From NCBI GenBank assembly GCA_964020085.1, contig CAXHUQ010000601.1, forward strand, positions 238,501-302,500: a DNA stretch of 64,000 bases. The letters run 5' to 3'. This DNA is from Micromussa lordhowensis. Its lineage: Eukaryota; Cnidaria; Anthozoa; Scleractinia; Lobophylliidae. This document shows positions 1-64,000 of this stretch, in pieces. Every line of letters begins with the position of its first letter. Position 1 is the stretch's first letter. Under the pieces are notes generated by a model that saw nothing but the letters and a program-made list of their open reading frames with translations, was not told the DNA's origin and did no database searches. Position numbers and translations under genes: made by a program.

Positions 1-620
1 ATCTCGTAATTAGAATGCACTTGAAGTGCTAACATAGCACAACATTTTGCAGCAAACCGCGGCTCCCTAAGTGCCCGTAAAGCCGAGCTATGGCAAATTT
101 TGCAAGGACACCCTCAGCGCGCATTTTCTGAAATTCTGCAAAGTTGCGACCAGGGGAAAGTCCTGCAGAAAGAAGGCCAGAAAAATTACCCTGGCGCAAA
201 TGCCATCATCTTCTAATTAAAATGCACTTAAACTGCCAAAATAGCACACCATTTTGCAGCAAACTGCGGCTCCCAAACTGCCCATAAAGCCGGGCTATGG
301 CAAATTTGGCAAGGACACCGTCAGCGCGCATTTTCTGAAATTCTGCAAAGTTGCGATTATTGGAAAGTCCTGCAGAAAGAAGGCCAGAAAAAATACGCTG
401 GCGCAAATGCCATCATCTTCTAATTAAAATGCACTTGAAGTGCCAACATATCACAACATTTTGCAGCAAACCGCGGCTCCCTAAGTGCCCGTAAAGCCGA
501 GCTATGGCAAATTTGGCAAGGACACCCGGAACGCGCATTTTCTGAAATTCTGCAAAGTTGCGACCAGGGGAAAAACCTGCAGAAAGAAAGCCAGAAAAAG
601 CACGCTGGCGCAAATGCCAT
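1..620. repeat. Duplicated block, copy 1 (offset about 5,390 bp)
   Basis: This stretch shares rare variants with 5,390-6,010: AAACTGCCAAAATAGCACACC, the GGGCTATGG form of the monomer, ACACCGTCAGCGCG and ACACCCGGAACGCGC. The offset is about 26 monomers. The second copy carries one extra monomer of the AAACTGCC type (5,389-5,589 and 5,596-5,796), so the block also expanded locally. Confidence 0.8.
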
Positions 621-3600
621 TATCTCCTAATTAGAATGCTCTTAAAGTGCCATCATAGCACAACATTTTGCAGCAAAACGCGGCTCCCAAAGTACCCGTA
701 AAGCCGAGCTATGGCAAATTTGGGAAGGACACCCTTAGGGCGCATTTTCTGAAATTCTGCAAAGTTGCGACCAGGGGAAAGTCCTGCAGAAAGAAGGCCA
801 AAAAAAACACCCTGGCGCAAATGCCATCATCTCATATTTAGAATGCACTTGAAGTGCCAACATAGCACAACATTTTGCAGCAAACCGCGGCTCCCAAAGT
901 GCCCGTAAAGCCGTGCTATGGCAAATTTGGCAAGGACACCCTCAGCGGGCATTTTCTGAAATTCTGCAACGTTGCGACCAAGGGAAAGTGCTGCGGAAAG
1001 AAGGCCAGAAAAAACACCCTGGCGCAAATGCCATTATCTCTTAATTAAAATGCCCTTAAAGTGCTAACATCGCACAACATTTTGCAGCAAACCGCAGCTC
1101 CCTAAGTGGCCGTAAAGCCGAGGTATGGCAAATTTGGCAAGGACACCCTCAGCGTGCATTTTCTGAAATTCTGCAAAGTTGCGACCAGGGGAAAGTCCTG
1201 TAAAAAAAAAGGCCAGAAAAAACACCCTGGCGCAAATGCCATTATCTCTTAAACACAATGCACTTAAAGTGCCAACATAGCACAACATTTTGCAGCAAAC
1301 TGCGGCTCCCAAAGTGCCCGTAAAGCCGTGCTATGGCAAATTTGGCAAGGACACCCTCAGCGGGCATTTTCTGAAATTCTGCAAAGTTGCGACCAAGGGA
1401 AAGTCCTGCAGAAAGAAGGTAAGAAAAAACACCCTGGCGCAAATGCCATCATCTCGTAATTAAAATGCACTTGAAGTGCCAACATATCACAACATTTTGC
1501 AGCAAACCGCGGCTCCGTAAGTGCCCGTAAAGCCGAGCTATGGCAAATTTGGCAAGGACACCCTCAGCGCGCATTTTCTGAAATTCTGCAAAGTTGCGAC
1601 CAGGGGAAAAACCTGCAGAAAGAAAGCCAGAAAAAGCGCCCTGGCGCAAATGCCATTATCTCCTAATTAGAATGCACTTAAAGTGCCAACATAGCACAAC
1701 ATTTTGCAGCAAACCGCGGCTCCCAAAGTACCCGTAAAGCCGAGCTATGGCAAATTTGGGAAGGACACCCTTAGGGCGCATTTTCTGAAATTCTGCAAAG
1801 TTGCGACCAGGGGAAAGTCCTGCAGAAAGAAGGCCAAAAAAAACACCCTGGCGCAAATGCCATCATCTCATATTTAGAATGCACTTGAAGTGCCAACATA
1901 GCACAACATTTTGCAGCAAACCGCGGCTCCCAAAGTGCCCGTAAAGCCGTGCTATGGCAAATTTGGCAAGGACACCCTCAGCGGGCATTTTCTGAAATTC
2001 TGCAAAGTTGCGACCAAGGGAAAGTGCTGCGGAAAGAAGGCCAGAAAAAACACCCTGGCGCAAATGCCATTATCTCTTAATTAAAATGCCCTTAAAGTGC
2101 TAACATCGCACAACATTTTGCAGCAAACCGCAGCTCCCTAAGTGGCCGTAAAGCCGAGGTATGGCAAATTTGGCAAGGACACCCTCAGCGTGCATTTTCT
2201 GAAATTCTGCAAAGTTGCGACCAGGGGAAAGTCCTGTAAAAAAAAAGGCCAGAAAAAACACCCTGGCGCAAATGCCATTATCTCTTAAACACAATGCACT
2301 TAAAGTGCCAACATAGCACAACATTTTGCAGCAAACTGCGGCTCCCAAAGTGCCCGTAAAGCCGAGCTATGGCAAATTTGGCAAGGACACCCTCAGCGCG
2401 CATTTTTTGAAATTCTGCAAAGTTGCGACCAGGGGAAAGTCCTGCAGAAAGAAGGCCAGAAAAAACAACCTGGCGCAAATGCCATCATCTCTTAATTAAA
2501 ATGCACTTAAAGTGTTAAAATAGCACAACATTTTGCGGCAAACCGCGGCTCCCTAAGTGCCCGTAAAGCCGAGCTATGGCAAATTTGGCAAGGACACCCT
2601 CAGCAGGCATTTTCTGAAATTCTGCAAAAGTTGCGACTAAGGGAAAGTCCTGCAGAAAGAAGGCCAGAAAAAACACCCTAGCGCAAATGCCATCATCTCC
2701 TATTTAAAATGCACTTGAAGTGCCAACATATCACAACATTTTGCAGCAAACCGCGGCTCCCTAAGTGCCCGTAAAGCCGAGCTATGGCAAATTTGGCAAG
2801 GACACCCTCAGCGTGCATTTTCTGAAATTCTGCAAAGTTGCGACCAGGGGAAAGTCCTGTAAAAAAAAAGGCCAGAAAAAACACCCTGGCGCAAATGCCA
2901 TTATCTCTTAAACACAATGCACTTAAAGTGCCAACATAGCACAACATTTTGCAGCAAACTGCGGCTCCCAAAGTGCCCGTAAAGCCGTGCTATGGCAAAT
3001 TTGGCAAGGACACCCTCAGCGGGCATTTTCTGAAATTCTGCAAAGTTGCGACCAAGGGAAAGTCCTGCAGAAAGAAGGTAAGAAAAAACACCCTGGCGCA
3101 AATGCCATCATCTCGTAATTAAAATGCACTTGAAGTGCCAACATATCACAACATTTTGCAGCAAACCGCGGCTCCGTAAGTGCCCGTAAAGCCGAGCTAT
3201 GGCAAATTTGGCAAGGACACCCTCAGCGCGCATTTTCTGAAATTCTGCAAAGTTGCGACCAGGGGAAAAACCTGCAGAAAGAAAGCCAGAAAAAGCGCCC
3301 TGGCGCAAATGCCATTATCTCCTAATTAGAATGCACTTAAAGTGCCAACATAGCACAACATTTTGCAGCAAACCGCGGCTCCCAAAGTACCCGTAAAGCC
3401 GAGCTATGGCAAATTTGGGAAGGACACCCTTAGGGCGCATTTTCTGAAATTCTGCAAAGTTGCGACCAGGGGAAAGTCCTGCAGAAAGAAGGCCAAAAAA
3501 AACACCCTGGCGCAAATGCCATCATCTCATATTTAGAATGCACTTGAAGTGCCAACATAGCACAACATTTTGCAGCAAACCGCGGCTCCCAAAGTGCCCG

Positions 3601-4470
3601 TAAAGCCGTGCTATGGCAAATTTGGCAAGGACACCCTCAGCGGGCATTTTCTGAAATTCTGCAAAGTTGCGACCAAGGGAAAGTGCTGCGGAAAGAAGGC
3701 CAGAAAAAACACCCTGGCGCAAATGCCATTATCTCTTAATTAAAATGCCCTTAAAGTGCTAACATCGCACAACATTTTGCAGCAAACCGCAGCTCCCTAA
3801 GTGGCCGTAAAGCCGAGGTATGGCAAATTTGGCAAGGACACCCTCAGCGTGCATTTTCTGAAATTCTGCAAAGTTGCGACCAGGGGAAAGTCCTGTAAAA
3901 AAAAAGGCCAGAAAAAACACCCTGGCGCAAATGCCATTATCTCTTAAACACAATGCACTTAAAGTGCCAACATAGCACAACATTTTGCAGCAAACTGCGG
4001 CTCCCAAAGTGCCCGTAAAGCCGAGCTATGGCAAATTTGGCAAGGACACCCTCAGCGCGCATTTTTTGAAATTCTGCAAAGTTGCGACCAGGGGAAAGTC
4101 CTGCAGAAAGAAGGCCAGAAAAAACAACCTGGCGCAAATGCCATCATCTCTTAATTAAAATGCACTTAAAGTGTTAAAATAGCACAACATTTTGCGGCAA
4201 ACCGCGGCTCCCTAAGTGCCCGTAAAGCCGAGCTATGGCAAATTTGGCAAGGACACCCTCAGCAGGCATTTTCTGAAATTCTGCAAAAGTTGCGACTAAG
4301 GGAAAGTCCTGCAGAAAGAAGGCCAGAAAAAACACCCTAGCGCAAATGCCATCATCTCTTATTTAAAATGCACTTGAAGTGCCAACATATCACAACATTT
4401 TGCAGCAAACCGCGGCTCCCTAAGTGCCCGTAAAGCCGAGCTATGGCAAATTTGGCAAGGACACCCTCAG
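620..4470. repeat. Eight-monomer higher-order repeat, 1,659-bp unit
   Basis: Two nearly identical consecutive copies, about 1,155-2,813 and 2,814-4,470, are offset by 1,659 bp (8 x 207 plus 3). Private variants recur in the same order: TCTCTTAAACACAATGC, CCGTGCTATGG, GTACCCGTAAAGCC with TTAGGGCGC, GTGGCCGTAAAGCCGAGG, and CTGTAAAAAAAAAGGCC. A partial third copy at about 620-1,154 matches 1,656-2,190 (offset 1,036, five monomers). The monomer at 2,693-2,900 is a hybrid of two unit members, which marks an unequal crossover point. Confidence 0.9.
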
Positions 4471-5389
4471 CGCGCATTTTCTGAAATTCTGCAAAGTTGC
4501 GACCAGGGGAAAGTCCTGTAGAAAGAAGGCCAGAAAAAACACCTTGGCGCAAATGCCATAATCTCTTAATTAAAATGCACTTAAAGTGCCAACATAGCAC
4601 AACATTTTGCAGCAAACCGCGGCTCCCTAAGTGCCCATAAAGCCGAGCTATGGCAAATTTGGCAAGGACACCCTCAGCGCGCATTTTCTGAAATTCTACA
4701 AATGTTGCGACCTGGGGAAAAACCTGCAGAAAGAAGGCCAGAAAAAAGACCCTGGCGCAAATGCCATTATCTATTAATTAAAATGCACTTAAAGTGCCAA
4801 CATAGCACAACATTTTGCAGCAAACCGCGGCGCCCAAAGTGCCCGTAAAGCCGAGCTATGGCAAATTTGGAAAGGACACCCTCAGAGCGCATTTTATGAG
4901 ATTCTGCAAAGTTGCGACCAGAGGGAAAGTCCTGCAGAAAGGAGGCCAGAAAAAACACCCTGGCGCAAATGCCATCATCTTGTAATTAGAATGCACTTGA
5001 AGTGCCAACATAGCACAACATTTTGCAGCAAACCGCGGCTCCCTAAGTGCCCGTAAAGCCGAGCTATGGCAAATTTGGCAAGGACACCCTCAGCGCGCAT
5101 TTTCTGAAATTCTGCAAAGTTGCGACCAGGGGAAAAACCTGCAGAAAGAAGCCTAGAAAAAACACCCTGGCCGAAATATCGTTATCTCCTAATTAGAATG
5201 CACTTAAATTGCCAGTATAGCACAACATTTTTCAGCAAACCGCGGCTCCCTAAGTGCCCGTAAAGCCGAGCTATGGCAAATTTGGCAAGGACACCCTCAG
5301 CGCGCATTTTCTGAAATTCTGCAAAGTTGCGACCAGGGGAAAGTCCTGCAGAAAGAAAGCCAGAAAAAACACCCTGGCGCAAATGCCAT

Positions 5390-6010
5390 CATCTTCTAAT
5401 TAAAATGCACTTAAACTGCCAAAATAGCACACCATTTTGCAGCAAACTGCGGCTCCCAAACTGCCCATAAAGCCGGGCTATGGCAAATTTGGCAAGGACA
5501 CCGTCAGCGCGCATTTTCTGAAATTCTGCAAAGTTGCGACCATTGGAAAGTCCTGCAGAAAGAAGGCCAGAAAAATTACTCTGGCGCAAATGCCATCATC
5601 TTCTAATTAAAATGCACTTAAACTGCCAAAATAGCACACCATTTTGCAGCAAACTGCGGCTCCCAAACTGCCCATAAAGCCGGGCTATGGCAAATTTGGC
5701 AAGGACACCGTCAGCGCGCATTTTCTGAAATTCTGCAAAGTTGCGACCATTGGAAAGTCCTGCAGAAAGAAGGCCAGAAAAAATACGCTGGCGCAAATGC
5801 CATCACCTTCTAATTAAAATGCACTTGAAGTGCCAACATATCACAACATTTTGCAGCAAACCGCGGGTCCCTAAGTGCCCGTAAAGCCGAGCTATGGCAA
5901 CTTTGGCAAGGACACCCGGAACGCGCATTTTCTGAAATTCTGCAAAGTTGCGACCAGGGGAAAAACCTGCAGAAAGAAAGCCAGAAAAAGCACGCTGGCG
6001 CAAATGCCAT
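5390..6010. repeat. Duplicated block, copy 2 (partner of 1-620)
   Basis: The monomers carry the same private variants as the first 620 bases of the window, including the unusual CCCGGAACGCGC stretch near 5,915-5,930. Two adjacent monomers here are almost identical to each other, which indicates a recent single-monomer duplication. Confidence 0.8.
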
Positions 6011-9000
6011 TATCTCCTAATTAGAATGCTCTTAAATTGCCAACATAGCACAACATTTTGCAGCAAACCGTGGCTCCCAAAGTGCCCGTAAAGCCGTGCT
6101 ATGGCAAATTTGGCAAGGACACCCTCAGCGGGCATTTTCTGAAATTCTGCAAAGTTGCGACCAAGGGAAAGTCCTGCAGAAAGAAGGCCAGAAAAAACAC
6201 CCTAGCGCAAATGCCATCATCTCCTAATTAAAATGCACTTGAAGTGCCAACATATTACAACATTTTGCAGCAAACCGCGGCTCCGTAAGTGCCCGTAAAG
6301 CCGAGCTATGGCAAATTTGGCAAGGACACCCTCAGCGCGCATTTTCTGAAATTCTGCAAAGTTGCGACCAGGGGAAAAACCTGCAGAAAGAAAGCCAGAA
6401 AAAGCACCCTGGCGCAAATGCCATTATCTCCTAATTATAACGCACTTAAAGTGCCAACATAGCACAACATTTTGCAGCAAACCGCGGCTCCCAAAGTGCC
6501 CGTAAAGCCGAGCTATGGAAAATTTGGCAAGGACACCCTCAGCGCGCATTTTCCGAAATTCTGCAAAGTTGCGACCAGGGGAAAGTCCTGCAGAAAGAAG
6601 GCCAGAAAAAACACCCTGGCGCAAATGCCATCATCTCGTAATTACAATCCACTTAAAGTGCCAACATAGCACAACTTTTTGCAGCAAACCGCGGCTCCCT
6701 AAGTGCCCGTAAGGCCGAGCTATGGCAAATTTGGCAAGGACACCCTCAGCGCGCATTCTCTGAAATTCTGCAAAGTTGCGACCAGGGGAAAAACCTGCAG
6801 AAAGAAGGCCAAAAAAAAAACCCTGGCGCAAATGCCATCATCTCCTAATTAGAATGCACTTAAAGTGCCAACATAGCACAACATTTTGCAGCAAACCGCG
6901 GCTCCCAAAGTGCCCGTAAAGCCGGGCTATGGCAAATTTGGCAAGGACACCCTCAGCGTGCATTTTCTGAAATTGGGCAAAGTTGCGACCAAGGCAAAAA
7001 CCTGCAGAAACAAGGCCAGAAAAAGCACCCTGGCGCAAATGCCATTATCTCCTAAATAAAATACGCTTGAAGTGCTAACATAGCACAACATTTTGCAGCA
7101 AACCGCGGCTCTTTAAGTGCCCGTAAAGCCGAGCTATGGTAAATTTGGCAAGGACACCCTCAGCGCGCATTTTGTAAAATTCTCCAAAGTTGCAACCAGG
7201 GGAAAATCCTGCAGAAAGAAGGCCAGAAAAAACACTTTGGCGCAAATGCCGTTATCTCTTAATTAGAATGCACTTAAAGTGCCAACATAGCACAACATTT
7301 TGCAGCAAACCGCGGCTCCCTAAGTGCCCGTAAAGCCGAGCTATGGCAAATTTGGCAAGGACACCCTCAGCGCGCATTTTCTGAAATTCTGCATAGTTCC
7401 GACCAGGGGAAAGTCCTGCAGAAAGAAGGCCAAAAAAAAACATCCTGGCGCAAATGTCATTATCTCCTAATTAGAATGCACTTAAAGTGCCAACATAGCA
7501 CAACATTTTGCAGCAAACCGCGACTCCCAAAGTGCCCGTAAAGCCGAGCTACGGGAAATTTAGCAAGGACATCCTCAGCGTGCATTTTCTGAAATTCTGC
7601 AAAGTTGCGACCAGGGGAAAGTCCTGCAGAAAGAAGGCCACAAAAAACACCCTGGCGCAAATGCCATCATCTATTAATTAAAATGCACTTTAAGTGCCAA
7701 CATAGCACAACATTTTGCAGCAAACCGAGGCTCCCTAAGTGCCCGTAAAGCCGAGCTATAGCAAATTTGGCAACGACACCCTCAGCGCGCATTTTCTGAA
7801 ATTCTGCAAAGTTGCGACCAGGAAAAAACCTGCAGAAAGAAGGCCAGAAAAAACACCCTGGCGCAAATTTCATTTTCTCCTAATTACAATGCACTTCAAG
7901 TGCCAACATAGCGCAACATTTTGCAGCAAACCGCGGCTCCCTAAGTGCCCGTAAAGCCGACCTATTGCAAATTTGGCAAGGACACCCTTAGCGAGCATTT
8001 TCTGAAATTCTGCAAAGTTGCGACCAGGGGAAAGTCCTGCAGAAAAAAGGCCAGAAAAAACACCGTGGCGCAAATGTCATTATCTCCTAACTAGAATGCG
8101 CTTAAAGTGCCAACATAGCACAACATTTTGCAGCAAACCGCGGCTCCCTAAGTGCCCGTAAAGCCGAGCTATGGCAAATTTGGCAAGGACACCCTCAGCG
8201 CGCATTTTCCGAAATTCTGCAAAGTTGCGACCAGGGGAAAGTCCTGCAGAAAGAAGGCCAGAAAAAACACCCTGGCGCAAATGCCATCATCTCCTAATTA
8301 CAATGCACTTCAAGTGACAACATAGCACAACATTTTGCAGCAAACCGCGGCTCCCTAAGTGCCCGTAAAGCCAAGCTATGGCAAATTTGGCAAGGACACC
8401 CTCAGCGCGCATTTTATGAAATTATGCAAAGTTGCGACCAGAGGAAAGTCCTGCAGAAAGAAGGCCAGAAAAAACCCCTGGCGCAAATGCCATCATCTCC
8501 TAATTAAAATGCACTTAAAGTGCCAACATAGCACAACATTTTGCAGCAAACCGCAGCTCCCTAAGTGCCCGTAAAGCCGAGCTATGGCAAATTTAGCAAG
8601 GACACCCTCAGCGCGCATTTTCTGAAATTCTGCAAAGTTGCGACCAGTGGAAAAACCTGCAGAAAGAAAGCCAGAAAAAACACCCTGGCGCAAATGCCAT
8701 TATCTCATAATTAAAATGCACTTAAAGTGCCAACATAGCACAACATTTTGCAGCAAACCGCGGCTCCCAAAGTGCCCGTAAAGCCGAGCTATGGCAAATT
8801 TGGCAAGGACACCCTTAGCGCGCATTTTCTGAAATTCTGTAAAGTTGCGACCAGGGGAAAAACCTGCAGAAAAAAGGTCAGAAAACACACCTTGGCGCAC
8901 ATGCCATTATCTTCTAATTAAAAGGCACTTAAAGTGCCAACATAGCACAACATTTTACAGCAAACCGCGGCTCCCAAAGTTCCCGTAAAACCGAGCTATG

Positions 9001-9309
9001 GCAAATTTATGCAAGGACACCCTCAGCGCGCATTTTCTGAAATTCTGGAAAGTTGCGACCAGGGGAAAGTCCTGCAGAAAGAAGGCAACAAAAAACACCC
9101 TGGCGCAAATGCCATCATCTCCTACATAGAACGCACTTGAAGTGCCAACATAGCACAACATTTTGCAGCAAACCGCGGCTCCCAAAGTGCCCGTAAAGTT
9201 GAGCTATGGCAAATTTGGCAAGGACACCCTCAGCGCGCATTTTCTGAAATTCTGCAAAGTTGCGACCAGGGGAAAAACCTGCAGAAAGAAGGCCAGAAAA
9301 AACACCCTG

Positions 9310-11830
9310 GCGCAAATGCGATTATCTTCCAATTAAAAGGCACTTAAAGTGCCAACATAGCATAACATTTTGCAGCAAACCGCGGCTCCCAAAGTGCCCG
9401 TAAAGCCGAGCTATGGCAAATTTGGCAAGGACACCCTCAGCGCGCATTTTCTGAAATTCTGCAAAGTTGCGACCAGGGGAAAACCCTGCACAAAGAAGGC
9501 CACAAAAAACACCCTGGCGCAAATGCCATTATCTCCTAATTAGAATGCGCTTAAAGTGCCAACATAGCACAACATTTTGCAGCAAACCGAGGCTCCCTAA
9601 GTGCCCGTAAAGCCGAGCTATGTCAAATTTGGCAAGGACACCCTCAGCGCGAATTTTCTGAAATTCTCCAAAGTTGCGACCAGGGCAAAAACCTGCAGAA
9701 AGAAGGCCAGAAAAAACACCCTGGCGCAAATGCCATTATCTCCTAACTAAAATGCACTTAAAGTGCCAACAAAGCACAACATTTTGAAGCAAACCGCGGC
9801 TCCCAAAGTGCCCGTAAAACCGAGCTTTGGCAAATTTGGCAAGGACACCCTCAGCGCGCATTTTCTGAAATTCTGCAAAGTTGCGACCAGGGGAAAGTCC
9901 TGCAGAAAGAAGGCCAAAAAAAACAACCTGGCGCAAATGCCATTATCTCCTCATTAAAATGAACTTAAAGTGCCAACATAGCACAACATTTTGCAGCAGA
10001 CCGCGGCTCCCTAAGTGGCCGTAAAGCGGAGCTATGGCAAATTTGGCAAGGACACCCTCAGCGCGGATTTTCTGAAATTCTGCAAAGTTGCGACCAGGGG
10101 AAAGTCCTGCAGAAAGAAGGCCAGAAAAAACACCCTGGCGCAAGTGTCATCATCTCCTAATTAGAATGCACTTGACGTGCCAACATAGCACAACATTTTG
10201 CAGCAAACCGCGGCTCCCAAAGTGCCCATAAAGCCAAGCTATGGCAAATTTGGCAAGGACACCCTCAGCGCGCATTTTCTGAAGTTCTCCAAAGTTGCGA
10301 CCAGGGGAAAAACCTGCAGAAAGAAGACCAGAAAAAACACCCTGGCGCAAATGCCATTATCTTCTCATTAAAATGCACTTAAAGTGCTAACATAGCACAA
10401 CATTTTGCAGCAAACCGCGGCTCCCTAAGTGGCCGTAAAGCAGAGCTATAGCAATTTTGGCAAGGACACCCTCAGCGCGCATTTTCTGAAATTCTGCAAA
10501 GTTGCGACCAGGGGAAAGTCCTGTAGAAAGAAGGCCAGAAAAAACACCCTGGCGCAAGTGCCATCATCTCTTAATTAAAATGCACTTAAAGTGCCAACAT
10601 AGCACAACATTTTGCAGCAAACCGCGGCTCCCAAAGTGCCCGTAAAGCCGAGCTATGGAAAATTTGGCAAGGACACCCTCAGCGCGCATTTTCTGAAATT
10701 CTCCAAAGTTGCGACCAGGGGAAAAACCTGCAGAAAGAAGGCCAGAAAAAACACCCTGGCGCAAATGCCATTATCTCCTAATTAAAATGCACTTAAAGTG
10801 CTAACATAGCACAACATTCTGCAGCAAACCGCGGCTCCCAAAGTGCCCGTAAAGCCAAGCTATGGCAAATTTGGCAAGGACACCCTCATCGCGCATTTTC
10901 TGAAATTCTCCAAAGTTGCGACTAGGGGAAAAACCTGCAGAAAGAAGACCAGAAAAAACACCCTGGCGCAAATGCCATTATCTCCTCATTAAACTCACTT
11001 AAAGTGCTAACATAGCACAACATTTTGCAGCAAACCGCGGCTCCCTAAGTGCCCGTAAAGCCGAGCTATGGCAAATTTGGCAAGGACACCCTCAGCGCAC
11101 ATTTTCTGAAATTCTGCAAAGTTCCGACCAGGGAAAAGTCCTGCAGAAAGAAGGCCAGAAAAAACACCCTGGCGCAAATGCCATCATTTTCTAATTACAA
11201 TGCACTAGAAGTGCCAACATAGCACAACATTTTGCAGCACACCGCGGCTCCCTAAGTGCCCGTAAATCCGAACTATGGAAAATTTGGCAAGGACACCCTC
11301 AGCGCGCATTTTCTGAAATTCTGCAAAGTTGCGACCAGGGGAAAAACCTGCAGAAAGAAGGCCAGAAAAAACACCCTGGCGCAAATGCCATTATCTCCTA
11401 ATTAGAATGCACTTCAAGTTCCAACATAACACAACATTTTGGAGCAAACCGCGGCTCCCAAAGTGCCCGTAAAGCCGAACTTTGAAAAATTTGGCAGGGA
11501 CACCCTCAGCGCGCATTTTCTGAAATTCTTCAAAGTTGCGACCAGGAAAAAGTCCTGCAGAAAGAAGGCCAAAAAAAACACCCTGGAGCAAATGCCATCA
11601 TCTCCTAATTAGAATGCACTTGAAGTGCCAACATAGCACAACATTTTGCAGCAAACCGCGGCTCCCAAAGTGCCCATAAAGCCGAGCTATAGCAAATTTG
11701 GCAAGGACACCCTCAGGGCGCATTTTCTGAAATTCTGCAAAGTTGCGACCAGGGGAAAGTCCTGCAGAAAGAAGGCCACAAAAAACACCCTGGCGCAAAT
11801 GCCATCATTTTCTAATTACAATGCACTAAA
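9310..11830. repeat. Blocks P and Q of a larger duplicated segment, copy 1
   Basis: Block P (about 9,310-9,530, marked by GCGATTATCTTCC and AGCATAACATTTTG) and block Q (about 10,360-11,830, marked by GTGGCCGTAAAGCAGAGC, TAGCAATTTTGGC and CAAGTTCCAACATAACAC) recur at 14,270-14,490 and about 14,486-15,956. The offsets differ (4,953 and 4,126 bp), so about four monomers that separate P from Q here are missing from the second copy. Confidence 0.8.
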
Positions 11831-12482
11831 AGTGCCAACATAGCACAACATTTTGCAGCAAACCGCGGCTCCCTAAGTCCCCGTAAAGCCGAACTATGGA
11901 AAATTTGGCAGGGATACCCTCAGCGCGCATTTTCTGAAATTCTGCAAAGTTGCGACCAGGGGAAAAACCTGCAGAAAGAAGGCCAGAGAAAACACCCTGG
12001 CGCAAATGCCATTTTCTCCTAATTAGAATGCACTTGAAGTGCCAACATAGCACAAAATTTTTCAGCAAACCGCGGCTCCCTAAGTGCCCGTAAAGCCGAA
12101 CTTTGGAAAATTTGGCAGGGACACCCTCAGCGCGCATTTTCTGAAATTCTGCAAAGTTGCGACCAGGGGAAAGTCCTGCAGAAAGAAGGCCAAAAAAACA
12201 CCCTGTAGCATATGCCATCATCTCCTAATTACAATGCACTTAAAGTGCCAACATAGCACAACATTTTGCAGCAAACCGCGGCTCCCTAAGTGCCCGTAAA
12301 GCCGAGCTATGGCAAATTTGGCAAGGACACCCTCAGGGCGCATTATTTTTAATTCTGCAAAGTTGCGACCAGGGGAAAGACCTGCAGAAAGAAGGCCAGA
12401 AAAAACACCATGGCGCAAATGCCATTATCTCCTAATTAGAATGCACTTGAAGTGCCAACATAGCACAACATTTTGCAGTAAA

Positions 12483-12505
12483 CCGCGGCTCACTAAGTGG
12501 TGGCA
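12483..12505. repeat. Truncated monomer, 25-bp deletion junction
   Basis: CTAAGTGGTGGCAAGG replaces the normal run from CTAAGTGCCCG to TTTGGCAAGG, a loss of about 25 bp that includes CCGAGCTATGG. The same junction recurs near 18,220-18,240, 20,073-20,090 and 30,963-30,980, so these four monomers descend from a single deletion event. Confidence 0.85.
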
Positions 12506-13355
12506 AGGACACCCTCAGGGCGCATTTTCTGAAATTCTGCAAAGTTGCGACCAGGGGAAAGTCCTGCAGAAAGAAGGCCAGAAAAAACACTCTGGCTCAA
12601 ATGCCATTATCTCCTAATTAAAATGCACTTAAAGTGCCAACATAGCACAACATTTTGCAGCAAACCGCGGCTCCCTAAGTGCCCGTAAAGCCGAGCTATG
12701 GCAAATTTGGCAAGGACACCCTCAGCGCCCATTTTCTGAAATTCTGCAGAGTTGCGACCAGGGGAAAGTCCTGCAGAAAGAAGGCCAGAAAAAACACCCT
12801 GGCGCAAATGCCATCATCTCCTAATTAAAATGCACTTGAAGTGCTAACATAGCACAACATTTTGCAGCAAACCGCGGCTCCCTACGTGCTCGTAAAGCCG
12901 AGCTATGGCAAATTTGGCAAGGACACCCTCAGCGCGCATTTTCTGAAATTCTGCAAAGTTGCGACCAGGGGAAAGTCCTGCAGGAAGAAGGCCAGAAAAA
13001 ACACCCTGGCGCAAATGCCATTATCTCCTAATTAAAATGCACTTAAAGTGCCAACATAGCACAACATTTTGCAGCAAACCTCGGCTCCCAAAGTGCCCGT
13101 AAAGCCGAGCTATGGCAAATTTGGCAAGAACACCTTCAGCGCGCATTTTCTGAAATTCTGCAAAGTTGCAACCAAGGGAAAGTCCAGCAGAAAGAAGGCC
13201 AAAAAAAACACTCTGGTTCAAATGCCATTATCTCCTAATTAAACTGCTTTTAAAGTGCCAACATAGCACAACATTTTGCAGCAAACCGCGGCTCCCTAAG
13301 TGCCCTGAAGCCGAGCTATGGCAAATTTGGCAAGGACACCCTCAGCGCGCATTTT

Positions 13356-13385
13356 CTGAAATTCTGCAAATTCTGCACAACATTT
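13356..13385. repeat. Truncated monomer, 106-bp deletion junction with 9-bp duplication
   Basis: ATTCTGCAAATTCTGCACAA joins the middle of one monomer to CAACATTTTG of the next. About 106 bp are missing and AATTCTGCA is present twice. The same junction is seen at about 14,088-14,115, 19,091-19,118 and 19,823-19,850. All are descendants of one rearrangement spread by block duplication. Confidence 0.85.
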
Positions 13386-14269
13386 TGCAGCAAACCGCGG
13401 CTCCCTAAGTGCCCGTAAAGCCGAGCTATGGCAAATTTGGCAAGGACACCCTCAGCGCGCATTTTCTGAAATTCTGCAAAGTTGCAACCAGGGGAAAGTC
13501 CTGCAAAAACAAGACGAGAAAAAACACCCTAGCGCAAATGCCATCATCTCTTAATTAAAATGCACTTAAAGTGCCAACATAGCACAACATTTTGCAGCAA
13601 ACCGCGGCTCCCTAAGTGCCCGTAAAGCCGAGCTATGGCAAATTTGGCAAGGACACCCTGAGCGCGCATTTTCTGAAATTCTGTAAAGTTGCGACCAGGG
13701 GAAAGTCTTCCAGAAAGAAGGCCAGAAAAAACACCCTGGCCCAAATGGCATCATCTCCTAATTAAAATGCTCTTAAAGTGCTAACATAGCACAACATTTT
13801 GCAGCAAACCGCGGCTCCCTAAGTGCCCGTAAAGCCGAGCTATGGCAAATTTAACAAGGACACCCTCATCGCGCATTTTCTGAAATTCTGCAAAGTTGCG
13901 ACCAGGGGAAAAACCTGCAGAAAGAAGGCCAGAAAAAACACCCTGGCGCAAATGGCATTTTCTCCTAATTAAAATGCACTTAAAGTGCCAACATAGCACA
14001 ACATTTTGCAGCAAACCTCGGCTCCCAAAGTGCCCGTAAAACCGAGCTATGGCAAATTTGGCAAGGACACCCTCAGCGCGCATTTTCTGAAATTCTGCAA
14101 ATTCTGCACAACATTTTGCACCAAACCGCGGCTCCGTAAGTGCCCGTAAAGCCGAGCTATGGCAAATTTGGCAAGAACACCTTCAGCGCGCATTTTATGA
14201 AATTCTGCAAAGTTGCGACCAGGGGAAAAACCTGCAGAAAGAAGGCCAGAAAAAACACCCTGGCGCAAA

Positions 14270-15956
14270 TGCGATTATCTTCCGATTAAAAGGCACTTAA
14301 AGTGCCAACATAGCATAACATTTTGCAGCAAACCGCGGCTCCCAAAGTGCCCGTAAAGCCGAGCTATGGCAAATTTGGCAAGGACACCCTCAGCGCGCAT
14401 TTTCTGAAATTCTGCAAAGTTGCGACCAGGGGAAAAACCTGCAAAAAGAAGGCCACAAAAAACACCCTGGCGCAAATGCCATTATCTCCTAATTAGAATG
14501 CACTTAAAGTGCTAACATAGCACAACATTTTGCAGCAAACCGCGGCTCCCTAAGTGGCCGTAAAGCAGAGCTATAGCAATTTTGGCAAGGACACCCTCAG
14601 CGCGCATTTTCTGAAATTCTGCAAAGTTGCGACCAGGGGAAAGTCCTGTAGAAAGAAGGCCAGAAAAAACACCCTGGCGCAAGTGCCATCATCTCTTAAT
14701 TAAAATGCACTTAAAGTGCCAACATAGCACAACATTTTGCAGCAAACCGCGGCTCCCAAAGTGCCCGTAAAGCCGAGCTATGGCAAATTTGGCAAGGACA
14801 CCCTCAGCGCGCATTTTCTGAAATTCTCCAAAGTTGCGACCAGGGGAAAATCCTGCAGAAAGAAGGCCAGAAAAAACACCCTGGCGCAAATGCCATTATC
14901 TCCTAATTAAAATGCACTTAAAGTGCTAACATAGCACAACATTTTGCAGCAAACCGCGGCTCCCAAAGTGCCCGTAAAGCCAAGCTATGGCAAATTTGGC
15001 AAGGACACCCTCATCGCGCATTTTCTGAAATTCTCCAAAGTTGCGACCAGGGGAAAAACCTGCAGAAAGAAGACCAGAAAAAACACCCTGGCGCAAATGC
15101 CATTATCTCCTCATTAAAATGCACTTAAAGTGCTAACATAGCACAACATTTTGCAGCAAACCGCGGCTCCCTAAGTGCCCGAAAAGCCGAGCTATGGCAA
15201 ATTTGGCAAGGACACCCTCAGCGCACATTTTCTGAAATTCTGCAAAGTTCCGACCAGGGGAAAGTCCTGCAGAAAGAAGGCCAGAAAAAACACCCTGGCG
15301 CAAATGCCATCATTTTCTAATTACAATGCACTAGAAGTGCCAACATAGCACAACATTTTGCAGCAAACCGCGGCTCCCTAAGTGCCCGTAAATCCGAACA
15401 ATGGAAAATTTGGCAAGGACACCCTCAGCGCGCATTTTCTGAAATTCTGCAAAGTTGCGACCAGGGGAAAAACCTGCAGAAAGAAGGCCAGAAAAAACAC
15501 CCTGGCGCAAATGCCATTATCTCCTAATTAGAATGCACTTCAAGTTCCAACATAACACAACATTTTGCAGCAAACCGCGGCTCCCAAAGTGCCCGTAAAG
15601 CCGAACTTTGAAAAATTTGGCAGGGACACCCTCAGCGCGCATTTTCTGAAATTCTTCAAAGTTGCGACCAGGAAAAAGTCCTGCAGAAAGAAGGCCAAAA
15701 AAAACACCCTGGAGCAAATGCCATCATCTCCTAATTAGAATGCACTTAAAGTGCCAACATAGCACAACATTTTGCAGCAAACCGCGGCTCCCAAAGTGCC
15801 CATAAAGCCGAGCTATAGCAAATTTGGCAAGGACACCCTCAGGGCGCATTTTCTGAAATTCTGCAAAGTTGCGACCAGGGGAAAGTCCTGCAGAAAGAAG
15901 GCCAGAAAAAACACCCTGGCGCAAATGCCATCTTTTTCTAATTACAATGCACTAGA
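14270..15956. repeat. Blocks P' and Q' (second copy)
   Basis: P' follows directly on block R at about 14,270. Q' runs from about 14,486 to 15,956 with the same marker variants as 10,360-11,830 at offset 4,126. The sequence immediately to the right (15,956-17,462) does not belong to the P-Q-R order and includes type B monomers. Confidence 0.8.
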
Positions 15957-16129
15957 AGTGCCAACATAGCACAACATTTTGCAGCAAACCGCGGCTCCCT
16001 AAGTGCCCGTAAATCCGAACTATGGAAAATTTGGCAAGGACACCCTCAGCGCGCATTTTCTGAAATTCTGCAAAGTTGCGACCAGGGCAAAGTCCTGCGG
16101 AAGGAAGGCCACAAAAAACACCCTGGCGC

Positions 16130-16925
16130 AAATGCCATAATCTCCTAATTACAATGCCTTTAAAGTGCCAGCAGAGCACAACATTTTGCAGCAAACCGCG
16201 CCTCCCAAAGTGCCCGTAAAGCCGAGCTATGGCAACTTTAGCAAGCACAGCCTCAGCGCGCATTTTCTGAAATTCTGCACAGTTGCGACCAGGGGAAAGT
16301 CTTTTACAAATAAGGCTACAAAAAATACCCTAGCTGAAATGCCATCATCTAATAATTAGAATGCACTTGAAGTGCCAACAAAGCACAACATTTTTCAGCA
16401 AACTGCGGCTCAGCGCGCATTTTCTGAAATTCTGCAAAGTTGCGACTAGAAGAAATTCCTGCAGAAAGAAGACCACAAAAAACACCCTGGCGCAAATGCC
16501 ATCATCTCCTAATTAAAAAGCACCTAAAGTGCCAACAGAGGACAACATTTTGCAGCAAACCGCGGCTCCCAAAGTGCCCGTAAAGCCAAGCTACGGCAAA
16601 TTTAGCAAACACACCCTCAGCGGGCATGTCCTGAAATTCTGCAAAGTTGCGACCAGGGGAAAGTCCTGCAGAAAGAAGGCCACAAAAAACACCCTGGCAC
16701 AAATGCCATCATCTCCTAATTAAAATGCACTTTTAGTGGCAACACAGCACAACATTTTGAAGCAAACGGCGGCTCCCAAAGTGCCCGTAAAACCGAGCTA
16801 TGGCAAATTTAGCAAGCACACCCTCAGCCCGCACTTTCTGAAATTCTGCAAAGTTGCAACCAGGGAAAATTCCTGCAGAAAGAAGGCCACAAAACACACC
16901 CTGGCGTAAATGCCATCATCTCCTA
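16130..16925. repeat. Island of type B monomers inside the type A array
   Basis: About four monomers here carry TTTAGCAAGCACA/TTTAGCAAACACACC and GGCCACAAAAAACACC, the signature of the type B layer found near the core and at 44,440-50,400. One of them (about 16,405) has lost the middle of the monomer: CTGCGGCT runs straight into CAGCGCGCATTTTC. The monomers on both sides are type A. Confidence 0.8.
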
Positions 16926-17461
16926 TATAAAAGGCACTTAAAGTACCAATATAGCACAACATTTTGCAGCAAACCGCGGCTCCCTAAGTGCCCGTAAAGC
17001 CGAGCTATGGCAAATTTGGCAAGAGCACCCTCCGCGCGCATTTTCTGAAATTGCGCAAAGTTGCGACCAGGGGAAAAACCTGCAGAAACAAGGCCAGAAA
17101 AAACACCCTGGCGCAAATGCCATTATCTCCTAATTAGAGTGCAGTTGAAGTGCCACCATAGCACAACATTGCGCAGCAAACCGCGGCTCCTTAAGTACCC
17201 GTAAAGCCAAGCTATGGCAAATTTGGCAAGGACACCCTCAGCGCGCATTTTCTGAAATTCTGCAAAGTTGCGACCAGGGGAAAGTCCTGCAGAAAGAAGG
17301 CACGAAAAAACACTCTGGCGCAAATGCCATTATATCCTAATTAAAATGCACTTAAAGTGCCAATATAGCACAACATTTTGCAGCAAACCGCGGCTCCCTA
17401 AGTGCCCATAAACCCAAACTATGGGAAATTTTGCAAGGACACCCTCAGCGCGCATTTTCTG

Positions 17462-20003
17462 AAATTCTGCAAAGTTGCGACCAGGGGAAAGTCCTGCAGA
17501 AAGAAGGCCACAAAAAACACCCTGGCGCAAATGCCATCATTTTCTAATTACAATGCACTAAAAGTGCCAACATAGCACAACATTTTGCAGCAAACCGCGG
17601 CTCCCTAAGTCCCCGTAAAGCCGAACTATGGAAAATTTGGCAAGGATACCCTCAGCGCGCATTTTCTGAAATTCTGCAAAGTTGCGACCAGGGGAAAAAC
17701 CTGCAGAAAGAAGGCCAGAGAAAACACCCTGGCGCAAATGCCATTTTCTCCTAATTAGAATGCACTTGAAGTGCCAACATAGCACAAAATTTTCCAGCAA
17801 ACCGCGGCTCCCTAAGTGCCCGTAAAGCCGAACTGTGGAAAATTTGGCAGGGACACCCTCAGCGCGCATTTTCTGAAATTCTGCAAAGTTGCGACCAGGG
17901 GAAAGTCCTGCAGAAAGAAGGCCAAAAAAACACCCTGTAGCATATGCCATCATCTCCTAATTACAATGCACTTAAAGTGCCAACATAGCACAACATTTTG
18001 CAGCAAACCGCGGCTCCCTAAGTCCCCGTAAAGCCGAGCTATGGCAAATTTGGCAAGGACACCCTCAGGGCGCATTATTTGAAATTCTGCAAAGTTGCGA
18101 CCAGGGGAAAGACCTGCAGAAAGAAGGCCAGAAAAAACACCATGGCGCAAATGCCATTATCTCCTAATTAGAATGCACTTGAAGTGCCAACATAGCACAA
18201 CATTTTGCAGTAAACCGCGGCTCCCTAAGTGGTGGCAAGGACACCCTCAGGGCGCATTTTCTGAAATTCTGCAAAGTTGCGACCAGGGGAAAGTCCTGCA
18301 GAAAGAAGGCCAGAAAAAACACTCTGGCTCAAATGCCATTATCTCCTAATTAAAATGCACTTAAAGTGCCAACATAGCACAACATTTTGCAGCAAACCGC
18401 GGCTCCCTAAGTGCCCGTAAAGCCGAGCTATGGCAAATTTGGCAAGGACACCCTCAGCGCCCATTTTCTGAAATTCTGCAGAGTTGCGACCAGGGGAAAG
18501 TCCTGCAGAAAGAAGGCCAGAAAAAACACCCTGGCGCAAATGCCATCATCTCCTAATTAAAATGCACTTGAAGTGCTAACATAGCACAACATTTTGCAGC
18601 AAACCGCGGCTCCCTACGTGCTCGTAAAGCCGAGCTATGGCAAATTTGGCAAGGACACCCTCAGCGCGCATTTTCTGAAATTCTGCAAAGTTGCGACCAG
18701 GGGAAAGTCCTGCAGGAAGAAGGCCAGAAAAAACACCCTGGCGCAAATGCCATTATCTCCTAATTAAAATGCACTTAAAGTGCCAACATAGCACAACATT
18801 TTGCAGCAAACCTCGGCTCCCAAAGTGCCCGTAAAGCCGAGCTATGGCAAATTTGGCAAGAACACCTTCAGCGCGCATTTTCTGAAATTCTGCAAAGTTG
18901 CAACCAAGGGAAAGTCCAGCAGAAAGAAGGCCAAAAAAAACAATCTGGTTCAAATGCCATTATCTCCTAATTAAAATGCTTTTAAAGTGCCAACATAGCA
19001 CAACATTTTGCAGCAAACCGCGGCTCCCTAAGTGCCCGTAAAGCCGAGCTATGGCAAATTTGGCAAGGACACCCTCAGCGCGCATTTTCTGAAATTCTGC
19101 AAATTCTGCACAACATTTTGCAGCAAACCGCGGCTCCCTAAGTGCCCGTAAAGCCGAGCTATGGCAAATTTGGCAAGGACACCCTCAGCGCGCATTTTCT
19201 GAAATTCTGCAAAGTTGCAACCAGGGGAAAGTCCTGCAAAAACAAGACGAGAAAAAACACCCTAGCGCAAATGCCATCATCTCTTAATTAAAATGCACTT
19301 AAAGTGCCAACATAGCACAACATTGTGCAGCAAACCGCGGCTCCCTAAGTGCCCGTAAAGCCGAGCTATGGCAAATTTGGCAAGGACACCCTGAGCGCGC
19401 ATTTTCTGAAATTCTGTAAAGTTGCGACCAGGGGAAAGTCTTCCAGAAAGAAGGCCAGAAAAAACACCCTGGCCCAAATGGCATCATCTCCTAATTAAAA
19501 TGCTCTTAAAGTGCTAACATAGCACAACATTTTGCAGCAAACCGCGGCTCCCTAAGTGCCCGTAAAGCCGAGCTATGGCAAATTTAACAAGGACACCCTC
19601 ATCGCGCATTTTCTGAAATTCTGCAAAGTTGCGACCAGGGGAAAAACCTGCAGAAAGAAGGCCAGAAAAAACACCCTGGCGCAAATGGCATTTTCTCCTA
19701 ATTAAAATGCACTTAAAGTGCCAACATAGCACAACATTTTGCAGCAAACCTCGGCTCCCAAAGTGCCCATAAAACCGAGCTATGGCAAATTTGGCAAGGA
19801 CACACTCAGCGCGCATTTTCTGAAATTCTGCAAATTCTGCACAACATTTTGCACCAAACCGCGGCTCCCTAAGTGCCCGTAAAGCCGAGCTATGGCAAAT
19901 TTGGCAAGAACACCTTCAGCGCGCATTTTCTGAAATTCTGCAAAGTTGCGACCAGGGGAAAAACCTGCAGAAAGAAGGCCAGAAAAAACGCCCTGGCGCA
20001 AAT
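17462..20003. repeat. Block R' (second copy of 11,730-14,270)
   Basis: It has the same monomer order, the same 25-bp deletion (near 18,228) and the same pair of 106-bp deletions (near 19,100 and 19,833) as block R. Divergence begins near 20,003, where R continues into GCGATTATC and R' continues into CCATTATCTCC. Confidence 0.88.
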
Positions 20004-20069
20004 GCCATTATCTCCTAATTAGAATGCACTTGAAGTGCCAACATAGCACAACATTTTGCAGCAAACCGC

Positions 20070-21140
20070 GGCTCCCTAAGTGGTGGCAAGGACACCCTCA
20101 GCGCGCATTTTCTGAAATTCTGCAAAGTTGCAACCAGGGGAAAGTCCTGCAGAAAGAAGGCCAGAAAATACACCCTGGCGCAAATGCCATCATCTCCTAA
20201 TTCAAATGCACTTGAAGTGCCAACATAGCACAACATTTTACAGCAAACCGCGGCTCCCTAAGTGCCCGTAAAGCCGAGCTATGGCAAATTTGGCAAGGAC
20301 ACCCTCAGGGCGCATTTTCTGAAATTCTTCAAAGTTGCGACCAGGGGAAAAAACCTGCAGAAAGAAGGCCAGAAAAAACACCCTGGCGCAAATGCCATTA
20401 TCTCCTAATTAGAATGCACTTGAAGTGCCAACATAGCACAACATTTTGCAGCAAACCGCGGCTCCCTAAAAGCCCGTAAAGCCAAACTATGGCAAATGTG
20501 GGAAGGACACTCTCAGCGCGCATTTTCTGAAATTCTGCAAAGTTGCGACCAGGGGAAAACCCTGCAGAAAAAAGGCCAGAAAAAACACCCTGGCGCAAAT
20601 GCCATTATCTCCTTATTAGAATTCACTTGAAGTGCCAACATAGCACAACATTTTGCAGCTAACCGTGGCTCCCTAAGTGCCCGTAAAGCCGAAGTATGGA
20701 AAATTTGGCAAAGACACCCTCAGGGCGCATTTTCTGAAATTCTGCAAAGTTGCGACCAGGGGAAAGTCCTGCAGAAAGAAGGCCAGAACAAACACCCTGG
20801 AGCAAATCCCATCATCTCGTAATTTAGTTGCGCTTAAAGTGCCAACATAGCACAACATTTTGCAGCAAACCGCGGCTCCCAAAGTGCCCGAAAAGCCGAG
20901 CTATGGCAAAGTTGGCAAGGACACCCTCAGCGCGCATTTTCTGAAATTCTGCAAAGTTGCGACCAGGGGAAAGTCCTGCAGAAAGAAGGCCAGAAAAAAC
21001 ACCCTGGCGGAAATGCCATCATCTCCTAATTAAAATGCACTTAAAGTGCTAACATAGCACGGCATTTCGCAGCAAACCGCGGCTCCCTAAGTGCCCGTAA
21101 AGCCGAGCTATGGCAAATTTGGCAAGGACACCCTCAGCGC
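20070..21140. repeat. Duplicated block, copy 1 (offset 10,890 bp)
   Basis: It matches 30,960-32,030 base for base at most positions. Shared rare forms are CTAAGTGGTGGCAAGG, AGAAAATACACCC, TCCCTAAAAGCCCG, GAAGTATGGAAAATTTGG and GCACGGCATTTCGCAGC. The offset is exactly 10,890 at the deletion junction (20,071 and 30,961). Confidence 0.88.
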
Positions 21141-23092
21141 GCATTTTCTGAAATTCTGCAAAGTTGCGACCAGGGGAAAGTCTTCCAGAAAGAAGGCCAG
21201 AAAAAAAACACCCTGGCGCAAATGCCATCATCTCCTAATTAAAATGCACATAAAGTGCTAACATAGCACAACATTTTGCAGCAAACCGCGGCTCCCTAAG
21301 TGCCCGTAAAGCCGAGCTATGGCAAATTTGGCAAAGACACCCTCAGCGCGCATTTTCTGAAATTCTGCAAAGTTGCGACCAGGGAAAAGTCCTGCAAAAA
21401 CAAGGCGAGAAAAAAAACCCTAGCGCAAATTCCATCATCTCTTAATTAAAATGCACTTAAAGTGCCAACATAGCACAATATTTTGCAGCAAACCGCGGCT
21501 CCCTAAGTGCCCGTGAAGCCGGGCTATGGCAAATTTGGCAAGGACACCCTCAGCGCGCATTTTCTGAAATTCTGCAAAGTTGCGACCAGGGGAAAGTCCT
21601 GCAGAGAGAAGGCCAAAAAAAAAACAACCTGGCGCAAATGCCATCATCTCCTAATTAGAATGCACTTAAAGTGCCAACATAGCACAACATTTTGCAGCAA
21701 ACCGCGGCTCCCTTAATGCCGGTAAAGCCAAGCTATGGCAAATTTAGCAAGGACACCCTCAGCGCGCATTTTCTGAAATTCTGCAAAGTTGCGAACAAGG
21801 GAAAGTCCTCCAGAAAGAAGGCCAGAAAAAACACCTTGGCGCAAATGCCAAAATCTCCTAATTAAAATGCACAAAAAGTGCTAACATAGCACAACATTTT
21901 GCAGCAAACCGCGGCTCCCTAAGTGCCCGTAAAGCCGAGCTATGGCAAATTTTGCAAGGACACCCTTAGCGCGCATTTTCTAAAATTCTGCAAAGTTGCG
22001 ACCAGGGGAAAAACCTGCAGAAAGAAGGCCAAAAAAAACACCCTGGCGCAAATGCCATTATCTCCTTATTAGAATGCACTTGAAGTGCCAACATAGCACA
22101 ACAGTTTGCAGCAAACCGTGGCTCCCTAAGTGCCCGTAAAGCCGAAGTATGGAAAATTTGGCAAAGACACCCTCAGCGCGCATTTTCTGAAATTCTGCAA
22201 AGTTGCGACCAGGGGAAAGTCCTGCAGAAAGAGGGCCAGAAAAAAAACCCTGGGGCAAATCCCATCATCTCTTAATTTAGCTGCACTTAAAGTGCCAACA
22301 TAGCACAACATTTTGCAGCAAACCGCGGCTCCCTAAGTGCCCGTAAAGCCGAGCTATGGCAAAGTTGGCAAGGACACCCTCAGCGCGCATTTTCTGAAAT
22401 TCTGCAAAGTTGCGACCAGGGGAAAGTCCTGCAGAAAGAAGGCCAGAAAAAACACCCTGGCGGAAATGCCATCATCTCCTAATTAAAATGCACTTAAAGT
22501 GTTAACATAGCACGGCATTTCGCAGCAAACCGCGGCTCCCTAAGTGCCCGTAAAGCCGAGCTATGGCAAATTTGGCAAGGACACCCTCAGCGCGCATTTT
22601 CTGAAATTCTGCAAAGTTACGAGCAGGGAAAAGTCCTGCAAAAACAAGGCGAGAAAAAACACCCTAGCGCAAATGCCATCATCTCTTAATTAAAATGCAC
22701 TTAAAGTGCCAACATAGCACAACATTTGGCAGCAAACCGCGGCTCCCTAAGTGCCCGTGAAGCCGAGCTATGGCAAATTTAGCAAGGACACCCTCAGCGC
22801 GCATTTTCTGAAATTCTGCAAAGTTGCGAACAAGGGAAAGTCCTCCAGAAAGAAGGCCAGAAAAAACACCCTGGCGCAAATGCCAAAATATCCTAATTAA
22901 AACGCACATAAAGTGCTAACATAGCACAACATTTTGCAGCAAACCGCGGCTCCCTAAGTGCCCGTAAAGCCGAGCTATGGCAAAGTTGGCAAGGACACAC
23001 TCAGCGCGCATTTTCTGAAATTCTGCAAAGTTGCGACCAGGGGAAAGTCCTGCAAAAAGAAGGCCAGAAAAAACACCCTGACGCAAATGCCA

Positions 23093-23300
23093 TCATCTCC
23101 TAATTAAAATGCTCTTAAAGTGCCAACATAGCACAACATTTTGAAGCAAACTGCGGCTCCCAAAGTGCCCGTAAAGCCGAGCTATAGCAAATTTAGCAAG
23201 CACACCCTCTGCGCGAATTTTCTGAAATTCTGCAAAGTTGCGACCAGGGGAAAAACCTGCAGAAAGAAGGCCGGAAAAAACACCCTGGCGCAAATGCCAT
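23093..23300. repeat. Single type B-like monomer in the type A array
   Basis: One monomer has TTTAGCAAGCACACC, the type B spacer word, while its other half (GGCCGGAAAAAACACC) is closer to type A. It may be a gene-conversion hybrid. Confidence 0.6.
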
Positions 23301-23329
23301 TATCTCTTAATTGGACTGCACTTCAAGTG

Positions 23330-24980
23330 CCGACGTAGCACAACATTTTGCAGCAAACCGCGGCTCCCTAAGTGCCCGTAAAACCGAGCTATGGCAAATT
23401 TGGCAAGGACACCCTCAGCGCGCATTTTCGGAAATTCTGCAAAGTTGCGACCAGGGGAAAGTCCTGCAGAGAGAAGGCCAGAAAAAAACACCCTGGCGGA
23501 AATGCCATCATCTCCTAATAAGAATGCACTTAAAGTGCCAACATAGCACAACATTTTGCAGGTAACCGCGGCTCCCAAAGTGCCCCTAAAGCCGAGCTAT
23601 GGCAAATTTGGCAAGGACACCCTCAGCGCGCATTTTCTAAAATTCTGCAAAGTTGCGACCAGGGGAAAGTCTCGCAGAAAGAAAGCCAAAAAAAAAACCC
23701 TGGCGCCAATGCCATCATCTCCTAATTAGAATCCACTTGAAGTGCCAACATAGCACAACATTTTGCAGCAAACTACGGCTCCCAAAGTGCCCGCAAAGCC
23801 GAGCTATCGCAAATTTTGCAAGGACACCCTCAACGCGCATTTTCTGAAATTCTGCAAAGTTGCGACCAGGGGAAAGTCCTGCAGAAAGAAGGCCAGAAAA
23901 AACACCCTGGCGGAAATGCCATCATCTCCTAATTAAAATGCACTTAAAGTGTTAACATAGCACGGCATTTCGCAGCAAACCGCAGCTCCCTAAGTGCCCG
24001 TAAAGCCGAGCTATGGCAAAGTTGGCAAGGACACCCTCAGCGCGCATTTTCTGAAATTCTGCAAAGTTGGGACCAGTGGAAAGTCCTGCAGAAAGAAGGC
24101 CACAAAAAACACCCTGGCGGAAATGCCATTATCTCCTAATTACAATGCACTTAAAGTGCCATCATAGCACAACATTTTGCAGCAAACCGCGGCTCCCTAA
24201 GTGCCCGTAAAACCGAGCTATGGCAAATTTGGCAAGGACACCCTCAGCGCGCATTTTCTGAAATTCTGCAAAGTTGCGACCAGGGGAAAGTCCTGCAGAG
24301 AGAAGGCCAGAAAAAACACCCTGGCGGAAATGCCATCATCTCCTAATAAGAATGCACTTAAAGTGCCAACATAGCACAACATTTTGCAGGTAACCGCGGC
24401 TCCCAAAGTGCCCCTAAAGCCGAGCTATGGCAAATTTGGCAAGGACACCCTCAGCGCGCATTTTCTAAAATTCTGCAAAGTTGCGACCAGGGGAAAGTCT
24501 CGCAGAAAGAAAGCCAAAAAAAAACCCCTGGCGCCAATGCCATCATCTCCTAATTAGAATCCACTTGAAGTGCCAACATAGCACAACATTTTGCAGCAAA
24601 CTACGGCTCCCAAAGTGCCCGCAAAGCCGAGCTATCGCAAATTTTGCAAGGACACCCTCAACGCGCATTTTCTGAAATTCTGCAAAGTTGCGACCAGGGA
24701 AAAGTCCTGCAGAAAGAAGGCCAGAAAAAACACCCTGGCGCAAATGCCGTTATCTTCTAATTAAAATGCATTTAAAGTGCCAACATAGCACAACATTTTG
24801 CAGCAAACCGCGGCTCCCTAAGTGCCCGTAAAGCCGAGCTATGGCAAATTTGGCAAGGACACCCTCAGCGCGCATTTTCTGAAATTCTGCAAAGTTGCGA
24901 CCAGGGGAAAAACCTGCAGAAAGAGGGCCAGAAAAAACACCCTGGCGCACATGCCGTTATCGCCTAATTAGAATGCACTT
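23330..24980. repeat. Four-monomer higher-order repeat, 828-bp unit
   Basis: Two copies, about 23,330-24,150 and 24,150-24,980, are offset by 828 bp (4 x 207). Shared private forms are TTTGCAGGTAACCGCGG, CCCCTAAAGCCGAGC, AGTCTCGCAGAAAGAAAGCC, AACTACGGCTCCC and CCGCAAAGCCGAGCTATCGC. Confidence 0.85.
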
Positions 24981-26399
24981 CAAGTGCCAACATAGCACAA
25001 CATTTTGCAGCAAGCCGCGGCTCCCAATGTGCCCGTAAAGCCGAGCTATGGCAGATTTGGCAAGGACACCCTCAGCGCGCATTTTCTTAAATTCTGCAAA
25101 GTTGCGACCAGGGGAAAAACCTGCAGAAAGAAGGCCAAAAAACACACCTTGGCGCAAATGCCATTATATCCTAATTAAAATGCACTTAAAGTGCCAACAT
25201 AGCACAACATTTTGCAGCAAACCGCGGCTCCCTAAGTGCCCGTAAAGCCGAGCTATGGCAAATTTGGCAAGGACACCCTCAGCGCGCATTTTCTGAAATT
25301 CTGCAAAGTTGAGACAAGGGGAAAAACCTGCAAAAAGAAGGCCAGAAAAAACACCCTGGCGGAAATGCCATTATCTGCCAGTTAGAATGCACTTAAAGTG
25401 CCAACATAGCACAACATTTTGCAGCAAACCGAGGCTCGCAAAGTGCCCGCAAAGCCGAGCTATGGCAAAGTTGGCAAGGACACCCTCAGCGCGAATTTTC
25501 TGAAATTCTGCAAAGTTGCGACCAGGGGAAAGTCCTGCAGAAAGAAGGCCACAAAAAACACCCTTGCGGCAATGCCATTATCTCTTAGTTACAATGCACT
25601 TGACGTGTTAACATAGCACAACATTTTGCAGCAAACCGCGGCTCCCTAAGTGCCCGTAAAGCCGAGCTATGGCAAATTTGGCAAGGACACCCTCAGCGCG
25701 CATTTTCTGAAATTCTGCAAAGTTGCTAACAGGGAAAAAACCTGCAGAAAGAAGGCCAAAAAACACACCCTGGCGCAAATGCCATTATATCCTAATTAAA
25801 ATGCACTTAAAGTGCCAACATAGCACAACATTTTGCAGGAGACCGCGGCTCCCTAAGTGCCCGTAAAGCCAAACTATGGAAAATTTGGCAGGGACACCCT
25901 CAGCGCGCATTTTCGGAAATTCTGCAAAGTTCCGACCAGAGGAAAGTCCTGCAGAAAGAAGGCCAGAAAAAACACCCTGGAGCAAATGCCATTATCTATT
26001 AATTAAAATGCACTTCAAGTGCCAACATAGCACAACATTTTGCAGCAAACCGCGGCTCCCTAAGTGCCCGTAAAGCCGAGCTATTGCAAATTTGGCAAGG
26101 ACACCCTCAGCGCCCATTTTCTGAAATTCTGCAAAGTTGGGACCAGGGGAAAGTCCTGCAGAAAGAAGGCCACAAAAAACACCCTGGCGCAAATGCCATT
26201 ATCTCCTAATTACAATGCACTTAAAGTGCCATCATAGCACAACATTTTGCAGCAAACCGCGGCTCCCTAAGTGCCCGTAAAGCCGAGCTATGGCAAATTT
26301 GGCAAAAGCCACCTCAGCGCGCATTTTCTGAAATTCTGCAAAGTTGCGACCAGGGGAAAGTCCTCCAGACAGAAGTCCAAAAAAAACACCCTGGCGCAA

Positions 26400-28468
26400 A
26401 TGCCATCATCTCGTAATTACCATGTACTTAAAGTGCCAACCTATCACAAAATTTTGCAGCAAACCGCGGCTCCCTAAGTGCCCGTAAAGCCGAGCTATGG
26501 CAAATTTGGCAAGGACACCCTCAGCGCGCATTTTCTGAAATTCTGCAAAGTTGCAACCAGGGGAACGTCCTGCAGAAAGAAGGCCAGAAAAAACACCCTG
26601 GCGCAAATGCCATCATCTCCTAATTAAAATGCACTTAAAGTGCCAACATAGCACAACATTTTGCAGCAAACCGCGGCTCCCTATGTGCACGTAAAGCCGA
26701 GCTATGGCAAATTTGACAAGGACACCCTCAGCGCGCATTTTCTGAAATTCTGCAAAGTTGCGACCAGGGGAAAGTCCTGCAGAAAGAAGGCCACAAAAAA
26801 CACCGTGGCGCAAATGCCATCATCTTCTAGTTAGAATGCACTTAAAGTGTTAACATAGCACAACATTTTGCAGCAAACCGCGGCTCCCTAAGTGCCCGGA
26901 AAGCCGACCTATGGCAAAATTGGCAAGGACACCCTCAGCGCGAAATTTCTGAAATTCTGCAAAGTTAGGACCAGGGGAAAAACCTGCAGAAACAAGGCCA
27001 GAAAAAACACCCTGGCGCAAATGCCATTATCTCCTAATTAGAATGCAATTGAAGTGCCAACATAGCACAACATTTTCCAGCTAACCGCGGCTCCCTAAGT
27101 GCCCGTAAAGCCGAGCTATTGCAAATTTTGCAAGGACACCCACAGCGCGCATTTTCTGAAATTCTGCAAAGTTGCGACCAGGGGAAAGTCCTGCAGAAAG
27201 AAGGCCACAAAAAACACCCTGGCGCAAATGCCATCATTTTTAAATTACAATGCACTTCAAGTGCCAACATAGCACAACATTTTGCAGCAAACCGCGGCTC
27301 CCTAAGTGCCCGTAAAGCCGAACTATGGAAAATTTGGCAAGGACACCCTCCGCGCGCATTTTCTGAAATTCTGCAAAGTTGCGACCAGGGGAAAAACCTG
27401 CAGAAAGAAGGCCAGAAAAAACACCTGGCGCAAATGCCATTATCTCCTAATTACAATGCACTTAAAGTGCCAACATAGCACAACATTTTGCAACAAACCG
27501 CGGCTCCCTAAGTGCCCATAAAGCCGAACTTTTGAAAATTTGGCAGGGACACCTTCAGCGCGCAATTTCTGAAATTCAGCAAAGTTGCAACCAGGGGACA
27601 GTCCTGCAGAAAGGAGGCCAGAAAAAACACCCTGTCGCAAATGCCATCATCTCCTAATTAAAATGCACTTAAAGTGTTAACATCGCACAACATTTTGCAG
27701 CAAACCGCGGCTCCCTAAGTGCCCGTAAAGCCGAGCTATGGCAAATTTGGCAAGGACACCCTCAGCGCGCATTTTCTGAAATTCTGCAAAGCTGCGACCA
27801 GGGGAAAAACCTGCAGAAAGAAGGCCAGAAAAAACACCCTGGCGCAAATGCCATCATCTGCTAATTACAACGCGCTTGAAGTGCTAACAGAGCACAACAT
27901 TTTGCAGCAAACCGCGGCTCTCTAAGTGCCTGTAAAGCCGAGCTATGGCAAATTTGGCAAGGACACCCTCAGCGCGCATTTTCTGAAATTCTGCAAAGTT
28001 GCGACCAGGGAAAAGTCCTGCAGAAATAAGGCCAGAAAAAACACCCTGCCGCAAATGCCATCATCTCCTAATCAAAATGCACTTAACGTGCCAACATAGC
28101 ACAACATTTTGCAGCAAACCGCGGCTCCCTAAGTGCCCGTAAAGCCGAGCTATGGCAAATTTGGCAAGGACACCCTCAGCGCCCATTTTCTGAAATTCTG
28201 AAAAGTTGCGACCAGGGGAAAGTCTTGCAGAAAGAAGGCCAGAAAAAACACCCTGGCGCAAATGCCATCATCTCCTAATTAAAATGCACATAAAGTGCTA
28301 ACATAGCACAAGATTTTGCAGCAAACCGCCGCTCCCTACGTGCTCGTAAAGCCGAGCTATGGCAAATTTGGCAAGGACACCCTCAGCGCGCATTTTCTGA
28401 AATTCTGCAAAGTTGCGACCAGGGGAAAGTCTCCCAGAAAGAAAGCCAGAAAAAACACCCTGGCGCAA
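26400..28468. repeat. Ten-monomer higher-order repeat, copy 1 (2,069-bp unit)
   Basis: It is followed directly by a nearly identical copy at 28,469-30,550. Private forms in the unit include TAATTACCATGTACTTAAAG, CCTATCACAAAATTTTG, CTATGTGCACGTAAAGCC, CATTTTTAAATTACAATGC and CCGCCGCTCCCTACGTGCTC. A few single-base differences separate the copies (for example GAAATTCAGC against GAAATTCTGC, and CTGTCGC against CTGGCGC). Confidence 0.93.
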
Positions 28469-30550
28469 ATGCCATCATCTCGTAATTACCATGTACTTAA
28501 AGTGCCAACCTATCACAAAATTTTGCAGCAAACCGCGGCTCCCTAAGTGCCCGTAAAGCCGAGCTATGGCAAATTTGGCAAGGACACCCTCAGCGCGCAT
28601 TTTCTGAAATTCTGCAAAGTTGCAACCAGGGGAACGTCCTGCAGAAAGAAGGCCAGAAAAAACACCCTGGCGCAAATGCCATCATCTCCTAATTAAAATG
28701 CACTTAAAGTGCCAACATAGCACAACATTTTGCAGCAAACCGCGGCTCCCTATGTGCACGTAAAGCCGAGCTATGGCAAATTTGACAAGGACACCCTCAG
28801 CGCGCATTTTCTGAAATTCTGCAAAGTTGCGACCAGGGGAAAGTCCTGCAGAAAGAAGGCCACAAAAAACACCGTGGCGCAAATGCCATCATCTTCTAGT
28901 TAGAATGCACTTAAAGTGTTAACATAGCACAACATTTTGCAGCAAACCGCGGCTCCCTAAGTGCCCGGAAAGCCGACCTATGGCAAAATTGGCAAGGACA
29001 CCCTCAGCGCAAAATTTCTGAAATTCTGCAAAGTTAGGACCAGAGGAAAAACCTGCAGAAACAAGGCCAGAAAAAACACCCTGGCGCAAATGCCATTATC
29101 TCCTAATTAGAATGCAATTGAATGGCCAACATAGCACAACATTTTCCAGCAAACCGCGGCTCCCTAAGTGCCCGTAAAGCCGAGCTATTGCAAATTTTGC
29201 AAGGACACCCACAGCGCGAATTTTCTGAAATTCTGCAAAGTTGCGACCAGGGGAAAGTCCTGCAGAAAGAAGGCCACAAATAACACCCTGGCGCAAATGC
29301 CATCATTTTTAAATTACAATGCACTTCAAGTGCCAACATAGCACAACATTTTGCAGCAAACCGCGGCTCCCTAAGTGCCCGTAAAGCCGAACTATGGAAA
29401 ATTTGGCAAGGACACCCTCCGCGCGCATTTTCTGAAATTCTGCAAAGTTGCGACCAGGGGAAAAACCTGCAGAAAGAAGGCCAGAAAAAACACCTGGCGC
29501 AAATGCCATTATCTCCTAATTACAATGCACTTAAAGTGCCAACATAGCACAACATTTTGCAACAAACCGCGGCTCCCTAAGTGCCCATAAAGCCGAACTT
29601 TTGAAAATTTGGCAGGGACACCTTCAGCGCGCAATTTCTGAAATTCTGCAAAGTTGCAACCAGGGGACAGTCCTGCAGAAAGGAGGCCAGAAAAAACACC
29701 CTGGCGCAAATGCCATCATCTCCTAACTAAAATGCACTTAAAGTGTTAACATCGCACAACATTTTGCAGCAAACCGCGGCTCCCTAAGTGCCCGTAAAGC
29801 CGAGCTATGGCAAATTTGGCAAGGACACCCTCAGCGCGCATTTTCTGAAATTCTGCAAAGCTGCGACCAGGGGAAAAACCTGCAGAAAGAAGGCCAGAAA
29901 AAACACCCTGGCGCAAATGCCATCATCTGCTAATTACAACGCGCTTGAAGTGCTAACAGAGCACAACATTTTGCAGCAAACCGCGGCTCTCTAAGTGCCT
30001 GTAAAGCCGAGCTATGGCAAATTTGGCAAGGACACCCTCAGCGCGCATTTTCTGAAATTCTGCAAAGTTGCGACCAGGGAAAAGTCCTGCAGAAATAAGG
30101 CCAGAAAAAACACCCTGCCGCAAATGCCATCATCTCCTAATCAAAATGCACTTAACGTGCCAACATAGCACAACATTTTGCAGCAAACCGCGGCTCCCTA
30201 AGTGCCCGTAAAGCCGAGCTATGGCAAATTTGGCAAGGACACCCTCAGCGCCCATTTTCTGAAATTCTGAAAAGTTGCGACCAGGGGAAAGTCTTGCAGA
30301 AAGAAGGCCAGAAAAAACACCCTGGCGCAAATGCCATCATCTCCTAATTAAAATGCACATAAAGTGCTAACATAGCACAAGATTTTGCAGCAAACCGCCG
30401 CTCCCTACGTGCTCGTAAAGCCGAGCTATGGCAAATTTGGCAAGGACACCCTCAGCGCGCATTTTCTGAAATTCTGCAAAGTTGCGACCAGGGGAAAGTC
30501 TCCCAGAAAGAAAGCCAGAAAAAACACCCTGGCGCAAATGCCATCATCTC
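28469..30550. repeat. Ten-monomer higher-order repeat, copy 2 (2,069-bp unit)
   Basis: This tandem copy of 26,400-28,468 is held at a constant offset of 2,069 bp across all ten monomers. The match ends near 30,550, where copy 1 would continue into TAATTACCATG but this copy continues into TAATTAAAATGCACATAAAG. Part of the same unit is seen again at about 32,210-32,620, matching 27,410-27,810. Confidence 0.93.
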
Positions 30551-30959
30551 CTAATTAAAATGCACATAAAGTGCTAACATAGCACAAGATTTTGCAGCAA
30601 ACCTCGGCTCCCAAAGTGCCCGTAAAGCCCAGCTATGGCAAATTTAACAAGGACACCCTCAGCGCACATTTTCTGAAATTCTGCAAAGTTGCGACCAGGG
30701 GAAAAACCTGCAGAAAGAAGGCCAAAAAAAACACCCTGGCGCAAATGCCATTATCTCCTAATTAAAATGCTTTTAAAGTGCCAACATAGCACAACATTTT
30801 GCAGCAAACCGCGGCTCCCTAAGTGCCCGTAAAGCCGAGCTATGGCAAATTTGGCAAGAACACCTTCAGCGCGCATTTTCTGAAATTCTGCAAAGTTGCG
30901 ACCAGCGGAAAGTTCTGCAGAAAGAAGGCCAGAAAAAACAACCTAGCGCAAATGCCATC

Positions 30960-32030
30960 ATCTCCCTAAGTGGTGGCAAGGACACCCTCAGCGCGCATTT
31001 TCTGAAATTCTGCAAAGTTGCGACCAGGGGAAAGTCCTGCAGAAAGAAGGCCAGAAAATACACCCTGGCGCAAATGCCATCATCTCCTAATTCAAATGCA
31101 CTTGAAGTGCCAACGTAGCACAACATTTTACAGCAAACCGCGGCTCCCTAAGTGCCCGTAAAGCCGAGCTATGGCAAATTTGGCAAGGACACCCTCAGGG
31201 CGCATTTTCTGAAATTCTTCAAAGTTGCGACCAGGCGAAAAAACCTGCAGAAAGAAGGCCAGAAAAAACACCCTGGCGCAAATGCCATTATCTCCTAATT
31301 AGAATGCACTTGAAGTGCCAACATAGCACAACATTTTGCAGCAAACCGCGGCTCCCTAAAAGCCCGTAAAGCCAAACTATGGCAAATGTGGCAACGACAC
31401 TCTCAGCGCGCATTTTCTGAAATTCTGCAAAGTTGCGACCAGGGGAAAACCCTGGAGAAAAAAGGCCAGAAAAAACACCCTGGCGCAAATGCCATTATCT
31501 CCTTATTAGAATGCACTTGAAGTGCAAACATAGCACAACATTTTGCAGCAAACCGTGGCTTCCTAAGTGCCCGTAAAGCCGAAGTATGGAAAATTTGGCA
31601 AAGACACCCTCAGGGCGCATTTTCTGAAATTCTGCAAAGTTGCGACCAGGGGAAAGTCCTGCAGAAAGAAGGCCAGAACAAACACCCTGGAGCAAATCCC
31701 ATCATCTCGTAATTTAGTTGCGCTTAAAGTGCCAACATAGCACAACATTTTGCAGCAAACCGCGGCTCCCAAAGTGCCCGAAAAGCCGAGCTATGGCAAA
31801 GTTGGCAAGGACACCCTCAGCGCGCATTTTCTGAAATTCTGCAAAGTTGCGACCAGGGGAAAGTCCTGCAGAAGGAAGGCCAGAAAAAACACCCTGGCGG
31901 AAATGCCATCATCTCCTAATTAAAATGCACTTAAAGTGCTAACATAGCACGGCATTTCGCAGCAAACCGCGGCTCCCTAAGTGCCCGTAAAGGCGAGCTA
32001 TGGCAAATTTGGCAAGGACACCCTCAGCGC
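30960..32030. repeat. Duplicated block, copy 2 (partner of 20,070-21,140)
   Basis: It has the same order of rare variants as 20,070-21,140. It begins at an abrupt join in which ATGCCATCATCTCCC runs into TAAGTGGTGGCAAGG. The monomer there has lost everything between the two words, and this is the left breakpoint of the copied block. Confidence 0.85.
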
Positions 32031-32189
32031 GCATTTTCTGAAATTCTGCAAAGTTACGAGCAGGGAAAAGTCCTGCAAAAACAAGGCGAGAAAAAACACC
32101 CTAGCGCAAATGCCATCATCTCTTAATTAAAATGCACTTAAAGTGCCAACATAGCACATTATTTGGCAGCAAACCGCGGCTCCCTAAGT

Positions 32190-32640
32190 GCCCGTGACCA
32201 GGGGAAAAACCTGCAGAAAGAAGGCCAGAAAAAACACCTGGCGCAAATGCCATTATCTCCTAATTATAATGCACTTAAAGTGCCAACATAGCACAACATT
32301 TTGCAACAAACCGCGGCTCCCTAAGTGCCCATAAAGCCGAACTTTTGAAAATTTGGCAGGGACACCTTCAGCGCGCAATTTCTGAAATTCTGCAAAGTTG
32401 CAACCAGGGGACAGTCCTGCAGAAAGGAGGCCAGAAAAAACACCCTGGCGCAAATGCCATCATCTCCTAATTAAAATGCACTTAAAGTGTTAACATCGCA
32501 CAACATTTTGCAGCAAACCGCGGCTCCCTAAGTGCCCGTAAAGCCGAGCTATGGCAAATTTGGCAAGGACACCCTCAGCGCGCATTTTCTGAAATTCTGC
32601 AAAGCTGCGACCAGGGGAAAAACCTGCCGCGGTTTTTTAG
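32190..32640. repeat. Recombined monomers with two breakpoints and a small inverted insert
   Basis: At about 32,197 the sequence GTGCCCGTGACCAGGGG joins two distant points of the monomer. At 32,626-32,635 the 10-mer GCCGCGGTTT is the exact reverse complement of the satellite word AAACCGCGGC. It sits between AAAAACCT and TTTAGAATGCAC. It is the only reverse-oriented satellite piece I noticed in the window. Confidence 0.7.
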
Positions 32641-33660
32641 AATGCACTTAAAGTGCCAACATAGCACAACATTTTGCAGCAAACCGCGGCTCCCTAAGTG
32701 CCGGTAAAGCCGAGCTATGGCAAATTTGGCAAGGACACCCTCAGCGCGCATTTTCTGAAATTCTGCAAAGTTGCGACCAGGGGAAAGTCTTCCAGAAAGA
32801 AGGCCAAAAAAAAAACACCCTGGCGCAAATGCCATCATCTCCTAATTAGAATAAACTTAAAGTGCCAACATAGCACAACATTTTGCAGCAAACCGCGGCT
32901 CCCTAAGTGCCGGTAAAGCCGAGCTATGGCAAATTTGGCAAGGACACCATCAGCGCGCATTTTCTGAAATTCTGCAAAGTTGCGACCAGGGGAAAGTCTT
33001 CCAGAAAGAAGGCCAGAAAAAACACCCTGGCGCAAATGCCATCATCTCCTAATTAAAATGCACATAAAGTGCTAACATAGCACAACATTTTGCAGCAAAC
33101 CGCGGCTCCCTAAGTGCCCGTAAAGCCGAGCTATGGCAAATTTGGCAAGGACACCCTCAGCGCGCATTTTCTGAAATTCTGCAAAGTTGCGACCAGGGAA
33201 AAGTCCTGCAAAAACAAGGCGAGAAAAAACACCCTAGCGCAAATGCCATCATCTCTTAATTAAAATGCACTTAAAGTGCCAACATAGCACAACATTTTGC
33301 AGCAAACCGCGGCTCCCTAAGTGCCCGTGAAGCCGGGCTATGGCAAATTTGGCAAGGACACCCTCAGCGCGCATTTTCTGAAATTCTGCAAAGTTGCGAC
33401 CAGGGGAAAGTCCTGCAGAGAGAAGGCCAAAAAAAAAACACCCTGGCGCAAATGCCATCATCTCCTAATTAGAATGCACTTAAAGTGCCAACATAGCACA
33501 ACATTTTGCAGCAAACCGCGGCTCCCTAAGTGCAGGTAAAGCCGAGCTATGGCAAATTTAGCAAGGACACCCTCAGCGCGCATTTTCTGAAATTCTGCAA
33601 AATTGCGAACAAGGGAAAGTCCTCCAGAAAGAAGGCCAGAAAAAACACCCTGGCGCAAAT
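32640..33660. repeat. Duplicated block, copy 1 (offset 2,490 bp)
   Basis: It matches 35,130-36,150 across five monomers. Shared private forms are GTGCCGGTAAAGCC, GAATAAACTTAAAGTGCC, GTGAAGCCGGGCTATGG, CTGCAGAGAGAAGGCC and TTGCGAACAAGGG. Homopolymer length (A8 to A10) differs between copies near 33,430 and 35,920. Confidence 0.85.
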
Positions 33661-35129
33661 GCCAAAATCTCCTAATTAAAATGCACAAAAAGTGCTAACA
33701 TAGCACAACATTTTGCAGCAAACCGCGGCTCCCTAAGTGCCCGTAAAGCCGAGCTATGGCAAATTTTGCAAGGACACCATCAGCGCGCATTTTCTGGAAT
33801 TCTGCAAAGTTGCGACCAGGGGAAAAACCTGCAGAAAGAAGGCCAAAAAAAACACCCTGGCGCAAATCCCATTATCTCCTTATTAGAATGCACTTGAAGT
33901 GCCAACATAGCACAACAGTTTGCAGCAAACCGTGGCTCCCTAAGTGCCCGTAAAGCCGAGCTATGGCAAAGTTGGCAAGGACACCCTCAGCGCGCATTTT
34001 CTGAAATTCTGCAAAGTTGCGACCAGGGGAAAGTCCTGCAGAAATAAGGCCAGAAAAATCACCCTGGCGCAAATGCCATCATCTCCTAATTAAAATGCAC
34101 TTAAAAAGCCAACATACCACAACATTTTGCAGCAAACCGCGGCTCCCTAAGTGCCCGTAAAGCCGAGCTATGGCAAATTTGGCAAGGACACCCTCAGCGC
34201 GCATTTTCTGAAATTCTGAAAAGTTGCGACCAGGGGAAAGTCTTGCAGAAAGAAGGCCAGAAAAAACACCGTGGCGCAAATGCCATCATCTCCTAATTAA
34301 AATGCAGATAAAGTGCTAACATAGCACAAGATTTTGCAGCAAACCGCGGCTCCCTAAGTGCCCGTAAAGCTGAGCTATGGCAAATTTGGCAAGGACACCC
34401 TCAGCGCGCATTTTCTGAAATTCTGCAAAGTTGCGACCAGGGGAAAGTCTTCCAGAAAGAAAGCCAGAAAAAACACCCTGGCGCAAATGCCATCATCTCC
34501 TAATTAAAACGCACATAAAGTGCTAACATAGCACAAGATTTTGCAGCAAACCGCGGCTCCCTAAGTGCCCGTAAAGCCGAGCTATGGCAAATTTAACAAG
34601 GACACCTTCAGCGCACATTTTGTGAAATTCTGCAAAGTTGCGACCAGGGGAAAAACCTGCAGAAAGAAGGCCAGAAAAAACACCCTGGCGCAAATGCCAT
34701 TATCTCCTAATTAAAATGCACTTAAAGTGCCAGCATAGCACAACATTTTGCAGCAAACCTCGGCTCCCAAAGTGCCCGTAAAGCCGAGCTATGGCAAATG
34801 TGGCAAGAACACCTTCAGCGCGCATTTTCTGAAATTCTGCAAAGTTGCGACCAGCGGAAAGTTCTGCAGAAAGAAGGCCAGAAAAAACACCCCGGCGGAA
34901 ATGCCATCATATCCTTATTAAAATGCACTTAAAGTGCTAACATAGCACAACATTTCGCAGCAAACCGCGGCTCCCTAAGTGCCCGTAAAGCCGAGCTATG
35001 GCAAATTTGGCAAGGACACCCTCAGCGCGCATTTTCTGAAATTCTGCAAAGTTGCGACCAGGGGAAAGTCCTGCAGAGAGAAGGCCAAAAAAAAAACACC
35101 CTGGCGCAAATGCCATCATCTCCTAATTA

Positions 35130-36150
35130 GAATGCACTTAAAGTGCCAACATAGCACAACATTTTGCAGCAAACCGCGGCTCCCTAAGTGCCGGTAAAGC
35201 CGAGCTATGGCAAATTTGGCAAGGACACCCTCAGCGCGCATTTTCTGAAATTCTGCAAAGTTGCGACCAGGGGAAAGTCTTCCAGAAAGAAGGCCAAAAA
35301 AAAAACACCCTGGCGCAAATGCCATCATCTCCTAATTAGAATAAACTTAAAGTGCCAACATAGCACAACATTTTGCAGCAAACCGCGGCTCCCTAAGTGC
35401 CGGTAAAGCCGAGCTATGGCAAATTTGGCAAGGACACCCTCAGCGCGCATTTTCTGAAATTCTGCAAAGTTGCGACCAGGGGAAAGTCTTCCAGAAAGAA
35501 GGCCATAAAAAACACCCTGGCGCAAATGCCATCATCTCCTAATTAAAATGCACATAAAGTGCTAACATAGCACAACATTTTGCAGCAAACCGCGGCTCCC
35601 TAAGTGCCCGTAAAGCCGAACTATGGCAAATTTGGCAAGGACACCCTCAGCGCGCATTTTCTGAAATTCTGCAAAGTTGCGACCAGGGAAAAGTCCTGCA
35701 AAAACAAGGCGAGAAAAAACACCCTAGCGCAAATGCCATCATCTCTTAATTAAAATGCACTTAAAGTGCCAACATAGCACAACATTTTGCAGCAAACCGC
35801 GGCTCCCTAAGTGCCCGTGAAGCCGGGCTATGGCAAATTTGGCAAGGACACCCTCAGCGCGCATTTTCTGAAATTCTGCAAAGTTGCGACCAGGGGAAAG
35901 TCCTGCAGAGAGAAGGCCAAAAAAAAAAACACCCTGGCGCAAATGGCATCATCTCCTAATTACAATGCACTTAAAGTGCCAACATAGCACAACATTTTGC
36001 AGCAAACGGCGGCTCCCTAAGTGCCGGTAAAGCCGAGCTATGGCAAATTTAGCAAGGACAACCTCAGCGCGCATTTTCTGAAATTCTGCAAAGTTGCGAA
36101 CAAGGGAAAGTCCTCCAGAAAGAAGGCCAGAAAAAACACCCTGACGCAAA
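35130..36150. repeat. Duplicated block, copy 2 (partner of 32,640-33,660)
   Basis: This is the second copy of the five-monomer block at a constant 2,490-bp offset. Related single monomers also occur near 21,435-21,720 and 22,680-22,900, so the block family has at least three generations. Confidence 0.82.
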
Positions 36151-37079
36151 TGCCATTATCTCCTTATTAGAATGCACTTGAAGTGCCAACATAGCACAAC
36201 AGTTTGCAGCAAACCGTGGCTCCCTAAGTGCCCGTAAAGCCGATGTATGGAAAATTTGGCAAAGACACCCTCAGCGCGCATTTTCTGAAATTCTGCAAAG
36301 TTGCGACCAGGGGAAAGTCCTGCAGAAAGAGGGCCAGAAAAAAAACCCTGGAGCAAATCCCATCATCTCCTAATTTAGCTGCACTTAAAGTGCCAACATA
36401 GCACAACATTTTGCAGCAAACCGCGGCCACCTAAGTGCCCGTAATGCTGAGCTATGGCAAATTTGGCAAGGACACCCTCAGCGCTTGAAGTGCCAATTAC
36501 AATGCACTTGAAGTGCCAACATAGCACAACATTGTGCAGCAAACCGCGGTTCCCTAAGTGCCCGTAAAGCCAAACTATGGCAAATTTTGCAAGCACACCC
36601 TCAGCGCGCATTTTCTGAAATTCTGCAAAGTTGCGACCAGGGGAAAGTCCTGCAGAAAGAAGGCCAGACAAAACACCCTGGCGCAAATGCCATTATCTTT
36701 TAATTACAATGAACTTGAAGTGCCAACATAGCACAACATTATGCAGGAAACCGCGGCTCCCTAAGTGCCCATAAAGCCAAACTATGGCAAATAAGGCAAG
36801 CACACCCTCAGCGCGCATTTTCTGAAATTCTGCAAAGTTGCGACCAGGGGAAAAACCTGCAGAAAAAAGGCCAGAAAAAACACCCTGGCGCAAATGCCAT
36901 TATCTCCTTATTAGAATGCACTTGAAGTGCCAACATAGCACAACATTTTGCAGCAAACCGCAGCTCCCTAAGTGCCCGTAAAGCCGAAGTATTGAAAATT
37001 TGGCAAAGACACCCTCAGCGCGCATTTTCTGAAATTCTGCAAAGTTGCGACCAGGGGAACACCCTGGAGTAAATCCCAT

Positions 37080-37985
37080 CATCTCCTAATTTGATTGCTC
37101 TTAAAGTGCCAACATAGCACAACATTTTGCAGCAAACCGAGGCTCCCAAAGTGCCCGTAAAGCCGAGCTATGGCAAATTTAGCAAGCACACCCTCAGCGC
37201 GCACTTTCTGAAATTCTGCAAAGTTGCGACCAGGGGAAAGTCCTGCAGAAAGAAGGCCACAAAAAAAACCCTGGCGCAAATGCCATCAACTCCTAATTAA
37301 AATGCACTTAAAGAGCTAACATAGCTAAACATTTTGCAGCAAACTGCGGCTCCCAAAGTGCCCGTAAGGCCAAGCTATGGCCAATTTAGCAAGCACACTC
37401 TCAGCGCGCATTTTCTGAAATTCTGCAAAGTTGCGACCAGGGGAAAGTCCTGCAGAAAGAAGACCACAAAAAACACCCTGGCGCAAATGCCATCATCTCC
37501 TTATTAAAATGCACTTAAAGTGCCAACATAGCACAACATTTTGCACAAAAAAATTCATGGCGCAAATGCCATCATCTCCTAATTAGAATGCACATAAAGT
37601 GCCAACATAGCACAACATTTTGCAGCAAACCGCGGCTCCCAAAGTGCCAATAAAGCCAAGCTATGGCACATTTAGCAAGCATTCGCGCATTTTCTGCCCG
37701 AAAAGCCGAGCCCGTGAAGCCGAGCTATGGCAAATTTAGCAAGCACACCCTCAGCGCGCATTTTCTGAAATTCTGCAAAGTTGCGACCATGGGAAAGTCC
37801 TGCAGAAAGAAGGCCACAAAAAACACCCTGACGCAAATGCCATTATCTCCTAATTCGAATGCAGTTAAAGAGCCAACATAGCACAACATAACACCCTCAG
37901 CGCGCATTTTCTGAAATTCTGCAAAGTTGAGACCAGGGGAAAGTCCTGCAGAAAGAAGGCTACCAAAACCACCCTGGTGCAAATG
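37080..37985. repeat. Left type B satellite layer, rearranged
   Basis: The monomers switch to TTTAGCAAGCACACC and GGCCACAAAAAA. Several are broken. Near 37,545 TTTTGCAC runs into AAAAAAATTCATGGCGC, near 37,680-37,712 two partial monomers are interleaved, and near 37,885 ACAACATAACACCCTCAGC skips the first part of a monomer. Small deletions are denser here than in the type A array. Confidence 0.85.
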
Positions 37986-38620
37986 CCATCATCTATTAAT
38001 TAGAATGCACTTGAAGTGCCAACATAGCACAACATTTTGCAGCAAACCGCGGCTTCCAAAGTGCCCGTAAAGCCGAGCTATGACAAATTTGGCAGGGACA
38101 CCCTTATCGCGCGTTTTCTGAAATTTTGCAAAGTTTCGACCAGGAGAAAGTCCTGCAGAAAGAAGGCCACAAAAAACACCCTGGCGCAAATGCCATCATC
38201 TCCTAATTACAATGCACTTAAAGTGCCAACATTGCACAACATTTTGCTGCAAACCGCGGCTTCCAAAGTGCCCGTAAAACCGGGCTATGGAAAATTTGGC
38301 AAGGACACCCTCAGGGCGCATTTTCTAAAATGCAGCAAAGTTGCGACCAGGGGAAAGTCTTCCGAAAAGAAGGCCACAAAAAACACCCTGAGACAAATAC
38401 CATCAAGTCCTAATTAACATGCACTTCAAGTGCCAACATAGCAGAACATTTTGCTTCAAACGCGGCACAAAAAGTGCCCGTAAAGCCGAGCTATGGCTAA
38501 TTTGGCAAGGAGACCCTCATCGCGCGTTTTCAGAAATTCTCCAAAGTTGCCATCATGCATATGCCATCATGTCCTAATTAGAATTGTCTTGAATTGCCAA
38601 CATAGCAGAACATTTTGCTG
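37986..38620. repeat. Left type C satellite layer, most diverged monomers
   Basis: Three degenerate monomers carry CATTGCACAACATTTTGCTG, CAGAACATTTTGCTTC and GGAGACCCTCATCGCGCG. The last ends at 38,620 in CATTTTGCTGCAAA, where it meets the LINE fragment. The C-type words recur only on the other side of the core (41,628-44,440). Confidence 0.85.
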
Positions 38621-39039
38621 CAAAAGAGTGCTACTTTTAATTTGAAAATATTATCAAATTTTAGGATATCCAATAACTTGTAGTAAGGCGTAGCATTCTC
38701 TCTACTGCGTGCAAAAAAAATTGAACGAATGCATTTATTTTGTTTAGTTCTGATTTTATTTAGCCTAGTTGTACAAGCACTTCCCCAACTAGTGATAGCA
38801 TAGGTCAAATAGGGATAGATGAAAGAGTAGTACAATTGTTTCAAAGTATGCAGATTTACATAGTGTCTCAATTTGGTAACAATTCCTATATTTTTTGCTA
38901 ATTTACTGTTTATATGCTTAATCTGAGGTCACCAGTGTAGGTGTTGATCAATATAGACACCCAGGTATTTTATTTGGCTTTGGATTTTGATGTCATTTAC
39001 ATTTATACTTCCACTTAACCTTGAGGATGAGACTAGGCA
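38621..39039 (-). mobile_element. Non-LTR retrotransposon fragment, copy 1 (broken RT C-terminus)
   Basis: On the minus strand this encodes the part of a LINE reverse transcriptase after the catalytic core. Recognisable words are KYLGVYIDQ, a W-x-x-x-I-K-H-I block, LKQLYYSFIYPYLTYAITSW, LNKIRTKQNKCIRSIFFA and LDILKFDNIFKLKVALF. This is typical of CR1/L2/Jockey-type elements of invertebrates (family knowledge; exact clade uncertain). The frame has a TGA nonsense codon at 38,929-38,931 where copy 2 has GGA. The 3' part of the element is missing: at 38,621 the sequence jumps into satellite through the shared word GCAAA. The left part of the frame therefore reads into satellite. Inactive. It is part of a duplicated segment shared with 40,283-40,910. 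Confidence 0.85.
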
Positions 39040-39222
39040 TTTTAGGAAATCAAAGTTAATAAAATAAAACTAAAGGTTTAATGAAAACGAATATTTAGAA
39101 AGACTTCGTTAAAGCGAAGGAATATAAATTAAGCAAACCGATGAAAGCGAAGGGTTTAGCAAAGGCAAAGCAAACGAGAAAATAAAAACAAGCCGATTAA
39201 AGCGAAGGTAACAAACTATAAT
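39040..39222. repeat. A-rich GCGAAGG-type flank, copy 1
   Basis: A purine-rich stretch contains repeated words such as AAAGCGAAGG, GCAAACCGATGAAAGCG and TTAGCAAAGGCAAAGC. It is the same sequence that follows the LINE 5' truncation point in copy 2 (40,731-40,910), but about 19 bp are missing at the junction (GACTAGGCA runs directly into TTTTAGGAAAT). No coding potential is apparent. Confidence 0.85.
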
Positions 39223-39223
39223 G

Positions 39224-39249
39224 TTCTGGTAAGTGCCAACATACCAGAA
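39224..39249. repeat. Perfect inverted repeat, 8-bp arms
   Basis: TTCTGGTA (39,224-39,231) and TACCAGAA (39,242-39,249) are exact reverse complements around a 10-nt loop AGTGCCAACA, which is itself a satellite word. It lies exactly at the right-hand junction of the duplicated LINE segment and could be a repair footprint or hairpin. Confidence 0.75.
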
Positions 39250-39443
39250 TTAATTAATTACATTACATTAATTACAATGCACTTAAAGTGCCAACATAGC
39301 ACAACATTTTGCAGCAAACCACGGCTCCCAAAGTGCCCGTAAAGCCGAGCTCTGGCAAATTTGGCAAGGACACCCTCAGCGCGCATTTTCTGAAATTCCG
39401 CAAAGTTGCGAGCAGAAAAAAGTCCTCGAAAAAGAAGGCTACA
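39250..39443. repeat. Isolated satellite monomer inside the core
   Basis: One nearly complete monomer runs from TAATTACAATGCACTTAAAG to AAAGAAGGCTACA. It is preceded by a short AATTAATTACATTACATTA stretch and cut off at the join to the Polinton-like fragment. TTTGGCAAGGACACC is type A-like, while TCCTCGAAAAAGAAGGCTACA leans to type C. It separates the two copies of the LINE segment. Confidence 0.9.
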
Positions 39444-39525
39444 GCGGTTGTCAACCGAGAAGGTCCAACGGCTTACATCGTGAACACAGATCCTCACGAT
39501 GAACCAGGCAAACATTGGATTGCGT
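39444..39525 (+). pseudogene. Polinton-like cysteine protease fragment (adenain type)
   Basis: About 26 codons contain NTDPHDEPGKHWIAL. Polinton/Maverick and adintovirus proteases of the adenovirus-protease (C5) family carry a similar NTDP...G-x-HW block, in which the histidine is catalytic; here that codon is 39,513-39,515. The piece is in frame with satellite on its left, so an open frame from 39,309 to 39,710 begins in satellite, passes through this motif and runs on. The rest of the protease, including the Asp/Glu and Cys parts of the active site, is absent. It is an old genomic remnant, not a functional enzyme. The assignment rests on one motif only. Confidence 0.55.
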
Positions 39526-39712
39526 TAAAACAACGAGGCGGTTCAGGCTACGGACCTGCTCTCGTAATAAAAAAGAGAAAACGGAGGTGGTGTTGTACCT
39601 TTAGCAGCGGCGGTCCCAGCGCTCATTGCGGTCGGAAAAGCAATGGACTTAGGTGTGGCAGGAGGTGCTGCAAGCTACGGCGGTCAAAAAGCCATGCAAG
39701 CCCTATTTAAGA
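39526..39712 (+). pseudogene. Polinton-like small Gly/Ala-rich hydrophobic protein remnant
   Basis: Immediately after the protease motif comes a Gly-rich start (RGGSGYGP), a basic run (KKRKR) and then, after a change of frame near 39,575-39,585, a hydrophobic stretch rich in Ala, Val, Gly and Leu (near 39,586-39,690) that ends in lysines. Small proteins of this build are encoded near the protease in Polinton/adintovirus-like elements (family recollection; not verifiable here). The frame change means it cannot be read as one protein. Its lysine codons (AAG repeats) merge into the GAA/TTC tail of the LINE at 39,711. Confidence 0.4.
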
Positions 39713-40710
39713 AGAAGAAGAAATCTTTTATTTGCACTGTTATATAGAATTTACATTACAGTAGGTACATTATAAAACAAAATCAAAATAAAGTAAGACT
39801 GAAATTATCGGAATTAAAATGCGAGCAGTGACCAAAGTAGCAGATGCTTCCGAGTTGGTCCCTGCCACGTTAAACTAACTGGCATAGACAATAAGCGTAA
39901 TAAAAATAGTTTTACAGAGTAAAAGTGCTAAAGTAAACAAGGATATGTGGATATACGAGTCAAAAGAAACAATACAACAGAAGAACTAAACTAAACTAAA
40001 ATCAATGTATTCTAGGAAACAGATTGCGAATTTAGCAGATAAAGCTTGCATTGTTTGGAAAAGGGGTAATAATGTAATTTTTTAGATGCAATGGAATAGT
40101 CTCCCAAATTTTCGATGCAATGAAAGTAAAAGTAGAGGCTCCATAATTATTATGTATAAGTGTCCTACGAAAGTTAAGGTTAGAGACAAATCTAGTGTAA
40201 TGGCTATGGAAGTCAGAAGCTAGAGGTAGAGTTCCAGAAAAAAATTGTTGGGATGCCTGCTGGATTGTTTATGATTTTATGAGCAAAGAGTGATACTTTT
40301 AATTTGAAAATATTATCAAATTTTAGGATATCCAGTAACTTGTAGTAAGGCGTGGCATTCTCTCTAATGTGTGCAAAAAAGGCAAAAAAAATTGAACGAA
40401 TGCATTTATTTTGTTTAGTTCTGATTTTATTTAGCCTAATTGTACAAGCACTTCCCCAACTAGTGATAGCATAGGTCAAATAGGGATAGATGAAAGAGTA
40501 ACACAATTGTTTCAAAGTATGCAGATTTACATAGTGTCTCAATTTGGTAACAATTCCTATATGTTTTGCTAATTTACTGTTTATATGCTTAATCTGAGGT
40601 CCCCAGTGTAGGTGTTGATCAATATAGACACCCAGGTATTTTATTAGGCTTTGGATTTTGATGTCATTTACATTTATACTCCCACTTAACCTTGAGGATG
40701 AGACTAGGCA
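39711..40710 (-). mobile_element. 5'-truncated LINE, copy 2 (RT C-terminus, 3' UTR, GAA/TTC tail)
   Basis: Read on the minus strand, the element begins abruptly at 40,710. Its frame is open through KYLGVYIDQ, the W-x-P-x-I-K-H-I block, LKQLCYSFIYPYLTYAITSW and FDNIFKLKVSLFAHKI. A 7-A run at 40,238-40,244 then puts it out of frame. LINE-like residues continue in another frame (TFTFIASKIWETIP, near 40,100). A second shift follows near 40,075-40,090, and the ancestral stop is probably at 40,012-40,014. The remaining 300 bp is a 3' UTR with AATAAA (complement of 39,727-39,732) and a (TTC)n tail at 39,711-39,722. Such 5' truncation and microsatellite tails are typical of CR1/L2-like insertions. 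Inactive: the catalytic core, endonuclease and ORF1 are absent. Confidence 0.88.
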
Positions 40711-40910
40711 AACAAAACTATAAGCGAATATTTAGGAAATCAAAGTTAATAAAATAAAATTAAAGGTTAATGAAAACGAATATTTAGAAAGGCTTCGTTA
40801 AAGCGAAGGAATAGAAATTAAGCAAACCGATGAAAGCGAAGGGTTTAGCAAAGGCAAAGCAAACGAGAAAATAAAAACAAACCGATTAAAGCAAAGGTTA
40901 CGAACTATAA
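40283..40910. repeat. Segmental duplication partner of 38,621-39,222
   Basis: It contains the LINE 5' truncation junction plus the adjacent A-rich flank, in the same order as in copy 1, with scattered substitutions and two length differences (a CAAAAAAGG insertion near 40,378 and about 19 bp near 40,711-40,730). Two independent LINE insertions would not share a truncation point and flank, so this is a copied segment. Confidence 0.88.
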
Positions 40911-41290
40911 GCGAAGCTTAAGCAAAGGTAAACAAACCGCGAAGCGAAGAATTAATTTAAGTTTGTAAAATAAAAACAAATCGATCGAAGCGAAGGTTAA
41001 GAGCTTTAAGTGAAGGTTTAGCAAAGGTAAACAAACCGCGAAGCGAAAAATTTATTTAAGTTTGTAAAATAAAAACAAACCCATCAAAAGCGAAGGTTAC
41101 GAACCATAAGCGAAGGTTTAGCAAAGGTAAACAAACCGCGAAGCGAAGAATTAATTTAAGTTTGTAAAATAAAAGCAAACCGCGAAGCGAAGAATTTATT
41201 TAAGTTTGTAAAATAAAAACAAACCGATCAAAGTGAAGGTTACGAACCATAAGCGAAGGTGTGGCAAAGAGTTATCTAAAAGCGAAGGAA
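40711..41290. repeat. A-rich minisatellite, 99-100 bp period
   Basis: The word AGCAAAGGTAAACAAACCGC recurs at 40,920, 41,020 and 41,120. Between these lie AAGCGAAGAATTAATTTAAG, TTTGTAAAATAAAAACAAAC and AAAGCGAAGGTTACGAACC. There are about three full units plus a short duplicated piece near 41,170-41,215, and a more degenerate part at 40,711-40,910. No gene is apparent in it. Confidence 0.85.
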
Positions 41291-41300
41291 AGACTCTTAC

Positions 41301-41459
41301 CTTGTTTCCTGATATCCTTGAAAGGTTACTTCGACGGACTTGATTCTTCTGATGATTGTAGTTTAACCCGTTGAACGCCAAATGCGCGCTAACTTCTTGA
41401 TTGTTCTTAATCAAGTTCTGCACAATGGATACTCTAGTCTGACGATCATACACCGCCCG
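41301..41459 (-). other. Possible exon remnant with 5' splice donor
   Basis: On the minus strand a frame is open from just inside the TGA at 41,460-41,462 to 41,301 (53 codons; no ATG early in it). It is followed exactly by GTAAGAG, so the join reads AACAAG then GTAAGAG, a good match to the metazoan donor consensus. The peptide is polar, rich in Asn, Gln and Arg, without a domain I recognise. The frame stays open past the donor into the minisatellite, so the coding signal is weak. It may be chance. Confidence 0.2.
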
Positions 41460-41573
41460 TCATACCAAGAGTGACGTAACAAACAAAAACCGTTACGCAG
41501 GTTAAGCTCCATGCATTCATATCAAACATCCACATGGACACCCTTGTGGGATAGATCTTTGCTGTAAGGTCAC

Positions 41574-41587
41574 GTACGCATGCGTAC
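41574..41587. repeat. 14-bp perfect palindrome
   Basis: GTACGCATGCGTAC is its own reverse complement. It lies 40 bp before the satellite resumes. It may be a protein-binding dyad or chance; nothing else in the sequence decides. Confidence 0.7.
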
Positions 41588-41627
41588 TAGATATAATCCT
41601 TCTGTAATGGGCTATATTCGTATTTTT

Positions 41628-44440
41628 GTGCCCGTAAAGCCGAGTTATGGCAAATTTGGCAAGGAAACCCTCAGCGCGCATTTTTTAAAATTCTACAAAG
41701 TTACGACCAGGAGGAAGTTCTCCAGAAAGAAGGCCACAAAAAACACCCTGGCGCAAATGCCTTCATCCGCTTATTAGAATGCGCTTGAAGTGCCAACATT
41801 GCACAACATTTTGCTGCAAACCCTGGCTCCCAAAGTGCCCGTAAAGCCAAGCTATGGCAAATTTGGCAAGGAGACCCTTATCGCGCGTTTTTTAAAATTC
41901 TGCAAAGTTGCGACCAGGGAAAGTCCTGCAAAAAGAAGGCTACGAAAAACACAATGGCGCAAATGCCATCATGTCTTACTTAGATTGTACTCAAAGTGCC
42001 AACATAACAGAACATTTTGTTGCAAACCGCGGCTCCCAAAGTGCCTGTAAAGCCGCGAGGAGACCCTCATCGCCCGTTTTCTAAAATTGTGCAAAGTTGC
42101 GACCAGGGGAAAGTCCTGCAAAAAGAAGGCCACAAAAAACACCCTGGCGCGCAAGCCATCATGTCCTAATGAAAACGCACTTAAAGTGCCAACACAGCAG
42201 ACCCTTTTGCTGCAAACGGCGGCTCACAAAGTGCCCGTAAAGCCAAGCTATGGCAAATTTGTCAAGGAGACCCCCAGCAAGCGTTTTCTGAAATTCTGCA
42301 AAGTTGCGACAAGAGGAAAGTCCTGCAAAAAGAAGGCCACAAAAAACACCCAGGCGCAAATGCTATCATCTCTTAATTAAAACGCACTTAAAGTGCTAAC
42401 ATTGCACAAGATTTTGCTGCAAACCGAGCTCACAAAGTGCCCGTAAAGCCGAGCTATGGCAAATTTGGCAAAGAGACCCTTATCGCGCGTTTTCTGAAAT
42501 TCTGCAAAGTTGCAACCAGCGGAAAGTCATCCAAAAAGAAGGCCACAAAAAACACCCTGACACAAATGCCATCATCTCCTAATTAAAATACACTTAAAGT
42601 GCCAACATCGCACAACATTTTGCTGCACACCGCGGCTCCCAAAGTGCCCGTAGAGCCGACCTATGACAAATTTGGCAAGGACACCCTCAGCGCGCATTTT
42701 TTGAAATTCTGCAAAGTCGCAACCCGGGGAAAAACGTCCAAAAAGAAGGCCACAGAAAAAAACCCTGGCGAAAATGCCATAATCTTCTAATTACAATGCG
42801 CTTGAAGTGCCAACATTGCACAACATTTTGCTGCAAACAGCGGCTCCCAAAGTGCACGTAAAGCCAAGCAATGGCAAATTTGGCAAGGACACCCTCAGCG
42901 CGCATTTTCTAAAATTCTGCAAAGTTACGACCAGGGGGAAGTCCTCCAGAAAGATGGCTACAAAAAACACCCTGGCACAAATGCCATTATCTCCTAAATA
43001 AAATGCGCTTAAAGTGCCTACATTGCACAACATTTTGCAGCAAACCGCGGCTCCCAAAGTGCCCGTAAAGCAGAGCTATGGCAAATTTGGGAAGGACACC
43101 CTCAGCCAGCATTTTCTTAAATTCTGCAAAGTTACGACCAGGGGAAAGTCCTCCAGAAAAAATGCTACGAAAAACACCCTGGCACAAATGCCATCATCTT
43201 CTAATTAAAATGCACTTTAAGTGCTAACATTGCACAACATTTTGCTGCAAACCGCTGGTCCTAAAATGCCCGTAAAGCCGAGCTCTGGCAAATTTGGCAA
43301 GGACACCCTTAGCGCGCATTTTCTGAAATTCTGCAAAGTTGCGACCAGGGGAAAGTCCTCCAGAAAGAAGGCCACCAAAAGCCCCCTGCCACAAATGCCA
43401 TCAATCGCTTATTAGAATGCACTTAAAGTGCCAACATTGCACAACATTTTGCTGCAAACTGCGGCTCCTAAAGTGCCCGTAAAGATGAGCTATGGCAAAT
43501 TTTGCAAGAACACCCTCAGCACGCATTTTCTAAAATTCAGCAAAGTTGCGACCAGGGGAAAGTCTTCCAGAAAGAAGGCCACAAAAAACATCCTGGCGCA
43601 AATGCCATCATCTCCTAATTACAATGCGCTTGAATTGCCAACATTGCACAAAATCTTCTTGCAAACTGCGGCTCCCAAAGTGCCCGAAAACCCGAGCTAT
43701 GGCAAATTTGGCAAGGACACCCTCAGCGCGCATTTTCTGAAATTCTGCAAAGTTGCGACCAGGGGAAAGTCCTCCAGAAATAAGGCCACAAAAAACACCC
43801 TAGCACAAATGCCATCATCTCTTAATTAGAGAGCACTTAAAGTGCCAACACTGCACAAGATTTTGCTGCACACCGCGGCTCCCAAAGTGCCCTTAAAGCC
43901 GAGCTATGGCAAATTTTGCAAGGACACCCGCAACGCCCATTTTCTGAAATTCTGCAAAGTTGCGACCAGGGGAACGTCCTCCAGAAATAAGGCCACAAAA
44001 AAAACCCTGGCACAAATGCCATCATCTATTAATTACAATGCACTTAAAGTGACAACATTCCACAACATTTTGCTGCAAACCGCGGCTCCTAAAGTGCCCG
44101 TAAAGCCGAGCTATGGCAAATTTGGCAAGGACACCCTCAGTGCGCATTTTCTAAAATTCTGCAAAGTTGCGACCAGGGGAAAGTCCTCCAGAAAGAAGGC
44201 CATAAAAAACACCCTGGAACAAATGCCATCATCTTCTAATTAAAATGCTTTTCAAGTCCCAACATTGCACAACATTTTGCTGCAAACCTCGGTTCATAAA
44301 GTGTCCGTAAAGCCGAGCTATGGCAAATTTGGCAAGGACACCCTCAGCGCGCGTTTTGTGAAATTCTGCCAAGTTGCGACCAGGGGAAAGTCCTCCAGAA
44401 AGAAGGCCACAAAAAACACCCTGTCAAAAACGTCATTATT
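41628..44440. repeat. Right type C satellite layer
   Basis: About 13-14 monomers resume at 41,628 in GTGCCCGTAAAGCCGAG. Marker words are CATTGCACAACATTTTGCTG, TCCTCCAGAAAGAAGGCC and GGCCACAAAAAACACC. The first four or five monomers also have GAGACCC(T/C)(T/C)ATCGCGCGTTTT and are the most diverged; one near 42,050 has lost GAGCTATGGCAAATTTGGC. The change of ACATAGCAC to ACATTGCAC removes a plus-strand TAG, so two-monomer open frames occur (43,428-43,829 and 43,842-44,243). These look incidental. Confidence 0.92.
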
Positions 44441-45029
44441 TCCTAATTAAAATGTACTTAAAGTGTCAACATAGCACAACATTTAACAGCAATCCGCGGC
44501 TCCCAAAGTGCCCGTAAAGCCGAGCTATTGCAAATTTAGCAAGCACAACCTCAGCGCGCATTTTCTGAAATTCTGCAAAGTTGCCACAAAGGAAAGTCCT
44601 GCAGAAAGAACGCCACAAAAAACACACTGACGCAAATGCTATCATCTCCTAATTAGAAGGCCCTTAAAGTGCAAACATAGCACAACATTATGCAGCAAAC
44701 CGCGGCTCCCAAAGTGCCCGTAAAGCTGAGCTATGGCCAATTTAGCAACGCGCATTTTCGGAAATTCTGCAAAGTTGCGACCAGGGGAAAGTCATGCAGA
44801 AAGAAGGCCACAAAATCACCCTGGCGCAAATGCCATCATCCCCTAATTAAAATGCACTTGAAGTTCTAACATAGCACAACATTTTGCAGGAAACCGGGGC
44901 TCCCAAAGTGCCTGTAAAGCCGAGCTATGGCAAGTTTAGCAAGCACACCCTCAGCGCGCATTTTCTGAAATTCTGCAAAGTTGCGACCAGGGGAAAGTCC
45001 TGCAGAAAGAAAACCACAAAAAGCACTCT

Positions 45030-45660
45030 GGCGCAAATGCCATCATCTCTTAATTACAATGCACTTAAAGTTCCAACATAGCGCAACATTTTGCAGCAAA
45101 CCGCGGCTCCCAAACTGCCCGTAAAGCCGAGCTATGGTAAATTTAGCAAGCACACCCTCAGCGCGCATTTTCTGAAATTCTGCAAAGTTGCGACCAGGGT
45201 AAAGTCCTGCAGAAAGAAGGCCACAAAAAACACCCTCGCACAAATGCCATCACCTACAAATTAAAATGCACTTAAAGTGCTAACATAGCACAAAATTTTG
45301 CAGCAAACCGCGGCTCCCAAAGTGCCCGTAAAGTTGAGCTATGACAAATTTAGCAAGCACACCCTCAGCGCGCATTTTCTGAAATTCTGCAAAGTTGCGA
45401 TCAGGGGAAAGTGCTGCAGAAAGAAGGCCACAAAAAAAACCCTGGCGCAAATGCTATCATCTCCTATATTAAATGCACTCTAAGTGCCAACATAGCACAA
45501 CATTTTGCAGCATACCACTGCTTCCAAAGTTCCCGTAAAGCCGAGCTATGGCAAATTTAGCAAGCACACCCTCAGCGCGCATTTTCTGAAATTCTGCAAA
45601 GTTGCGACCAGGGTAAAGTCCTGCAGAAAGAAAACCACAAAAAGCACTCTGGCGCAAATG
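45030..45660. repeat. Type B higher-order block, copy 1
   Basis: It matches 47,498-48,120 at offset 2,468. Private forms are CATCACCTACAAATTAAAATG, GTAAAGTTGAGCTATG, GCGATCAGGGGAAAGTGCTG, CTCCTATATTAAATGC and GCATACCACTGCTTCC. Confidence 0.85.
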
Positions 45661-47497
45661 TCATCATCTCGTAATTAGAATGCCCTTGAAGTGCTAACAT
45701 AGCACAACATTTTGAAGCAATCCGCGTCCCCCAAAGTGCCCGTAAAGCCGAGCTATGGCAAATTTAGCAAGCACACCCTCGGCGCGCATTTTCTAAAATT
45801 CTGCAAAGATGCGACCGGGGGAAAGTCCTGCAGAAAGAAGGCCACAAAAAACACCCTGGCGCAAGTGCCATCATCTCCTAATTAGAATGCACTTCAAGTG
45901 CCAGCATAGCACAACATTTTGCAGCAAACAGTGGCTCCCAAAGTGCCCGTAAAGCCAAGCTATGGCAAATTTAGCAAGCAAACCCTCAGCGCGCATTTTC
46001 TGAAAGTCTGCAAAGTTGCCACCAGGGCAAAGTCCTGCAGAAGGTAACAAAAAACACCCTGGCGCAAAAGCCATCATCTTCTAAATAAAATGCACTTGAA
46101 GTGCCTGCATAGCCCAACATTTTGCAGCAAACCGCGGCTCCCAAAGTGCCCGTAAAGCCGAGCTATGGCAAATTTAGCAAGCACACCCTCAGCGCGCATT
46201 TTCTGAAATGCTGCAAAGTTGCAACCAGGGGAAAGTCCTGCAGAAAGAAGGCCTCAAAAAACGTTCTGCCGCAAAAGCCATTATCTCCTAATTAGCATGC
46301 ACTTCAAGTGCCAACATAGCACAACATTTTGCAGCAAACTGCGGCTCCCAAAGTGCCCGTGAAGCCGAGCTATGGCAAATTTAGCAAGCACACCCTCAGC
46401 GCGCATTTTCTGAAATTCTGCAAAGTTGCGACCAGGGAAAAGTCCTTCAGAAAGAGGGCCACAAAAAACACCCTGGCTCAAATGCAATCATGTCCTATTT
46501 AGAATGCACTTGAAGGGCCAACATAGCACAACATTTTGCAGCAGACCACGGCTCCTAAAGTGCCCGTAAAGCCGAGCTATGGCAAATTTAGCAACGCGCA
46601 TTTTCTAAAATTCTGCAAAGTTGCGACCAGGGGAAAGTCCTGTAGAAAGAAGGCCACAAAATCACCCTGGCGAAAATGCCATTATCTCCTAATTAAAATG
46701 CACTTGAAGTGCCAACATCGCACAACATTTTGCAGCAAACCGCGGCTCCCAAAGTGCCCGTAAAGCCGAGCTATGGCAAATTTAGCATGCACACCCTCAG
46801 CGCGCATTTTCTAAAATTCTGCAAAGTTGCGACCAGGGGAAAGTCCTGCAGAAAGAAGGCCACAAAAAACCACTCTGGAGCAAATGCCATCATCTTCTAA
46901 TTTCAATGCACTTGAAGTGCCAACATAGCACAACATTTTGCAGCAATCCGCGGCTCCCAAAGTGCCCGTAAAGCCAAGCTATGGCAAATTTAGCAAGCAA
47001 ACCCTCGGCGCGTATTTTCTAAAATTCTGCAAAGTTGCGACAAGGGGAAAGTGCTGCAGAAAGAAGGCCACAAAAAACACCCTGGAGCAAAAGCAATTAT
47101 CTCCTAATAAGAATGCACTTAAAGTGCCAACATATCACAACATTTTGCAGCAAACCACGGCTCCCAAAGTGCCAGTAAAGCCGAGCTATGTGAAATTTAG
47201 CACGCACACCCTCAGCGCGCATTTTCAGAAATTATGCAAAGTTGCGACCAGGGGAAAGTCCTGCAGAAAGAAGGCCACGAAAAAAAACCCTGTCGCAAAT
47301 GCCATCATCTCCTAAATAAAATGCACTTAAAGTTCTAACATAGCACAACATTTTCAGCAAACCGCGGCTCCCAAAGTGCCCGCAAAGCCGAGCTATGGCA
47401 ATATTATCAAGAACACCCTCAGCCCGCATTTTCTGAAATTCTGCAAAGTTGGGACAAGGGGAAAGTGCTGCAGAAAGAAGGCCACATAAAACACCCT

Positions 47498-48545
47498 GGC
47501 GCAAATGCCATCATCTCTTAATTACAATGCACTTAAAGTTCCAACATAGCGCAACATTTTGCAGCAAACCGCGGCTCCCAAACTGCCCGTAAAGCCGAGC
47601 TATGGCAAATTTAGCAAGCACACCCTCAGCGCGCATTTTCTGAAATTCTGCAAAGTTGCGACCAGGGTAAAGTCCTGCAGAAAGAAGGCCACAAAAAACA
47701 CCCTCGCGCAAATGCCATCACCTACAAATTAAAATGCACTTAAAGTGCTAACATAGCACAAAATTTTGCAGCAAACCGCGGCTCCCAAAGTGCCCGTAAA
47801 GTTGAGCTATGACAAATTTAGCAAGCACACCCTCAGCGCGCATTTTCTGAAATTCTGCAAAGTTGCGATCAGGGGAAAGTGCTGCAGAAAGAAGGCCACA
47901 AAAAAACCCTGGCGCAAATGCTATCATCTCCTATATTAAATGCACTTTAAGTGCCAACATAGCACAACATTTTGCAGCATACCACTGCTTCCAAAGTTCC
48001 CGTAAAGCCGAGCTATGGCAAATTTAGCAAGCACACCCTCAGCGCGCATTTTCTGAAATTCTGCAAAGTTGCGACCAGGGTAAAGTCCTGCAGAAAGAAG
48101 GCCACAAAAAACACCCTCGCGCAAATGCCATCACCTACAAATTAAAATGCACTTAAAGTGCTAACATAGCACAAAATTTTGCAGCAAACCGCGGCTCCCA
48201 AAGTGCCCGTAAAGTTGAGCTATGGCAAATTTAGCAAGCACACCCTCAGCGCGCATTTTCTGAAATTCTGCAAAGTTGCGATCAGGGGAAAGTGCTGCAG
48301 AAAGAAGGCCACAAAAAAAACCCTGGCGCAAATGCTATCATCTACTATATTAAATGCACTCTAAGTGCCAACATAGCACAACATTTTGCAGCATACCACT
48401 GCTTCCAAAGTTCCCGTAAAGCCGAGCTATGGCAAATTTAGCAAGCACACCCTCAGCGCGCATTTTCTGAAATTCTGCAAAGTTGCGACCAGGGGAAAGT
48501 CCTGCAGAAAGAAGGCCACAAAAAAAACACCCTCGCGCAAATGTC
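47498..48545. repeat. Type B higher-order block, copies 2 and 3 (413-bp dimer)
   Basis: The marker dimer found at 45,240-45,660 occurs here twice in tandem, near 47,710-48,120 and 48,122-48,540. It carries GTAAAGTTGAGCTATG followed by GCATACCACTGCTTCC. The dimer unit is about 413 bp. Confidence 0.85.
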
Positions 48546-51500
48546 ATCGTCTCCTTATTAGAATGCACTTAAAGTGCCAACATAGTACAACATTTTGCAG
48601 CAAACCGCGGCTCCCAAAGTGCCCGTAAAGCCGAGCTATGGGAAATTTAGCAAGCACACCCTCAGCGCGCATTTTCTGAAATTCTGCAAAGTTGCAACCA
48701 GGGGAAAGTCTTGCAGAAAGAAGGCCACAAAAAACACCCTGGCGCAAACGCCATCATCTCCTAATTTGCTTGCACTTGAAGTGCTAACATAGCACAACAT
48801 TTTGCAGCAAACCGCGGCTTCCAAAGTGTCCATAAAGCCGAGCTATGGCAAATTTATCAAGAACACCCTCAGCGCGCATTTTCTGATATTCTGCAAAGTT
48901 GCGACAAGGGGAAAGTGCTGCTGAAAGAAGGCCACAAAAAACACCCTGGAGCAAATGCAATTATCTCCTAATTAAAATGCACTTGAAGTTCTAACATAGC
49001 ACAACATTTTGCAGCAAACCGCGGCTCCCAAAGTGCCCGTAAAGCCGAGCTATGGCAAATTTAGCAAGCACACCCTCAGCGCGCATTTTCTGAAATTCTG
49101 CAAAGTTGCGACCAGGGGAAAGTCCTGCAGAAAGAAGGCCACAAAAAACACCCTGGCGCAAATGCCATCACCTACAAATTAAAATGCACTTAAAGTGCCA
49201 ACATGGCACAAAATTTTGCAGCAAACCGCGGCTCCCAAAGTGCCAGTAAAGCCAAGCTATGGCAAATTTAGCAAGCACACCCTCAGCGCGCATTTTCTGA
49301 AATTCTGCAAACTTGCGATTAGGGGAAAGTGCTGCAGAAAGAAGGCCACATAAAACACCCTGGCGCAAATGCCATCATGTCTTAATTAAACTGCACTTGA
49401 AGTGCCAACATAGCACAACATTTTGCAGCAAACCGCGGCTCCCAAAGTGCCCGTAAAGCCGAGCTATGGGAAATTTAGCACGCACACCCTCAGCGCGCAT
49501 TTTCTGAAATTCTGCGAAGTTGCGACCAGGGAAAAGTCCTGCAGAAAGAAGGCCACAGAAAACACCCTGGCGCAAATGCCATCATCTCCTAATTAAAATG
49601 CACTTAAAGTGCCAACATAGCACAACATTTTGCAGCAAACCGCGGCTCCAAAAGTGCCAGTAAAGCCAAGCTATGGCAAATTTAGCAAGCACACCCTCAG
49701 CGCGCATTTTCTGAAATTCTGCAAAGTTGCGACCAGGGGAACGTCCTGCAGAAAGAAGGCCACAAAAAACACCCGGGCGCAAATGCCATCACCTACAAAT
49801 TAAAATGCACTTGAAGTGCCAACATAGCACAAAATTTTGCAGCAAACCGCGGCTCCCAAAGTGCCAGTAAAGCCAAGCTATGGCAAATTTAGCAAGCACA
49901 CCCTCAGCGCGCATTTTCTGAAATTCTGCAAAGTTGCGACCAGGGGAACGTCCTGCAGAAAGAAGGCCACAAAAAACACCCTGTCGGCAATGCCATCATC
50001 TCGTAATTAAAATGCACTTGAAATGCCGACATAGCACAACATTTTGCAATAAACCGCGGCTCCCAAAGTGCCCGTAAAGCCAAGCAAAGGCAAATTTAGC
50101 AAGCCCACCCTCAGCGCGCATTTTCTGAAATTCTGCAAAGTTGCGACCAAGGGAAACTCCTGCAGAAAGAAGGGCACAAAAAACAACCTGGCGCAAATGC
50201 CATCATCTCTTAATTAGAAAGCGCTTGAAGTGCCAACATAGCACAACATTTTGCAGCAAACCGCGGCTCCCAAAGTGCTCGTAAAGCCGAGCTATGTTAA
50301 ATTTAGCAAGCACACCCTCAGCGTGCATTTTCTGAAATTCTGCAAAGTTGCGACCAGGGGAAAGTCCTGCAGAAAGAAGGCTAAAAAAACAGCCTGGCGC
50401 AAATGTCATCATCTCGCAATTAAAATGCACTTGAAGTGCCAACATAGCACAACATTTTGCAGCAAACCGCGGCTCCCTAAGTGCCCGTAAAGCCGAGCTA
50501 TGGCAAATTTGGCAAGGACACCCTCAGCGCGCATTTTCTGAAATTCTGCGAAGTCGCGACCAGGGGAAAGTCCTGCAGAAAGAAGGCCAAAAAAAAACAC
50601 CCTGGCGCAAATGTCATTATCTCCTAATTAGAATGCACTTAAAGTGCCAACATAGCACAACATTTTGCAGCAAACCGCGGCTCCCTAAGTGCCCGTAAAG
50701 CCGAGCTATGGGAAATTTGGCAAGGACACCCTCAGCGTGCATTTTCTGAAATTCTGCAAAGTGTGCGACCAGGGGGAAGTCTTGCAGAAAGAAGGCCACA
50801 AAAAACACCTTGGCGCAAATGCCATCATCTCCTAATTAGAATGCACTTTAAGTGCCAACATAGCACAACATTTTGCAGCAAACCGAGGCTCCCTAAGTGC
50901 CCGTAAAGCCGAGGTATGGCAAATTTGGCAAGGACACCCTCAGCGCGCATTTTCTAAAATTCTGCAAAGTTGCGACAAGGGAAAAAACCTGCAGAAAGAA
51001 GGCAGAAAAAACAGCCTGGCGCAAATGCCATTATTTCCTAATTAAACTGCACTTGAACTGCCAACATAGAACAACATTTTGCAGCAAACCGCGGCTCCCT
51101 AAGTGCCCGTAAAGCCAAGCCATGGCAAATTTGGCAACGACACCCTCAGCGCGCATTTTCTGAAATTCTGCAAAGTTGCGACCAGGGAAAAAACCTGCAG
51201 AAACAAGGCCAGAAAAAGCACCCTGGCGCAAACGCCATTTTCTCCTAATTAAAATGCACTTAAAGTACCAACATAGCACAACATTTTGCAGCAAACCGCG
51301 GCTCTCTAAGTGCCCGTAAAGCCGAGCTATGGCAAATTTGGCAAGGACAGCCTTAGCGCGCATTTTCTAAAATTCCGCAAAGTTGCGACCAGGGGAAAGT
51401 CCTGCAGAAAAAAGGCCAGAAAAAACACCCTGGCGCAAATGCATTATCTCTTAATTAAACTGCACTTAAAACGCCAACATAGCACAACATTTTGCAGCAA

Positions 51501-52679
51501 ACCGCGGCTCCCTAAGTGCCCGTAAAGCCAAGCTATGGCAAATTTGGCAAGGACACTCTCAGCGCGCATTTTCTGAAATTCTGCAAAGTTGCGACCAGGG
51601 GAAAAACCTGCAGAAAGAAGGCCAAAAAAAACACCCTGGCGCAAATGCCATGATCTCTTAATTAGAATGCACTTCAAGTGCCAACATAGCACAACATTTT
51701 GCAGCAAACCGCGGCTCCCAAAGTGCCCGTTAAGCCGAGCTATGGCAAATTTGGCAAGGACACCCTCAGCAAGCATTTTCTGAAATTATGCAAAGTTGCG
51801 TCCACGGGAAAGTCCTGCAGAAAGAAGGCCAGAAAAAACACCCTGGCGCAAACGCCATCATCTCCTAAGTAAAATGCACTTCAAGTGCCAACATAGCACA
51901 ACATTTTGCAGCAAACCGCGGCTCCCTAAGTGCCCGTAAAGCCGAGCTATGGCAAATTTGGCAAGGACACCCTCAGCGCGCATTTTCTAAAATTCTGCAA
52001 AGTTGCGACCAGGGGAAAAACCTGCAGAAAGAAGGCCAGAAAAAACACCCTGGCGAAAATGCCATTATCTCCTAATTAGAATGCACTTAAAGTGCCAACA
52101 TAGCACAACATTTTGCAGCAAACCGCGGCTCCCTAAGTGCCCTTAAAGCCGAGCTATGGCAAATTTGCCAAGGACAACGTCAGCGCGCATTTTCTGAAAT
52201 TCTGCAAAGTTGCGACCAGGGGAAAAACCTGCAGAAAGAAGTCCGGAAAAAATACCCTGGCGCAAATGCCATTATCTCTTAATTAAAATGCGCTTAAAGT
52301 GCCAACATAGCACAACATTTTGCAGCAAACCGCGGCTCCCAAAGTGCCCGTAAAGCCGAGGTATGGCAAATTTGGCAAGGACACCCTTAGCGCGCATTTT
52401 CTGAAATTCTGTAAAGTTGCGACCAGGGGAAAAACCTGCAGAAAAAAGGCCAGAAAAAACACCCTGGCGCAAATTCCATTATCTTCTAATTAAAATGCAC
52501 TTAAAGTACCAATATAGGACAACATTTTGCAGCAAACCGCGGCTCCCAAAGTGCCCGTAAAGCCGAGCTATGGCAAATTTGGCAAGGACACCCTCAGCGC
52601 GCATTTTCTTAAATTCTGCAAAGTTTTGACCAAGGGGAAGTCCTGCAGAAAGAAGGCCAGAAAAAACACCCTGGCGCAA

Positions 52680-54130
52680 ATGCCATCATCTGCTAATTAA
52701 AATGCACTTGAAGGGTTAACATAGCACAACATTTTGCAGCAAACCGCGGCTCCCTAAGTGCCCGTAAAGCCGAGCTTTGGCAAATTTGGCAAGGACACCC
52801 TCAGCAGGCACTTTCTGAAATTCTGCAAAGTTGCGACCAGGGGAAAGTCCTGCAGAAAGAAGCCCAGAAGAAACACCCTGGCGCAAATGCCATCATCTCT
52901 TAATTAAAATGCCCTTAAAGTGCCAACATAGCACAACATTTTGCAGCAAACCGCGGCTCCCTAAGTGCCCGTAAAGCCGAGCTATGGCAAATTTGGCAAG
53001 GACACCCTCAGCTCGCATTTTCTGAAATTCTGCAAAGTTGCGACCAGGGGAAAGTCCTGCAGATAGAAGGCCAGAAAAAACACCCTGGCGCAAATGTCAT
53101 TATGTCCTAATTAGAATGCACTTAAAGTGCCAACATAGCACAACATTTTGCAGCAAACTGCGGCCCCCAAACTGCCCGTAAAGCCGAGCTATGGCAAATT
53201 TGGCAAGGACACCCTCAGCGTGCATTTTCTGAAATTTTTCAAAGTTGCGACCAGGGGAAAGTCCTGCAGAAAGAAGGCCAGAAAAAACACCCTGGCGCCA
53301 ATGCCATTATCTCTTAATTAAAATGCACTTAAAATGCCAACATAGCACAACATTTTGCAGCAAACCGCGGCTCCCTAAGTGCCCGTAAAGCCGAGCTATG
53401 GCAAATTTGGCAAGGACACTCTCAGCGCGCATTTTCTGAAATTCTGCAAAGTTGCGACCAGGGGAAAAATCTGCAGAAAGAAGGCCAGAAAGAACACCCT
53501 GGCGCAAATGCCATTATCTCCTAATTAAAATGCGCTTAAAGTGCCAACATAGCACAACATTTTGCAGCAAACCGCGGCTCCCAAAGTGCCCGTTAAGCCG
53601 AGCTATGGCAAATTTGGCAAGGACACCCTCAGCGCGCATTTTCTAAAATTATGCAAAGTTGCGTCCACGGGAAAGTCCTGCAGAAAGAAGGCAAGAAAAA
53701 ACACCCTGGCGCAAATGCCATCATCTGCTAATTAAAATGCACTTGAAGGGTTAACATAGCACAACATTTTGCAGCAAACCGCGGCTCCCTAAGTGCCCGT
53801 AAAGCCGAGCTTTGGCAAATTTGGCAAGGACACCCTCAGCAGGCACTTTCTGAAATTCTGCAAAGTTGCGACCAGGGGAAAGTCCTGCAGAAAGAAGGCC
53901 AGAAGAAACACCCTGGCGCAAATGCCATCATCTCTTAATTAAAATGCCCTTAAAGTGCCAACATAGCACAACATTTTGCAGCAAACCGCGGCTCCCTAAG
54001 TGCCCGTAAAGCCGAGCTATGGCAAATTTGGCAAGGACACCCTCAGCTCGCATTTTCTGAAATTCTGCAAAGTTGCGTCCACGGGAAAGTCCTGCAGAAA
54101 GAAGGCCAGAAAAAACACCCTGGCGCAAAC
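52680..54130. repeat. Five-monomer repeat, 1,035-bp offset
   Basis: The stretch beginning CATCTGCTAATTAAAATGC with GAAGGGTTAACATAGC at 52,686 recurs at about 53,720. The following monomer (TTAAAGTGCC with CAGCTCGCATTTTC) also recurs, at 52,893 and 53,928. The offset is 1,035 bp. Confidence 0.82.
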
Positions 54131-57100
54131 GCCATCATCTCCTAATTAAAATGCACTTCAAGTGCCAACATAGCACAACATTTTGCAGCAAACCGCGGCT
54201 CCCTAAGTGCCCGTAAAGCCGAGCTATGGCAAATTTGGCAAGGACAACCTCAGCGCGCATTTTCTGAAATTCTGCAAAGTTGCGACCAGGGGAAAAACCT
54301 GCAGAAAGAAGTCCGGAAAAAATACCCTGGCGCAAATGCCATTATCTCTTAATTAAAATCGCGGCTCCCAAAGTGCCCGTAAAGCCGAGGTATGGCAAAT
54401 TTGGCAAGGACACCCTCAGCGCGCATTTTCTGAAATTCTGTAAAGTTGCGACCAGGGGAAAAACCAGCAGAAAAAAGGCCAGAAAAAACACCCTGGCGCA
54501 AACTCCATTATCTTCTAATTAAAATGCTCTTAAAGTACCAATATAGCACAACATTTTGCAGCAAACCGCGGCTCCCAAAGTGCCCGTAAAGCCGAGCTAT
54601 GGCAAATTTGGCAAGGACACCCTCAGCGCGCATTTTCTGAAAGTCTGCAAAGTTTTGACCAAGGGGAAGTCCTGCAGAAAGAAGGCCAGAAAAAACACCC
54701 TGGCGCAAATGCCATCATCTGCTAATTAAAACGCACTTGAAGTGTTAACATAGCACAACATTTTGCAGTAAACCGCGGCTCCCTAAGTGCCCGTAAAGCC
54801 GAGCTTTGGCAAATTTGGCAAGGACACCCTCAGCAGGCACTTTTTGAAATTCTGCAAAGTTGCGACCAGGGGAAAGTCCTGCAGAAAGAAGGCCAGAAAA
54901 AACACCCTGGCGCAAATGTCATCATCTCTTAATTAAAATGCTCTTAAAGTGCCAACATAGCACAACATTTTGCAGCAAACCGCGGCTCCCTAAGTGCCCG
55001 TTAAGCCGAGCTATGGCAAATTTGGCAAGGACACCCTCAGCTCGCATTTTCTGAAATTCTGCAAAGTTGCGACCAGGGGAAAGTCCTGCAGATAGAAGGC
55101 CAGAAAAAACACCCTGGCGCAAATGCCATTATCTCCTAATTAGAATGCACTTAAAGTGCCAACATAGCACAACATTTTGCAGCAAACCGCGGCTCCCAAA
55201 GTGCCCGTAAAGCCGAGCTATGGCAAATTTGGCAAGGACACCCTCAGCGTGCATTTTCTGAAATTTTTTAAAGTTGCGACCAGGGGAAAGTCCTGCAGAA
55301 AGAAGGCCAGAAAAACACCCTGGCGCAAATGCCATCATCTTTTATTTACAATGCACTTAAAGTGCCAACATAGCACAACATTTTGCAGCAAACCGCGGCT
55401 CCCTAAGTGTCCGTAAAGCCGAGCTATGGCAAATTTGGCAAGGACACCCTCAGCGCGAATTTTCTGAAATTCTGCAAAGTTGCAACCACGGGAAAGTCTT
55501 GCAGAAAGAAGGCCAGAAAAAACACCCTGGCGCAAATGCCATCATCTCGTAATTACAATGCACTTCAAGTGCCAACATAGCACAACATTTTGCAGCAAAC
55601 CGCGGCTCCCTAAGTGCCCGTAAAGCCGAGCTATGGCAAATTTGGCAAGGACACCCTCAGCGCGCATTTTCTGAAATTCTGCAAAGTTGCGACCAGGGGA
55701 AAAAGCTGCAGAAAGAAGGCCAGAAAAAACTTCCTGGCGAAAATGCCATTATCTCCTAATTAGAATGCACTTAAAGTGCCAACATAGCACAACATTTTGC
55801 AGCAAACCGCGGCTCCCTAAGTGCCCGTAAAGCCGAGCTATGGCAAATTTGGCAAGGACAACCTCAGCGCGCATTTTCTGAAATTCTGCAAAGTTGCGAC
55901 CAGGGGAAAAACCTGCAGAAAGAAGTCCGGAAAAAATGCCCTGGCGCAAATGCCATTATCTCTTAATTAAAATGCACTTAAAGTGCCAACATAGCACAAT
56001 ATTTTGCAGCAAATCGCGGCTCCCAAAGTGCCCGTAAAGCCGAGGTATGGCAAATTTGGCAAGGACAACCTCAGCGCGCATTTTCTGAAATTCTGTAAAG
56101 TTGCGACCAAGGGAAAAACCTGCAGAAAAATTGCCAGAAAAAAAACCCTTGCGCAAATTGCATTATCTTCTAATTAAAAAGCACTTAAAGTTCCAACATA
56201 GCACAACATTTTGCAGCAAACCGCGGCTTCCAAAGTGCCCGTAAAGCCGAGCTATGGCAAATTTATGCAAGGACACCCTCAGCGCGCATTTTCTGAAATT
56301 CTGCAAACTTGCGACCATGGGAAAGTCCTGCAGAAAGAAGGCCAGAAAAAACACCCTGGCGCAAACGCCATCATCTCCTAACTAAACTGCACTTAAAGTG
56401 CCAACATAGCACAACATTTTGCAGAAAACCGCGGCTCCCTAAGTGCCCGTAAAGCCGAGCTATGGCAAATTTGGCAAAGACACCCTCAGCGCGCATTTTC
56501 TGAAATTCTGCAAAGTTGCGACCAGGGGAAAGTCCTGCAGATAGAAGGCCAGAAAAAACACCCTGGCGCAAATGTCATTATGTCCTAATTAGAATGCACT
56601 TAAAGTGCCAACATAGCACAAACTTTGGCAGCAAACCGCGGCCCCCAAACTGCCCGTAAAGCCGAGCTATGGCAAATTTGGCAAGGACACCCTCAGCGTC
56701 CATTTTCTGAAATTTTTCAAAGTTGCGACCAGGGGAAAGTCCTGCAGAAAGAAGGCCAGAAAAAACACCCTGGAGCAAACGCCATCATCTCCTAATTAAA
56801 ATGCACTTCAAGTGCTAACATAGCACAACATTTTGCAGCAAACCGCGGCTCCCTAAGTGCCCGTAAAGCCGAGCTATGGCAAATTTGGCAAGGACACCCT
56901 CAGCGCGCATTTTCTAAAATTCTGCAAAGTTGCGACCATGGGAAAAACCTGCAGAAAGAAGGCCAGAAAAAACACCCTGGCGAAAATGCCATTATCTCCT
57001 AATTAAAATGCACTTAAAGTGCCAACATAGCACAACATTTTGCAGCAAATCGCGGCTCCCTAAGTGCCCGTAAAGCCGAGCTATGGCAAATTTGGCAAGG

Positions 57101-60100
57101 ACAACCTCAGCGCGCATTTTCTGAAATTCTGCAAAGTTGCGACCAGGGGAAAAACCTGCAGAAAGAAGTCCGGAAAAAATACCCTGGCGCAAATGCCATT
57201 ATCTCTTAATTAAAATCGCGGCTCCCAAAGTGCCCGTAAAGCCGAGGTATGGCAAATTTGGCAAGGACACCCTCAGCGCGCATTTTCTGAAATTCTGTAA
57301 AGTTGCGACCAGGGGAAAAACCAGCAGAAAAAAGGCAAGAAGAAACACCTTGGCGCAAATGCAATTATCTTCTAATTAAAATGCACTTAAAGTACCAATA
57401 TAGCACAACATTTTGCAGCAAACCGCGACTCCCAAAGTGCCCGTAAAGCCGAGCTATGGCAAATTTGGCAAGGACACCCTTAGCGCGCATTTTCTGAAAG
57501 TCTGCAAAGTTTTGACCAAGGGGAAGTCCTGCAGAAAGAAGGCCAGAAAAAACACCCTGGCGCAAATGCCATCATCTGCTAATTAAAACGCACTTGAAGT
57601 GTTAACATAGCACAACATTTTGCAGTAAACCGCGGCTCCCTAAGTGCCCGTAAAGCCGAGCTTTGGCAAATTTGGCAAGGACACCCTCAGCAGGCACTTT
57701 TTGAAATTCTGCAAAGTTGCGACCAGGGGAAAGTCCTGCAGAAAGAAGGGCAGAAAAAACACCCTGGCGCAAATGTCATCATCTCTTAATTAAAATGCCC
57801 TTAAAGTGCCAACATAGCACAACATTTTGCAGCAAACCGCGGCTCCCTAAGTGCCCGTTAAGCCGAGCTATGGCAAATTTGGCAAGGACACCCTCAGCGC
57901 GAATTTTCTGAAATTCTGCAAAGTTGCGACCACGGGAAAGTCTTGCAGAAATAAGGCCAGAAAAAACTCCCTGGCGCAAATGCCATCATCTCGTAATTAC
58001 AATGCACTTCAAGTGCCAACATAGCACAACATTTTGCAGCAAACCGCGGCTCCCTAAGTGCCCGTAAAGCCGAGCTATGGCAAATTTGGCAAGGACACCC
58101 TCAGCGCGCATTTTCTGAAATTCTGCAAAGTTGCGACCAGGGGAAAAACCTGCAGAAAGAAGGCCAGAAAAAACACCCTGGCGCAAATGCCATTATCTCT
58201 TAAATAAAATGCACTTAAAGTGCCAACATAGCACAATATTTTGCAGCAAATCGCGGCTCCCAAAGTGCCCGTAAAGCCGAGGTATGGCAAATTTGGCAAG
58301 GACACCCTCAGCGCGCATTTTCTGAAATTCTGTAAAGTTGAGACCAAGGGAAAAACCTGCAGAAAAATTGCCAGAAAAAACACCCTGGCGCAAATTCCAT
58401 TATCTTCTAATTAAAAGGCACTTAAAGTTCCAACATAGCACAACATTTTGCAGCAAACCGCGGCTTCCAAAGTGCCCGTAAAGCCGAGCTATGGCAAATT
58501 TATGCAAGGACACCCTCAGCGCGCATTTTCTGAAATTCTGCAAACTTGCGACCAGGGGAAAGTCCTGCAGAAAGAAGGCCAGAAAAAACACCCTGGCGCA
58601 AACGCCATCATCTCCTAACTAAACTGCACTTAAAGTGCCAACATAGCACAACATTTTGCAGAAAACCGCGGCTCCCTAAGTGCCCGTAAAGCCGAGCTAT
58701 GGCAAATTTGGCAAAGACACCCTCAGCGCGCATTTTCTGAAATTCTGCAAAGTTGCGACCAGGGGAGAAACCTGCAGAAAGAAGGCTAGAAAAAACACCC
58801 TGGCGCAAATGCTATCATCTCCTAATTAAAATGCACTTAAAGTACCAATATAGCACAACATTTTGCAGCAAACTGTGGCTCCCAAAGTGCCCGTAAAGCC
58901 GAGCTATGGCAAATTTGGCAAGGACACCCTCAGCGCGCATTTTCTAAAATTCTGCAAAGTTTTGACCAAGGGGAAGTCCTGCAGAAAGAAGGCCAGAAAA
59001 AACACCCTGGCGCAAATGCCATCATCTGCTACTTAAAATGCACTTGAAGTGCCAACATAGCACAACATTTTGCAGCAAACCGCGGCTCCCTAAGTGCCCG
59101 TAAAGCCGAGCTATGGCAAATTTGGCAAGGACACCCTCAGCGCGCATTTTCTAAAATTCTGCAAAGTTGCGACCATGGGAAAAACCTGCAGAAAGAAGGC
59201 CAGAAAAAACACCCTGGCGAAAATGCCATTATCTCCTAATTAAAATGCACTTAAATTGCCAACATAGCACAACATTTTGCAGCAAACCGCGGCTCCCTAA
59301 GTGCCCGTAAAGCCGAGCTATGGCAAATTTGGCAAGGACAACCTCAGCGCGCATTTTCTGAAATTCTGCAAAGTTGCGACCAGGGGAAAAACCTGCAGAA
59401 AGAAGTCCGGAAAAAATACCCTGGCGCAAATGCCATTATCTCTTAATTAAAATCGCGGCTCCCAAAGTGCCCGTAAAGCCGAGGTATGGCAAATTTGGCA
59501 AGGACACCCTCAGCGCGCATTTTCTGAAATTCTGTAAAGTTGCGACCAGGGGAAAAACCAGCAGAAAAAAGGGCAGAAAAAACACCTTGGCGCAAATGCC
59601 ATTATCTTCTAATTAAAATGCACTTAAAGTACCAATATAGCACAACATTTTGCAGCAAACCGCGGCTCCCAAAGTGCCCGTAAAGCCGAGCTATGGCAAA
59701 TTTGGAAAGGACACCCTCAGCGCGCATTTTCTGAAAGTCTGCAAAGTTTTGACCAAGGGGAAGTCCTGCAGAAAGAAGGCCAGAAAAAACACCCTGGCGC
59801 AAATGCCATCATCTGCTAATTAAAACGCACTTGAAGTGTTAACATAGCACAACATTTTGCAGTAAACCGCGGCTCCCTAAGTGCCCGTAAAGCCGAGCTT
59901 TGGCAAATTTGGCAAGGACACCCTCAGCAGGCACTTTTTGAAATTCTGCAAAGTTGCGACCAGGGGAAAGTCCTGCAGAAAGAAGGCCAGAAAAAACACC
60001 CTGGCGCAAATGTCATCATCTCTTAATTAAAATGCCCTTAAAGTGCCAACATAGCACAACATTTTGCAGCAAACCGCGGCTCCCTAAGTGCCCGTAAAGC

Positions 60101-60216
60101 CGAGCTATGGCAAATTTGGCAAGGACACCCTCAGCTCGCATTTTCTGAAATTCTGCAAAGTTGCGACAAGGGGAAAAACCTGCAGAAAGAAGACGAAAAA
60201 AAACACCCTGGCGCAA
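54130..60216. repeat. Higher-order repeat family with a 41-bp-deleted marker monomer
   Basis: Three copies of the same monomer series start at about 54,135, 56,992 and 59,229. Offsets are 2,857 (14 x 207 - 41) and 2,237 (close to 11 x 207 - 41). Each has the marker AATTAAAATCGCGGCTCCC at 54,353, 57,208 and 59,446, where 41 bp from GCACTTAAAGTGCC to GCAAAC are lost. Next comes the TTTTGACCAAGGGG monomer, then the AACGCACTTGAAGTGTTAAC monomer. The segment at about 55,950-57,980 also matches 58,190-60,216 at offset 2,237. Confidence 0.9.
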
Positions 60217-62039
60217 ATGCCATTATCTATTATTTAAAATGCACTTAAAGTGCCAACATAGCACAACATTTTGCAGCAAACCGCGGCTCCCAAAGTGCCC
60301 GTAAAGCCGAGCTATGGCAAATTTGGCAAGGACACCCTCAGCGCGCATTTTCTGAAATTCTGCAAAGTTGCGACCAGGGGAAAGTCCTGCAGAGAGAAGG
60401 CCAGAAACAACACCCTGGCGCAAATGCCATTATCTCCTAAACACAATGCACTTAAAGTGCCAACATACCACAACAATTTGCAGCAAACCGCGGCTCCCAA
60501 AGTGCCCGTAAAGCCGAGCTATGGCAAATTTGGCAAGCACACCCTCAGCGCGCATTTTCTAAAATTCTGCAAAATTGCGACCAGGGGAAAGTCCTGCAGA
60601 AAGAAGGCCAGAAAAAACAACCTGGCGCAAATGCCATCATCTCCTTATTAGAATGCACTTGAAGTGTTAACATAGGTCAACGTTTTGCAGCAAACCGCGG
60701 CTCCCTAAGTGCCCGTAAAGCCGAGCTATGGCAAATTTGGCAAGGACACCCTCAGCGCGCATTTTCTGAAATTCTGCAAAGTTGCGACCAGGGGAAAGTC
60801 CTGCAGAAAGAAGGCCAGAAAAAACACCCTGGCGCAAATGCCATCATCTCCTAATTAAAATGCACTTAAAGTGCCAACATAGCACAACATTTTGCAGCAA
60901 ACCGCGGCTCCCAAAGTGCCCGTAAAGCCGAGCTATGGCAAATTTATGCAAGGACACCCTCAGCGCGCATTTTCTGAAATTCTGCAAAGTTGCGACCAGG
61001 GGAAAAACCTGCAGAAAGAAGGCCAGAACAAACACCCTGGCGAAAATGCCATTATCTCCTAATTAGTATGCACTTGAAGTGCCAACATAGCACAACATTT
61101 TCCAGCAAAGCGCGGCTCCCTAAGTCCCCGTAAAGCCGAGCTATGGCAAATTTGGCAAGGACACCCTCAGCGCGCATTTTCTGAAATTCTGCAAAGTTGC
61201 GACCAGGGGAAAGTCCTGCAGAAGAAGGCAGAAAAAGCACCCTTTCGCAAATGCCATCATCTCCTAATTAAAACGCACGTGAAGTGCCAACATAGCACAA
61301 CATTTTGCAGCGAACCGCGGCTCCCTAAGTGCCCGTAAAGCCGAGGTATGGCAAAGTTGGCAAGGACACCCTCAGCGCGCATTTTCTGAAATTCTACAAA
61401 GTTGCGACCAGGGGAAAGTCCTGCAGAAAGAAGGCCAAAAAATACACCCCGGCGCAAAGGCCATCATCTCCTATCTACAATACACTCGAAGTTCCAATAT
61501 AGCACAACATTTTGGAGCAAACCGGGGCTCTCAAAGTGCCCGTAAAGCCGAGCTATGGCAAATTTGGCAAGGACACCCTCAGCGCGCATTTTCTGAAATT
61601 CTGCAAAGTTGCGACCAGGGGAAAAACCTGCAGAAAGAAGGCCAAAAAAAACACCCTGGCGCAAATGCCATTATCTCCTATTTAAAACGCACTTGAAGTG
61701 CCAACATAGCACAACATTTTGCAGCAAACCGCGGCTCCCAAAGTTCGCGTAAAGTACAGGTATGGCAAATTGGGCAAGGACACCCTCAGCGCGCATTTTC
61801 TGAAATTCTGCAAAGTTTCGACCAGGGGAATGTCCTGCAGAAAGAAGGCCAGACAAAACACCCTGGCGCAAATGCCATCATCTCCTAATTAAATTGCACT
61901 TGAAGTGCCAACATAGCACAACATTTTGCAGCAAACTGCGGCTCCCTAAGTGCCCGTAAAGCCGAGCTATAGCAAATTTGGCAAGGACACCCTCAGCGCG
62001 CATTTTCTAAAATTCTGCAAAGTTGCGACCATGGGAAAA

Positions 62040-62100
62040 ACCTGCAGAAAGAAGGCCAGAAAAAACACAACATTTTGCAGCAAACCGCGGCTCCCAAAGT
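62040..62100. repeat. Monomer fusion with internal deletion
   Basis: AGAAAAAACACAACATTTTG joins the A-run of one monomer to the CACAACATTTTG of the next. The normal CCTGGCGCAAATGCC to CATAGC stretch is lost. The word CACA(AC) is shared by both sides and is likely the microhomology used. Confidence 0.75.
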
Positions 62101-62234
62101 GCCCGTAAAGCCGAGCTATGGCAAATTTATGCAAGGACACCCTCAGCGCGCATTTTCTGAAATTCTGCAAAGTTGCGACCACGGGAAAAACCTGCAGAAA
62201 ATACGCGAGAAAAAACACCCTGGCGCAAATGCCA

Positions 62235-62660
62235 TTATCTTCTAATTAAAAGGCACTTAAAGTGCCAACACAGCACAACACTTTGCAGCAAACCGCGGCT
62301 CCCAAAGTGCCCGTAAAGCCGAGCTATGGCAAATTTATGCAAGGACACCCTCAGCGCGCATTTTCTGAAATTCTGCAAAGTTGCGACCAGGGGACAAACC
62401 TGCAGAAAGAAGGCCAGAAAAAGCACCCTGGCGCGAATGTCATTATCTCCTAATTTAAATGCACTTTAAGTGCCAACATAGCACAACATTTTGCAGCAAA
62501 CCGCGGCTCCCAAAGTGCCCGTAAAGCCGAGCTATGGCAAATTTATGCAAGGACACCCTCAGCGCGCATTTTCTTAAATTCTGCAAAGTTGCGACCAGGG
62601 GACAAACCTGCAGAAAGAAGGCCAGAAAAGGCACCCTGGCGCGAATGTCATTATCTCCTA
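62235..62660. repeat. Recent tandem monomer pair
   Basis: The monomers at about 62,240-62,450 and 62,450-62,660 share ATTTATGCAAGG, GGGGACAAACCTGC, GGCGCGAATGTCATTATC and TAATTTAAATGCACTTTAAG. They differ at only a few positions, which fits a one-monomer duplication. Confidence 0.78.
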
Positions 62661-64000
62661 ATTTAAATGCACTTTAAGTGCCAACATAGCACAACATTTT
62701 GCAGCAAACCGCGGCTCCCAAAGTGCCCGTAAATCCGAGCTATGGCAAATTTGGCAAGGACACCCTCAGCGCGCATTTTCTGAAATTCTGCAAAGTTGCG
62801 ACCAGGGGAAAGTCGTGCAGAAAGAAGGCCACAAAAAACACCCTGGCGCAAATGCCATTATCTCCTAATTAAAATGCACTTGAAGTGCTAACATATCACA
62901 ACATTTTGCAGCAAACCGCGGCTCCCAAAGTGCCCGTAAAGCCGTGCTATGGCAAATTTGGCAAGGACACCCTCAGCGCGAATTTTCTGAAATTCTGCAA
63001 AGTTGCGACCAGGGAAAAGTCCTGCAGAAAGAAGGCCAGAAAAAACAACCTGGCGCAAATGCCATCATCTCTTAATTAAAATGCACTTGAAGTGTTAAAA
63101 TAGCACAACATTTTGCAGCAAACCGCGGCTCCCTAAGTGCCCGTAAAGCCGAGCTAAGGCAAATTTGGCAAGGACACCCTCAGCGGGCATTTTCTGAAAT
63201 TCTGCAAAGTTGCGACCAAGGGAAAGTCCTGCAGAAAGAAGGCCAGAAAAAACACCCTAGCGCAAATGCCATCATCTCCTAATTAAAATGCACTTGAAGT
63301 GCCAACATATCACAACATTTTGCAGCAAACCGCGGCTCCCTAAGTGCCCGTAAAGCCGAGCTATGGCAAATTTGGCAAGGACATCCTCAGCGCGCATTTT
63401 CTGAAATTCTGCAAAGTTGCGACTAGGGGAAAAACCTGCAGAAAGAAAGCCAGAAAAAGCACCCTGGCGCAAATGCCATTATCTCCTAATTAAACTGCAC
63501 TTAAAGTGCCAACATAGCACAACATTTTGCAGCAAACCGCGGCTCCCTAAGTGTCCGTAAAGCCGAGCTATGGCAAATTTTGCAAGGACACCCTCAGCGC
63601 GCATTTTCTAAAATTCTGCAAAGTTGCGACCAGTTGAAAGTCCTGCAGAAAGAAGGTCAGAAAAGACACCCTGGCGCAAATGCCATCATCTTCTAACTTA
63701 AATGCACTTGAAGTGCCAACATAGCACAACATTTTGCAGCAAACCGCGGCTCCCAAAGTGCCCGTAAAGCCGAGCTATTGCAAATTTGGCAAGGACACCC
63801 TCAGCGCGCATTTTCTGAAATTCTGCAAAGATGCGACCAGGGAAAAGTCTTGCAGAAAGAAGGCCAGAAAAAACACCCTGGCGCAAATGCCATCATCTCT
63901 TAATTACAATGCACTTAAAGTGTTAACATAGCACAATTTTTTGCAGCAAACCGCGGCTCCCTAAGTGCCCGTAAAGCCGAGCTATGGCAAATTTGGCAAG

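What the first reader, a model, noticed from the sequence alone, without database searches (positions are those of the whole stretch)
37080..50400. Satellite layers mirror each other around the 3-kb core
Seen: going outward from the core, both sides show type C, then type B, then type A, with all monomers in the same orientation. This is therefore not an inverted duplication. The layer widths are unequal (B is about 0.9 kb on the left and about 6 kb on the right). Inference: older variants survive next to the unique insert, where unequal exchange is less effective, while younger variants expand outside. This resembles the layered-expansion picture of alpha-satellite arrays but is centred on a transposon graveyard.
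Basis: partly seen in the sequence, partly recalled or inferred. Interest (0 to 1): 0.75.

Follow-up and report, generated by a model that had tools for sequence, protein, structure and literature searches.

The report
Fossil layers inside a satellite array
A long run of a 207-base DNA repeat keeps its oldest-looking versions next to a small patch of transposon debris and its newer versions further out on both sides, so the array seems to preserve a readable record of how one repeat version replaced another.

Summary
The window is one 207-bp satellite, 306 of 306 detected monomers or pieces on the + strand, around a 3,003-bp core (38625-41627). An ML tree and an unsupervised clustering both recover position-specific groups in the order A-B-C-core-C-B-A, with left and right monomers mixed inside groups. 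B is 909 bp left and 5,971 bp right, as stated.

Relatives on other contigs polarise two sites well: they carry the C state at column 59 and the B/C state at column 76. B's own two changes look derived. Column 188 is mixed, and columns 44 and 173 do not favour C. On balance the innermost layer is least changed and A most derived: the reverse of primate alpha-satellite layering.

A monomers across the core are no more different than same-side ones at equal distance; a small B relic sits in A without an insert; a duplication inside the core (3.3% diverged) is younger than C divergence (14%). Best reading: successive homogenisation sweeps bypassed a cold island where transposon debris then accumulated. 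Species, centromere status and assembly accuracy could not be tested.

The parts
1..37073 (+). Layer A, left: 184 monomers or pieces, actively homogenised
   Evidence: 128 of 181 scored monomers have a partner at 97% identity or more
37074..37982 (+). Layer B, left (909 bp, 7 pieces, deletion-scarred)
   Evidence: 109A+115C in 4 of 4 typed; truncated pieces 6 of 10 in left B+C against 3 of 42 in right C+B
37983..38624 (+). Layer C, left (4 pieces); last piece stops at model column 64
38625..41627 (.). Core, 3,003 bp of non-satellite debris with one satellite monomer inside
38623..39221 (-). Copy 1 of a duplicated segment holding a non-LTR retrotransposon reverse-transcriptase end (one in-frame stop) plus the start of the 99-bp repeat
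   Evidence: 20 mismatches in 598 aligned bases against copy 2
39268..39442 (+). Lone satellite monomer inside the core (columns 14-187); A-like in the tree, C-like in the clustering
39443..39710 (+). Fragment resembling an adenovirus/Polinton-type protease, with a short hydrophobic stretch in another frame; open in frame with the satellite monomer before it
   Evidence: Peptidase_C5 E=0.075, below the curated cut-off; Polinton label recalled
39711..40731 (-). 3' end of a non-LTR retrotransposon (172-aa open end of the reverse transcriptase, then an untranslated tail)
   Evidence: 263 homologous proteins, 6 of the 120 listed with precomputed PF00078; no Pfam hit above cut-off for the fragment itself; tail read by eye
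40285..40910 (-). Copy 2 of the duplicated segment
40868..41293 (.). 99-bp tandem repeat (about 3 units plus degenerate copies)
41294..41627 (.). Unassigned unique sequence
   Evidence: no Rfam match near threshold, no Pfam match for the one open frame tried (41199-41459, - strand)
41628..44431 (+). Layer C, right (14 monomers; C1-type at 41757-42564, C2-type for the rest, split monomer 41628 included); resumes at model column 79
44432..50402 (+). Layer B, right (5,971 bp, 29 monomers; a few recent internal duplications)
50403..64000 (+). Layer A, right; consensus identical to left A
   Evidence: 0 differences in 207 columns
16132..16908 (+). Small B-like relic patch inside layer A, no insert
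   Evidence: 3 of 4 monomers carry 76A,109A,115C,188C; the fourth is truncated, untyped at columns 76-117, and has 188C

Best explanation
This is a fossil island inside a living satellite array. The array was once made of C-like monomers. Newer versions (B, then A) spread through the array by unequal exchange or conversion, and each failed to penetrate one cold spot, leaving a ring of the older version on each side. The array outside still turns over by duplicating blocks of several monomers. Transposon debris lodged in the cold spot and was not removed; once there, the heterology may have helped keep exchange low close by. Shown: the layers, their shared identity left and right, the lack of recent copies in C, relatives with the C state at column 59 and the B/C state at 76, no divergence penalty across the core for A. 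Inferred: the sweeps, the order of insertion and freezing, and any reinforcing role of the core.
For: Position-ordered groups shared left and right. Within-layer divergence falls outward: C 0.14-0.15, B 0.097-0.098, A 0.080-0.085, and C-C is about as large as C-A (0.134-0.142). Partners at 97% identity or more: C 0 of 17, B 8 of 33, A 169 of 247. Contigs ranked by similarity over non-diagnostic positions only: in the 29 least similar of 37 contigs the residue over column 59 is Q (the C state) in 81 monomers against 4 L, and Q is the commonest or tied state in all 29. Over column 76, F (the B/C state) 86 against 14 L on the 31 contigs called far. In the other reading frame, column 59 has the C state 31 times and the A state 3 times, and B's column-115 state (H) is not among the six commonest. 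Exchange in A is local and recent: best block matches are shifted mostly 8, 10 and 20 monomers; best blocks across the core (0.948) match those across a core-free control split (0.943). The left C piece stops at column 64 and the right one resumes at 79, as if one monomer was split with about 14 bp lost. Passages of Shepelev et al. 2009 (PMC2729386) say that alpha-satellite layers become available for transposons when homogenisation stops.
Against: Not all sites agree. Column 188 is mixed in relatives (C state 55 against 14 S and 11 F in one frame; C state 14 against 23 R and 10 K in the other). At column 44 relatives have the A/B state, and at 173 both occur or mostly the A/B state (35 against 8), so C has derived changes too. 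Two of the 8 most similar contigs also carry Q at column 59. The rooted amino-acid tree is weak (4 of 108 inner branches starred). C monomers are further from the C consensus than A monomers are (0.082 against 0.067), so rates are not strictly equal. Within single layers on the right, the rise of identity to the consensus with distance from the core is not significant (C p=0.10, B p=0.11, A none). What first made the spot cold is unexplained.
Confidence: 0.6

Rival explanations
1. The insert is the cause: core sequence landed in a C-type array and blocked unequal exchange beside it, so C and then B survived next to it while A took over outside (the first reader's reading; the 'segment cut off' scenario in Shepelev et al. 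2009 is a relative).
For: The most diverged monomers abut the core. Identity to the consensus rises with distance on the right (Spearman 0.67 over 109 monomers) and best-partner identity rises with distance on the left within 12 kb (0.72 over 57). One monomer seems to have been split in register.
Against: A is not differentiated across the core at matched distance. Blocking of spanning tracts alone reproduced the excess age in 0 of 24 simulated arrays, with 90% suppression in 4 of 24; a shorter first run gave 2 of 24 with and 1 of 24 without a core at the same settings. A B relic without insert exists at 16.1-16.9 kb. The only datable event in the core is younger than C divergence (0.033 against 0.14).
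Confidence: 0.25
2. Inside-out growth, as in alpha satellite: B expanded inside A and C inside B, then the centre went quiet, took transposons and decayed. C would be the last to arise and the first to freeze.
For: Nested same-orientation patches follow directly from local expansion. B and C share 76A and 188C against most A monomers. Relatives have the A/B state at column 44, so part of C's signature is derived; column 188 is not clearly polarised.
Against: C lacks B's own changes 109A and 115C (0 of 16). Relatives carry the C state at column 59 and the B/C state at 76. C-C divergence is not clearly smaller than C-A.
Confidence: 0.1
3. Assembly artefact: reads from different arrays joined at the core, or haplotypes collapsed.
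For: Satellite arrays are prone to misassembly.
Against: The same B and C variants lie in the right order on both sides, in one orientation, with a nearly in-register split monomer. A chimeric join would not predict this.
Confidence: 0.05

Closest known systems
Layered alpha-satellite pericentromeres of primates (Shepelev et al. 2009, PMC2729386; passages seen)
   Same: Discrete, chronologically ordered monomer layers placed partly symmetrically on both sides of a centre; older layers no longer homogenise and hold transposons.
   Different: Age order is reversed: there the youngest and most homogeneous repeats are central; here the oldest-looking and most diverged are central. Scale is about 13 kb. 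No evidence of centromere function.
Divergent monomers at the ends of satellite arrays (edge effect; recalled, e.g. McAllister and Werren 1999, nothing seen)
   Same: Monomers next to non-repeat DNA are old, diverged and not recently exchanged.
   Different: Here both edges face a small internal island, the same two older variants are ordered on both sides, and A is not differentiated across the island.
Transposon islands inside satellite arrays (Drosophila centromere islands, Arabidopsis ATHILA insertions; recalled, not read)
   Same: Nested transposon fragments embedded in satellite.
   Different: The finding is the ring order of satellite variants around the debris, not the debris itself. 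No chromatin data.

Membership tests
Layered-expansion satellite structure (alpha-satellite type) | Discrete monomer clades in the same order on both sides of a centre, same orientation | tested here: met
   (C1 group weakly supported)
Layered-expansion satellite structure (alpha-satellite type) | Youngest, most homogeneous repeats at the centre, oldest outside | tested here: not met
   least homogeneous at the centre; ancestral states there at columns 59 and 76
Layered-expansion satellite structure (alpha-satellite type) | Centre is or was a functional centromere | not testable with these tools
   no chromatin or cytology
Array-edge effect beside non-homologous DNA | Divergence rises and recent exchange falls towards the non-repeat DNA | tested here: met
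   a step between layers, not significant within single layers on the right
Array-edge effect beside non-homologous DNA | The non-repeat DNA limits exchange between the two sides | tested here: not met
   matched-distance comparison, control split
Non-LTR retrotransposon (fragment in the core) | Reverse-transcriptase homology | tested here: met
   263 homologues, 6 of the 120 listed with PF00078; the fragment itself has no Pfam hit above cut-off
Polinton / adenovirus-type protease (fragment in the core) | Peptidase_C5 match above curated cut-off | tested here: inconclusive
   E=0.075 and 0.14, 13.2 and 12.3 bits against a cut-off of 21.3

The most novel reading that the evidence does not exclude
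Satellite arrays can keep an inside-old stratigraphy: array-wide replacement sweeps each stop a little further from a cold internal island, so rings of successive repeat generations stand around it on both sides, and the island exists before and independently of the transposons that mark it. Such islands would be internal archives of past sweeps in otherwise homogenised arrays.
Probability: 0.35. Interest if true: 0.65.

Novelty: new variant of a known kind. Interest (0 to 1): 0.48.

Why it matters
How new satellite variants replace old ones is usually invisible, because homogenisation erases the history. A ring-ordered relic inside an active array would let the order of replacement, the reach of exchange and the timing of transposon entry be read from one locus. 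It also separates two claims that are often merged: that inserts block exchange, and that inserts accumulate where exchange has already stopped. The evidence here leans to the second.

Tried and rejected
Inverted duplication: rejected, 306 of 306 monomers on one strand. The core as an absolute barrier: rejected by the matched-distance test. CpG decay as the sole cause of C divergence: not favoured; non-CpG classes rise about 1.6-fold from A to C (transitions 0.0252 to 0.0392, transversions 0.0228 to 0.0379), though CpG transitions rise more (0.0271 to 0.0766), so it may contribute. A protein-coding satellite: not favoured; open frames are short and the consensus has stop codons in the frames printed. 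An rRNA or tRNA piece in the core: the one Rfam match was far below its threshold, and ARAGORN found no tRNA in the window. Clock-type rooting: of the 14 best root positions 13 fall on C tips or small C groups (10 of them C1) and one on an A row; the measure favours long tips, so it is not relied on. First simulation: excess age of 1.6 or more in 2 of 24 with and 1 of 24 without a core at the main setting, and 0-1 of 24 in the other settings; run length was not checked for coalescence, so it was repeated longer, where the 99%-suppression setting still left 65% of pairs uncoalesced. DNA relatives: an exact 22-base satellite word found nothing in genome contigs or viral contigs; an 18-base word gave 6 matches in bacterial records, one per record, taken as chance, and none in viral contigs. 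The retrotransposon fragment had no relative in viral contigs. Literature: ten searches, several with capped listings, listed no paper recognisable from title and start of abstract as describing inside-old layering; one search found none at all. Only the matching passages shown of PMC2729386, PMC12400953 and PMC4857426 were seen.

Full report
WHAT IS THERE. The window is an almost unbroken array of a 207-bp satellite. A profile built from 274 near-full monomers finds 306 monomers or pieces, all on the + strand. One interruption of 3,003 bp, 38625-41627, contains a single further monomer at 39268-39442. The species is unknown to me. The window's own proteins are listed with a contig of 297,815 bases. 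The retrotransposon and the satellite suggest a eukaryote (inference).

THE LAYERS. Comparing core-proximal, intermediate and distal monomers picks out 16 of 207 columns that change with position. Columns 109 and 115 mark B (A and C instead of G and G): 4 of 4 typed left B and 25 of 27 right B, 0 of 16 typed C, the core monomer not, 4 of 181 left A and 0 of 66 right A. Column 59 marks C (T): 3 of 4 left and 12 of 13 right C, 0 of 33 B, 0 of 246 A, and not the core monomer.

TREE AND CLUSTERING. An ML tree of 132 of the 306 monomers (pieces under 120 columns left out, so 4 of 7 left B and 3 of 4 left C pieces are in; distant A monomers thinned to about every fifth) gives B as one clade (29 of 29 right, 4 of 4 left, plus A monomer 16132; 96/88), C2 as one clade (left 38190 plus 10 right C; 97/89), A as one clade (51 of 52 left, 29 of 29 right, plus the core monomer; 83/88) and C1 (left 37983 and 38398 plus right 41757, 41963, 42155, 42360) as a weak group (85/34). 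The bootstrap had not fully settled and the root in that tree is only a midpoint. Average-linkage clustering of 298 monomers on 47 columns with shared variants, without position information, gives at 3 groups a C block of 17 (38190, 38398, the core monomer and all 14 right C), and at 8 groups a B block of 35 (4 left, 29 right, plus 16496 and 16703), with C by then split into groups of 5, 10, 1 and 1. The core monomer is A-like in the tree and C-like in the clustering, so its type is open.

AGE. Mean divergence is 0.085 and 0.080 within left and right A, 0.097 and 0.098 within left and right B, 0.152 and 0.141 within left and right C; left to right it is 0.085 for A, 0.102 for B, 0.152 for C; C to A is 0.134-0.142. 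So C monomers are about as far from each other as from A. A partner at 97% identity or more exists for 0 of 17 C, 8 of 33 B and 169 of 247 A monomers scored. The most diverged run of 14 monomers (0.106) begins at 38398; 2,000 order shuffles never exceeded 0.081. On the right, identity to the consensus rises with distance over 109 monomers (Spearman 0.67), but within C (p=0.10), B (p=0.11) and A (none) alone the trend is not significant; on the left over all 188 monomers it is not significant either (0.10, p=0.17), while best-partner identity within 12 kb is (0.72, 57 monomers). The pattern is steps more than a slope.

WHICH STATE IS OLD. Two protein searches with satellite reading frames found 118 and 39 proteins; at least 3 of the 118 are the window's own. 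These frames are not proposed as genes; they only make satellite relatives findable. Read monomer by monomer, the - strand frame shows several diagnostic columns as residues. On 31 contigs first called far (110 monomers), column 59 reads Q (the C state) 86 times against 4 L; column 76 reads F (B and C state) 86 against 14 L; column 188 reads C (B and C state) 55 against 14 S and 11 F; column 44 reads L (A and B state) 85 against 4 Q; column 173 reads A 46 and G 35. Window A reads L 242 at column 59, L 161 and F 79 at 76, S 190, F 31 and C 20 at 188. I had sorted near from far after seeing the states. removes that circularity: contigs ranked by similarity over non-diagnostic positions alone show 81 Q against 4 L at column 59 in the 29 least similar of 37 contigs, Q being the commonest or tied state in all 29; of the 8 most similar contigs, 6 (the window's own among them) have L and 2 have Q. 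The 39 + strand-frame relatives (71 monomers) agree at column 59 (31 with the C state, 3 with the A state, 17 with a third state) and do not list B's state at column 115 among the six commonest, but at column 188 they lean to the A-like G (23 R, 10 K, 14 T) and at 173 to the A/B state (35 C against 8 S). So columns 59 and 76 make C older; B's changes are its own; column 188 is undecided; at 44 and probably 173 C is itself derived. A quick amino-acid tree of 111 rows rooted on one far row puts five C1 monomers outside A, B and C2, among far rows, at support 82-88, with 4 of 108 inner branches starred; with 69 columns it is weak.

IS THE CORE A BARRIER? For A monomers at 12-20 kb distance, mean divergence is 0.0860 on the same side (4,087 pairs) and 0.0858 across the core (525); at 20-30 kb 0.0868 (2,796) and 0.0868 (2,606); at 30-40 kb 0.0893 (590) and 0.0861 (3,245). 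The left and right A consensus are identical. Recent exchange is local: the best match of a four-monomer block reaches 1.000 within left A and 0.977 within right A, 0.948 across the core, and 0.943 between two parts of left A kept 3 kb apart, so the core adds nothing to distance. A simple simulation in which the insert only vetoes tracts that span it gave inner/outer age of 1.6 or more in 0 of 24 runs; without a core 0 of 24; with 90% suppression within 10 monomers 4 of 24; with 99% within 15 monomers 2 of 24, though 65% of pairs were then uncoalesced. A shorter earlier run gave 2 of 24 with and 1 of 24 without a core. It is a toy and says only that geometry alone is weak.

WHAT THE CORE IS. 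It holds two copies of a segment of about 600 bp (38623-39221 and 40285-40910; 20 mismatches in 598 bases, 3.3%, 95% interval 2.1-5.1%). The segment carries the end of a non-LTR retrotransposon reverse transcriptase on the - strand (263 homologues, best 92% identical) and the start of a 99-bp repeat. Between the copies lie the lone satellite monomer and a fragment with a sub-threshold match to the adenovirus endoprotease family (E=0.075), which I take, from recall, as Polinton-like. 41294-41627 is unassigned. None of the non-satellite core recurs elsewhere in the window at E 0.001. The left satellite stops at column 64 and the right resumes at column 79, as if one monomer had been split and about 14 bp lost; a register this close would arise by chance perhaps one time in seven (my estimate), so this is mild support. 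The duplication is much younger than the 14% C divergence, unless conversion between the copies reset it or rates differ. It dates a late event in the core, not the first insertion.

ISLANDS WITHOUT INSERTS. At 16132-16908, inside A, three of four monomers carry the full B signature, and none of the four has a partner above 93.2%. The monomer calls leave gaps of at most 3 bp there. So a relic can survive without an insert.

ASYMMETRY. Left B+C has lost pieces: 6 of 10 pieces are shorter than 200 columns against 3 of 42 on the right (Fisher p=0.0007) and 26 of 250 in A; pieces cut by the core edge or by the window's ends were left out. Deletions on the left would explain the unequal widths (inference).

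MECHANISM. I favour a cold island that successive array-wide replacements failed to enter, with transposon debris accumulating there afterwards and perhaps reinforcing it. Shepelev et al. 2009 state for alpha satellite that layers become available for transposons when homogenisation stops, and also discuss long insertions cutting segments off (passages). The data lean to the first order of events but do not settle it. The main open points are what made the spot cold and whether the assembly is right.

NOVELTY. Old monomers beside non-repeat DNA, and symmetric layers, are each known. The combination found here (ordered older variants on both sides of an internal island, age order reversed relative to alpha satellite, no divergence penalty across the island) I did not recognise in the titles and abstract beginnings listed by the ten searches named under Tried and rejected. 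I rate it a new variant of a known kind.

Noticed in passing
16132-16908: A three-monomer B-type relic (plus one truncated monomer) inside layer A with no insert; its members have no close partner in the window.
   Followed up: partly
1-6000, 12000-20000, 26000-32000: Layer A contains exact repeats of 400 bp and more, up to at least 828 bp in the first 6 kb; best block matches in left A are shifted mostly by 8, 10, 20, 53 or 57 monomers.
   Followed up: partly
53983-59826: Right A carries three similar junctions with a truncated monomer (54190, 57047, 59284), pointing to duplication of blocks of 2.2-2.9 kb.
   Followed up: no
37074-38560: Left B+C is unusually rich in truncated monomers (6 of 10), which may account for its thinness.
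   Followed up: yes
38623-39221 and 40285-40910: Direct duplication of a retrotransposon-plus-99-bp-repeat segment inside the core; both left junctions share a short GCAAA stretch, which may be microhomology (by eye).
   Followed up: partly
39300-39710: The lone core satellite monomer runs in frame into the protease-like fragment, giving a fused open frame of 136 codons, probably by chance.
   Followed up: no
whole window: The monomer is 207 bp, a multiple of three, so frames run through it on both strands; predicted-protein collections hold many such satellite 'proteins', a likely source of false gene calls.
   Followed up: partly
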